A stretch of DNA of 64,000 nt, taken from Isoetes taiwanensis. Lineage: Eukaryota > Streptophyta > Lycopodiopsida > Isoetales > Isoetaceae. The first letter of the stretch is position 1. Every line of letters starts with the position of its first letter. The DNA lies in NCBI GenBank assembly GCA_021234155.1, contig JAJEKV010000003.1:20010386-20074385 (forward strand). Reading direction: 5' to 3'. The notes below the pieces were generated by a model, which worked only from the letters and a program-made list of their open reading frames with translations, did not search any database and was not told where the DNA came from. The position numbers were made by a program, and so were the translations under genes. Shown piece after piece: positions 1-64,000 of the stretch.

Positions 1-627
1 GTCAAGCATACAACCATGCCATAGAGTTATTACCCGGCTCTGATATGCACTGTACAGACATTTTTTGAAGGACAAGCACAACAATACACAAGGGGAGAGG
101 CAGAGCGCTCAATACATCCACATGTACAAGAAGGGAACACTGTTACATATGTGACCCATAAAGTAGCAGCCTATTTAACAGCACGAGATGTCAGCATGGA
201 GTTGCTTCAGTCCAAGATCAGCATTCTCTTCACAATGGACACAGACCCAGGGCTGACTCATGTCCAGGTCAAAACATGATAATGAGGTCCAAATATTCAC
301 CTGCATAACGCGGGAACAAGCAAATCCAAAAAATTTGCAGCTCGTTTCTCTGCTAAAATCTGCAAAGTATTAATCATGGTACAATCAGGATTCAATCACT
401 TCCTAGCATGAATAAAAAGGAAGAAGTTTGTCTGCAAGCACTAATGGTTTACCAATATAATATACAGTTGCCGAGCTGCTCCTAGTCGTACCATACTTGT
501 CCATTCTCGCAACTTAGACAGAAGAGGATGGAGCAATTGGCCCAGTGACTCCTGCCAAGAATAATACGTCTAGGAGTTTAACGCACATAAAGATCAATTG
601 TTTTAAATAAGAGCGGCATTTTTGTAC

Positions 628-746
628 CTGGACTATCATACAGCATCCCCTTTGCGGTCTTCCCTTGAAAGGTGTAGAAAGGAGGAACCATTATCCAATG
701 AGCATTTTCTATTGCTTGATTCTTCAAGATTCTTCTCTGGTTGCAG
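628..746 (-). CDS. Exon-like block of unknown gene
   Basis: On the minus strand a 119-bp open block follows a TATGCAG acceptor and ends at a GTACAA donor. The translation contains NQAIENAHWIMVPPFY followed by TFQGKTAKGMLYDSP. It is not low complexity, which favours real coding origin, but I recognise no family. It could belong to the same gene as the block at 2378-2563. Function is unknown. Confidence 0.3.
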
Positions 747-2377
747 CTGCATATAAAAGGGAAGCATGAAAGATTGTAAAACAGCATAAGCATTTTAAAT
801 CTCATGCCTAGCTTCAAGGGAGAGATCAAGGCAACATCTAAATGTTTCAAGTGGTAAGCATGGAAAGGCAAAAAAAGTAATAAAATCATAAACAGAGGGC
901 AGAGAGCCTTAGCAATATCCATAACAGCGCGTCATCATATAGTAAACCATATCTTGAACACATGATGCATGCTTGGACAACAGAAAAGTACCTAGAGAGA
1001 GCCTATATGTCATACCTGAATGAGCACTCTTAGTTTCATTTCATATGATCTCTCCAACCTGAATAAGCAATAAAGGTCAGTGAGACAACCATATTATTCT
1101 AGTCCATATTGACGTCAGAGATTGCACATAAAATGCAATTCAATTGAGTGCCTTACATATATCAAATCCCAAGCACAAATAACATAGCAAATAAGGAGAA
1201 ATTGATATCACTTGAAGGAGATAGATTCATACATCCACGAGCTACAAGTTAGAAAGATTCTGCACACAAAGTGTGGCAGCTTGGCAGATTTGCGTGCTGT
1301 ATTTGATAATATCCCTGACTACAATAAAGGGAACCATTAATATTTAGCACGCACGGCATTGTTAGCCATGCTAAAATTCTTGACCTTCATCTTTGGTGCC
1401 AAAATGACAAAACCATGTCGACAACTTGGCAACACTTTGACTGATATCGACGTGTATACGTCTATCATCAATTTGTAAATTGTCCATCTTCAAAGAACAG
1501 GGATTGAACACCATATTTCAAAAGGTCTACTCAATTACCAACAGATACTATCTGACCTTGAAATAAGCAGCTTTACACGCTTCTCAACTCTCAAGCTCTG
1601 CAAAGACAATTCCAACATCATTATTGCATAACAAAAACATGTGGAATCACAATTACCACATGTCATAAGCAAATCAACATGAATCACTGTAGTAACCCAA
1701 ATGACATCTCTTATAGCCATAGCACGATTGATACTTGAAAAGCTTGGGTCCTACAAATAAGCATGTCGCATACCATAAAATGGACCGTCTAAAAACGCAG
1801 AGAATAGAAGCAATACTACCATTTGCAAGAAAATTATAGCCACAGTAAAAATGGCAGAGTAGAATTAAAAAAACAGCTTTTCAAGTACTCATTCAAAATG
1901 GTCAGACATCATATTCCATTAATTTATACCATGCACATGTATAGGTAAGATACCTACCAACAAAACCATAGGAAAGGCCGTCTCCTATCTTCTACTCACC
2001 GATAATGTTAGCCCTGCAACATGCATTGTTAGTAAATTATAGCAAATTCCTCACGAAAAACAAAATGATAAGAGCCTTACGAGATCACTTTTGCAAAGCG
2101 AGAAAATATGATTTCGACGTCGTCATCCTGCATATGGAACCAATACTTTGGACAACAGAAATGCAGTCAATAGATGACTCTAAATTTCACAGGCACAACC
2201 CCAATCAACTCTTCTATTGTTTTCTTTTTTCCTTTCACCTTCTTCGGAACTTTCTAGATTATCATGTAAGAGGACTTTAACATTGCAATACCATACCTTA
2301 CAAACCCTGCACATATTAGGATATGCAACAGTTAGCAGTATCATCTACAACTAAGTATCAACATACATGTTTCAAAC

Positions 2378-2563
2378 CTCCTGGATTGTTAGTCTTTCAT
2401 TCAGTCTTGCATGACATTTATCGATGATTAACAGGTCTGAAACATCACATGCCGACCTATCACTGGGATCGATTTCACCATAACCAGCTGCACCAAGCCA
2501 TATTTGCAGAGGCATATTTGCACAGTCTGGATTTGAAGCTACAACCTTTGACACCATCTCACT
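2378..2563 (-). CDS. Exon-like block of unknown gene
   Basis: On the minus strand a 186-bp open block starts after a GGTTTTAG acceptor and ends before GTTTGA. It encodes about 62 residues including PLQIWLGAAGYGEIDPSD and CDVSDLLIIDKCHARLNE. The composition is protein-like and the splice signals are acceptable. No known domain was recognised. Whether it is a functional host exon or a captured fragment cannot be decided here. Confidence 0.3.
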
Positions 2564-3195
2564 CTAAAACCCAGAATATAGATCGGATATAAGAGTCACC
2601 TAAAGCCATGTATCCAAATTTGCATCCAGCATATCCGACTGCCATGTTATCGCCATGACCAAGGCTCTGTGGGTCAAAATCCGGCAACAGTCATCAACGA
2701 ACTTGATAAGGCAAAACAACACATCAAAGTCAAAATACCTCTTTTCGGCTATGGCATAAAACAAACCCATTTTAGGCTATGGCCATATTTGCAGTTTCGC
2801 ATCTTTAGATCTACCCGTAAACCATTAAACAGATCGCCCAGTGGCTCTGCCAGAATGTGAATATTCTGAGACCTGAATCTCTCGTTTTGCAAAGATATTA
2901 AAGCCCAAATATGAAATGATTCATCCCTGAAGTTAAATTAGTTCAAGCTTGTGGATAAAACGTAGCCCTAGATTTGAATCAAGAATAAAATACTGAAACA
3001 GAATGCAAAGAAACGTGCAATACCTGGAATAGCTGGAATGGAAGGAGATGAATCTGCTAGAAAGGCTAGAAAGGTAAGAACGAAACTGGAAATATAAGGA
3101 TACAACGCCCCTTTCCCTTTCTCAGATGGATCAAGCTGCCCAAATCGACCACCTACGGGATCTCTCCTTCCCGCCTTTGCTCCCTTCACGTTCAA

Positions 3196-4380
3196 AGCTG
3201 GAAAACGAATAGTGTAACCGTATGGGCTTTCGACCGTACACGGTCGACCAAGGGAATAAAAAAACCCCTATCATGCACGCACTTGATCAATACGTGCACA
3301 TTAGATGCACCCCCCTTGCACCAACCGCACTCTAGGTGAGTCAACCAATCCTTAAGGATCCTCCAAATGAACTTAGAAATTACAATTTTACTCTGCAGAT
3401 GGAAGTCTGTCATACCCAAACCACCTGCAAATTTTGGCCTAATGCATTTGGACCATGCAACCTTGACCATCTGTGTGAGTGTCCGGACTCCTGCTACCTC
3501 TGCCCATCTTGTCAACTGCCGCTCGAGGATCCCGGCGCTTTGCAAACACTGAGCTGATCATGATGGTCTGGTAATTGGCCAGGCAATGCGGGTCTCCTGC
3601 CTTATATATTGGGACAACCATGCTAGTGGTCTATTGCGGGGGAAAACCTTCCCGCAATGCCTTGTTGAAGATGTCTGTCAGTACCGGCGCCATCGATGGT
3701 CCTGCCCACTTGAGTAACTCTGCCTGCATGCCATCAAGGTCTGGTGCTTTTCCATTGGCTAGACGTTGCAGCCCTTGTGCTACCTCTGCCTCCGTGATTT
3801 CCAGTACGGGGCCCTGCTGGGGGGGTAATGCCGCTTGTGCACCCTCAGGGTTGTAGAGCTGTTGCAGGTATTGCCCCCGCTGGTCTGGAGTGATGTTTCC
3901 TATGGGCGGCATTGGCCCCCTGAGCACTCTCCGCCAGAATGTCCTGGGATGACGTTCCAAGAGGAAGAACATTTCCTATTGATGGGCTGCAATGTACTTG
4001 GCCTTTCTAGCCTTAAGAAAAGTGCGGTATTGCTTCACTGCATCCGAGCATAGAGCAGGGTCTGTGACTTGGCAGAGCCAGCGTTTGCGTTCTTTGCACT
4101 CGGCATTGAACCATTGGTTACGCGGAAAGGCCATAGCTCTCGAGGTTTGCCTGGGGTGACTTCTCCCAAAACACCTCTCTGCAGCAGCCCCGAGGACGTC
4201 AATGAGCCCGGGTGCCTGCTGCTCCAGCGTTGAGCATTGTGAGATGCTTGTCAGATCCTCCGTAACCATTTGGGAGTAAGTAGGAGCGCGCTCATAGTCC
4301 AGTCTGAGCTGGGGCATACGAGGAGGTGTTGGACAGGCCAAGGTTGGCGAAGCAGTCACTTGCACATTGTGTTCCTTTTG
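3196..4380 (-). pseudogene. LINE reverse transcriptase remnant
   Basis: Several minus-strand frames together spell out parts of a plant LINE ORF2 in the right order. 4365-3976 holds the linker after the endonuclease (QWFNAECKERKRWL). 3972-3631 holds the start of the reverse transcriptase, with the typical LANGKAPDLDGMQAELLKW. 3621-3540 holds VVPIYKAGDPHCLANYQ. 3545-3195 holds the C-terminal WSKCIRPKFAGGLGMTDF. The catalytic centre of the polymerase (the YxDD region) is missing between the last two pieces, so the copy is internally deleted as well as frameshifted. It cannot be functional. Orientation is opposite to the LINE that follows. Confidence 0.8.
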
Positions 4381-4440
4381 GGAAAGCTTCGTTAAAACCT
4401 CTTCTTCCTTATGGTCTCTTTTATTAACTATGCCCTTTTC

Positions 4441-4922
4441 CTAATGCCTCCCTTTTTTTGAAAGGCTTGCTGGAGTCTTGGGAGACAATACAGACCTTAT
4501 TTCGTATTGATCTTGTTGTATGTCATCAGTTGAGTGCCCCTTGTTGGTGGATACCTGTGGAAAATAATCTTCCACTTTGTGCCTCAGTTCATCCATTAAC
4601 TCAACGGCGATGCAGGTTAGCAGGAATCTTGGCAGTTGCGTCATGGTATGATTCTGGCCAGTTAGCGTCATGGCAAATCTTTCAAACAAAATTCTTATTG
4701 TCTCGATGTGATAGACCTATTTGGCAAAAGGTTGCTAGTACTCTGCCATTGGTTGCTCCAGAGGCTATTGAAGGATGCATGTGGGTTTCCCACCAAAGTG
4801 TTCACGAGCATAGGCTTGTGAACTCTGTGTATAGGCTGCTTGACAATGGTGATATCCTTCCGCCATCCACTAAATGGTCCCTTTAGCTCTCACCTCTTTG
4901 TTGGAGACGTATGTGGACTTGG
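4441..4922 (+). pseudogene. LINE ORF2 C-terminal part, 5' of element A
   Basis: The open frame 4458-4886 and its continuation through an in-frame TAG at 4884 lead to the codons TGG ACT TGG at 4914-4922, where element A begins. Skipping element A and one copy of its TTGG target duplication, the same frame resumes at 13218 in a reverse-transcriptase zinc-binding domain (WDKLFHPKEVVFWW). The stretch before the junction (VNSVYRLLDNGDILPPSTKW) has the form of the segment that precedes this domain in plant LINEs. The upstream reverse transcriptase of this copy is absent, consistent with 5' truncation. Confidence 0.65.
4919..4922. repeat. Target-site duplication of element A, left
   Basis: TTGG here and at 13214-13217 flank the inverted repeats of element A. 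Removing the element with one copy restores the LINE reading frame across the junction. Confidence 0.85.
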
Positions 4923-5334
4923 AACAAAGTTTAAAATGAAACGCACTTATTTGCTGCAAACACACTTCAAAAGGAATCTTTGAAAGATTCCCTAAGATTC
5001 CCTTAAAAAAGTCCTTTTTTAAGATTTTTTTGTGACAGGTGTGACAATTTAAGTAATTTAGGTACCATTTTTGAGGGGTTGATTGAACATAACTTTCATG
5101 CAAAAATTTTAAATAGCAATTTTCATCCTCCTAAACTAGAACAAAAAATAATTACTTTTATAGTGTAGCAAAAAAGGGGCAATAAAAAAATAGCAAGGGT
5201 AGTAGAGTGACAAAGAAGTGATATATTCATGATTGTGAAAATTGTACAAAATTATGAACAAAATTGTCAAAAATATAGGACATTTTGACAAACACTCATC
5301 ACCTGCACTTTCTGTTCTTTACATGTTCGAGTCA
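4923..5334. repeat. Left terminal region of element A
   Basis: The terminal inverted repeat is followed by a second, directly repeated copy of the subterminal motif (GAAACGCACTT near 4938, AAACACACTT near 4958), then AAAGGAATCTTTGAAAGATT. The same roughly 390-bp layout is found at the left end of element C (26343-26740), which shows that A and C belong to one family. It is non-coding, between the transposon end and the stop codon of the transposase gene. Confidence 0.8.
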
Positions 5335-8328
5335 TCAGACAAACTTACATTTTGCAGCAAGATCAGGATGCATCTCATCGTCCGACTCATTTAATCCCTG
5401 ATCACTTGAGCCTTCATCCTCAGCTTCACTCTCAAAACTGGATGTACTCGAACGATCTTCTTCCTCACTGTCTACAAGTGAGTCTTCATCATCATCTTTT
5501 TTTGCCACCTTTCTAGGTTGTTTGTCTAATCCACATGCCGACTGTTTTTACCATCTCCAAAGTATAACTCCCACTGAAAGCATTGGCAGCATTCGTTCTC
5601 ATCCAGTGCACTTTTAATTGAGTGGGAATTCCATCCTCTCTTGTTACCTCCAGTACTTTAGCTAGCCAGAATGGCTTCCCAGATTCATCATTATCAGCTG
5701 GGACAGCTATGAGCATTCCTTTCTGAATCTCTGAGACTGAACCAGATACTCGAGCAACTTGTTGTGCTGTGCATCTGGGGCCAGTGTACATGACTCTGTC
5801 ATCTTCATCTGAGCTAGCCAATATCTCTACATGTTCCTCTTGATTCTCAACTTGCACAGGGAGAGTTTGCCTAGATGGCCAGTTGAATGTGGCGGTCTTC
5901 GACCTTGTAATGAAGCTTGCAACATGTCACGCGTTCTTGAAAAAAAACTGAGGCCACCATAAAGCATCGCCTCCCCAAAGTGGTTAGAGCACGACTGAAT
6001 ACTTGTCTCAATAAAATCCAATGATTTGTTTGAGTCAAATGCTCTTCCCTCTTTTTTACTCTTTGTGATTTCTTTCAAGCTTTTTAGAGGCATTTGCTCT
6101 GCAGAGAGCATGGAACTAGTATTGGGGATGGTGCGAATGAATTGAATACTGCTGGCTGGTCGCCATTTGCAAGGATGTGGCATATTTCTTTCCTTGTAAG
6201 ATGGCCTTGCCATCTACAAGTGAAATTTTGATCGATCTTTGAAATGTAATGTTTCTCAAGGGCTCAATAGCACAGTGACCCAGTTGATCTCTCCGAAAAA
6301 TCCATTCCTTGAAATCATAAGTTTCTTCTAATAACTCGATGTCTGGACGAGGATTGTAGGAATCTTGGATTACCTCAATCATTCTTTGGTAGGTCGAGTT
6401 TTTTTTCGAAAGCAAGACGTTTAGAGAACCTCTTTGAACATCTGATCAATTTGATCGTGTGTATGACCAACAAGCAGGAAACCAATCTTCACCTTCTTGA
6501 AGATTTGTTTCTCAACTAGCATAGCACAGTAAGCGAACAAGGCCCGATTCTTATTTTCTCTTGTCGTGTTGTCTAGCTGAAGATATAGAACCGGTGGTAT
6601 ATGTTCTAGATTGGAAAGAAGCTTAGTCAAGATTGTGATAGTGAGATTTGGATCAGCATGAATGTTTGGATAGTTCAAAAATACCTTGCAAGATAGTTTT
6701 CCATTAAATACCATAGCACCAACAACATGCAGGTGTATGAAATCTTCTTCAGCAGCATCCTTAGGCACATTGACAAAATGTGGTAGGGTGGTCTTCTTCT
6801 GGTCCATTCCATCAATAACCACCGATATGTAGTTGAGTGGTTGCTCCAATGCTTTCTTCCTATGTTTTGTCAATTTTCTCCTTTCTAAAGATTGTTGTTC
6901 TCTGTGCTTGTTCAGTTTCTCTTTCAATGCATCTGAAATGAAAACATGTTTAGGAAAGAACCTACTTTTAAGTAGAACTAGGCAAGAACACGTCCTGGAA
7001 GCTTACTTTTAGTGTGAAGTGTCCTTGCATTTTTTGTCTCGAGCTTTTAATTCAGAGCATGTAGCACAAACAGACATCCGGTGCTTTCTAGGAATGGACA
7101 CGCGAGAAAACTCTTTTTTCCAGAGCACAGTGAAGTAAGAGTAGCAGACATGGCGTTCTCCAGCCTCAACACACATGTCCTTATAATTATCGTAGACTTC
7201 ACGTTTCGTGAAGTTGTCACTCAAGTGGTACATGGGGCTGTTAGGGAGTTTTCATAAGACTCCTTAAAGAAACCTTCCATCCAGAAACACATTGAAGGGC
7301 ATGAATTCGGATATACCTCCCCGAATGGCGGTAGTCATTAATGCCGGATTCTTGTCAAGCCTTTTCTTTCAGCGGTCAAGTTAGATACGCTGCCTAAAGC
7401 ATGAATCAATTTGAAGGCCGTTTGGCCGGGGGCGGTGTGGCCACCACGTGTAAGTAAACCTTTCACCATAATCTGGCCTAATATTGAAGGCTAAGTAGCC
7501 CCTTTGGTCTAGCAGAGTCATTGAACTGTAACTATCACGAATCAACCTCAATTCCTTTAGTCCAATCTTAAGCAAACAACGTTGAGAACAACAGTGCTTT
7601 GTATGTGTTGCCCTCAAGTGAGCCTCGTCCATGAGTTTCTTTCTTCTAACGGTTGTACATGCTTTCTTGTGTAAGTTACGCTTAAGATTCTTACTTGCAG
7701 GGGCTTTGAATTCGAACATGGAGTCTTGTGGCTTTGGTAGGTCCTCGTATGAGAGATCAACATGAGGTGTTTCTTCGTCTAAGAGATCAACATGAGGTGT
7801 ACTTGTAGACGCTGAGAGGTTTGGTGTGGGCAAGTCCTGGGGGGAGGTGCTTTCCCTGTCTCTGGGAAAAAGTAATCGAGGTTGGTGACGTAGTTGACCA
7901 GCTCCTGACGTGTCGTAGAACACAGGAGTTGCGTGTCGCTGACTGCTCCCACTTGTTGTAGTACCATTTAGCGAAATGGATGGAGTTGGCGTGATTTGCC
8001 TCCGGGGATTTAGCCTACGGTGGACTATGGGCGACGTGCTAAAATGAAGTGGGGTAGGTAGTCTGACCTCTCTAACCTGTGGTGGAGTAAAACGCATTGG
8101 TGGGGGCAAACGACGTTCAGGAGCTGGGTGTGGTGGAGTAAATTGAACTGGTGGTGGAAGCCGAGGTGGTCGTGCTGGAGTAAACTCAACAGAGCTGGGG
8201 ATTTGAATATCGGAGGCAGAATTTTCGAGGCTACTTCCAGGTGTCAGTTGAGGAGGTGTGAATGTCATTGCAGGAGGAAGCCTGCGAACAGGAGTTGGAG
8301 GCTCTGCAGTTCTTTTTTCTCGAGCCAT
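5335..8328 (-). CDS. DDE-type transposase of element A (DUF7869-like)
   Basis: Multi-segment gene read leftward from ATG 8328. (1) Residues 1 to ~190 are Pro/Thr-rich with repeated RLPPPxxFTPP units. (2) Residues ~230-300 carry a Cys motif CCSQRC and a conserved helical segment. (3) 7233-7009 has the motif YHLSDNFTKREVYDNYKD and ends in a CATCSELK zinc-type pair. (4) 6927-6421 is the catalytic core: VVIDGMDQ (first Asp near 6812), LYLQLDNTTRENKN (second Asp near 6572) and VGHTHDQIDQMF near 6465. (5) 6415-5860 is a helical tail. (6) 5800-5560 is a Tudor/BAH-like module (KGMLIAVPADN, FWLAKVLEV). (7) The acidic C-terminus ends at TGA 5337. Layout and motifs match DUF7869-type transposases. At least one intron (about 7008-6928) and small frame breaks separate the pieces, so integrity is uncertain. 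It should cut and integrate at the AACAA ends. Confidence 0.75.
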
Positions 8329-8717
8329 ACTCAGAAAGTTAGCGTCACACTGTATAAATTTATACGACAGAAGAGCAGACGGTAAAAGTTTACACAGGGA
8401 TGGTATAAGGTTATACAGAGAAGGCAAACTTGAAGCGGCAGACTGTATAAATTTATACAGAGATGGTATAAATTTATACGGAGGAGGGCAACATAGAAAA
8501 GAAACGGTATAAATTTATACAAAAACTCACAGACAGTTGTATTGAAAACTTTATGGAGAAGCGCTATACGAAACGGCACTTAGCAGAGGTACTTAAGCCC
8601 GGCGCCGGCCACCCTATTTTCTATATACGCAGCTCGTTGTCGAAGGCGCTCGCGGTGCGGCTTATATACCCCCCCTTATTTGCTCTCTAGAACGTCTATA
8701 CGCGAGTCCATACTGTC
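8329..8717. promoter_or_regulatory. Divergent promoter of element A with palindromes
   Basis: A 389-bp gap separates the transposase ATG (8328, minus) from the methyltransferase ATG (8718, plus). It holds full or degenerate palindromes of the GGTATAAATTTATACC type starting at 8351, 8381, 8402, 8444, 8465 and 8506. Several spacings are close to 21 or 42 bp, that is two or four helical turns. TATA-like TATATA stretches lie near 8620 and 8663, the second about 50 bp before the plus-strand ATG. The arrangement suggests that both genes are controlled through the same sites. I infer autoregulation by an element-encoded protein; this is not shown by sequence alone. Confidence 0.6.
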
Positions 8718-10468
8718 ATGGCCACGTAAGTCTACTATCCGTACTGTTTTAGTTTCTCTTTTGTTTTAATCTGTTAGAGTGTAAGCACCCACGGTATAAA
8801 TTTATACCGATATGGTTCTGGAGCGGTATAAATTTGTACCGCTCGTGCGGTATAAATTTATACCGTTCCAGAACCATTTCGGAATCTTGGTGTCTAGTGC
8901 TTAAAGAATGGTCCCGAATCTTAATATTTTCGTAATATTGTTGTGTTTTAAGCTTAAATGACATAAATAAAGTGTTAATTTGGTGTGGATTTTATGCCCT
9001 TTTAGCCTCTTTTTTTACTGTTTTTCTGTTTCAAAAAGTCGAAAAAGGTTCTGTTTCTTGTATAAAAATGGTTTTTTTTACGCTTTTTCCAGCCCTAAGA
9101 TCAAGTTTATACACAGAGGCCAATCATCAAAGGCTGCACCACCAGAGCCACAGACTTATGAACTAAAAGAACAGACTTGGTACGTCCACAGGGGCGCAAG
9201 AGAGAGCAAACCCACTGAGGCGTACCTTTACTTGTGCCATCAATCAGGGAAGGGCAAGTACAAGTCTGATGATTATTACCCTGCTGGCGAAATTATAAGC
9301 CTTGTTACTACAGAGAACGATGACGAAGTTTTGATGAAGTGCAATCATGACAAGGGGGAGGTCTACTATGTTCTGAATACTAGAATGCTTAGAATAAGCA
9401 TGTGCAAGCCCAAAGACGTGTATGATTACATTGCGGACAATTACAAGAACGGCTTTGTAAGTTATTCTTAGTTGCTTTCGTGTATAAATTTATACCGTCA
9501 TTCTCTTAACTTAACCGCATGACGGGGACATAGTAGAAATTTTGATGTCAGTAGTGCTGTGTGAAGAAAAGGTGTTGGTCAAGGGTCTATGGTTACCCCG
9601 TACTATCGAAGAGGAAGAGAAGGACGAGGAAGTAGTAGAAGAAGAGGAAGAGGAGGAACCAATGGTAACAAAGGGAAAGGGTAGGAAGCATTCCACGGTA
9701 GTAGATACAATGACCTCCTACCAAAAAAAACTAGAACCACAAAGTCCTTGACTATAGAGGAGTCAGCAGAAGCTCTTCAGAAGGCTCCTGGAGCAGATAT
9801 TGTTGTGAAGCCCGCAGATAAGTCAAGTGCTATTCTAAAACGGGTTAATGAAACTAAACTGCTCAAACAAACTATTTCTTTGACATTGAGCACTATAAAA
9901 AGGCCGCCTAAGAATGAAGATGGGGTCGAGTGCTTGGTCCGAGGAAGGTGACGCTTGCACATGTGGCTATACTGAAGCAAAGAATGAGAAGAAATCCTCA
10001 TGCCCATGTGTCGCCACTAGTTGTAATGGTGGACAGGAGTCAGTGATTATAAAAAGGCTGACTTTGAAGATTACACATAATTATGTACTTGGAGGCACAC
10101 ATAGTTATAAAGCACGGAAAGAACTTTCAAAGGAAGAAACCCGTAATGAAGTTTGGAAGACCGTAGAAGCACATATCTACGTGGGAGTCACAGACGAAGA
10201 AGCAAAGGTCATTGCCGTGAGTCATAATCTCGACAACGACTTCAGACTAAAAATGAGCCTGATAGACAAGATCCGCTTCATGCACAGGGAATACATAGAG
10301 TTCAAACAAATGTATGGGGAGGACTTCAAAAAACAAAAAAACAAACTCCAAGAACTTCGAGAAGCTTGTGTCACAGAGTGCTGCCTCAGCTATGATTCAG
10401 ACAAGAAGCCCATAATGGCTGTGAAGCAGTACGACAATCACTTCCAGCTTGCTTTCAGAGATGGTCAA
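8718..10468 (+). CDS. ParB-methyltransferase gene of A, N-terminal and ParB part
   Basis: Exon 1 is only 8 nt (8718-8725, ATGGCCAC, then GTAAGT). Joining it to the acceptor at 9116 gives an open frame beginning MATGQSSKAAPPEPQTYE. Exon 2 (9117-9456) encodes a ~100-residue module (TWYVHRGARESK, AYLYLCHQSGKGKY, YNYIADNY-like end) shared with element B. A Glu-rich linker (from 9545) follows. The ParB-like domain (about 9950-10320) has NPHAHVSPLVVMVDRSQ, then THNYVLGGTHSYKARKEL and VGVTDEEAKVIAVSHN. Frame breaks occur at an A8 tract near 9730, near 9950 and at a TGA near 10050. This copy is therefore probably inactive unless these are assembly errors. The junction between exon 2 and the acidic segment could not be placed. 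The ParB N-fold is known in bacteria for chromosome partition and also fused to methyltransferases. Confidence 0.7.
8793..8864. repeat. Three palindromes in first intron of A
   Basis: Copies of GGTATAAATTTATACC start at 8793, 8825 (one mismatch) and 8849, each extended by an outer C/G pair. They lie in the first intron of the plus-strand gene, immediately after its 8-nt first exon. Confidence 0.9.
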
Positions 10469-10575
10469 GTAAGTAAAAGCTTTAATTTAGTCCTCTGTAG
10501 TATGATTAGCTTAGCTTAATTTGTGTATTAACACCGAACATTGTATATTAGTACCAACTAAGGAAGACCAGTCAA

Positions 10576-10788
10576 GGTATAAATTTATACCGTGACTGGT
10601 CGCGGTATAAATTTATACCGTGCCTGGTCGCGGTATAAATTTATACCCTGGCTAGTCACGGTATAAATTTATACCCTGAGCAGGCACGGTATAAATTTAT
10701 ACCGCATACCTTGCACGGTATAAATTTATACCGTGACTAGCCAGGGTATAAATTTATACCGCGACCAGGCACGGTATAAATTTATACC
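10576..10788. repeat. Array of eight 16-bp palindromes, 28-bp spacing
   Basis: Eight perfect copies of GGTATAAATTTATACC start at 10576, 10604, 10632, 10660, 10688, 10717, 10745 and 10773. The spacing is 28 bp (once 29), with 12-13 bp spacers such as GTGACTGGTCGC. Two spacers recur in inverted orientation, so 10604-10675 and 10717-10788 are exact reverse complements (72-bp arms, 41 bp apart). The array fills the intron between the ParB exon and the next exon (intron 10469-10870). It resembles an iteron or operator array rather than a random satellite. Confidence 0.95.
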
Positions 10789-10870
10789 GTGCCTGGTCTT
10801 GCGTGTGCAATTAGACAGTATACTTTGTACGCCATTCAACACTAAACTACTTGTGTTCGATCATTCACAG

Positions 10871-12735
10871 GTGTGGGATCTTCAAGAAAGAATATTTTGC
10901 ATGTTCGAAGATGGTGAGCTGAAAGAACAATCCAGCTCTGCCTGAAAAAAACCAAAAAAAGGTGGTGAAGCAAAACAAAAAAACATGAGCATTGTACCCT
11001 GGACGCAGCTACAGGGTTTAAAAAGGAAGGAAATTTTTGTAAGACTATTAGAAAAAGTTGTGGCCAAGGAATTTACTCTAGACGAAATGGCCAAAGAAGC
11101 TAAGACGTAAGCAACATTTCCCATGTCGTCTTCTTTTTTTCCTAGTTTTGTCTGACATTTTTTCCCTCTGCAGTCAGAAAGACATTGTCACCTGCCAGGC
11201 AGAGTTAATGAAGCAACTAAACCTGGAGGCCTGGGAGGAGTGCAAGGCTTTGTATCCATCTTCTACTACAGATAGTATTATCAGAGAGCACGCTGTTAAC
11301 TTTAGTGGCTGGGTAAGTTTTTCAGAAAATACGTTTTGTTTTCGTGCCTTTGTCTCACAGTTTTCTTACAGAACAAGAAGAAAGGGCTACTGACAGGATT
11401 TTTAAAACTGGTTCGTAGGGCTAAGGAGGAGAGGCAGAGACTAAAGGCACTTGAGCAGGGAAAAGAAGTCGGCACAAGCAGTTTTGACACCAGTTATGAA
11501 CGGTTCACAACATTCGGTCAAGACTGCTTGTACAGGGTTGTTCATGGGGATTGCAAGAGGCTGGGAACTCTTTTGGACAAGCAAAATTATACATTGTGTA
11601 TTGCAGACATTCCATACGGGTTCAAAATTAAGGATAGCTCTTTCAACGAGGAAGCCTTCATGCACGTGCAAGTCCGTGCTTTTTTGGACGGCCTGAAGGA
11701 AATCACGACATCTGAAAACTGGAGGGTCATCATTTTTCATTCCGACCTGCAGACGATGTCGGTGCTTAAGCCAATGGGAGCTGTCTGTAACGCGGGCTTT
11801 GAAAACTGCGTATGGTAAGATTTGAATTTATTGCTTTTCTATTTACTTAACACCACGGTATAAATTTATACCTCAGTCGCCTCGTGGTATAAATTTATAC
11901 AGCAAGGCAACCTTCGTATAAATTTATACGGCACGGCAATGTGGTATAAGTTTATACAGCAAGGCAATGGTGGTATAAATTTATACTGCCACACCACTGA
12001 ACTAACTTATTTTGTTCGTTTTCTTTCTACCAATTTTTAATTGCTTTTTTGTTTGGCAGGCTAAAAACAAATGTCAAAGGACATGGTGGTGGTCCGCTTA
12101 GTAAAAGTGCTTTGAACATTTCCATATAGGTTTTACTGGTAGCGGACACCAAAAAACCATGGTTCATTTCAATACGCATAAAATGAGAAGAGTCCACCCC
12201 GCAACGCCTTCGGTTTCCTACTGTTGCGCAAAAAATTAAGAGACCCACGGCGACAAGGCTGTGGTATCTCATTACCGGAAGCCCGCGGCTAATTAATAAC
12301 TTAATAAATGGTTTTTCGCCGGGAGACTGGATTCTAGATGCATTTTCTCGCTCGGGCACCACGGTGATTTCGCCCTTAGGGCGCAATGTTGTCTCCGTCA
12401 ACATAGACCCGGACAAAATAAGTTTCGTCAGGACAAGGATAAGCTCTTGTGAATCCTTTCCTGATGAAAACGAGGAACTGGGAGCAAAGAACGGTGCTGG
12501 CGATGTTAAAGGCACATACACAGAAATCCAGCCTCCACTTACGGGAAGAAGAGATGAGGAGGTGGAGTTTGTCGACCTGGAGCCTGTGGTGCCTAAGCCC
12601 GAGAAACAGCCTGTACCTGTGCCATTGGAATCAGAAGCAGGCGTCTCTGCTATCATACCATCACAAGAGTCAGATCCTAAGGGGTACGAGAGTCCTGTGG
12701 ACTGGGAAGACCCACCTCCTCCACCAGTTGTATAA
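10871..12735 (+). CDS. ParB-methyltransferase gene of A, DNA methyltransferase part
   Basis: Exons are 10871-11106, 11174-11312, 11372-11814 and 12060-12735, all with GT/AG borders and in matching phase with element B. The first two encode helical linkers (VWDLQERIF; LMKQLNLEAWEECKALYP). The third carries DCLYRVVHGDC and LCIADIPYGFKIK, a (D/N)PPY-type motif IV at 11606-11620. The last carries SPRLINNLINGFSPGDWILD, then DAFSRSGTT (12337-12363) and VVSVNIDPDK, the AdoMet-binding motif I/II region. Motif IV before motif I is the order of beta-class amino-methyltransferases (N6-adenine or N4-cytosine). In-frame TAG (12127) and TGA (12184) and a TGA near 10943 break this copy. The TAA stop (12733-12735) lies within a palindrome. 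Which base is modified cannot be told. Confidence 0.8.
11857..11986. repeat. Array of five palindromes in last intron of A
   Basis: Five full or slightly degenerate copies of the GGTATAAATTTATACC palindrome start at about 11857, 11886, 11915, 11943 and 11972, again at 28-29 bp intervals. They lie within intron 11815-12059, between the motif IV and motif I exons. Spacers share AGCAAGGCAA or close variants. Confidence 0.9.
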
Positions 12736-12744
12736 ATTTATACA
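12729..12744. repeat. Palindrome overlapping the methyltransferase stop codon
   Basis: TGTATAAATTTATACA starts in the last Val codon and includes the TAA stop of the methyltransferase gene. Element C has the same arrangement at 36460-36475. Confidence 0.85.
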
Positions 12745-13213
12745 GTCAAGATTACAAACTAATTTTCATTGTAAACTATGTGCTAAGAAATATAACATAT
12801 TTTGATGATGATTTTTAATCTGAAAGCTTTGTCTCTTCAACAATGCTTAATTAGAACAACTCTTTTTTTCTCCATGATTTCACACTCTTTGTCTTTCCTA
12901 TGTTTAATTTTCTTAGTACTTATATTAAGCTTGCAAAAAGACAAACTATATTTCCTTCTATTTTCAACAATAAATACTTATTCAGTTTTTAAATTTAATG
13001 TCTCCCTCCTCAAACCAAGCTTTTTTTTCTTTGCCCTTTTTAAAAAATGAAAAGGCTTCAAAAATGTTGCTTTTTTGGGGGTATTTCGAATGCTAATTGC
13101 TTAACAATCTATTTTGCTCCCTATTTTGTCTGGTTTTTTCAAGTTTCCAATTTTTATAAAGGAATCTTTCAAACGCACTTCTTAAATAAGTGCGTTTCAT
13201 TTTAAACCTTGTT
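12745..13213. repeat. Right terminal region of element A
   Basis: Non-coding AT-rich DNA of about 470 bp ending in the inverted repeat. The last 50 bp hold AAACGCACTT and AAGTGCGTTT as an inverted pair with a short loop (about 13171-13198). This is unlike the left end, where the same motif is directly repeated. The right end of element C (36960-37017) is nearly identical. Confidence 0.75.
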
Positions 13214-13217
13214 TTGG
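13214..13217. repeat. Target-site duplication of element A, right
   Basis: TTGG, matching 4919-4922. Confidence 0.85.
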
Positions 13218-13815
13218 GCTTGGGATAAACTATTCCATCCTAAGGAGGTTGTGTTTTGGTGGCAGATTCTCCACAGATGCCCTCATGTGATTGTGCTCAT
13301 CCACAGATTTGATCCTCGAGTGTCAGCACTCTGCCCATTGTGCAAGCAAAGGGACGAGACCAATCATCTCTAGCCTGTTTGGTCTTGGCTGCTTTCTCTT
13401 TTTCATGTGACGTTGACAAGTCAGCAAGTGCTTCTGGCTATTTATCCAGGTACTTGGAATAAGTTGCGGAGCCAAGCATTTCATTTAGCATCAGGATGGT
13501 TATTGTGGTCCATCTGGAAGCGCAGAAGATTGTGTGTCTTTCAGGGTTTGGATATTCCTCCTGCAGTTGTCCTCCAGGACGCACAAGCTAGAATCGCTAA
13601 GGCCTACCATTGCTCTTCGCTTGCTCCTGCCAAGCGACAGTTGATATTTGAGTCCTATTTGAGTGTGTTGTCTTAGGCATAGGCTGGTGGTTCTACTCAG
13701 TGGATCATGATTATCCTTTGAGATTTTATTCCCGCCTCTGCATTTGTACTTTGCTTTTGGCTTGGAGTTTCAATAAAGTTTGTCGTTCTTCCAAAAAAAA
13801 AAAAAAAAAAAAAAC
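13218..13815 (+). pseudogene. LINE 3' end with zinc-binding domain and poly(A)
   Basis: Continuation of the LINE interrupted by element A. The frame reads WDKLFHPKEVVFWWQILHRC, then ALCPLCKQRDETNHL: the CxxC and H of the reverse-transcriptase zinc-binding domain of plant LINEs. A stop follows, and after a frame change comes LASGWLLWSIWKRRRLCVFQ, the usual end of this ORF, closing at 13676. A short 3' UTR with AATAAA (about 13771) and a poly(A) tract (13793-13814) marks the retrotransposon end. The copy is dead. Confidence 0.75.
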
Positions 13816-16121
13816 ATTTAAACAAATCCAAAAGATTGCATAGGCATATTTAAACAAAACTACGCCTCATTGTAGAGACATCAAAAAACGAAAACCCCAA
13901 ACCATCAAAATGGTTTAGACATGTACTATCTGCAAAAAATGGCTCAATGCTCCTTAATCCGGAAGCTACACCAATAATCGCATCCAAATAAAGGTCTAAA
14001 AAAAAGTGGAGGAATCCAGCGTTGGGCACAATTTGAAGATGAAGAAGGTGGCGACTATATCAAATGTTTCTATGAAAATCATTCTGCCCTCTGTGAAGCT
14101 ACCGTCCGCCCAGAATCATATTGCAAAAGGATTGAACTATCCGCTCGTCTACTACATAAATAACTGTAACATCAAGGCAGAACAATCAAGAATGACAGTT
14201 TTTAGGGGGCAAAATAGTAACGGGAAGGAAGAAGCCCGAAAGGCAAAAACAATGCCAAAAAAATCCAATTTTTGGTTCCAGTAATCACATCTGGAAGGGC
14301 ACATTGGGGCTAATGTCCATATATGCAACTTCAATAATAGCACATAATGTTATTGGCAATAATGGACATTATTTGCTTTTGTAATTATTTTTATTACTAA
14401 AATTATCTAATGACAATATCATCAATGTATTAACTTTGCTTTGTGGATTTCAGAAGAGAAAACAATGCTTGGGGGATAATTAAATCTATCTCTGAAGATG
14501 AAAACTTTTAGAGACGGCTCAAAATGTCACCCTTATAAGTAATGCTTCCATATTTTGGCAGCGTAGAAGAGCTATGCACATAATTTGCACATTTGGTAAC
14601 ATTTGACTAAGCTAAACACGCAATAAGTTTGAACACTTCCATCTTTGAAGACCCCAAGGAGACACTGATATGGTCCGTGGGGTATGGGATAAAGCCTGGA
14701 AAGGTTGGGGCCCATTGGATAACGATTTCCTTGAAGGATCCGCCTTTTTGGCATGTTGGTTAGCACTAGAGGTGCTAGTACGTAACATTTGGTACCAGAG
14801 CCAAGGTTCAATGTTATGGTTCACAACAATAAACCATACCTTTTATCTCTTCTAAACAGAATACCAGACTTCTTCAAACAAATCATAATCTCATAACCTG
14901 TAAACCGTCCAGGTTTGCTACACAATCCATAGAATAAACCGTTAGCAATGACAAAATGATCTAAGTACGAAATAAGACGACAAATAAGCACATGTCCAAT
15001 AAACATAGCATACGAGTTACACCAATAACTCAGATTGGTCAAGCTCTTAGTTCACCAAAACTAGAGCCAGATCTAAACGCATTAACTAGTCTTTGGTAGT
15101 TCACCGCCCAACCGGTTACACCAATAACTCAGATTGGTCAAGCTCTTAGTTCACCAAAACTAGAGCCAGATCTAAACGCATTAACCAGTCTTTGGTAGTT
15201 CACCGCCCAACCGGGTCAGTCGGTGCTAAGAACTGGCAAAATTATGGCAAGGCTTCCTGGCAATAGCAAAGCAACAAGCAAGGGTGGTCTATCAAAACAT
15301 GATTGTGGTCACATGGTCAAGGAGATATTTAAATTAGAGTTAAAGCTAAAGTATTTTGTCCAAAAAGTGGTCGTCTAATAATAACTATTCATGCCCATCC
15401 TTTCTTTTATAGTTTAATAGTTAACGTCTACCTTTTCCTTTCAAACTAATTTTGGTTTTAGTTATTTTATATTTATCTTTGACTTTTGAATATAAGAATA
15501 CAATCTTGGCTCAACTATATTTAAACTCTAGAACTTTAACCATTAAATAATATCTTGCCTCCAAGATATTATTTAACCATAACTATTATATGGTTTCATT
15601 GCCATTTATTTGCCTTGCTTTGCCCATAATTTGCCATTCTTACACACCCATGCTAGTCCACCAAGACTAACGTCCAAGACCACTCCCCCGAGCTACCATA
15701 TTCATAACAGACACCTATGGTGAAGAACCAAGGGAAGGACATTCATTGAACATCATACAAGTATGGCAAGGAGGTTGAGATTCAAGCAAGAAGAATTGAG
15801 CTTAAATTTGAAGACCCTTATGCTAGAGCTTGGAAGACCCCTCAAGATTCATTGGTATGTGGCTAGATCCAAGTTATTTTGGCATGAATCCTATTTCCCA
15901 ATGCTTCTTTCGTGTTCCTACCATCTTGATCTTATCCAGGAAACACCCTTCATGCTTCATAATTCCTATTTCCAAGCTCCATCACCATATTCCCTAGCCA
16001 AAGTTGGCAAAAGTCTTTTTTTCTAGTCAAAGCACATCACACACCCATCATTCATCCACTACCTTGAGAAAATGCAAAAAACTTCACCAAAGTTGGCTAT
16101 TCTTAAGGTTTAAGACTATTT
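13816..16121. other. Unassigned AT-rich region
   Basis: No convincing coding sequence. The only clear structure is the 99-bp tandem duplication at 15016-15213. The open frame at 15763-16026 shows no recognisable motif. Confidence 0.5.
15016..15213. repeat. 99-bp tandem duplication
   Basis: Two adjacent, almost identical units start at 15016 and 15115 (GTTACACCAATAACTCAG...). They differ at about one position, so the duplication is recent. Confidence 0.9.
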
Positions 16122-18549
16122 TCTCCAAACAATTTTCTCCAAACAATTTTGAAAAAAGCAAATTTTCCAAGTCATTGCACAAAGTTCTGATGTGTATGTG
16201 CACAAGTGCCAAATATGATGCCAAATCATCCACATCATCTTCAAAATTTCAAATATCATCCACATCAACACCCAAGTACATCCACATCACCATACACATG
16301 TCATCCACCTCATCACCACTTCACAAAAAGTTTTGACTAGAAAAAGTCATTTTGCCACCTTACTTGCCACATCATCACCTCACTGTGCCATGCCCATTTG
16401 CCACATCACTCCATAAACTTGCCATCTCATCAAAATTAGCCTCATTTTTAACCAAAAATCAAGATGCTCTTTTTTGCAAAAAGATTCTTCCATCCTGTAG
16501 AGCATCAAAAAATATTCCTTGTGGAAAAAAGAATTTTTGAAAAAGACCTTGTTATTACCTTCATATTTCATTTTTTGAAAACCGTGCCAAATTTTGACAA
16601 AAAAAATTCCTACCCCCCCCCCCCAACCCTACCGGGGCCTAGTCACTCTGTCCCCCAATCATCCTCTGCCACATGGTAAAACCGGTCGTGTGGAGTGGCA
16701 ACGGGCCATTACCCATGTGGAGGCAATGCGTAATATTAATAATCCACGTGGATTATTCTTTATATAACCAGAGCTTCTTTTTTGAATCAAGCTTGTGGGA
16801 TATTTCTTGGTTTTTTAAAGAACCCTAACACCGAGAAGGCCAAGAAATGGTTTTTTTGTTGGATTGTGAGCCCTAATCATAACTTGAAGGGGCCGAAACT
16901 CTCTAATTCATGCCAAGAAAACAAGAACACTAAAAACGAACGAAATCCATGGATCTTTGCAAGAATAGAGCAAAAACATGGTATTTTGGAAAGGGGTTTT
17001 TGTGACAGAGTTTTTCGACGGCTTTGAGCAAGAAAATTGACCTACACACCTTTGGTATTTGCCGGATTGACTTCATCTGCTTGAATCCACCTTCATTGCC
17101 TTAAGAAACATGAGTTTATGAGGCAAATCTATTGAAATATTTTGATCCTGTACCCAAGACATCAGAGCTTGGGATTGACTGAAATATTGTTGTATTATAT
17201 CTAAATGAATGAAAATCCATCCTCTTGGCAAAAGTTGCACATCTATTGCAAGCTAAGGACATCTAAGGAGTGAAAATTTGGCAAAAGAGCAAAATATGGA
17301 GGAAGAAAATTCTACTACCCTTGCAAAAAGTTGAAGTAAGTAAATTACCTTTTCAAGTTACTGTTGCATTACATAAAACAAAAGAAAGAGTAAGTTTGAG
17401 TATTTTATCTTTGCATTTGAAGTCATTAGTTTAAAGAAGATCAACTTAAAGTGGCATACATCTTGGGCATACATTAGGCACTCAAGAGTCAAACACGTGT
17501 CTAACATATCGTGCGTATATCTATCCACTAAAAAACATAAAAAAAGTTCTCAGAGAGTAGGAATTCCAAAATCCAATAGATCAGAATCTATGACAATTGG
17601 CCATTGAAGAAATATTTTATGGAAGCAAACTAAAAATCTTTTGGCCAAATCTCTTTGATGGACCTCTTGTGCAGTCTTGTCAGAGTTGTTAGAAGGATTC
17701 AGAAGTGAAAATAGGCTAAGCCATTTGTTCTGTCATACTTTATTGTAGGCCTGGCCCCCCTTAATTGAAGGTCAAATCAATCGACATCGAATGAAGCTCT
17801 TGAAATTGCCACCAACATCTATCTCCATTATAATCTTTAACCTCCCCACCCAATTGCAGGTGGCTTCCTGCCGATTATGATCGGCAACACTTGATTGAAA
17901 CTCCATCGTGAATATAAAAATCAAATTATATCAAAATTCAACTGCAGAAAGTGATCAAATGAAGAAGCCAATTGACTAGATTTACATAAATGGCAATGAC
18001 AATTCCCATTGCGCATCCTATTTTTGTTACATCATATTCTTGATCAATGCTTTGATCTAAGAGATAGGTCGTACATGATATGTAGTGAGACTGCAAGAAA
18101 GCTCATATCAGGTCAACTTTAAGTCTCTAAAGCTTGTTCTATTACAGATTTGTGTTGCCGTTGGCAGAATTTTCTTGTTCTTTGGACAAATTGGAAGTGC
18201 AAAATCTTACTAAACTGGAAAGACATGAGAAATGAGGACTGTTTTCCAGGCTAAGAATGAATATTAGCTATGTTTTCACTAGTAGCCTATATTATACATA
18301 TCTAGGAGTATCTATTGTGTTTTGCTGCTAAATTGTGAAGCTAGAATATAGAGGTTATGATATATGCAGTTAACTCTTAGGTCTTACATCATAGGCATCT
18401 TATATTATAATGTTTTGTAATGGACCACGCCCTAATTTGAAGGGCTAAGATTGTCTTTGCCTAATCTAAAGGCCCGGATTTGCTCTAGGGTTCGCGAGGG
18501 CAGCTGTGGTTGAGATTTGATGCTCTAGAGTTCACAAGGGCAACCTTCG

Positions 18550-19334
18550 ATGAAAACTAGAGGCATGGCTTATGCGGATTATTTGTATCAAAAGCTTGAA
18601 TCTAAGCTGCAGAAAGGGGATTGCAAGGCAGAGTATGTGGGTCTTTGTTAGAAATAGCAGAGGATCACACGCATGAATCTGCGCAACAATTTTTACAAGA
18701 AATCAAGGATTTGAGAGTTAAAATTCAAGTCAAGCTCCCGCTCTGCAAGGCTATGGAGGCCAGAGAAGCAGGGGATTTGATTCTAGAAAAGGCGAAATGC
18801 TAAGGAGCAAATAATACTGCCAGATCAGAGCTTTTCCTCTCCGCCATAGACAAATTCAAAGAATCGGAAGCCCTGTGCAGAAAAAACAGAGATTATCACG
18901 CCCAAGCTCTATCTCTGCTCAGCATCGCCCATGTCTACAACGGATTGTCCATGGACAAGCAAGCAGAAACCCACTACCAGAGTTGCATCGCCATAGCTGT
19001 GAATAATCTGGGCGATAAATCTCCGGAGCCCAAATGGGTGAAGGATGCAAAAATCAATCTGCAGCGAATTGTGCAGAAAAGAGGAAATCGAAGGGCGAAG
19101 GAAAACGATCAAAAAGAAAACATGGTTCAGGGTTTTGTATTGCCTGCCGAAGCTAAGGAGGTCCAAAGAGCCCATGCAGCTATGGCGCCTAAAGCTTTTC
19201 TCAGGTATTTGTATTCAAATCATCCCCCAAGAAAAACCAGTGGAGAATTGGGCATCGCCCCAAAGGTTGCTCTGAAAAATGCCTACCGGAAGGCCATATC
19301 TCAGTACCATCCGGATCATTACTCTGACACATGA
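18550..19334 (+). pseudogene. J-domain/TPR protein pseudogene, copy 1
   Basis: Starting at ATG 18550 the frame reads MKTRGMAYADYLYQKLESKL and stops at 18651. A one-base shift continues as LLEIAEDHTHESAQQFLQEI. A further TAA interrupts at about 18801. From there 19334 is reached in one frame with a TPR-like repeat (LSLLSIAHVYNGLSMDKQAE) and a C-terminal J-domain core, LKNAYRKAISQYHPDHYSD, containing the diagnostic HPD tripeptide. J domains stimulate Hsp70 ATPases. With a frameshift and a stop this copy is a pseudogene. Copy 2 is at 57911-58705. Confidence 0.6.
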
Positions 19335-20245
19335 GGCTGGAAAATCGTTGCCGAGGAGATCACAAAATATTTGGTCATGAATTATAACCGGCTTCAGTGA
19401 AGAACAGGGGTTTTTGTTTTTCTCAGATATTAACCATGGGCACTTTGACATGCTAATGCTTTGTTTCTTGAATGCGATCTTTAGCAAAGCCGGCTTCAGC
19501 AAACTCTGTCTTTCCAGTGTCGATTTCAGCCAGTGTCTTTGTTTTTGTCGATTTGAATGGTCAATATCCAGCCATGGGGTTAAGCCCTCTTAACCGGCAG
19601 GCTTTCAGATCAGCGCAATCCTGGCCATTGATTGCTGCTCTGTGATAGGGCATAACAGGCAAGTGGAAACAGGGAAGAAGAGCAGCAGTGTTGCAACTTT
19701 GCCCTGGATTCAGCTTCGGGAGGATTTTTTGCCCTGGATTCAGCTTCGGATGCTGATAATCCAGGCTAGGACTTGATAACCGAGCTCTGGACTCCTGATA
19801 ATCGATCTTTGGCCCTCCGAAGCTGTGATAACCGAGCTATGGAAGCTCAGATCCTAGGTATGGATGAGGCAGCTTGCCTGCCCGGTTCCGGGCGAGCCCA
19901 TTTATCTGAGGTAATGGGCGAGCAGGGGTGTTTATCCCCTTCTTAACCAGCAGGCTTTGGGATCCAACCGTTGCCCACCGTTGATTGCAGCCCTGTGATA
20001 GGCCATAACAGGCACCCAACCCACTTCGCAGGGATGAAGAGGCAGCTTAGAACGCGGAAACAGGCAGCATCAATCTTTGTTTGCAGCTTTCAGCATTGGA
20101 TTCAGCCTCGGAGCTGATAACTTAGCTCTGGAAGGTGCCGAACCTATGATAATCTAGCTGTGGGAGCTGATAATCATGCTATGGGAGATGATAATCGAGC
20201 TGTGGGTGCAGGAATGGGTGAGGAATCTTGCCTGCCGGTTAAAGG

Positions 20246-20573
20246 GGATAAACACCCCTGCTTGCCCCTTACCACTGTTGGGCAAATTCCGGGGTAGAGA
20301 AGGTTTGTTCCGGTTGAAACTAAGAATTTCCGGTTGAGTTAGCGCATTGCAGGAAAAATTCCGGTAGATTTTTATACATATTTGTATAAGAGTAATACAA
20401 ATTTCCGATTGGGAACTGAAAATATTTGGCTATTTGATGAGAGAGTAGGAAAATTTCCGATTGGGTTTAAAAACTTTGCCCAACACTGCCCCTTACAGCA
20501 GATAAACGGGCTCGCCCCTCCGGGCTCGCCCATTTATCTGCTGTAAGGGGCTCGCAGGGGTGTTTATTCCCTT
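20246..20573. repeat. Foldback hairpin element with nested MITE, copy 1
   Basis: GGGATAAACACCCCTGC at the left pairs with GCAGGGGTGTTTATTCCC at the right, and the inner parts pair as GCAGATAAACGGGC / GCCCATTTATCTGC. A MITE-like insertion (20277-20484) sits in the left arm. Related hairpins lie near 19870-19945. The same structure is present in copy 2 (about 59645-59965). Confidence 0.55.
20277..20484. mobile_element. Small MITE-like element, copy 1
   Basis: About 208 bp bounded by inverted GTTGGGCAAA and TTTGCCCAAC, flanked by the direct repeat ACT. The inside has several TTCCGGTTG/TTCCGATTGGG motifs and no coding capacity. The family is not identified. Confidence 0.5.
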
Positions 20574-21755
20574 CTTCTATTCAGGCTTCCGTTGGAGGAT
20601 TTGTTCGGCATCATTGTGGCGGCGGTCTCTGGTTGCGATTATGGCATCGTAGCCCATTTCTTCTACATCACCAAGAGGTTGGCTATGGCGTTTCTTCTTC
20701 TTTTACTGACCCCAGAAACTGTCTCAAAAATCATCTAAAAAGATTCGGCAGTCTGCTTGCTTTTCAAAAACTCTGTTTAGTCCTTTTATCTCTATTTAGC
20801 TCTACCTTGGCATACAGAATGGAATCTCTTTTGAATTCTTTTACCTCCGTTTACTTCTACCTCTCTACCTCTGTTTAGTTTCACAACATATAATGGAATC
20901 GATTTAAGATTATATCATTTCGGCAAAGAAAGGAGCAGAAGGAAACAAAGGAATCAGAGGATTTGGCAGCCGAATACAGAGGATTTGGCAGCCAAATACA
21001 GATCAAAGATATTAATTATACAGATCGAATTTATTCACAGATCATGAGGTTTTCTAGAGTATTGAAGCAGGGCAGCTAACCTAGGATTGATACTCTATTC
21101 TTATAAAACCGTTCCTACATGGCCGGAAGAAAAAAAAGCAAGGCTCATAACGCTTAGATGCTACTACAAAGAAGCATGGGAAATCTAAATATGGAAGGAT
21201 GCTAAACAATAATGCAAACATCAAGCGCAACTCACGAACATTTAAAGCGAAAATACTCAGGTTTCAGTTGTTTTGTCTCTATGAATTGTTTTATGAATGC
21301 TTATAATTTATGATTATCTAGCTTACAACAAAGGGTTTGCTTTATTGGAAATTAAAGTTGGATTCATGTGTTGTATTGTAGGAAATAAAGATATGCGCAA
21401 ATGGAATAAAGATATGCGCAAATGGATTTCCGAGATTTCTGGTATATAAAAGTCTGCTTGCATACGCAAATATGAGTGATCCTTGACATTATGATCATGT
21501 TCTTTATGTATTGACAGAGGCATTATCTGACAGGCTTACCTATTAGAAGCAATAGAATTGAAAGTAGCATGCGACTCAAGAACTGAAAAACAATGCATCA
21601 CACATTGCCATAATATAGAATATGAGGTTTGACATTCTCCTTGATCTGTTTGGCAGACTGCTTGCTTTAGATTTGTAATGCATGCTTTTTTTTCCCATCG
21701 GTGTGATTCATTTTTTGTTTCTAATGCATATGTTTTATGTGTATTGCCATTGCAG

Positions 21756-21873
21756 ACAAAAGAAGGGGAGCACATCTCTCCATTTGCTATGTTAGAAGAG
21801 CCGATATCTACAAAAAGCTTCCAGGATTTCGTGAACATAGGAGATCCAGGCAATGGGACATTTCATAATTCAG
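21756..21873 (+). CDS. Exon-like block, copy 1
   Basis: A 118-bp open block between a pyrimidine-rich TTGCCATTGCAG acceptor and a GTCTTT donor encodes TKEGEHISPFAMLEEPIS and SFQDFVNIGDPGNGTF. It is preserved nearly identically in copy 2 (60851-60968). No family was recognised. Confidence 0.35.
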
Positions 21874-22050
21874 GTCTTTGATATGTTTGAGCAGATGCAA
21901 CAATCCATCCAAATATTGATGTCTCTCTTCCATTTCTTACAACACTTAAAGCAAATGATGCAGTTCTATTCTAGCTTATTTTCATTCATGTGTAGAAACT
22001 GCTAGATGGTTGATGAAATACCATGTGTTTTACTAAATGTGCTCAAAAAT

Positions 22051-22789
22051 AAGACTTTATTTAGTAAGCATGTTAGTGATACAGTTTTTTATATTCCCAA
22101 ATTAGTGATAGAATACTATATATTATTCCTTTTGTTTCATTAAGGTGTTCATGCATCTAATTCAATTATATATCAGCTTCTACTGCTTTACTATTACTGA
22201 AAATGTCCACTCCTTTGCAGGATAGATAATTCCGAAGAATTAAAACCAATTTCTCTTCTACAATCAAAACTATCTTCCCATGTTCCAGCTAAAGATTGAG
22301 CATTTGAACTCATTGTATGCACGTTTCAAACACAAGTTGGAAGAAACAATTATGTTATGTGGATTCATAGTGTATTTAGCAACACTCTGGACCAATTAAG
22401 TTTATTGTACACTGATCGCGCTTATTGTACACTGATCAAACAAAGCAGACAAAGTGATTATTCAATAATGTGCAGGCAACCTACAGAATAACCAAGGAAC
22501 TTCTAAAACATTTGCCTTCTATATTAAGAAAACTTCGCCCACTTGGACTAGACAAACAAAACGACCTTTTATATAGACCAAATGAAGACTAGAAATAAAC
22601 TAACCTTTCTATTGTAGGCCATGCCAAATGAAGACAGAATAGGTAAGTGTTTAGAATGATTTACTAAATCCAAACCTTGATGCAGCTATAAATGATCCTT
22701 TACATGAACAATTATGAGATGTCTCACGCAAGGTAACTTTCGCACCTTGAATTCAACTTTGCATAAATAACTACTAGATGTCTCACATA
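22051..22789. other. Unassigned AT-rich region
   Basis: Nothing beyond short direct repeats (GCACCTTGAATTCAAC-like) seen here. Confidence 0.5.
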
Positions 22790-23081
22790 TCTATATAACA
22801 AAAAAGGTAACATTTGCACCTTGAACTCAACAACATTTGCACCTTGAGTTCAACCCCAACATACACCCTACCATGCACACCATGTTATGGACTATTATTG
22901 CCTTCAACAAATGATCTCGCAAAAGCTTTGAAAGATGCTTTCAAAGCATCTAGCCTTAAAAGGACAGTTCAACAAAAATTCTTAGAACATAATTAAGGAC
23001 ACCTTCTCAGTTAGGAGCATTGTTGTCTTATCATTTACACGTTCCCAACTTATACCCAGCAACGCTGGGTATCCTTACTAG
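22790..23081 (+). mobile_element. Probable short non-autonomous Helitron
   Basis: The 3' end is typical of a Helitron: a hairpin ACCCAGC-AAC-GCTGGGT (23054-23070), then TATCCTTA-type sequence and CTAG (23078-23081) followed by T. A fitting 5' end, A|TCTATATAACA, lies at 22789/22790 and would give a 292-bp element. The 3' end is better supported than the 5' end. The hairpin core is the same as in the Helitron ending at 50183. Confidence 0.5.
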
Positions 23082-23283
23082 TTTTCCATAATACAATTAC
23101 GTCATGGACACTGACTCTTTCAACATCCTTTCTAATTTTTGAAGAAAATCTCAAAAGTAGTTTGGTTGTATGATCAAAAATCCCATTTTTCACTATTGAG
23201 GTATGCCAATCGGGATGGCGGCGGGGGCTGCAAGGCAGCAGACTGTGGCGACCACCTGAGCGGCTAGGGATCCGGTAAGCAGC

Positions 23284-24665
23284 ATGGCAGGTGAAGGGAT
23301 TTCCATCACTGTATTCCAGGCGATGCATCAGCCCCTCCCCAGACGAATTCCTAAGGTGGCTCGTGCTGCCCAGCAGCCGGGTTTTCATCTGAGAAGGCAC
23401 TGGATATGCCTCCAACTGGATAGGCACTGGATAGGCGGGACGGAGGCCTCGATGACTAATCCGGCTCGTGCAGGGCAGCAGATTCATCCTGCTGGGCACT
23501 CCATCGATCAAGGCCAGCAGGGAACTGGCTTCCAGGGAACTGGCCAGGGCAAATTGGTGGAGCGGGCATGCTCAATTGGCCCTTTGGGGTCTGGGCAACA
23601 GCTAACCGCCGCTGCTGTGGGCGAACTACTGGCTGTGCCCTCGGGCTCGGAGCTACCGTTGGGTGATGAGGTGCGGCATACAGCTGCTTCTCCAGGCGCG
23701 AAGGAGGGGTCAGACCCCTTCTTAGTCTGCCAACAGATGCCCCCGGCAGGCTGCCCGCAGATCTGTGCGTCCACGGGGCATATCAGCCCGCAGTTAGAGG
23801 CAGCATAACCTTCAGCTGATGTGCACGGGCCCTTCTATGATGCGGAGACAGAAATTCCAAGTAGCATGCCTCCACTGGAGACAGCAACCCCATTTCGTAG
23901 TCCAAGCTCGCCGGCTCCTACCTTACCAGAGGACCCCCTTTGCAGTGGATGAACCATCCGCACCTTATATCCGGGGGCGGTGGCAGCGGGGAGAGGGAGA
24001 TAGCGATCGGTATCAAGTCCCTCGTCAGGGGAGGGACGTCTGGTTGAGGGGCGAGGAGTCGGCTCGGCAGGCCCTGCGTGGCGTAGGAATGATATTGTGA
24101 GCAGGCTCTCACGCCCGCGGTTCTCCGAGTGGATTCGGCACACGGTGGCGCCGGCCGACACTTTCGAAGGAGGAGGCTTTGGCCTTTTCTGAATCAACAT
24201 AACAGCAGAGAGCTGCAGGTTGATCCCAGTTGTCCTCCTGCCAATATAGTCGAGGTGGATCACTAGCAGCACCTCAAGTCTATTTCCAATTTAGTCTCTT
24301 GCGCGGTGCTGGTGTACTATACCGGTGTGCTGGAGACAAGGAGGGTGGGTGGCTGGTTGCAGGCTCACTTTAAGCGACTGGGGATCTTGCCGTTTCAATC
24401 CGTAAAGTTTTTGGGTAATAACTTCTTTCTCCTCATGTTCGATGCGCCAACGACAGTGGAGAGGATAGTAGCGAGAGATGTTGACCTCATGTGGGGGAAT
24501 TATCTGATTTATCGGCACTACACGCTTGGCGTGAGTGCTCGATTTCTGTCGGCCTTGAAGATTCTTTGCTGGTTTCAGGTGATGGATCTTCCGGCAGACA
24601 TGCTACTGCCTGAGTTCATGATCGCGATTGCCAACGGGCTCGGGGGTCATATCTCTCACAAGGCC
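23284..24665 (+). pseudogene. LINE ORF1 (DUF4283-like) remnant
   Basis: The GC-rich stretch starts in an open, low-complexity frame (23284-23808). It leads, after frame breaks, to 24306-24665, where FKRLGILPFQSVKFLGNNFF, LLMFDAPTTVERIVARDVDL and LKILCWFQVMDLPADMLLPE have the form of the DUF4283 domain of plant LINE ORF1 proteins, which bind RNA. The homology stops abruptly at about 24670 where AT-rich DNA begins, so the copy is truncated. Base composition differs strongly from its surroundings. Confidence 0.6.
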
Positions 24666-24680
24666 CCCAAAAAATATCCA

Positions 24681-26338
24681 TTATTAGTATTTTATAATAG
24701 TTTTTACGTAAAACCACTATATTAAAGTAATATTACTTTGTGGATTAATATGTTGAATAACTATGACTAGTTTTTTACCACAGTTCACCATCATGATTTT
24801 TTTACAGTAGTTAGTATATTTAGTTTAGTGGTGTGTTTTAATTTTATGCTTTAAGTATGTGGTTCAATTAGAAATGTAGGCAACAAACCACTAATGATTT
24901 TAGCTTTAGTTGTTCAGTGTTTTCCTAAGAAAGTTGTTTAGATCTATTTACATGAACTAATGTTGTTTCACACGAATAAAAATGTCTCAACATTTTATCA
25001 AACTGCTAATGGTTTTTCTTTTATCAAGGTAGTGATATTTGGATAAAATAAAGGGTGTTTTGACCAATGCAATTGGTTTGGTTTAATAAAAAGAAAAAGG
25101 CATACTCACTGCGAAAACCATTATCATTTGCAAATACAAAGTGGTCATCTAGTATCAATTTTGCCATGGATTAGATTGATCTTGTTTTATCCATCAAATT
25201 CTTAATGTTTTATTCTGGTTTCCATCCAATTCTTACCAGATTACAACATGTTCATTGACCGATGTATATAATGTCAATAAGAGAATTACAGTTCATTAAA
25301 AACAGTTCAAAGGCCCAGGGAATTGAACCCTGGTATTTCCATCTAGCCCGGATAAGCAACCTATAATTTCATTTTCCAATTCCATTTTTAAATTGTACAA
25401 ATCACTTTACAAGTAATCTCATGCTTCGATTCAGCGTTGCATCATAAAATAGGAACACAGAGCAGCTTCACTGAAATCTAAATACTTCAAACTCAGAAAC
25501 TGTCTAGATTGGAAAAGATCAGAACCCATATTTATCAAAATGTGCATACCGACCTTGAAGCCAATGTTATTGGATACCACAAATGGCATACTTTGACATT
25601 TTGGGTCAAAATTTGGATGCTCAACTAACATCATATGTGGCAAATATCACGTACCTATATGTCCAATGCTTTTAAGAGAGATGTTGAAGTCAAATGCTAT
25701 GGCAGGTAATGCCATCATAGCATACACTTTTAGCAATAGCAGATATTCTCAACCTGATGCAATGGCCACTCCATCTGGTGATGAGATAGATCTACCAAGA
25801 TCACTAATTAGGACTATGCTTTGGTGTTAGTACCCAACTTAAATATAAAATAAGAGCACACCTCAAATTTGTCCACATACCTTGAACTGAGGTTTGGGAA
25901 AATAAAAATTTGTTGTCAATGACAAAAGTTTATCATCATATGCTGTAATGTCCTTCACATCTTGTTTCCTTAACTATAAAATGCCTTACCATGCTCGAAC
26001 AAGATAACCTCCAGTCCTTGGAGGTTTTTACTCTCTTCCACAGACTCTAAAACAATGTCAAAGCCAATATGTACATCCTACCTGCAATCCCCAACAAAAT
26101 AAGGATCACCTGAAAGAGTAATTACAGAAAAACATTAACTCTTTTGATCCTTTTTTATCCTGCATCCAGGTTCGTTTATGCAAAAGTGGAATAATCCATG
26201 TAGAATAGAACTGAACAAATAGGAACATATGTATCATGCCAATGCAGATGTAAAATTTTTGACCAACGGGTCCCAATAAAGGATATAAACAATTGATAAA
26301 TGGCAATGCCGTAACACATATTCTCGCTCTAAAATAAC
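24681..26338. other. Unassigned AT-rich region
   Basis: No reading frame with recognisable content. A tRNA T-arm-like hairpin near 25316-25333 (minus strand) lacks the rest of a tRNA. Confidence 0.5.
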
Positions 26339-26342
26339 CATT
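26339..26342. repeat. Target-site duplication of element C, left
   Basis: CATT, matched at 37018-37021. Confidence 0.85.
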
Positions 26343-26808
26343 AACAAAGTTTAAATTGAAACGCACGAATTTGCTCCAAACGCACTTCAAAAGGAATCTT
26401 TAAAAGATTCCCTAAAATTCCCCAAAAAAGGTCCATTTTCACGATCTATTTGTGACAAGCGTGACATTTTGGACATTTTAGGTACCCTTTTTGAGGGGGT
26501 AATTGAACTTAGCTTACATGCGAAATTGTTTATTGCCCCGTTTTGGCCCCCTAGTTTGGTATGAAAAATACTAACAAATCTAAATACAATAAAAAATTTG
26601 ACATTGAAACAAATAGCAATTCCACTAGAGCAACAAAAGCATATAATATTCAAAGTTTTTAAAACCATTACAAATTTTTAAACAAAATTGTAAAAAATGT
26701 AATACATTTGACATTCTGAACAAAGTTATATTTTGCGGCTTTAATTTCCCCCACATTTGTTGGACGATATGAATTTGAAGCATAGGTGAGCTCAAGAGGC
26801 ATATAAAA

Positions 26809-27181
26809 ATATAAATTTATACCACGTGAGCTCAAGCAGTGCACGGAGAGACAACTCGAGCGGTATAAATTTATACCGCCTGTAAGCTCAAGCGGTATAA
26901 ATTTATACCATCACCCCACAGGAAAAGAGCGGGAGCAGTATAAATTTATACCGACATTTTTTTACACGGGAAGCCACGATATAAATTTATACCGCGAGCT
27001 CTCTTTAGAAACGTTTTGCTACAACTCTAGTATGCTATAACACACAAAAAAATCATTTATATAAAACTATCTTCATGGTTATAACGTGACATTGCATAGA
27101 TATAACATGCCATGGGTTGGTTAAAACAAGGCAAAATATGTTCTACATCTCGTTTTCAGCTTGACGGTATAAATCTATACC
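26809..27181. repeat. A-type palindromes at left of element C
   Basis: Copies of the GGTATAAATTTATACC palindrome, some with a mismatch, start at 26809, 26862, 26894, 26937, 26979 and 27166. They retain the A-family sequence although the genes are gone. Confidence 0.9.
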
Positions 27182-28488
27182 GAGACTAGGAAATGTTTTT
27201 GTGAAGGAAGCTTTGGGATTTCTATATTCTAACGAATGCAGGAGTTTGTTGATGCTGGAGTTTCTTAGAGCATGAGTTTCTTCTGAAAGTGGAAGAAAAA
27301 AACATTTAGGGTTTTGTTGATGCGGCCAGTTTAGGGTTCGTGCATATGCATATGAAGGACGGAGGCGCTGGATCAGAATGAGAGATGGAGTAGCAAAGTA
27401 ATGTTGCATGCTCCTAGATCTTCTCATAGCTACTAAACGTTCCTTTTCATGCCTAGAAATCTTGCATCAGTTTATACGAGTTTTGCATCTTGGCTCTGTT
27501 TTGGCACAACCCTGAGTTTAGTTCCTGCCCATTCATGGATCTCTTGTTATATAGAGAAGAAATAACATTAGAATAGCCGAAGATTCACAAAAGGCCACTG
27601 GAAATTTGAATAGTTGGAACGCTGCGCAGCCATGTGTTAAGGTGCTGCTCTACGGATCAATGATGCTTCAGGAATAGGAGGAGCTTTTTCTTGTTTTTAT
27701 GCTGCTCATTTTGGAGACTATTGCTAGTATATTCTGCGGGGCTGAGTTCACATTTTGGCAGTCGCTGGAGAAGAGCTCTTCTAAGACAACTATCCACCAT
27801 TGCCTGAGAAGAGCCTTTTTCTACTTAAAGGTAAAAAAAAGTCGGATGTTTTTTTTGTAGTGCACTGTCCTCTGAAGTTTAGGCATATGCAGAACCTGTA
27901 GAAGTAGCAGTTGTGGAAGTAGCTCCTGTTGAAGCAGCTGTGGAAGGTGCACAAGCTCCTGTTGAAGCACTTGTCCATTGAAGAGCCTGCCCAAGTGACA
28001 CCAAAGGAAAACGGTGCAGCAGTTGCTGCGTTTTTGTATTGGGTCCCATAGACCGATTGGTCTCCGTGGACGATAAAAGTACCTTCCTTCCTTCCTTCCT
28101 CTGCTCCTAGACCTTTGTCTCCCTATGCTAGGGTATGTCTCTTAAACTTGCTCTACATATGTCTAGATTAAGATCATTTTGTTTCTATACTTGCACCAAA
28201 TCTGTCTAGATTAAGATCATTTTGAATCTCATTAACCAACTTTGGTATGCAGTATCCTGAGTTGAAACCCCCATCTTCGCCAACTCCTTCCAGGCCTTGC
28301 TGAGATGAGAACTTTGCTCGAGGTAAATTTTTACAAAGTTCTCATCTCAGCTCTGCTCCATTAGTTCTTGCAGTAGGAGAGAGATTCCATTGAGAAATGG
28401 ATCAACAAAAAATAGCTTTAACTTTTCAGGAGAAAGACCTTGGCAGCGTAAGTGAGATTGGCTTTTTGAAGATTCGAGAAGGTTCCAC
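27182..28488. other. Internal region of element C, unassigned
   Basis: Contains a short stretch resembling an Ala/Val/Glu/Pro-rich coding repeat (27877-28045, for example EPVEVAVVEVAPVEAAVE), possibly a captured gene fragment. It also holds a perfect 18-bp hairpin (28299-28316 with 28334-28351). Nothing else is recognised. Confidence 0.4.
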
Positions 28489-28492
28489 TTAT
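28489..28492. repeat. Target-site duplication of element B, left
   Basis: TTAT, matched at 35696-35699. Confidence 0.75.
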
Positions 28493-28960
28493 AACAAGAT
28501 TGCATTTGAAACGGGAGCAAATCATTGAAACGGGAGCAAAAGGAATATTCCTTAAAGATTTCCTATTTTTTTTTTTTGCAAAAAATGGCTAAAAATGAGG
28601 TGGTAAAAAAAAAAGGGGGCAGAAAAATGTATTTTGACCCCCCAAAATCACCAATCTTTTTCTCCAAACAGAGAATTGTCTATGTGAAAGTGACACTTTT
28701 TTTTGGAATTATAATTTGCCTGAATTGTCTTTTTGGAGTAAACCTCTAATTTAAGAGAACACAAATTTTGACCAAAAATCGAAGTGAAGTTTACAGCAGA
28801 AATAGTAGTATTTTCAAAATTGAAGATAAAATCTTCATATTCACATTCAAAATTTATTTCTTTTTTCCTAAGACTCAGTTATGTGCAAAAGTGTGAGGAG
28901 TGATAAGAGAGGGATCCAAGACATCTTAAATTGCTTTCGTTTATGCCATCATCGTCGGTT

Positions 28961-31245
28961 TCACTTCTTTTCAGCATCACTTGAGGAAGTGCTTGAGTTA
29001 TCTTCCTCATCACTATCAACCGACGGTGAAGCATTCCCAACCTCTTCTTCATCTTCTTCTTCGTAGTTACAAGCCTTCTTAATCAAGTTGATTGTTCTCT
29101 GGCGTAAACGATTGTCTGATTTCAATTTGAAATCATAGCACAGAATACTCACTTGTCGTAAGTCTAGCTCATCCGCATCCAACTTTCTTGGCTTTTTGCC
29201 CTTTCCTTGACTTCTCATTTCTAGCTCATACCTACCTTCAAAAGCATTTTCTGAACGTGTAGCAAGCCAATGAATCTTGAGTTTAGTCACCATGCCTTCC
29301 TCTTTGATTGTGTCAAGTACTTTGGCTATCCAAAAAGGTCTCCCCTTGTCATCCTCCTCAGTCGGAAGAGCAATCAACATACCTTTAGTAATTTCTGTGA
29401 CATTACCTGTAGGCTCATTCCTGCGTCTTGGACCGAGGTACATGACCCGGTCCTCATCTTCTGTCTTTGCGGTTTTGCTCTTTGCGCAGCAATGCTTTGA
29501 CTTTTGCACGGTTACGTGGTTGGTGGGAAGCATTAGGCCACTTAAAAGGTTCTTGCAACTGCCTCAGAGCTAGGTTCTGAATCACAGTCTTTTGTTCTAG
29601 AAAGAAGCCTCTCCACCACATTTGATCTTGTTCAGTGAAGTACTTAAAACCCGTGGAAATTCCATTTTCAATGGATTTCAAGGAAGTGACCTTCTCTCAG
29701 CTGCTTGTTGGTCACGGTGTCTACCAAGCTTCTGTTGCACAATGTCTGTTGAAGGAAGCAGGTCAAAACAATTACATGATGCAAGTACGAGAATGAAGAA
29801 CTTAAACTTACTTTTTTCGAGCTCTGTCCTTGCAGTTTCTTTTTACTCTTGATTACAAGACACGTTGAGCACCACGGACATTACAGTGTCTTGAGGAATT
29901 TTTACAAGGCCAAATTCAGTTTTCCACAATCTAGTGAAATGTGAATAAGAGATATGCTGAGATTGACTGCATGTCTCTTTGTATTCTTTGAAAACATCTT
30001 TTTTTGTGATGTTATCTGTCAAGTGATACATATTGTTGTTTGGCAATTTTTCACACGTTTCTCTGAAGTATTTCTCCATCCATGCCACAACAGCTAGGGC
30101 ATGCATTGTTACAATTCTTCCAGGCCCACAGTGGTCATCAATGCAAGGGTTTTTGTCTAATCTTTTTATGTATTGAGACATTCGGAGGAACCCAGCGGTG
30201 GCGACCATGAAGCATTTTTGACACACTTCTTGGCGATTGATATAGTGCAAGAAGTTGTGCCATCGGTCTTACATGATAAGCCAAGTAGGCATTCTGTTCT
30301 GAAATTGTCATAGAATTGTAATGGTCTCTAATTGCACGAAGTTTAGCCATGTTGAATTTGCTAATGCATCCCAACGAACAGCATGTAGCTCTGAGAATTT
30401 TTCTCATTTTCTGCTCGTCCATCAGATTTCTTCTTCTTATGGAAGAACATGCTCTCAAGCTGAAATCTACTTTGAATTTCTTAGAAGATTGGTTAGAGAA
30501 CATATAATCTCGTTGTTCCTTGTCAGGGTCTTCATCCTCTGATGAGAGTTCCACTCTAGGAGTGACCTCCTCTTCTCTTAGTGGTGTGTTTCTGGAGGAA
30601 AATAAACCACGTGACACAGTACCCAGAAAATTCGGAGGGACAGTGTTAAATGTAGGTGATTGGCCATAGGATGATGTTGCTTGATTGTGTTGGCTAGGTG
30701 TCGTGTCAAACATTGCTCTTATTGATGTTTGAAATTCTGCAAACCCGTGTGTCACAACATTTATGGGAGGAGGTGGGGACCCTACATTGCCTACAACAGC
30801 GTCTTCATTTGTGCACAAGTCATGGTGAGAAAAGTCATGGAGAATTTCACATTCTTGTGGGCGTGTTGCAGACCTTGTACTTGTTCCTGCTACAAATAGT
30901 GGGGGCAGTCTTTGTCGAGACATCTGTCGTCTTTGCAAAGGCATCTGCGCAGCTTTCGGTGATGGTAAAAAGGAGGTGGTAGCCCTCAGGTATGCAGTGG
31001 AGATGGAACGAAGGGAGAAGGCAACCTACACTTGAAAGGGCTCGGGGAGGGTTGGAAAGGTGGTGGCAGTCTACTATGTGATGGACTTGGAGAATCGTCA
31101 AGGAGTAACAAGGATGTTGTAGAGGCAGGAGATGAGGAATCCTGGGCACCAGGCAAAAACACATGCTCATTGGGCGTTTCCTCTGAAGTAGAGGAACTCG
31201 GTGCCACAAAAGGTGGTGGAAGTCTGTTCTGGATGCGATTAACCA
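28961..31245 (-). pseudogene. Transposase of element B, catalytic core deleted
   Basis: From ATG 31245 the product begins with Pro-rich RLPPPF repeats. After a frame break near 30985 it continues (30944-30138) to the Cys motif CCSLGC and AYHVRP, both aligned with element A. Next come YINRQEVCQKC, KNPCIDDHCGPGRIVTMHAL and YHLTDNITKKDVFKEYKE (30250-29843). A short exon (KLGRHRDQQAAERR) then jumps directly to GISTGFKYFTEQDQMWWRGF, which lies after the catalytic core in A. The roughly 700 bp holding the DGMDQ, LDN and GHTHD motifs are missing. The C-terminal Tudor/BAH-like module (KGMLIALPTE, FWIAKVLD, LKIHWLATRSENAF) and the acidic tail (29533-28961) are intact. It cannot be an active transposase but could still bind DNA or chromatin. 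Confidence 0.75.
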
Positions 31246-31539
31246 TCTTCAAACACTTCAACTAGAAGAGAGACGGAAGCAGCTTTTGCACGTTTGCTAT
31301 TCGAGAATACGAAGTGTCAAGCCAAGGAGAAGTCTGCTATTCCGGAATACAAGTTAGCACACATTTTGAACCAAACGTATTCCGGTATACATAGAAATGA
31401 ACATGTGTCTGAAGTAGACCTTTAAAAAGGAAATTTGTGGCGCTCATTCGTGTATTCCGAATTCGTTGCTCCAGGCGCTCCGATTTAGCGCCTTCAAAAA
31501 CTTCTGCTCGACCTTATTCCGTTTTACATAGCACGCAGC
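31246..31539. promoter_or_regulatory. Divergent promoter of element B with palindromes
   Basis: A 294-bp gap between the two start codons. TATTCCGGAATA-type palindromes, partly degenerate, start at 31298, 31338 and 31378 (40-bp spacing), with weaker copies near 31453 and 31514. Position and spacing regularity parallel the promoter of element A although the palindrome sequence is unrelated. Confidence 0.6.
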
Positions 31540-33231
31540 ATGGAGAGGTAAGGGAAAAAAGTACAATGTACGGGCAGATTCTAGAAATGTGGTTTGGGCG
31601 GAGGCCGAAGTGTATTCCGGAATACACTTTGGCCTTCCGCGCTCAACAAAAGTGTATTCCGGAATACACTTTGGCCTAAAGCGCTAGGCCAAAGTGTATT
31701 CTGGAATACACTTTGGCCTTCAGCTCAAACTACTTTTGCTACAAAAATATTAAATTTAGTGCATTTTTAAGCGCTTTAGCAGTAAAATGTAGATGTTTTT
31801 ATTCCGGAATAGACTTTCTAGTTTACTTTGCTTTAACTAAAACAGTTTGTTACTCGCTTGTTGCAGTCAGGAACATGGGGTCCAAAAACAGAAACAAAAC
31901 ATCAAAATCACCACAAAGAAACGCCCGCCACCAAAAGACCAAGAGACGACTGCGATACAAGTGTACGAGAATTTTCAAACGCAGTGGTACGTGACGAGAG
32001 GTTTCGCAGGAAAGTACAGCAATGTCACTTTCCTGTACGTCTGTCGTAGCCCTGGGCAAAAACGGTACGACGAGTCTGAGTTTCCGTGCATGGGATCCAT
32101 ACAGCACGCGGAGCCAGCAGCTGGGCAGAGCAAACAAGCAAGACTTTCTATTAAGACTTCACAAGGCTACTTTGTTCTTGATGTAGCATTCTTTAAGCTT
32201 TCAAACGTGCATCCTACACGGCTTTACAATTACATTGCCCACTACATAAATAAGCTGCCAATGTCAACAATCATTAGGACGGTTTCAAGCAGCAGAAGTG
32301 AAGCACTGGACTACAGTGCTTCTGAAGTAGAAGAAGGTGGAGATGATGAGGAGGAGGAACCTGGGACTGATGAGGACATTGCAAATTCGGCTGAGTCCGA
32401 ACCTGAAGAACCCCCACCACCACCACCAAAGAAGCAAAGACAAACTGTGGCTGCTAAGGAGCCCAAGAAAAAAAAGACCGCGGTACTTGCCATTGAAGAT
32501 GCACCCCAGGCAACAGGGAAAAAAACAAAGGGGAAGGCCAAGGCCCCAGGGGTTGCAATAAAAGAAAAAAAAATAGACAAGACGGTTGAAAGGATGGAAG
32601 AAATTAATAAAATAAATATGTTCAAGGAGTAATTTATCTTCCTGTCACCTGCATGAAGCTGCCACCTAAGGACGACACAGGAGAGAGACCACTACAGGTG
32701 AGAAACATTTATGCGGATCACGTTAGAAATTTAAAAGACAGGACAAGGAGTAACCCAAATGCACATGTTGCTCCAATAGTTGTTCTTGTCGACAGAAGCC
32801 AGTGCATGGACCCGGCAAATTATGACAGAGAGAATGCAGATCATTACACACATTATGTGCTGGGTGGAAACCATAGCTTCAAAGCTCGGAGGCAACTTTT
32901 TAAAGAAAAAGAAAATCCAAGATACCTTTCCGTCCTCTGTGCAGTGTATTGTGGCCTGACTGATGAAGAGGCGAAAATAGTGGCCAAAACACACAATGCA
33001 GATAATGAGTACAAACTCAAAATGAGTTTTGTAGATAAAATTAGATTCATGCACAGAGAGTACCTAATATTTAAAGAGAAATATGGAGAAGATCTTAAGA
33101 AGCCAGGGCCATCATTGGAGCTTAAGGAGGCGTGCGCAATAGAGTGCTGCCTAAAGTATGATGAAGCAAACAAGAGGCACTCTCTGATCAGCCACGACAA
33201 TTGGTTTCAACTGGCCTTCAGGGATGGCAGG
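31540..33231 (+). pseudogene. ParB-methyltransferase gene of B, N-terminal and ParB part
   Basis: Exon 1 is 8 nt (31540-31547, ATGGAGAG, then GTAAGG), as in element A. Joined to the acceptor at 31866 it reads MESQEHGVQKQKQNIK. Exon 2 (31867-33231) encodes the N-terminal module (QWYVTRGFAGKYSNVTFLYV, RLYNYIAHYI), an acidic and Pro/Lys-rich linker (EEEEPGTDEDIANSAESEPE, PPPPPP), and the ParB-like domain. That domain has NPNAHVAPIVVLVDRSQC, YVLGGNHSFKARRQL (32860-32904), VYCGLTDEEAKIVAKTHNAD and SFVDKIRFMHREY. A single frameshift at about 32628 splits linker and ParB part. The Pro-Ile-Val-Val strand, the Gly-Gly-Asn-His...Ala loop and the Asp-Glu-Glu-Ala...His-Asn helix are what I rely on for the ParB/sulfiredoxin-fold call. 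No database search was possible. Confidence 0.7.
31611..31811. repeat. Palindromes in first intron of B, 42-bp spacing
   Basis: TGTATTCCGGAATACA starts at 31611 and 31653, and a one-mismatch copy at 31695, exactly 42 bp apart. They sit within a longer palindrome that extends through AAAG/CTTT and GGCC/GGCC. A further copy lies at 31800-31811. All are in the intron after the 8-nt first exon. Confidence 0.95.
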
Positions 33232-33242
33232 GTAAGCACATC

Positions 33243-33342
33243 TGTATTCTGGAATAGCCCTCGCACTTTAGTGTCAGGCCAAAGTGTATTCTGGAATACA
33301 CTTTGGCCTTCAGTGCTAGGACAAAGTGTATTCCGGAATACA
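33243..33342. repeat. Palindrome array in intron of B, 42-bp spacing
   Basis: Palindromes of the TGTATTCYGGAATACA type start at 33243, 33285 and 33327, again exactly 42 bp apart. They lie in the intron 33232-33434, which is orthologous to the intron of element A that holds the eight-palindrome array. Isolated copies also occur in the next intron (33714-33729) and the last intron (34455-34468). Confidence 0.95.
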
Positions 33343-33434
33343 CTTTATACACTTCGGCCTTTGTTTCATTTTTATTGTAGCTCATTTCTAAAAGATTTTC
33401 TCCAATGTAACTTACAATATGTTGTTTGCTATAG

Positions 33435-35186
33435 ATATGGGACCTGCAAAATGAAATATTCACAGCATTTGAAAGAGGGGAATTAAAGAGCAAAGGTAAA
33501 GCAGCAGAGAAGAAAAAGGGCACAGACGTGCCAAAAAAAGAAATGACTATCACAGTCTGGAGGGAGATGCAGGGTTTCACGGACACAACAATCTTAGAAA
33601 TGTTACTCCAGAAAGTAGTGGACAAGGAGTTTTCCTTAGAAGAGATGTCAAAAGAACTGCACAAGTAAGCGTTCATGTCTTGTGCTTCATACATTCGGAT
33701 TCCCTATCTGTTTTGTATTCCGGAATAAGTAATGTGCTTCATATTTTCTGTTTGTCAGCCAAAAAAACGTCATTGCATGCCAAACATGCTTGATGGAGCA
33801 GTTAAACGTAGAAACCTGGGAAAGGTGTAAGGAGCTGTACCCTCTGGCAACTTCAGACGAGCGTATTGTACAATATGCTCCTAATTTTGAAGGATGGGTA
33901 TAATGCTTTACCTCTTGGACCTTCTTTTGTGTCAACTGTTTTTACACAACTTAACTTCATTTGCAAATGCAGAACAAGAAGAAAAACAAAGATCTTCCTG
34001 AAGGTTTTATGCACCTGCTAAAGCTTGCTCGTGAGGAAAGAACCTTACCGACAGGAAGGCGGTTGTCGGTTGAACCGTCCGAGTTTGAAAAGTTTACATT
34101 ATTCGATCGGGATAATTTGTTTTCTGTTGTTCAAGGTGATCGCGCACTAAGTTGGTGGAAAGCATTAAGCCCCAATTTTACCCCGATCATTCTTTGATAT
34201 ACCTTTACGGGTTTAAGATCAAGGGCGGCCGTTATGACGACCTACCTTTTAGGAACTCTGAGTTCAATGCCTTTATTGATGGTATAAAACAAATAACAAC
34301 GGCTAAGCATTGGAGGCTGGTGGTGTTCCACTCTAGCATGCAAGCAGGGATGGTGGAAGCGCGAGCTTCAAGAATCATTTTGGATCCCCCGCTCCGGTGG
34401 CTATGAGAATTTGGTCCGTAAGAACTTATTCAAAAATACTTCTGCTTTCTTTTGCTATTCTGGAATAGTAAATTTATTTGTTAATTGCTAGATTGCTAAC
34501 TATACTTCTCTCCTAAAGGTACAAAACTAATATAACTTATCATGCTGGAGGCCCTAGATTGTTAAGCAAAGTGGAATATCTTCATGTGGCCTCTTTGGAG
34601 CTTGACGACAAAAGAACAATGGAGCACTTCAACACGCCCGGATGCTCTGATTTTTCTAATGTGTTAGAGTTTCCAGCCGTGTTTGCGGAAGTCGTAAGAC
34701 CCAAGCTAGCTTGGGGGAGAATTGTCAATCACTATCGAAGCCCCTTAAATTAATCAACCAACTTATTGACATGTTTTCACGTCAAGGATTTGGATACTTG
34801 ATGCTTTCTCGGGCCTGGTACAACCATTACTGCAAGACTTAAAAAGGCGAAACTGTGTAGCAGTGGATGTAGACAAGGAGGCCGTGAATTTCATTAAGAT
34901 GAGATTGGCTGCACTACCTAGCTTACCAGACGAGAATCAAGAGCTAGGTGCCAAATCCTCATCTGACTTTGCCAAAATGACATCGTCCGAAATACAGCCT
35001 TCTTTTACCAGCTCCACAGAGGATGAGGTCACTTTTGCTGAGCTGAAGGAAGTGGCTCTAGTAGTGGAAGCAGAAGACAACACTACAAAGCAAAAAGCTA
35101 AATCACCTGAGAAAGAGAAGCCTGCTAAGGAAGACGTTGCAACTACAAGCACACGCCATGGGGAGGACTACGAAGTTGATCTTTGA
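33435..35186 (+). pseudogene. ParB-methyltransferase gene of B, DNA methyltransferase part
   Basis: Exons are 33435-33664 (IWDLQNEIFTAFERGELK, then KVVDKEFSLEEMSKELH), 33759-33897 (LMEQLNVETWERCKELYP), 33973-34417 and 34519-35186. They align exon by exon with element A. Motif IV is present at 34196-34211 as a DIPYG coding sequence with one extra base that shifts the frame. Motif I, WILDAFSG followed by GTTITARL, is at 34791-34840 with a two-base shift. Downstream VAVDVDKEAVNFIKMRL and the conserved LPDENQELGAK tail are intact to the stop at 35186. Beta-class amino-methyltransferase by motif order; inactive as assembled. Confidence 0.7.
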
Positions 35187-35695
35187 CTCCTTGTGAGAAA
35201 TATTTTTCAGATTGGTATCTTTTAAAACTGATATTAAAATATTTATTGATTTTAATATTATTTATTCCCATCAATTTTCCTATTTCCTTAGTCTTGCTTG
35301 TCTACACTACACAATCAACTGTAAATTTGGCCCTTTTCCACCAACAGCTGACAGATTATTCTAGTGTTATAATTAATTTTGCCTTAAAAAATGATGTATT
35401 TAAAATTTCTAATTCATGTACTATTATTATTTCATTTAAACTAAGATGTTTTTTGTTGTCTTCATTTCATGGATTGCAAAGTCAACTGTAAATTTTGCTC
35501 TTTTAGGCTATGATATTTCATCAAATGTAAATGTACACTTGCTGAGAGGTTAAAAAGCAAGAAAAAAAAATTTTTAAGCTCTCAAAATACTTTGACTCGG
35601 CCAAAAAGTTCATTTCTGGGAGGATGCCATGTTTTTTTGAGGGAATCTTTGAAACGGGAGTTGTGCAACACTCCTGTTTCAAATGCAACCTTGTT

Positions 35696-35699
35696 TTAT
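35696..35699. repeat. Target-site duplication of element B, right
   Basis: TTAT, matching 28489-28492. Confidence 0.75.
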
Positions 35700-36420
35700 A
35701 CAGACATGCGCAAGGAGATTGAGAACGATGTAACTATGTTGTTACTTTCAAAAACTCTAAAGTTACTTAAGGTGTAATAATGGTCTCAATCCTAGTGTAA
35801 ACCTTCATCTCAGCTGTGGCACAATGGTACAATCCAGGACGAGAAGTTTCGCATATGCTAGCCAAAAGGAAGCATGGCCCATCTGCAAAAGTGTTACTGC
35901 CATGTGTTATGTGCTTATTCAAGGTTCTGCAACACTGCAACTGCCAAGGAGTTGGCACTAATTGAAAACGATCACATGTTCTTTTGATTCAAAGTAATAT
36001 GTGTGTTGGGGTTTGTAAGAAAAGGTTAAGGTTCCTTTCTAATAAAAACTACAGAAGATTTAATAGGGTTCTTCCATTGTCGTTTCTTGGTAAGCTCTTT
36101 TTGTCGTCAAGTAAACTTTTTTTGCATGTCTTGATTGTCAATTTGATAATTTTGTGTAAACTTTGGTCTTTCAAGCTTTGATTGTGATTGGATTGACCAA
36201 ATTCGAATTTATCATTAAGTTCTGCAGTTAATTGGTAGCTAGAAAATATTCATATTAAACTTGAAGATTTAATCAAATTCAAGATGTCTTTCACAAGCTC
36301 CAAAAAGTGCTAAATACAATAAGCAGGCTGAAGTACTTCAAATTATCAAACAAATGCATACAGAAGGAATGCATACAGAAGAACGACGCTGGAGACATCA
36401 AGGAAAACAAAATGTCAAGG
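35700..36420. other. Internal region of element C, right of B
   Basis: AT-rich, no recognisable coding content. It joins directly to the methyltransferase-gene remnant at 36424. Confidence 0.4.
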
Positions 36421-36423
36421 TGA

Positions 36424-36515
36424 TGAGAGTCTTGTGGACTGGGTGGACCCACCACCTGTGGTATAAATTTATACCGATGGGTTTTCATTTCAACCTGTCG
36501 GTATAAATTTATACC
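36424..36515 (+). pseudogene. Methyltransferase gene tail and palindromes in C
   Basis: The frame ESLVDWVDPPPVV ends in a TAA that lies inside a perfect GGTATAAATTTATACC palindrome (36460-36475). A second perfect palindrome follows at 36500-36515. The end of the element A gene (ESPVDWEDPPPPPVV, stop at 12733) is the clear counterpart, which shows that C derives from an A-type element by internal deletion. Confidence 0.8.
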
Positions 36516-37017
36516 GCTGCACCTGACTATTTCTTACTTGAAACATTCTCTGCAAATTGGCTGTGACATGCCCTGTTATTTAAAGACCTTATACAGATAG
36601 TGCTATGTAACAACTTTTGGTAACACTATTTAATATGAATACTTACTTCGAATGCTTTCTTCTCTGTTAAAAGTTTAAAGAATTTATTTCTGCTAAACGA
36701 TGTGTTCTGCTACCGTGAGAGTATTCATGCACGCTTTGCAACACAACCTACTTCAATTGCATGTATTTTGGCAATGGAAATTCTATGGCTCTCGTGAAAT
36801 TCTGCTTGACCCCCCTAAATGGCTTCCTTTTTTTTTTGGTCCTATGCTTTTAGAGTATTTCTCTTCAAAAGTGTCGTTTTCATGACGGCTTTGCAAAAAT
36901 CATATCCAAAAAACTTGAATGCCTCTATTTTTTGCTCTTTTTAAAAATTTCCAATTTTTTTGAGGGAATCTTTCAAACGCACTTCTTAAATAAGTGCGTT
37001 TCAATTCAAACATTGTT

Positions 37018-37021
37018 CATT
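37018..37021. repeat. Target-site duplication of element C, right
   Basis: CATT, matching 26339-26342. Confidence 0.85.
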
Positions 37022-40000
37022 TCCAGGCATGCAAAGGGCAATATATGCAAGCTCGAACATAGCCAGAAATATGAGATCTATATATACCTTCTTGCGTGGA
37101 TCCTAAAGAGATCCTTCAAAAAACAGCAAACCTACAAGAAAAAAACCAAGAAGAGCACAGTGTCACATGACAAACGAAATAAAAGACTGAAAACTTGAAT
37201 ACGGGATGAAGAATTTATAAGACAATAGATCGAATTCGTCAACAATGATTGCGCTCGCTGATAAACTCCCAAATGTCGAAGATACTGCTATGTGTAAACA
37301 AACTTCCACCATACTACTATATGTAAACAAACTAAGCACTTCTTTGCATGAGAATTCCTCACCAGTAATTACATGAACGAGATGTACAGGCACAGCTTAA
37401 ATTATCTGCAGATAGAAGCAGCCATATCAGCTGGAAATTTCAGCCACCTTCAGAGAAGACAATAAGAATATTAAACAAACTTGGTTGAAGTAAAATATAC
37501 TAAATTGATATCAATCAGCAACTACTGCAATATGTAGCGTAATAACAGGGGGTTTTCTTTGTATTTTTATACGCTTTTCACTAAGGTTTTCCTATGATTT
37601 CGTGATGTATTCAAATGGATGTACTAATGCGTACATCTAGAGTGCACCATTTCTGAGCCATTGATTTTAGCCTTTTTTTTCCAATGGTCAACAACCAATG
37701 GCTCACAACAAAAGCCCTTTTTTTGTGTGTGTGGTGCATAATGCTCAACAACCAATGGCTCACAACAAAAGCTCTCTTTTTGTGCGTGTGGTGCATAATG
37801 GTCAACAACCAATGGCTCACAACAAAAGCCCGCTTGTTGTGTGTGTGGTGCATAATGGGCACATGAAGGGCTTGAAGGGCGCATGTAGTGCAGTTCCCCG
37901 CCGACAACACATTTCTTATCATAACTTTTGATCCAGAGCTCTGTTTGAGATGATTTTTATTGCGTTGGAAACTCTCCGAGATCTTTTTGATAGTGTATGG
38001 TGTGGATATGTTTGGTTAAGTTATATATGCTAAAACAGCAATTTTTCGGCCGGGTTTGGTAGGCTTTCACATCCTACCAGCTGATTAATACAGGATTGCG
38101 CTATTGGATATTGTTTTATAGCTCATTCCGAATGAAGGTTGCAAAAAAATTACTATGCATTTTTAGATTTTGAGGCAGTTATTAAGCAAATTCCAAGGCT
38201 TCTAGATCCTTGTGCTAACAAGCAGAAAAGTTTTCCACTTTGGTTTCTCACCACAAGAATCCATGGAGGCCAAAGGCTGCTGTTAAATTCCAGTTGAAAA
38301 ATGTTTGTGTATGGGTGTTGCAAACTTTATGACTTTCAGAATAATGGAATCAATCCGCTCTATCTTTATGGTAACTTTTACTTATGTTCTATTTGTTTTA
38401 TTGTGATCAAATTCAAAAGCTACAGGTGATGAAAGCCTCAAATGAATTCTAGTTTTTTTCTGGTTTGAATTCTAAAATTTTTGTCACACCCGGGGGGGGG
38501 AGGGGGGGAGGTCCCTAAGGCCCCGAAGGGGCCAAAATTTTTTTTTTTGCAACACAAACTATTACCATCCAACATATAAAAATTAATTCCCCCCAACACA
38601 TAACAACCAACACACAACAACCATTGACATTAACAACCAACACATAACTACCATTGACATTAATTAACACAACCATTGGGTCCAACACATTTAAATTAAA
38701 ATCCCCCTTAAACCCCCTTTGGTTTGGGTGCATATTCACATGGGGGTGACTCCGGGCAACGAGAGCTGTTGGATAGGCATATTCACCCCTTATTCCTTAA
38801 TCTACACCGTACGTAAAGTTCCTCGTTTGTATATTTCACAACCTTGAAAGTAAAATCCATATAAAGGTGAGCCAGACATGTCGCAGGCAAACTAAGAGAA
38901 GCACAACCTAATATAAAAAACAAATGAGAAGGCAAAGAATTAACCCGTTGCTTTCCGCTTGCCCAGTAGAATTGATTCATACAGATCCAATGTTCGGCTG
39001 CATCCTTCTGTAAGCAAACTGTAACCAAAGCATAATGATTTTTGAAGCATAATATTGTGGCACCATGACGATAGAGAAATGGCAGAAAGAAACACCAACA
39101 CTATCGAAGTTTCTCTAGAAAGCTCAGAATCATTTCCGCAATGGCAAAAAACTCTGGACCTCTATTGTGCGGCAGTCTTGCTGCAAACGGCCGCCTCTTT
39201 TCTTCTACCCTAAACTTTTCCTCTTCTACGTTGAAATCTAGGGATTCGATATAGGCCCTTAGATCAATCTTGGCCTTTCCAAATGAACGCGATTTTTCTT
39301 TAGCTATGAAAGAGAATTATTTTTGCCCATAATTAACTTGGCCCATTGCATGTCAAATGCAAAATGCATGTTCATGCATGTTGCTCCACTTCAAAAATAT
39401 GCTATTGGAAAATACGGGGAGGCCTATTTGCTATCTCAACATATATAAGTTATTATGTCCGATAGGGATGCCCACGTGTCAGCAAGGCCTGCGTTCTAAA
39501 GTCACGATTGTTTTTCCCGGACATTTTGCTGCAGTTTTTTTTTTTTTTTTTCCCGCAATCGATTTGTTTTGTTGCCACGTTCCGTCAAAGTCCATCTAGG
39601 CTGTCATTGTGGTGTCCACAAGCTATATGGCGGTGTATAATCTCTGTCCACAAGTTATGGCGGTGGATTTGTCTGGTTGTTTTGCCTTGGTGCACCTATA
39701 TAAGAAGCACTGTATAACTCTAAATAATTTTAAAACTTTGCTCGGATGTGCTCGAATTTGCTCTGCATCAGTCTGTAAGTTTTCTTGCATCTTTCTGTTT
39801 TTTTGTTTTTTATATTAGATAGACTGTTGCTAGAATTTGCTCCCTTGATCTTCGTGACATCCGTAAACAGAGTTATGGCCGCTACCTTCTTCCGAAAACC
39901 AGAGTTATGGCGATACTGCTGTTCTATCTGGAAATTATATTTCTTTTCTAGCATGATATGCTTAGCCTATTCCTGCCCTGCAGATGCTTTCTGTAAAATA

Positions 40001-40059
40001 CCAGTGGTAGAAACGTACAGGCCAGTCATGAAGATTTGAGAGTAGGTATCTCAATGTAT
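37022..40059. other. Unassigned region with simple repeats
   Basis: No recognisable gene. Contains the 57-bp triplicate (37684-37854), a G-rich tract with adjacent GGCC hairpin (38490-38530), degenerate AACAACCAACACA repeats (38590-38680) and a T-run near 39535. Confidence 0.5.
37684..37854. repeat. 57-bp unit repeated three times
   Basis: Units start at 37684, 37741 and 37798 (ATGGTCAACAACCAATGGCT...). The unit length is a multiple of three, so the long frames seen on both strands are a by-product of the repeat and not evidence of a gene. Confidence 0.9.
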
Positions 40060-40668
<609 letters not shown>

Positions 40669-42451
40669 TCCGTCTCATTAGGGAATAATTAGGCCACATA
40701 CAAACTTCTAGAGGTAGAATTATATTAGGTCAAGAAGTGGTGTTTCAGAAAGAAGGTTAGAATATTATGTTGAGAAAGAAGGTTATAATATTATGTCCCT
40801 ATCGTGAGCAAGCACAAGCTGTTCATGCCAAAAGACTGAGGTTCATCACATAAATATATTGATTAGATGAGTGCCTTCCAAATTTAAACATAAACACAGT
40901 AAAAAAAAAGTTCTCAGCCTGCAGTTGAAACACTAATATTTTCTGTAACGAGCTTGAAGCTTCCTTGCTAACATGGTTAGGACTTGATTTAGCAAATTAA
41001 GCAAACGAATTGAATACTTAGATAATTGTAGTAAAACGAAATTGTGATATGAGGTTGTGAGTAGATTGTTGCCTATCAATGGTGGTTCTGAAGCCATGGA
41101 AGTTAATGATGTAAATGTGACAGATAATGATCTTAATCCAAGAACACTAGGAAAGAGTGAATACTTAGATATTTGTAGTAGAACAAATTCGTGATATGAA
41201 TTGTTGTCTGGTGAGGGGTTCTACAAAACAATGCTTTATAAATGAGTTGCGCTATCTTTATAGAGTGTAATCCTAATTGCAAAGCCACATTATTGCCTGC
41301 TTCCCACTCACTGTATTAACAACACATGTGTATACATCAAAATTCTTCGTGTCCATACAAGTCCTGCAGGGTAAAACTTTCTTTGATAGCCTTGCAAGCA
41401 GTGTGACAGTCCAATTTACCAGGTCCCTTTTACCCAATCATTTTGCAAAATAGGCTAGGCAAAGACGCATTAGCACATATCACAACCATACATAACTTCC
41501 TAAATCATAATGTCCAACTATAAGAGGGGCCTGAATTATTGCAGAAGCCAATGATAAGTGTCAAAGTGCCAACACTATGACTGAACAACACACAAGCTTA
41601 TACAACTGCTTAAGTGTATGATCTAGCTACTTTTAAAGTGTTGAACTGCAACACTCAGAAGTGTTGAGGACTAGAGCATTTGCCCTTTACGTTCCATGTT
41701 TTTCTAACATTGTGATATGAATTGTTGTCTGGTGAGGGGTTCTACAAAGCAATACTTTACGTAGGCCATCCAATTTCTCCAACCATTATTGGCATATTGG
41801 GATACCCTGCATCCTTTAGTGCTGCCCCTAACAGATCATAACTTGCATCAAACACATTAGTGTAAGTGTTAGGTCCATCAACAGCTGTGCAAGGGGGATT
41901 CACTCATGTATAAGGGGGATATGCCATCTGCGTGCATGGGGTGGCAAAAAACCCCCCTGTATACGGATCTTTAAAAGCAAATTTTGACCCCTTTCGAATA
42001 AAAATTACCTAGGATAGTGCAAAAATACGGAAAAAGGACCCCGCCGACCCAGATATATATACGAAAATGGGTCCAAAAAACCCCCTTCCCGTGCATGCAG
42101 ATGGATTATACGCCCAAAACTGTGAACCCCCCTTGCAACTGTGGTGGCAGATCCGTTGAAAAAAGCAAAGCTTTTTGGAAAGTGTGGATCTTGATTCAGG
42201 CTGATAAAAGGGTAGAGATTCACCATGGATGCACTGTTTTTCCCCATCGTTTCTATGAAAGCAAAGTCCAGAAACGTTCTGAGAACCTCACCACATAGTA
42301 AACTAAGGGATTGAGCAACAGAGTGCATGTCATGTGGCCGCGAAGGGAATTAATGATAATGACTTATAAACCCTGTGTCCTTTGCTTCCATTCTATAGAA
42401 CACCAATAGCTCAATTCAAGTTCAAAAGCTCAAGTGCAGGTTCAAGTCAAG
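40669..42451. other. Unassigned region
   Basis: No coding content recognised. A 37-bp sequence beginning GTGATATGAATTGTTGTC occurs directly repeated at 41191-41227 and 41712-41748. Confidence 0.5.
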
Positions 42452-42691
42452 ATTTTGTCTGCTTTCTTTTGTGAAGTTATGCAGGGAAAGGCAGAGTTTA
42501 CAGATCCCTTAACTCACAAGCTGAAGCATCACCCTGGCCAGATTGAAGCTGCTGCAGTAATGGAATATGTTTTAGAAGAAAGTGCATACGTGAAAGCTGC
42601 TGCTAAGCTTCATGAGACCGATTCTTTGAAGAAACCAAAGCAAGACAGATATGCTCTGCGTAGTTCTCCCCAGTGGTTTGGCCCCAGTTGA
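42452..42691 (+). pseudogene. Phenylalanine ammonia-lyase fragment
   Basis: The frame reads [20 protein letters not shown], then [20 protein letters not shown] and [18 protein letters not shown]. This is a highly conserved internal stretch of plant phenylalanine ammonia-lyase, which starts phenylpropanoid synthesis. About 80 of some 700 residues are present. The frame ends in TGA; one base away it would continue with the expected VEVIE, so a frameshift has truncated it. No other part of the gene is nearby. It is a captured or duplicated fragment. Confidence 0.85.
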
Positions 42692-44499
42692 AGTTATCGA
42701 GAATGACTAGCCATTCCATTGAAAGAGAAATCAATTACATCAATGATAACCCTATCATTGATGTCACACGAATAAAGCTTTTACATAATTCATGGATCTA
42801 GCCAAATCAAATATGACTCTCCGGACGGACCGAAGCCAAGCCAATGATGTGCCTCTACGAACCGCCCAACTTCCCCGTTATCGCGAAAGAATCCAAAGCG
42901 AAGTAGATGAGAATGAACAACCGTGATCAGCACCAAATGTTGCTTTCTTGAGATCATGACATTTTCGGATAAAGGGAATAAGAGTCTATCATCATGGCTA
43001 TAACAATGACCATCCGCCGTACATTATTCTCCTTTACAAGATGCTTTGAGTATGAGCTGCTAGCAACCGTTTCGACTCACATGCGATGAGAACAATAGAC
43101 TTTGCTTTCTTATATTCTCTAACGGCCATATCATACTCTCCTTTTGCAATGTTTGAGTGGATTGTACTTGGAAGATTGAAGAGTGTCCTAAAAGCAGCGT
43201 AGCATTCCTTTGGAGCGTACGATTACGCTTGTGTGAGCACAAACATAATAGAAGTTCAGGCCATGTTAGACAAATGAAGGAAACAATGCACGATTACATA
43301 GCATGACCCACACGGCGTTCAAGTAGGGGCCAACACTCGTTTAGTCGCTCCATCCACATCTTGGATTGCACTATCTGATTCCTCGTGCGAACCATTTGGA
43401 TCGATTCAATTTCTTTGCAACTTCGAATGTATATCTACAAATTTGCCATGCATGATTATTATTGAGGTACCAATCCAAAAGCAACGTCGTAATCATATTA
43501 CCTCTAGATGTTACTAAAACGCAATGCCTCTAGATGTTACTAAAACACAATGTTTTGTTAAGAACTATGCCATTATAACTGACTCCTAGTCAGTACTTTT
43601 AACTTCATTACCTACTTTTGGATATCGTTTACAGTTACTCGTCCACCATCCCGGTTATGTTCAATGTCCATTTGACATGCCATATTATTGTAATATGGAC
43701 ATATGCTTAGGTGGCATATTTATCTGCTAACCAATCAGAAAATGGGCAATTTCTCGTATTGATGAGCTTTAGCAGCTTCTTCTGGTGCAACGTAAAAGAT
43801 TTGGGCAGTCAAGGCCCTTATGAAAATCTCTGCCGTTGGCTGAGAAATACGTCGTATGCCAAAAAATACACAATCCTAGCCACTACCCTAATTTTAAAAT
43901 TTCCATCACATAAAAATAATAGAAAACCTAGCAAAAATGATTGAATACACCATGATGCCCCTAGGATTCCTATAGAAATTGAAAATGAATACCATTTTTG
44001 CACAACATGCATTGTATTCATAATGCAAAGGGAAAGTCAACTATTGGGACAAAAAGAGAAACCAATATAACCATTGAAATTCTTAACCTGCAAATCATCA
44101 AAGTTAGTAGAAAGTAAAACGTCACATGATACTCGATTTACTGCCCAAACCATCAAACCTTGAAAGACATATCTAAAAATATACTTGTCTGGCTATTGCG
44201 CTTCTGTCACAGTAATCTCCTTATGTAAAAAGAAAACACGTCCGTTTAACTTAATTAAATTCAAAGCGTCCCAGAAAAAAAAAAAAAGTCGTTCTAGTAG
44301 AAAACTAGCATTTTTGGATGTTTAAGTAAACGAACGAGCAAAGATAAATTATTTGCCATTTGTACTCTAACTGTGTGCCATAACCTTGCAAGGTTTACAT
44401 GTGCTCGTTGACACCATTGCAAACTTTTTTATGAGGAACCAAGCACACAAAAAAAAGGTAAGTGTCTTGCACCTTCCTTGATAGAATTGTAGTGATCCA
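42692..44499. other. Unassigned region
   Basis: No coding sequence recognised. A 26-bp tandem duplication (CCTCTAGATGTTACTAAAAC...) lies at 43501-43552. Confidence 0.5.
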
Positions 44500-45912
44500 A
44501 TGCCTCGTAGACAACAATTCTCGAACTTGAGTGAGGAAGGTAGGGATAGAATACGAGAAAGGGATAGAGAACGCTATGCAACCCGGGAAAGAGAAAGAAG
44601 ACTAGAGAGAGCGAGAGACCATTATGCAAGGAGGAGTGCGGAAGACGTGATTAGGCAACGAGAAAGAAGAAGAGAACGTTATGGGCAATATGAATCTACT
44701 CATGGTGAGAAACAAGAGGAAATGAGATTGGAGGGAGGGGAGCAAGCATGCATGCTTGATGAAGTGGTTTCATGTGAAGTAATAAATAATATACGTTCTA
44801 TTCAACCAATGGAACAATTGGAGTTAGGTCAACAATGTGAGCATACACAAATTCAAAAAAAACATGAGAGGTTGGTAGATGTTGCACGAAAACATCGACG
44901 AGTAGATGCCATGACTTGTGTAAATGTCTCCCCGCAAGAATTTATTGAATTTAGCGAAAGATCTATTGCCAGTATGACCAGTGTAAATGTCGCGCACAAA
45001 CAATCTGCATCAAATGCAGGAATTGGAACTCTGATTGATGAACAGAATTATATATCATCCCTTGCCACAAATGATAGTCATGCAGATGGAAGATTAAGGT
45101 TAAATGGAAGATCATATGTCGAACACACTTATGTAGGAGGTGCACCTGTAAATACTGAAGAAAATGAGAGAAATACGAATGAAGAGTCAGATCCAAGGGT
45201 AAGATCTATCGACTGCAGAACGGAGGCTTTAGCACATTGGCGATCTCGTGCGCGACAAATGAATGTCATAATCGGTCCGAACATATATCTTTGTGTGCTC
45301 TTGGATTAAAAGATGCACATATTGTCAAATCCCGTTGCTCAACGTGGAGCATGATGGATTCTGTTGCAATAAAGGGAAATGGTTATTGCCTGTCCTACCT
45401 CCTTTACCCACAGCATTGAACAACCTATACGATGTGCAAGAATTTGCTAAGTTAGCAAGAAAAGTGAATAGGTTATTCGCCCGCCGTGCTTGAGTGAGTG
45501 GTGGATTCGTAAATTTGGATTTTCCTTCATCCATGACTATTACAGGGCGAACATATCATCGAATACGGCCGACCACAGAATCAGGGCATCTAATACATTG
45601 GTATGTGTATGACGAGTCTGAAAGATATGCACAAGGTCGAGAGCAGCAAGTACCATTCCAATGGATTCATTCATTCAAAACCTTCGAACTATGGGAAGTA
45701 TGCATGTACCATCGGCATACATTACAATTCAAGGGGCAATTGCGAGTAACGAAATAGCAGCCATTGCAGACGCTAGTAATACAGCAGACATTTGTCCTCG
45801 AGTAGCTGGCTTTTGGGTTCGGAGTGAAGGAGAACCAACTTTCATGAACATCCTAGATCCTATGTATGAACCGCTGCAATATCCGCTTTTCTTCCCACAC
45901 TGTACTAAATAA
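44500..45912 (+). pseudogene. Helitron Rep/helicase protein, N-terminal remnant
   Basis: ATG 44500 opens a 269-codon frame with Arg/Glu-rich repeats (RERDRERYATRERERRLERA), common at the start of Helitron Rep-helicase proteins. After frame changes come a zinc-type segment, CQIPLLNVEHDGFCCNKGKW followed by LLPVLPPLPTALNNLY, then FVNLDFPSSMTITGRTYHRI and HWYVYDESERY, and finally ILDPMYEPLQYPLFFPH. These are the standard N-terminal landmarks of plant Helitron proteins, in order. The sequence ends at a stop at 45912, before the Rep nuclease and helicase domains. With two frameshifts and truncation it is dead. Confidence 0.75.
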
Positions 45913-46584
45913 GGTGACGGATCAAATGCACTAATGACCTGTAGTGCAATTGCAGATTCCTTTTTCAAAAACTCAAATTTATGCTGTTTTTTGGGGGTGG
46001 TTGCAAAAAACTGTTGCAAAATCTGTGCAAAAAAAAAAATACCACATTTTCACTAGGAACCCAAAAAAATATAATCTATATCTATCTAATATCTAATATC
46101 TATCTATCTATCTAATATCTATCTAATATATCTAATATATCTAATAATAAAGGCGTTTTAGGATAGTTTGTGCGCAATCTTGTCCGTTAATTTTATTGTG
46201 TGTAAAAATATTAATTTTAAGCCCTTCAAATAAGTAGTTATTATTTTGCCTAGGTTAATGCATGCCAGAACCGACGTTTGTGCCCTCTTTCTCCTTGGCA
46301 ACACGGCGGCGAAGAACGATATGGCAAAAGAGCCATATGGCACGTTCTTGCTACTCGGGCCGTTCATGCATCAGAGGTTCCTCGCACGGTTTGAGAGGAT
46401 GCCTTTTGATCGATTTGGAGAAACTCAAATCGCAACGAAAATAGTGTACTTGCTCATCGTGTACATGCTCAGATTTGTTCCAGACTTGCTGCTATGATTG
46501 AAGATCCCACAACAAAGCATCGGCCTTTTAAATCAGCCCTGGCCTCTGTGAAGAAAGGACTGGAAAAAAGCCCTAATTCTTTGG

Positions 46585-46699
46585 AGTGCATTTTATGAAG
46601 GCTATACAATATTGGATGTAAGAGATGCATCTCAGTACAGTAGGGCTCATATTCCAGCCAGTGTCCATGTTCCCCTCTTCATCGAAAATGCAGATAACG
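46585..46699 (+). pseudogene. Rhodanese-domain exon fragment
   Basis: The block reads FYEGYTILDVRDASQYSRAH, then IPASVHVPLFIENADN, and ends at a GTATTGG donor. The LDVRD signature followed by an HIP(A/G)S motif is characteristic of rhodanese/sulfurtransferase domains, here closest to plant plastid rhodanese-like proteins. It lies inside the Helitron, which fits gene capture. No active-site Cys exon was found nearby. Confidence 0.7.
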
Positions 46700-49600
46700 G
46701 TATTGGTACTTTACATTCTTTTTGTTTCTCGCTTGAATTTCGGCCTAAAAATGGATCTCTTCTATGCATTTTGCCTTAAAAATGTATATCTACATCCTCT
46801 TCTTTGCATCTGAAAAAAAAGTTCAGCGCAGGAACTGTTTTAAAAAACCTTAGTTGCCATGGATTTGCTAGATGGTAGCATCTGGGAGAAGCTGAGTTCT
46901 CAAAGACCAATATTTCTCAGCCGATTTCAGAAGATATGCTCTAAGTTATTTACAATGCATCTTAATTTATATCTTCACATCTGTGCCAAGCCATTTAGTA
47001 TCTTCTTGCAGTCATACTATGGAATATTTATTAGGATCTCCCACTCTCGGATGTTAGCCCCGCATGCCTGATAATACTTTGTTCTATTTACAGCGCCGTG
47101 TGTGGCATGCTATTAGGAATCAACTTTCTTGCTACAACATCTTCCAGGAAGTTATGGTGCATTTGTGGGATGTTTGACATGCTTTTGCATAAATTTGTGG
47201 ATGTTTCCCCTGTTTGCAAATGCAGATGCGGTGTTAGCTATCAACTAACATTATGTTATCCAGGTATGTTTGTCTACATTCTCTTCTCTTCAGATCATGT
47301 TGAAAATTGCCATAACTAAATTGTTTGTGATGGTGATGTTTGGCAATGTCTTGTTGAATGTAGAGAAAATGTCAGCTCCACATCATCATATCTGAGATTG
47401 TTTGGAAAGGAGTACACACGCAATGAGATAACAAAAGGTATGATGGATAAGCAGTGCATTTTGTGTCTCTCCTTTCCTTTTTTTATTTAGGTATTAAGCA
47501 TTGTATCATCTAAATACTCCCTCTTTTATTACTGATAAAATGGCGGCATTATAGCGACATGAGTGGGATTGGCTTAGCATTTCGTTTCATCAACACATAG
47601 TGTCTTGCTCTGCACATTTGATGATCTAAAGTTAAGAAGAAACCTAAGAGGAGAATTATACAATGCGGATATGTTGGGAGATTTGATTTTTGCATGGCCT
47701 GCACAGCTACAGTTCTTGCATGGAGACACTTTTTCGAATTTGGAACCTTCAAGTTTTCTTTCTAAGTCATGGAGATGGTGGCTGCATTTTGAGGTATTTC
47801 AGGTTCCTCTCATCTTTGCATTCCAATTTCTTTTGTTTACTTTCTTGCTTTTTCTATTCTGCTTGCTTCTTTCTTCCAGAGCCCTCTTACTGTATAAGTT
47901 AGTTTAGGGTAGGCTGGGTAACTTACATTTGTTGCTGCCTTGCCAAGAAAGATGATCATAATCCATTCAGAGCCTTCTAATATGAAAGAACTACTATGGA
48001 AAACTTCCATATAGAAAAAGTGACGTTATTGAATGATTGTTTTCAACTCTACCAAAAAAAGCAAAACCTACCGCAAGATTTTCGCAATCCCTTTTATCTG
48101 TAGTATGCTCTATTTTTGAATTTCTTGGCTGCATGGTTAAAATTTTGGAGTGCTCAATCTTATAAGGATGGTCAGGAAGAGCAAGAAATATGCGTCTATC
48201 AGCATGGCCGTACTATCACAAGCTATTCCTGTATGCTGCAGCAGATTTTAGCATGTTCAACTTGTGCTCCATAGGGAAGGATATTCCAAAAGATGTCCTT
48301 TCTATCAGACAAGGAAATGAAGTCAGCCACTTTCACAACAGCTTGTCAGAGGCCGCAAGCTAACCATCCTGAGCAATATGAATGGAGGTGCATTTTTCTG
48401 TTCTTCACTCATTTCCAAATTTCAGATTTGTATCCCAGATAATTCATCATATCAACTACACAATAGGGGTATGTTAAGAACATCACCATCTCTAGGAAGT
48501 TGGACAAGAAATATGTAAATGTGGCAGCTTCTAGCAGTGATTTCCTTGGAGTAGATCCCCTTCCTGAAAGTCTTGAGTCTGGAGACAAGATGTGGTGCAA
48601 GCCATGGCCGTGAAGCTTTTAAGATTTGGGGTTGTTTAATCCAAGCCACAGATGAGATCATGACTCTCAACTGAGCCCATAGGTTTACAGTCTCTCATGT
48701 ATGAAGAGAAACCTGAACCATACTCCTCAGATGTAAATGAACAGCCAGTAGAATGCTTAAGCAAGTTGCAGATTTTATTGAACCCATGAGCTCCTAAGAT
48801 ATTGCATCCTTTACTTGACCGTTGCGTGCTTTCTTTCTGCATTTGCATCCTTCCATAGCTAATTTGTAAAGAAGACTGACTGAAACTGAGAATTCAACAA
48901 GAGAAGAATGATATTTTTTGAGTTAGCAATCTGGCTTTTCTAATAAAAATATAAATTGTAAACACACATGGTCTATTGTAACTTCATTGTTTGTATCAAT
49001 CCTCATAAGCTTGACAGCTGCAAGTGCCTTGATAACTTTCCTATGCTGACTTTACTAAACCACCCACACCAATGAGATTGCTTTCAGCATAATTTTCTGT
49101 CATGGGCTCTAGCTCCTGGGGGCAGGCAACTTTCATATACATGACTTTTGGTCCTTGCAATTCCCGTCGACTGCCAAACACTTCGAAGTTGGAAGCAGCA
49201 CCGGAACTTTAACCAAATTGAAATTACAACTACCAACAAGCAACAAAAACTAACAACAGATACTATAAACACAATTTCCTTGACCTTAGTAGATAATTTA
49301 CTCGAGCTTCTGCATGTACATGACCTGTTTATAACTACTCCACGCAAATCTGGATTGCCTTCAAATGATGTTGCAAGTAAAATGACCCATCTGTGGGAAT
49401 TTCTCCTTCAAGCTGGTTGCTCGAAAGATCTAATGAAGTCTACTTTAACAATGTTATGAACTTGGAATTTCACCTGTCAATTTATTAAATGACAGGTCCA
49501 GCACCTGAAGACCAACACATTGACCCAAAGTTTGCAGGAATTTTAGAAGATGGATTACCTGAGGGTAATTTTTAAATCACTCCAAACAAAATTCAGCCAA

Positions 49601-50150
49601 GCAAGAGCATTAATCTGCTTGCACTTTGATTTATGAGCAAGACCATGATTCATTGTATAGCGATACGAAAATACAACACAAGTTTATGACAAATCAGATT
49701 TATTATTACTGTAACTTGCAACAATAGCAAAACAATTGAAGTTGTGGGAGATGCAAAGATCTGTTATTATTTTCTTACTTTAAACTGGGAAAGCCAAGTT
49801 ATTGTAAAATGTACAAAATGTCTTATAATGTTCATTTTTTCATTCATTGAGATTGCAAGCAATTTTGATTTTTCTCGATGTAAAGCACAACAATGATAAA
49901 TAAGAGATATGGAATTATAAGATAGTATTTTTATGTCATGCCACATTGACAGTGTCTATCATTGTATATAGAAAACAATTATGACATGTGTTCTCATCAT
50001 CAATTGTTCAATTTCTCAGAATAAATCCCTCTATCTACATAACTAATCAAATGTTAGTATTGATATGCTTGGCGGGGTCGATAAAAAGTTTAGAATTAAA
50101 CATAAACCACAACTTGCCATCTTTATTAGCTTTTGAGCTTATGCCCAAGG
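46700..50150. other. Helitron interior, unassigned
   Basis: Several short exon-like blocks (for example near 47364-47439, SSTSSYLRLFGKEYTRNEIT) but nothing identifiable. They may be further captured exons. Confidence 0.35.
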
Positions 50151-50183
50151 AAAAAGCCCAGCAACGCTGGGCACTTTTTCTAG

Positions 50184-50855
50184 TTAAGTATATATTCATA
50201 ATCACAAAAAATATCACTTTAGTAAATAACAAGTGATGTTGATTCCTTTAATATCAAGGGGTGCTTCTTTACGAGCAAAGTCCCCTTCATCTTCTTGTTC
50301 ACTTTCTGTAAGTATGTCCGTAAGAGGAAAAACATCATTTTGTACCACTTAGCTCATCTACTTGACACAGACTTTCGAGAGAAACTAGATCAACAAGGTC
50401 AGTAGAATTATCATTATTCCTGGTCAAGAGTGATTATATCTCAGAACGGTTAGCACCCGAACAAGAAGTACCCAATTCTAGCCAAACAGACTCTAAAAAG
50501 AAGTTATCTATGTACGTGCAAGATTTAACCTTAGTTTTTGTCTATGCACGAAGAAATGAACACAATTTAGATCCTTATGAAGACCAAATAAGACAAAAAA
50601 AAAAACTTTTAAAGTTTATTTGCCTACATATAATTAAATAAGCATAACAATAATAAAAAATAAATGTGTGAGAAAGAATTTGGCAGGTTCGGATCTAAGC
50701 AGGTTCGTATCTGGCAGGTGGGAAAAAAGGGGTGGGTAGGAAAATTAATGGTGGGTAGGTGCTTATGCCCGGCATAGGCATGCTATGAGCGCATAGCATC
50801 GGCCCTTTTTTTTTTTTTCTTATTGCAGCATTAGGGTAACGAATTGTCAGCGTTT
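50184..50855. other. Unassigned AT-rich region
   Basis: No gene recognised between the Helitron end and element D. A T-run lies near 50805-50818. Confidence 0.5.
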
Positions 50856-51331
50856 AAGTCGTATTTAATTAAAGTGGGACTCATTCCATTCCCAATTTTT
50901 TTCGGAACCCTGTTATTTTACACAAAAAGGAGCACCCCGACCCGAAAACTGTCCTTTGTCATTCAAAATAAGAGTTTTTCGCGTGAGGGTGAATTCCTTT
51001 ACCAACACATTTTGGCTCTATTTTCTTAGGTGGGTAGACAAGAGATCACAAATTCCAACAAAAATTAAGCAAATTATTTACTTAATCACCAAGAAATACT
51101 AGTTTTGAGATACCTTATATTTATAAATGGGCTCATTACAATATATATTACAATGGGTGAAGAGACCATAGTGGTCGTATTATCACAATGATTACACCCT
51201 CTTCACACATGAACCACCTAGTGCAAAGCTGCAAACCGCAAAAAAGACAAAATCAAGTTAGTCAAGTGATGCTACTGGGCAAAAAAAAATAAAATAAAAC
51301 ACAGTTCTTAGGGCCATTTTTGGAAAATACA

Positions 51332-51797
51332 GGCCTGAGAGCCTTTCTCGACTTCAAGGAAGTCGAAAAAGGCAACTCAAAGTTTAAAAACGCAAGTTTT
51401 AGGGGTTGAGGCCTTTCGACTCAGCGAGTCGAGAAAGGCAACTCAAAGTTTAAAAACGCAGTTTTAGGGCCGAGTATTCTTTCGACTCGCTGAAGTCGAG
51501 AAAGGCAACCAAAGTTTAAAAAACGGTGTTTGGGGTGATAGGCCTTTTCGACTCGCGAAGTCGAGAAAGGCGTACCAAAGCAAAAACGCAGATTTTAGGG
51601 GTTGAGAAGGCTTTTTCGACTCGCGAAGTCGAGAAAGGTAGCTCAAAGCTTAAAACACGCATTTTAGGGTGAGGCTCTTTTTTCGACTCATGAAGTCGAG
51701 AAAGGTACCAAAGTTTAAAAAACTTAGGTTTTAGGGGCCTTTTTCACTTCGAGTCGAGAAAGGCAGCTCAAAGTAAAAAAAGGCAATTTCAAGGGCC
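51332..51797. repeat. Seven hairpin repeats, about 62-68 bp period
   Basis: Each unit carries an inverted repeat of the form TTTTCGACTCGCGAAGTCGA with variants, embedded between CCTTT and AAAGG. It is followed by a spacer resembling CAACTCAAAGTTTAAAAACG. Units begin near 51341, 51411, 51478, 51541, 51609, 51674 and 51737. Spacers drift more than the hairpins, which suggests the hairpin part is constrained or recently homogenised. Confidence 0.85.
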
Positions 51798-51889
51798 AGA
51801 GATTATTTTTGCGGAGCATCATTTTATCTATCTATCCATCTAATTTTCCACCATAGTTTATTATTCTATCACACCATAGTTTATTGTTT

Positions 51890-52165
51890 TTCTCACAGCA
51901 CATTAGTATTTAGCACACATTAGTATTTAACAATTGTTTTTATACTAACACACATTAGTATTAGCACACATTAGCATTTTTATACTAGCACACCTTAATT
52001 AGCACACATTAGTACTTTACACTACCACAATTAGCACACAATTAGTACTTTCCACAATTAGTATTAGCACACATTAGCATTTTTATACATTAGTACACAT
52101 AGTATTAGCACACATTAGCATTTTATACTAGCACACATTAGTATTAGCACACACTATACTATACT
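51890..52165. repeat. Degenerate AT-rich tandem repeat
   Basis: Many irregular copies of ATTAGCACACATTAGTATT with ATTTTTATACTA interspersed. Confidence 0.8.
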
Positions 52166-52819
52166 ATGTATTTTTTAATAAACACAATATTTTATGTATT
52201 TTCTATGAAAAATTACCCTCCCCATAAATTTCCTATGTATTTTCTATGATAAATAGACCCTCCCCATGTATTCATCTAATGGACATCATATGCACCTATA
52301 ATGCACATTATAACAACTGAAAAATAATTTACCCTACTTACCCTTACAACTAATAATAATGCATTATACAAATATTATGACAACTTCAAAACTCACTCTA
52401 CGTGACTTATTTTCTAAGACTTATTTAATTGTTTCTTATACCCCGCCCTTTTTTCCCCCCAATATTTGAATTTTGAAATTTGGTACACACCTTTGTGCCG
52501 CAGATCGTGTTGTACCACTTGGAAAGGAGAAACCACTCTGGTTTCCGGCAGATCTGCAACCACGAATCCGTCGAAAAGGAATGACAGAGCTTCTTAATGG
52601 CTATGGCGGAGCAAATTTAGACGGTATGGCCCTCATTCCTTCTGCTAGCCATGTGCATCGCCTCATTTCAAACTTATTCTTGTTTGAAAACCAATCTAGA
52701 AAAGCTTTGCATGCTATGAATCATATGCAGACAATATGCAGACAGCCGATTGATTCCAAAGCGACATAGATCCAGCGACACAGCAAATCCGTCGCTAATA
52801 CACTGCAAATCATGGGCGC
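52166..52819. other. Element D interior, unassigned
   Basis: An open frame at 52473-52769 (plus) is not low complexity but shows no known motif. Confidence 0.35.
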
Positions 52820-52941
52820 CATAGCCGTTTCTTGAAGATAAGCGCTTTTGGAGATAAGCGCTCTGATATGGGCGCTTCAACATAGCCGTTTCTTGAAGAT
52901 AAGCGCTTTTGGAGATAAGCGCTCTGATATCGGCGCTTCAA
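52820..52941. repeat. 61-bp tandem duplication
   Basis: Units start at 52820 and 52881 (CATAGCCGTTTCTTGAAGAT...), nearly identical, each with two AAGCGCT-type palindromic motifs. Confidence 0.9.
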
Positions 52942-54235
52942 GCGGCTCAAGCTCTGGGCATCAAGCTCATTCTGGGCATCAAGCTCTGCAGCATAGATCC
53001 AGGCAGGAAGAGGCATGACAAATCCGGAAGAAGAAGAAGCATGAACAGATCTATACATTGGATTAGAAGGACCAGAAGGAAAAGCCCAGATGGAATCGGT
53101 GGGGGCTGGGATCTGAGAAGAAGGATCTGAGAAGAAGGGCTGGGAAGCACTGAGATGGGTTCGGCTCCCTCCTAAGCAGCGCCGCAGGCTAAGATCCGTC
53201 AAAAATCTGCTGTTCAAAAACAAAATGTGTTGTTCAAAAGGAAAGGCGGTAGAAACGCGGCCGTCTGAGCGCCACAAAGCCGGAGAGATGATGGATTTTG
53301 TCTGGGTAACAGTATTGGTGGCCCAAGCACGCCGTTTGTGTACCCAACAAAGCCTGCCACCGGATTAGCTTGTAGAATGAATTCAAACTGCTTACGGTCC
53401 AGACGTTTAGATCTATGGACCAATTTGTCTTCTAATATAAAGCATCTCCGATTTAGAGCTTTGAGTATTTCACACAAAACGGATGCTTCCACAGATCCTT
53501 TTTACCTAAGCGTCTTTCTGCTCTATTTTTCTTCCTGTTTGAGTTTTCAACGCATGAGTTTTCTGCCTTTTTTTCTGAGGGCAAAGGATCTGCAGCACCA
53601 GAGCACAGATTGCTGATCGAATCAAGGGCACGGCGGATGATTCATGCATGGTTAAAGCAGTATGAGATTTGTGAAGGTTTTGTGCACAGAATCTCTACCA
53701 CGTCGGGGATCACGAGCACCTGGCATCTCTGTGCTGTCAGAAATGAAAACCACACTCCACAAGTTCGTTCCTTTATTTGGTTCGTTCCTAGTTTGGGGAG
53801 CACATAAGTTTGGTTTAAGTAATTAGCTAATTAATTATATTATTTAAGCTATCTAATTAATTTTTTTATTTTTTCGAATGGTTGTTTAGTTATGGAACCC
53901 CCTCCCTCCTCCCTTTTGCCCCATTGCTCTCCCCCTTTGTCCCTCCTCCTCTTCCCCATGCCCTGCCCATCCCCCTCTGCCCTTCCCCTTCCTCCCCTCC
54001 CCCTTTGCCCTTTTGCCCTTCTCGTGCTCCTTTGCCTTTTCCCTCCCTCTCTCCTGTCTCCCCTTCCTTCCTACTCTTCTTTCTCCACCACCCCCCTTCA
54101 TTTTCTCGGATTGTCGTGTGTAAATGTTATTCTTATTTTATCAAGGAAAAATCTAATAATGATTCAATCGCAACTTACTTTTTTTTTTTTTTGCATGAGT
54201 CCCATTTTCAGTCCGAGTCCCAAAATTCGAGATTT
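52942..54235. other. Element D right half, unassigned
   Basis: Short open frames at 53338-53616 and 53610-53807 (plus) without recognised motifs. A C/T-rich tract covers 53895-54105. A 29-bp piece at 53660-53688 recurs at 55501-55529. Confidence 0.4.
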
Positions 54236-54264
54236 GTCCCACTTTAATTAAATACGACTTGTTT

Positions 54265-55530
54265 CTTCCTATTTCGCATCTTCTATTTCATCTTCACATC
54301 GAGGCAAATAATCGAGGCATAGAATCGAGACAAGAATCGAATCGAAATATAGGTCTGTGAACTTATTTTGAATATAAGGTCTTCTGTTTCGTCTTAAACA
54401 TCAAATCGGCAGCTTTCCTGATTCTTCGCAGCTTTCAAATCATCAGTCTTCTTGAATCGACATAAAGAAGTCTTCTTGAATCGATTATGCCGACATAAGG
54501 TTAGGAAGTCGACACCAATGAGGTTCGTCTTCTATTTCTCATATTCTTGATTTCGCAGGTTTGTCTGATTTTGCACCAAAGAACCAGATGGTTTGAATGG
54601 AGTAAATCGGCACCAAAGAACTAGGCTATGCATCAACGACTGTTTGTTTCTGCAGTTCTGAGCCATGGTCGAATATTTTTGTCTGAGATTCAACCAAAGA
54701 TGTGTTGGCTTCAGTTGTAGCCATTTTAAACAATGCTAGATTTTCCAGCCTATTTTGGCAAATCAAAGTGCATCTTCATGTGCTGAAGACCCAGTTACAT
54801 GGTAAGATTTTGGCAGAATTATTGCAGATTTTGGCAAAATATTACCCAAGACGCAGTTAATACATGTCAAATTAGTGAGTGAATTTGTCCATTACATGGA
54901 TCAAAAATAGCCTTTGAGCACATGCAGATAAAACATTTTGTCCTTGAATCATAGGTTAATTTGTTAACAAATGAGGTGGAGACTATTACATTTGAAACAC
55001 ATTCATCAGAAATGGCTTAAGAGGTTTAGGAAACTGGATACATCTCCAATAGAGCAGACATGGAGTTATAATGGGTATGCTCAAGTGGACATGCAACATG
55101 AAGCATAGTTTATATTGTGTAACCTGTTCTAGTAATTGTCTCAAGAACTGAACTGTACTTATAACATGATGATACCTGGAACATGACACTTGCAGATTAT
55201 CGAATTATCGTCCAAGACTTAGTTAACTTATTGTCCAAATTTTGAATTATTGTCCAAAACTTAGTTAACTTACTGTCTAAATTTGGAAGAGCCCTGGGCT
55301 TCACTCCAAGTCGCTGCGGCTTCACTTAAAACACTTCGTCAAAAATTTGGTTCTTCCCTATGCCTGTCATAGGCTTGGGTTTTTTCAATTTGTCTTTATG
55401 TCTATGATATCATAGGCAAAAAAGGCTTCTTAAAAATGTCTTTGCTTATGCCTGTCATAGGCATGAACCATTTTTTTAGTTCCTTTTTTATTCTTGTCAG
55501 GTATGAGATTTGTGAAGGTTTTGTGCACAT
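54265..55530. other. Unassigned region before copy 2
   Basis: No coding content recognised. A short degenerate duplication (TTATTGTCCAAA..., 55205-55285) and GCCTGTCATAGGC palindromes (55361-55375, 55449-55463) are present. Confidence 0.45.
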
Positions 55531-57910
55531 TTTCTCAAACAATTTTGAAAAAAAGCAAATTTTCCAAGTCATTGCACAAAGTTCTGATGTGTATGTGCAC
55601 AAGTGCCAAATATGATGCCAAATCATCCACATCATCTTCAAAATTTCAAATATCATCCACATCAACACCCAAGTACATCCACATCACCATACACATGTCA
55701 TCCACCTCATCACCACTTTTTGCCACCTTACTTGCCACATCATCACCTCACTGTGCCATGCCCATTTGCCACATCACTCCATAAACTTGCCATCTCATCA
55801 AAATTAGCCTCATTTTTAACCAAAAATCAAGATGCTCTTTTTTGCAAAAAGATTCTTCCATCCTGTAGAGCATCAAAAAATATTCCTTGTGGAAAAAAGA
55901 ATTTTTGAAAAAGACCTTGTTATTACCTCCATATTTCATTTCTTGAAAACCGTGCCAAATTTTGACAAAAAAATTTCCTACCCCCTTTCCCCAACCCCTA
56001 CCGGGGCCTAGTCACTCTGTCCCCCAATCATCCTCGCCACATGGTAAAACCGGGTGTGGAGTGGCAGCGGCCATTACCCATGTGGAGGCAATGCGTAATA
56101 TTAATAATCCACGTGGATTATTCTTTATATAACCGAGCTTCTTTTTTTGAATCAAGCTTGTGGGATATTTCTTGGTTTTTTAAAGAACCCTAACACCGAG
56201 AAGGCCAAGAAATGGTTTTTTTGTTGGATTGTGAGCCCTAATCATAACTTGAAGGGGCCGAAACTCTCTGATTCATGCCAAGAAAACAAGAACACTAAAA
56301 ACTAACGAAATCCATGGATCTTTGCAAGAATAGAGCAAAAACATGGTATTTTAGAAAGGGGTTTTTGTGATGAGTTTTTCGGCTGACTTTGAGCAAGAAA
56401 ATTGACCTACACACCTTTGGTATTTGCCGGATTGACTTCATCTGCTTGAATCCACCTTCATTGCCTTAAGAAACATGAGTTTATGAGGCAAATCTATTGA
56501 AATATTTTGATCCTGTACCCAAGACATCAGAGCTTGGGATTGACTGAAATATTGTTGTATTATATCTAAATGAATGAAAATCCATCCTCTTGGCAAAAGT
56601 TGCACATCTATTGCAAGCTAAGGACATCTAAGGAGTGAAAATTTGGCAAAAGAGCAAAATATGGAGGAAGAAAATTCTACTACCCTTGCAAAAAGTTGAA
56701 GTAAGTGAATTACCTTTTCAAGTTACTGTTGCATTACATAAAACAAAAGAAAGAGTAAGTTTGAGTATTTTATCTTTGCATTTGAAGTCATTAGTTTAAA
56801 GAAGATCAACTTAAAGTGGCATACATCTTGGGCATACATTAGGCACTCAAGAGTCAAACACGTGTCTAACATATCGTGCGTATATCTATCCACTAAAAAC
56901 ATAAAAAAGTTCTCGAGAGTAGGAATTCCAAAATCCAATAGATCAGAATCTATGACAATTGGCCATTGAAGAAATATTTTATGGAAGCAAACTAAAAATC
57001 TTTTGGCCAAATCTCTTTGATGGACCTCTTGTGCAGTCTTGTCAGAGTTGTTAGAAGGATTCAGAAGTGAAAATAGGCTAAGCCATTTGTTCTGTCATAC
57101 TTTATTGTAGGCCTGGCCCCCCTTAATTGAAGGTCAAATCAATCGACATCGAATGAAGCTCTTGAAATTGCCACCAACATCTATCTCCATTATAATCTTT
57201 AACCTCCCCACCCAATTGCAGGTGGCTTCCTGCCGATTATGATCGGCAACACTTGATTGAAACTCCATCGTGAATATAAAAATCAAATTATATCAAAATT
57301 CAACTGCAGAAAGTGATCAAATGAAGAAGCCAATTGACTAGATTTACATAAATGGCAATGACAATTCCCATTGCGCATCCTATTTTTGTTACATCATATT
57401 CTTGATCAATGCTTTGATCTAAGAGATAGGTCGTACATGATATGTAGTGAGACTGCAAGAAAGCTCATATCAGGTCAACTTTAAGTCTCTAAAGCTTGTT
57501 CTATTACAGATTTGTGTTGCCGTTGGCAGATTTTTCTTGTTCTTTGGACAAATTGGAAGTGCAAAATCTTACTAAACTGGAAAGACATGAGAAATGAGAA
57601 CTGTTTTCCAGGCTAAGAATGAATATTAGCTATGTTTTCACTAGTAGCCTATATTATACATATCTAGGAGTATCTATTGTGTTTTGCTGCTAAATTGTGA
57701 AGCTAGAATATAGAGGTTATGATATATGCAGTTAACTCTTAGGTCTTACATCATAGGCATCTTATATTATAATGTTTTGTAATGGACCACGCCCTAATTT
57801 GAAGGGCTAAGATTGTCTTTGCCTAATCTAAAGGCCCGGATTTGCTCTAGGGTTCGCGAGGGAAGCTGTGGTTGAGATTTGATACTCTAGAGTTCACGAG
57901 GGCAACCTTC

Positions 57911-58705
57911 GATGAAAACCAGAGGCATGGCTTATGCGGATTATTTGTATCAGAAGCTTGAATCTAAGCTGCAGAAAGGGGATTGCAAGGCAGAGTATGT
58001 GGGTCTTTGTTAGAAATAGCAGAGGATCACACGCATGAATCTGCGCAGCAATTTTTACAAGAAATCAAGGATTTGAGAGTTAAAATTCAAGCCAAGCTCC
58101 CGCTCTGCAAGGCTATGGAGGCCAGAGAAGTAAGGGATTTGATTCTAGAAAAGGCGAAATGCTTAGGAGCAAATAATACTGCCAGATCAGAGCTTTTCCT
58201 CTCTGCCATAGACAAATTCAAAGAATCGGAAGCCCTCTGCAGAAAAAACAGAGATTATCACGCCCAAGCTCTATCTCGCTTTCGCCAAAGATCGCCCATG
58301 TCTACAACGGATTGTCCATGGACAAGCAAGCGAGAAACCCACTACCGAGTTGCATCGCCATAGGCGTGAATAATGGGCGATAAATCTCCGAGCCCAAATG
58401 GGTGAAGGATGCAAAAATCAATCTGCGGCCGAATTGTGCGTAAAAGAGGAAATCGAAGGGCGAAGGAAAAGCGATCAAAAAGAAAACATGGTTGAGGGTT
58501 TTGTATTGCCTGCCGAAGCTAAGGAGGTCCAAAGAGCCCATGCGACTATGGGCCTAAAAGCTTTTCTCGGTATTTGTATTCAAATCATCCCCCAAGAAAA
58601 ACCGGTGGAGAATTGGGCATCGCCCCCAAAGGTTGCTTTCGAAAAATGCCTACCTGGGAAGGCCATATCTCGGTACCATCAGGATCATTACTCGACACAT
58701 GAGGC
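57911..58705 (+). pseudogene. J-domain/TPR protein pseudogene, copy 2
   Basis: Counterpart of 18550-19334. The frame 57983-58363 is open across the codon that is a stop in copy 1 (AKCLGANNTARSELFLSAID). Many small indels then scramble the TPR-like segment, and the HPD tripeptide of the J domain has become HQD near 58675. Since copy 1 is continuous in this stretch, the indels here are later changes or consensus errors. Confidence 0.55.
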
Positions 58706-59644
58706 TGGAAAATCGTTGTCGAGGAGATCACAAAATATTTGGTCATGAATTATAACCGGCCCCGGTGAAGAACGGGGTTTTGTTTTTCTCGAGATATTAA
58801 CCATGGGCACTTTGACATGCTAATGCTTTGTTTCTTGAATGCGATCTTTAGCAAAGCCGGCCCACAAACTCTGTCTTTCGATTGTCGATTTCAGCCGGTG
58901 TCTTTGTTTTGTCGATTTGAATGGTCAATATCCAGCCATGGGGTTAAGCCCTCTTAACGGCGAGCTTCGGTCGGCGCAATCCGGCCATTGATTGCTGCCC
59001 CGTGATAGGGCATAACGGGCAAGTGGAAGCGGGGAAGAAGAGCGGCGAGTGTTGCAACTTTGCCACTGGATTCGGCCGGGAGGATTTTTGCCACGGATTG
59101 ACCCGGATGCTGATAATCCGAGCTAGGACTTGATAACCGAGCTCTGACGGACTCGATAACCGATCTTTGGCCCCCCATTTGTGATAACCGAGCTATGGAA
59201 GCTCGGATCCTAGGTATGGATGAGGCGGCTTGCTGCGGGTTAAAGGGATAAACACCCTGCTGCGCCCATTACCTCAGATAAATGGGCTCGCCCTCGGGCT
59301 CGCCCATTTATCCGAGGTAATGGGCTCTGGAGTGTTTATCCCTTCTTAACCGGCGGGCTTTGGGATCAACCGTTGCCCACCGTTGATTGCAGCCCCACGT
59401 GATAGGCCATAACGGGCACCCAACCCACCAGCGGGGATGAAGAGGCTGACTTAGAGCGCGGAAAGGCAAAGCATCAATCTTTGTTTGCGGCTTTCGGCGT
59501 TGGATTGACCTCAGGCGATAACTTAGCTCACGGAAGGTGCGAACCTATGATAATCTAGGCTGTGGGAGTGATAATCATGCTATGGGAGATGATAATCGAG
59601 TACGTGGGTGCGAGGAATGGGTGAGGAATCTTGCCTTAGGTTAA

Positions 59645-59965
59645 AGGGGATAAACACCCGCTTGCCCCTTACCCTTGTTGGGCAAATTCGGGGGTAGAAG
59701 GTTTGTTCGGTTGAAACTAAAATTTCCGGTTGAGTTAGCGCATTGCGGGGAAAAATTCGGTAGATTTTTATACATATTTGTATAAGAGTAATACAAATTT
59801 CGATTGGGGGCGAAAATATTTGGCTATTTGATGAGAGAGTAGGAAAATTTCCGATTGGGTTTAAAACTTTGCCCAAACCGCCCCTTACAATGAGATAAGC
59901 GGGCTCGCCCCTCAGACTCGCCCGTTTGCTCTATGCCACAAGGGGCTCAGCGAGGGTGTTTATAC
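59645..59965. repeat. Foldback hairpin with MITE-like insertion, copy 2
   Basis: Same arrangement as 20246-20573, with the MITE-like insertion at about 59679-59876. Several arm bases are altered, again mainly at CAG/CTG positions. Confidence 0.5.
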
Positions 59966-60850
59966 CTCTGTTTAGTTTCACAACATATAATGGAATCGAT
60001 TTAAGATTATATCATTTCGGCAAAGAAAGGAGCAGAAGGAAACAAAGGAATCAGAGGATTTGGCAGCCGAATACGAGGATTTGGCGCCAAATCTGGATCA
60101 AAGATATTAATTATCTGAGATCAAATTTATTCACTGGTCGGGAGGTTTTCTAGAGTATTGAAGCGGGCAGCTAACCTAGGATTGATACTCTATTCTTATA
60201 AAACTGTTCCTACATGGTAGGAAGAAAAAAGCAAGGCTCATAACGCTTAGATGCTACTACAAAGAAGCATGGGAAATCTAAATATGGAAGGATGCTAAAC
60301 AATAATGCAAACATCAAGCGCAACTCACGAACATTTGGAGCGAAAATGCTCAGGTTTCAGTTGTTTTGTCTCTATGAATTGTTTTATGAATGCTTATAAT
60401 TTATGATTATCTAGCTTACAACAAAGGGTTTGCTTTATTGGAAATTAAAGTTGGATTCATGTGTTGTATTGTAGGAAATAAAGATATGCGCAAATGGAAT
60501 AAAGATATGCGCAAATGGATTTCCGAGATTTCTGGTATATAAAAGTCTGCTTGCATACGCAAATGTGAGTGATCCTTGACATTATGATCATGTTCTTTAT
60601 GTATTGACAGAGGCATTATCTGACAGGCTTACCTATTAGAAGCAATAGAATTGAAAGTAGCATGCAACTCAAGAACTGAAAAACAATGCATCACACATTG
60701 CCATAATATAGAATATGAGGTTTGACATTCTCCTTCTGATCTGTTTGGCAGACTGCTTGCTTTAGATTTGTAATGCATGCTTTTTTTTCCCATCGGTGTG
60801 ATTCATTTTTTGTTTCTAATGCATATGTTTTATGTGTATTGCCATTGCAG

Positions 60851-60968
60851 ACAAAAGAAGGGGAGCACATCTCGCCATTTGCTATGTTAGAAGAGCCGAT
60901 ATCTACAAAAAGCTTCCAGGATTTCGTGAACATAGGAGATCCAGGCAATGGGACATTTCATAATTTAG
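60851..60968 (+). CDS. Exon-like block, copy 2
   Basis: Same 118-bp block as 21756-21873, with AG and GT borders intact and only one or two substitutions. Unknown family. Confidence 0.35.
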
Positions 60969-61184
60969 GTCTTTGATATGTTTGAGCAGATGCAACAATC
61001 CATCCAAATATTGATGTCTCTCTTCCATTTCTTACAACACTTAAAGCAAATGATGCAGTTCTATTCTAGCTTATTTTCATTCATGTGTAGAAACTGCTAG
61101 ATGGTTGATGAAATACCATGTGTTTTACTAAATGTGCTCAAACATCTTCTTTTTTATTTTTGGATTGTGTTGGGAATTGTACCC

Positions 61185-61218
61185 GGAACGCCGCATGTAA
61201 CGCCGCATGCGGCGTTCC
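61185..61218. repeat. 13-bp hairpin
   Basis: GGAACGCCGCATG (61185-61197) pairs with CATGCGGCGTTCC (61206-61218). Confidence 0.8.
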
Positions 61219-61261
61219 CTTCATCTTGTGGCGGAATCAAAGTGATTTTAGGAAGGAGTAA

Positions 61262-61387
61262 TTTGAATGACCTTCAAATTTCTGAAGGAAATTTTCAGGT
61301 GACCTGGCGGGTCACGAGCGGCGGAGCCGCGAGTGGCGCCGCCAGGTCACCTGAAAATTTCCTTCAGAAATTTGATGGTCATTCAAA
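61262..61387. repeat. Long near-perfect hairpin
   Basis: Arms 61262-61310 and 61339-61387 pair over 49 bp with one mismatch; the 28-nt loop itself contains CGGCGGAGCCGCGAG. Pairing continues weakly outward. It may be a foldback element or the source of a small-RNA precursor. It has no coding content. Confidence 0.85.
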
Positions 61388-61399
61388 TTCTCCGACGAA

Positions 61400-61992
61400 A
61401 TTTTGATCCAGCTTCAAATTTTTGCCCGCTATTGAGGAGATCTTGATGAATGTAGCATGTTTTTGCCTTTAGTTTTGATTTTCGAAGTTTATCATTGGAT
61501 TTTCGTCTCAGAGATCTTGCTGCAGCCAGATTCAGGCCCAAAACTTCTGTCAAATCTGTGGCACTGAAGAAAAAAGCACCAAATAGGCAAGAATAACAAA
61601 GTTTTATCTTCATATATGGCCGCTGTTTCTGGTTATGCCCTTGTCTGCTGGATCTTGTCTTATTTATGCCCTTGCTTCTGAAAAAACGGATCAGATTACT
61701 CGCATTTCTCGCATAGATCTTGGCAGGATACTCTGCTGCCCAGTCACAGATCCGCATTTGAAAAAGCAGATCGTTGGAGTGAAAAAGCAGATCGCTTGGG
61801 CTTGTGCAGAAACACAGAGGAGGCGGCGCCGCCCAAGAACGTCAACAGAATATCAACATAGTTTTTCGCCTTTTAAAATTTAGCTAAATAAGGGCGAAAT
61901 TTGAAGGTGGTCAAAATTTCGTTGCCGTGCAGCATTCAATGAAAAAATTTTGAGCAAAGGAAAAAAGTATGACGGATGGGTATTTCTCCACG
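61400..61992. other. Unassigned region
   Basis: No gene recognised. The minus-strand open frame 61383-61757 shows no family motif and overlaps the hairpin arm, so I do not call it. Confidence 0.4.
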
Positions 61993-62510
61993 AATTTTGC
62001 TCAGGTTTCTCCTCTGTATAATCACCTGGCGCCCATTTCATTCGGCACTCAGCTGGGTCGGATTGGTAGAAACGGAAGTAGACAGCATCAAATCTGCAGG
62101 TAAACTAAAATCTGGCATCGAATCTAGAGACTTTGGTGATGGCATCATAAACATATTTTTTTCTCAGTATTTTCTATTCTTCTCTTGCTTTTGGCGCTGG
62201 TCTTGGAAGGTTTCTCATTGCTCTCCTTTGTTCATTTGTGGTTCTCTACGAAATTTTCGCTCATGTTTCTCCTCCGTCTCACTTGGCGCCCATTTCATTC
62301 GGCACTCAGTTGGGTCGGATTGGTGGAAACGGGAGTAGATAGCATCGAATCTACAGGTAAATAAAAATCTGGACATTGAATCTAGAGACTGTGATGATGG
62401 CATCGTGTTTAAAAGTATTTTTTTCTCAGGATTTTCTGTTCTTCTCTTGCTTCTGAAGCCAATCCTGGAAGGTTTATCATTGCTCTCTTTCGTTCATTTG
62501 TGCTTGAGCT
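61993..62510. repeat. Tandem duplication, ~257-bp unit
   Basis: Two diverged units start near 61993 and 62251 (GCTCAGGTTTCTCCTCTGTA / GCTCATGTTTCTCCTCCGTC) and share CGCCCATTTCATTCGGCACT and TCTTCTCTTGCTT. A third partial unit is seen near 62587-62640. Confidence 0.85.
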
Positions 62511-62649
62511 GGGTAGGATCGTCCTAAAAAAGTAACGATGACAATTTTTTTTTACAACCTTCTTTAGGATTCAAAGCTTCCGGAATCTTCTTCTCTTGCT
62601 TCTGGAGCTGATCCTGGAAGGTTTGTCATTACTCTCCTTTGCTAGGCCT

Positions 62650-64000
62650 GACTTGCTTTCCCAGGTTTGAATAAATTTGGAGTTAGGCTTCATCCCTGAC
62701 CTACTAACCAGGGCATCTGCAGAGATAGCACTATTATTTCCATTACCACCTAATCATGATACAAATCACTAGCAATAGTTGAGCTCTTAGCCAGAAAGTA
62801 CCTCCACAAAATGCAGAAAAAATTGTCTGAGACAGTTCTGTTAAAATGGCAATGTACATGCTGCAGTCTGTGCAAGGTCTCTTGCTTGGTGTTATCAGAG
62901 TTCCCTTTGTTATCAGAGCGTCAAAATGTAGATATAGATGCTTGCTGTTATGTTATAGTTTCTGCATTAACTCTGCTTCTGCGTTTGCATTTGTCACCTG
63001 TTTGCATTTGTTGGTTACCTTGCATTTGGGAAGGAAACAATTGACATCATTACTCTCAAGTTGCCATAGGGAAGTTGTAATATCTGTAATTCCTTTAGGG
63101 CGGCTTCCCATTTTTAAGGGTAGGCTTCCAATAAAGGGATTTCTGACACAAATCTGAGGATCTTAGCAAGAATTTTGGGTTGATTTGTTTATACTTGGTG
63201 GATAAATAAAACGTGTTCTCTTGCATGCAGCATCAGATGTCTAGCCAGTTTGGAACAATTGCTGTTGGCAGATAGCTATAGCCATAACATCCTGATATAT
63301 TGTATATCATATTAAAGGTAATGAACAATTTGTTTGATCCATGTTTTCTAATTACAGATTCCATTGATGGAGGAATGTTTGCATGTTCTTGCCTGCAAGG
63401 CTTTGAGCATTAGGCTCTACCATGGCAATTCTGTTTATTGTGCTTACTAATCATCTTTCTTCTTTGTTGTAGGTATTAGGGATGTATGTCATCTTCTATG
63501 CATCAGCTTCTTTAGTTGTGGAGGTCTTTGAAGTAGGTAAGATAATAATGTTTGAGAATGACATTGCCAATTGTTTAGTTAATGGATGATCTCTTTTCCA
63601 TATTCCTCTCAGAAAGAATTTGCCATGCAAGGTATGAAAGCCAGAAGCAGATGATAAACATAATCACAGGTGTTCTTTCATGATGATGTCATGTAATGTG
63701 CAAGTTTTCAAAAGCTACTGGCAAGTTCTAAAAAGATCAATCAGCTTCTGGCACTATAACATGGTAGCAAAATAAGAAAGATTGAGAAAGAGAAGCTTAC
63801 AATTAATTTTAGTGTAATTTTGATGTGGCACAAGGACACTAAAGGTTGTTGGGTTTGGTGCAATATTACAATCAATTTTAAATGGTTTCAAAAGTACACC
63901 TATATTCTGTTTCAAAAAAGCCTTGAGCATGAGGTTATTAAGTTTGTTGTGCTAGAAATTGTCAGGCACATGAAACTTGCACGAGAACAAGTGTCTTGCA
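62650..64000. other. Unassigned region to window end
   Basis: AT-rich, no coding sequence or repeat that I can support. Confidence 0.45.

Follow-up and report, generated by a model that had tools for sequence, protein, structure and literature searches.

Palindrome arrays and a ParB-methyltransferase gene in two families of DUF7869 transposons from Isoetes taiwanensis, a candidate self-marking system

Isoetes taiwanensis carries high-copy DNA transposons in which a DUF7869 transposase gene is accompanied by a second gene joining a bacterial-type ParB-fold domain to a likewise bacterial-type, beta-class N6-adenine/N4-cytosine DNA methyltransferase (MTase), and in which a family-specific palindrome recurs in arrays. 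We establish how these elements are built and where they end, how numerous they are, how well their coding parts are conserved, and which fold and enzyme family they encode, together with their palindrome arrays and the constraint acting on them. The combination of a ParB-MTase fusion with family palindrome arrays suggests that the element marks its own DNA. The fuller proposal, an autonomous plant transposon family with its own sequence-directed DNA-marking enzyme, guided by palindromes and serving against silencing, is one to which we give about even weight. All coordinates (Table 1) are positions in the window, the 64,000-nt stretch analyzed here (GCA_021234155.1, contig JAJEKV010000003.1, 20,010,386-20,074,385, forward strand).

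Table 1. Coordinates of elements A, A' and B and of their genes, domains and palindromes
Feature	Position	Strand	Basis or context
Element A, full length, 8291 bp	4923..13213	.	TIRs AACAA[A/G]GTTTAAAATGAAACGCACTTATTT
A, 5' target-site duplication TTGG	4919..4922	.	
A, 3' target-site duplication TTGG	13214..13217	.	
A, transposase gene, broken, limits approximate	5335..8328	-	PF25273 match; related to B transposase
A, transposase, DUF7869 core	6421-7002	-	PF25273
A, transposase, conserved C-terminal part	about 5513-5926	-	
A, 4 exact A-type palindromes GTATAAATTTATAC	8352..8520	.	upstream of transposase start codon
A, ParB-MTase exon 1	8718..8725	+	copy alignment
A, 2 exact A-type palindromes	8794..8863	.	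ParB-MTase intron 1
A, ParB-MTase exon 2, N-terminal domain, kind not assigned	9093..9456	+	copy alignment
A, A-type palindrome	9482..9495	.	ParB-MTase intron 2
A, ParB-MTase exon 3	9527..10468	+	acidic/basic linker, ParB-fold domain, helical stretch ending FQLAFRDG
A, ParB-fold domain within exon 3	about 9948-10300	+	fold computed on B homologue
A, array of 8 A-type palindromes, spacing 28-29 bp	10577..10787	.	ParB-MTase intron 3
A, ParB-MTase exon 4, linker	10871..11106	+	copy alignment
A, ParB-MTase exon 5, linker	11174..11312	+	copy alignment
A, ParB-MTase exon 6, motif IV DIPYG at 11606	11372..11814	+	sequence, copy alignment, profile scans
A, 4 exact A-type palindromes	11858..11986	.	ParB-MTase intron 6
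A, ParB-MTase exon 7: TRD-like part, motif I DAFSRSGTT at 12337, C-terminal tail	12060..12735	+	
A, A-type palindrome	12730..12743	.	over ParB-MTase stop codon
Element A', relative of A, TSD CATT	26343..37017	.	interrupted by B
Element B, second family, TSD TTAT	28493..35695	.	nested in A'; TIR AACAAG[A/G]TTGCATTTGAAAC[G/A]GGAG
B, transposase gene, rough limits	28950..31250	-	related to A transposase
B, 6 B-type palindromes GTATTCCGGAATAC, <=2 mismatches	31337..31812	.	upstream of transposase and in intron 1
B, ParB-MTase gene	31540..35186	+	exons 31540-31547, 31867-33231, 33435-33664, 33759-33897, 33973 onward
B, 3 B-type palindromes, spacing 42 bp	33244..33341	.	ParB-MTase intron 3
B, single B-type palindrome	33715	.	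ParB-MTase intron 4

The defined ends and target duplication that the initial annotation ascribed to element A are confirmed, as its terminal repeats (AACAAAGTTTAAAATGAAACGCACTTATTT from 4923; AACAAGGTTTAAAATGAAACGCACTTATTT, in reverse complement, from 13213) differ at one of 30 positions and the 4-bp TTGG stands on both sides. Rejoining the flanks at a single TTGG leaves a 32-codon open frame over the junction, which we take, on reading by eye, to be LINE-like (RT/zf-RVT-like); since a second frame is likewise open, it counts as weak support. Target duplications of 4 bp were present in 11 of 13 copies in one set and in all three of another, and are AT-rich in some elements, but not all. In 7 of 20 copies the 3' end was not located, and palindrome counts are void for those seven. 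A genome search yielded 3347 first-look candidates, with E <1e-100 in all 150 scored rows. The protein-database search returned one relative only, P0001 of Adiantum nelumboides, the predicted product of which lacks the ParB part, a result that would fit a cargo or captured host gene that does nothing for the element, contamination, or an error of assembly. Such origins are nonetheless extremely improbable, as contamination and a passenger gene are both contradicted by the introns, the two families, the copy number, the elements' own ends and target duplications, and dN/dS values mostly about 0.05-0.08 among ParB-MTase copies, indicating strong purifying selection (in one of these analyses, copies had been picked for absence of stops). 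P0001 matched the genome that carries element A at no more than 47%, and the three loci examined were A-like; no third family was found. Two scans of viral contigs found no relative, and tblastn against phages gave a single match, at the E limit of 10.

A transposase gene had also been claimed for element A, rightly so. Its product has a proline-rich N-terminal part and a core that matches PF25273 (DUF7869) at 133.8 bits against a cut-off of 26, the Pfam scan giving E values of 7.3e-39 for this core and 9.2e-5 for a further match. DUF7869 is matched at E up to 1e-8 by 97 proteins, Adiantum, Riccia and Branchiostoma among their sources. Sequence comparison relates the transposases of A and B, the DUF7869 core of the latter being apparently mostly deleted in the window copy. 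The intron-containing gene on the plus strand comprises seven exons in A, with borders preserved in most of 13 aligned copies. The window copy is itself a pseudogene with 11 stops in the spliced frame, the final stop included, and the gene was therefore assessed on other copies, which back it. These copies and the second family place the ParB and MTase parts in the same gene next to the DUF7869 transposase, as originally proposed, and not in unrelated genes. The homologue of B is disrupted in the window by a few frameshifts, and its ParB exon part is open (32629-33231). For the N-terminal domain of exon 2, scans of window exons and related copies found no significant Pfam match.

The proposed beta-class assignment of the MTase domain is upheld most clearly by related copies, as exons 4-7 of L019 and L020 match PF01555 (N6_N4_Mtase) at 57.7 and 58.1 bits, above the curated cut-off of 26.7. 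In the window, B reaches 27.4 bits with its breaks read through as X and A scores 19.1, under the cut-off; Pfam searches of the broken window exons gave weak matches only. In beta-class MTases, motif IV precedes motif I, and the two are DPPY-like and DxFxGxGTT motifs, respectively. This order is found here, with D[I/L]PYGF in exon 6 followed in exon 7 by DAFSGSGTT in L019 and L020, versus DAFSRSGTT in window A. Both window motifs stand where they had been reported, and motifs IV and I are preserved in copies of both families. Chance motif matches were rejected as an explanation. The best matches are the DNA adenine MTases CcrM, MboIIA and RsrI; N4-cytosine MTases match the same domain weakly as well, and so the target base, judged from sequence, may be adenine N6 or cytosine N4. 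A UPF0020 match (2.6e-6 in L020, above its cut-off; 2.8e-4 in L019) and a motif IV with I or L at its second residue, rather than DPPY, would suit a domain that acts on RNA or a dead enzyme serving as a binding module. However, the DNA adenine MTase and PF01555 matches, the two motifs preserved across families and the strong purifying selection make this very unlikely.

The ParB-like domain is borne out at the level of fold, with weaker sequence matches, since predicted-structure comparison assigns the ParB part of the B homologue to the ParB/sulfiredoxin fold. Four of the five models were poor, an earlier AlphaFold prediction from two sequences (pLDDT 35) was discarded, and model residues 137-201 gave no structural matches beyond low-Z helical ones. 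Pfam found no ParB domain in window exons or in related copies, and the cut-offs of ParB sequence models in Pfam and NCBIfam were not reached; TIGR03764, for instance, scored 18.9 bits in window B against 143.75, with a best E of 1.6e-5 among 26 members. An unrelated NCBIfam model matched 5 of the 26 ParB-part sequences weakly, phrog_30771, an entry without known function, was the commonest PHROG match (17 of 26), and PDB sequence profiles returned nothing relevant for ParB. The GxxR P motif of canonical ParB-CTPases reads GxHS in 25 of the 26 sequences and GNHR in L038 only. Because exchange of R for A in this motif eliminated nucleotide binding in the proteins tested in PMC12704722, CTP-clamp action is doubtful. 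General profile scans listed no HTH, C-terminal dimerisation domain or ParA partner.

The palindrome arrays, as well as elements A' and B, were absent from the initial annotation. The family palindrome spans 14 bp (GTAT-N6-ATAC); family A has AAATTT as its core, family B TCCGGA. In both families its sites lie mostly in the ParB-MTase introns, and others adjoin the transposase promoter, so that family-specific motif arrays occupy noncoding parts of the elements, as in VANC-type systems. Within A, the MTase diverges (dS about 0.55) and the palindrome is constant, a likeness that could come from array turnover alone. A' has neither gene, although blastn found its ends, its palindromes and a 56-bp gene-end remnant. 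Its eight A-type sites, each with at most one mismatch, are as expected of a requirement for mobility in cis. Together with the promoter-adjoining palindromes and a ParB-MTase gene that 15 of 20 copies have beside their transposase, they fit a role in transposition control, with methylation of element DNA timing or licensing the transposase, as Dam methylation does in Tn5/Tn10. The palindromes would then serve regulation or assembly, and not protection from silencing. We consider this role unlikely, as the palindromes of A lie outside the terminal repeats, with roughly 3.4 kb separating one element end and roughly 0.5 kb the other from the closest site, and the majority are within the MTase gene's own introns. 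To a similar degree, we doubt that the palindromes bind the transposase or a host factor (e.g. as insulator or enhancer) independently of a ParB-MTase with some other target. The pairing of protein and palindrome is one of co-occurrence, and because transposase and ParB-MTase alike differ between the two families, palindrome specificity is not attributable to either; the transposase or a host factor could be the reader instead. Against this stand the concentration of arrays in ParB-MTase introns in both families and their resemblance to the palindromic sites of about 16 bp that canonical ParB binds.

The palindromes are a candidate target for the proposed self-marking role. From the features above, we infer palindrome binding by the ParB-MTase protein, DNA methylation, a choice of base and an anti-silencing function, which might be connected as follows. 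An autonomous element with 4-bp target duplications and a DUF7869 transposase would encode, in its second gene, a single protein composed of an N-terminal domain, a ParB-fold domain, a linker and a beta-class N6-adenine/N4-cytosine MTase. This protein would recognise its own family palindrome, which recurs in noncoding stretches of the elements, and write a mark on element DNA at these sites. The mark, or protein clustered on the array, would then protect the shared promoter and the introns from host silencing, keeping them active, and distinguish own copies from other DNA. More tentatively, the system may confer a parS-like self-identity, in which the ParB-fold/MTase protein reads the family array, writes 6mA or 4mC, protects or activates its own copies and separates the rivals A and B, the module being swapped between copies by recombination. 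Functional 6mA or 4mC in plants is disputed. Should the proposal be correct, a high-copy plant transposon would be a natural and testable 6mA/4mC writer with an obvious candidate target site, and transposon counter-silencing would widen from loss of 5mC (VANC, TET/JBP) to the writing of another mark. Likewise, the ParB-N6/N4-MTase fusions reported from phages (PMC12704722) would gain a home in a eukaryotic element.

A plant transposon with ParB and a methyltransferase was not found in the titles and abstract openings of the open-licence papers retrieved, although several known systems share individual features. Sola2-Fanzor elements have target duplications of 4 bp, which in Sola2 are AT-rich (PMC3627910); the likeness noted is one of duplication length, and AT-richness is not constant here. 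The Mariner elements PGv and OLpv combine a transposase with a methyltransferase in a single element, but the transposase is of Mariner type, and ParB and palindrome arrays are not mentioned in the account of PMC3627910. Dinoflagellate and charophyte DNMT elements also carry their own DNA methyltransferase, yet these are retrotransposons with C5-cytosine enzymes described as of host origin, and ParB does not appear in the abstract (PMC5890265). Fungal TET/JBP DNA transposons place a DNA-base-modifying enzyme next to the transposase, in their case a dioxygenase acting on 5mC in fungal hosts, and neither "ParB" nor "adenine" occurs in the main text (PMC12730594). ParB-N6_N4_Mtase fusions unite both domains in a single protein on mobile DNA as well, but belong to phages and prophages; the commonest eukaryotic member named in that survey is sulfiredoxin, and its main text is without "transpos" (PMC12704722). 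In the anti-silencing VANDAL/VANC transposons of Arabidopsis (PMC5735166; PMC10398659), a DNA transposon has an extra gene and family-specific short motifs amplified into tandem arrays within noncoding stretches of the element, both gene introns and the region upstream of the transposase, with a motif that differs by family (PMC5735166). However, VANDALs are MuDR-type elements (PMC12730594), their motif YAGTATTAY is non-palindromic, unlike the 14-bp palindromes here, and VANC, which binds DNA and causes loss of DNA methylation, is not described in PMC5735166 as an enzyme, in contrast to the ParB-fold/N6-N4 MTase.

The initial annotation had credited element A, a full-length transposon, with defined ends, a target duplication and a transposase gene divergent from an intron-containing ParB-like/methyltransferase gene, all of which were recovered. 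The inverted ends span 30 bp with one mismatch and the 4-bp duplication is TTGG; the transposase lies on the minus strand, its core matching PF25273 (DUF7869; 7.3e-39), and the spliced second gene lies on the plus strand, its exon borders having been refined by aligning A with 13 of 20 fetched genomic copies. The second gene is broken in A itself, where the spliced frame has 11 stops including the last, and none of the fetched A copies singly holds a fully open version; L011 has an open frame across exons 1-3 (443 aa), L019 and L020 have one across exons 4-7 (498 and 501 aa), and in L049, a B-like copy, an open frame of 568 aa covers the ParB part. The methyltransferase motifs are present in beta-class order, D[I/L]PYGF (motif IV) preceding DAFSGSGTT (motif I), and a profile search of this part matched PF01555 above cut-off in L019 (2.1e-15) and L020 (1.6e-15). 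L019 also matched phrog_67 (3.7e-22) and, in the PDB, CcrM (1.6e-10), MboIIA (5.4e-9) and RsrI (2.5e-7), with weaker matches to N4-cytosine enzymes (PvuII, 0.0046).

Coordinates of elements, element parts and other repeats in the window
Feature	Position	Remarks
Element A	4923-13213	
Transposase half of A	4923-9456	
Transposase C-terminal part	5513-5926	
N-terminal domain, ParB-methyltransferase protein	9093-9456	
ParB-methyltransferase half of A	9457-13213	
Element A'	26343-37017	duplication CATT
Element B	28493-35695	inside A'; duplication TTAT
Repeated blocks	16132-21941 and 55529-61036	direct, ~39 kb apart, 91-100% identity as listed
Inverted repeat	61260-61389	51 bp, 98% complementary, arms 28 bp apart
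Tandem repeat	37683-37857	57 bp, 3 copies
Tandem repeat	15016-15213	99 bp, 2 copies
Hairpin repeats	51399-51799	four repeats

Copies were sought in the assembly (1,658,258,908 bases, 1110 contigs), where a query with the first 233 bases of A returned 1201 first-look candidates; the 40 scored were all 98-100% identical. Among the 20 A copies fetched, one of them at a contig end, the transposase, ParB and methyltransferase stretches annotated together in A occur jointly in 15. A recognisable 3' end (<=5 mismatches in 30) was present in 13, of which 11 have identical 4-bp duplications, the exceptions being L013 (one base different) and L018 (no match). A and L014 are 94-99% alike over the transposase half and 77-90% further on; for L014 and L020 the likeness is 83-98% as far as 9955 and 92-99% after it. 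The copies are mosaic: the two halves have probably recombined, and their histories differ by copy.

A' has A-like ends (73% across 372 bases, 85% across 93) and retains 8 A-type palindromes; by blastn, it retains neither gene apart from 56 bp left over from the gene end. The terminal repeats of B, which represents a second family, differ from those of A, with the terminal AACAA common to both. B carries A's two genes in identical order and orientation, with 39-57% identity over the main exons. Its transposase core appears from the sequence to be mostly deleted in the window copy and is present in its relative L049. The N-terminal domain of the ParB-methyltransferase protein is 26% identical between A and B, and no family was found for it, including in Pfam. 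The transposase C-terminal part, 51% identical between the two elements across 89 aa, gave no significant Pfam match; our impression is of a small chromatin-reader-type domain.

For the ParB exon, dN/dS between L011 and L017 was 0.054 (dS 0.78), while exons 4-7 gave 0.076 for L019-L020 (dS 0.56), 0.078 for L019-L014 and 0.185 for L020-L014 (dS 0.055; L014 has a stop); A versus B was saturated. The B ParB exon as query yielded 3347 first-look candidates, and the 150 scored all had E <1e-100 and 78-100% identity, 42 with stops and 108 with none by manual table count. A set of 20 B-like ParB exons, picked for lack of stops, comprised that of window B plus 19 of 20 fetched (L044 excluded); its median dN/dS was 0.057 (range 0.019-0.36) over the 75 of 190 pairs usable after those with synonymous saturation or dS <=0.05 were dropped, and differences at codon positions 1, 2 and 3 numbered 3724, 2477 and 17130. 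Judged from sequence comparison, the ParB and methyltransferase domains stayed functional through much of the spread.

The noncoding parts of both families contain 14-bp palindromes of the frame GTAT-N6-ATAC, centred on AAATTT in the A family and TCCGGA in the B family. At <=2 mismatches, all 31 A-type sites in the window fall inside A or A' and all 10 B-type sites inside B; at 3 mismatches, 4 of 38 A-type and 1 of 13 B-type sites lie outside the elements. The A 12-mer occurs 20 times, shuffles of A averaging 0.005. Exact sites number 9-25 per copy where a 3' end was recognised (13 copies). In the noncoding regions examined they number 13-24, a count covering 12 of 14 aligned rows: A plus 11 copies, with L012 and L017 excluded. 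Between copies, aligned sites differ by 0.38 per 14 bases versus 1.51 for other noncoding windows, and 77% versus 33% are identical, a sameness that array turnover could partly explain. A-family sites are located upstream of the transposase, in introns 1, 2, 3 and 6 and at the stop codon; window B has its sites in introns 1, 3, 4 and 6 as well as upstream of the transposase, and the main arrays of L049 occupy introns 1 and 4. The sites are mostly spaced 28-32 in the A family and about 42 in the B family. Genome-wide, counting pairs wherever located, there are 4537 A-type (gap 10-30) and 1039 B-type pairs (gap 20-40), the reversed pattern giving 0 and 0. In one case, C157, a ParB exon (166511-167119) has B pairs on either side, at 165346 and 167496. 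The window's hairpin repeats (GACTCG/CGAGTC; TTTCGACTC...GAGTCGAGAAAGG) may represent a further palindrome array specific to an element.

Elements bearing VANC, TET/JBP or DNMT genes are already known, and literature searches of open-licence papers turned up no ParB-fold/N6-N4 methyltransferase in a plant DNA transposon. That the family extends to ferns is suggested by P0001, a protein of Adiantum nelumboides (38% identity over 16% of the query) in which the FQLAFRDG linker and the methyltransferase motif DAPYGF both occur. The ParB-type fold acts on DNA in phages and plasmids, and since a DNA methyltransferase is fused to such a fold and the palindromes parallel VANC arrays, we propose that the protein would read its cognate palindrome and mark the element's own DNA. 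This putative mark may counter silencing, license transposition or simply label the element's DNA. The common outer bases and different cores of the A and B palindromes fit a divergence of specificity, whichever protein reads the site. In VANDAL21 (PMC5735166), VANC-binding arrays are placed in introns of element genes and upstream of the transposase, and the palindrome arrays of A and B occupy the same kinds of place.
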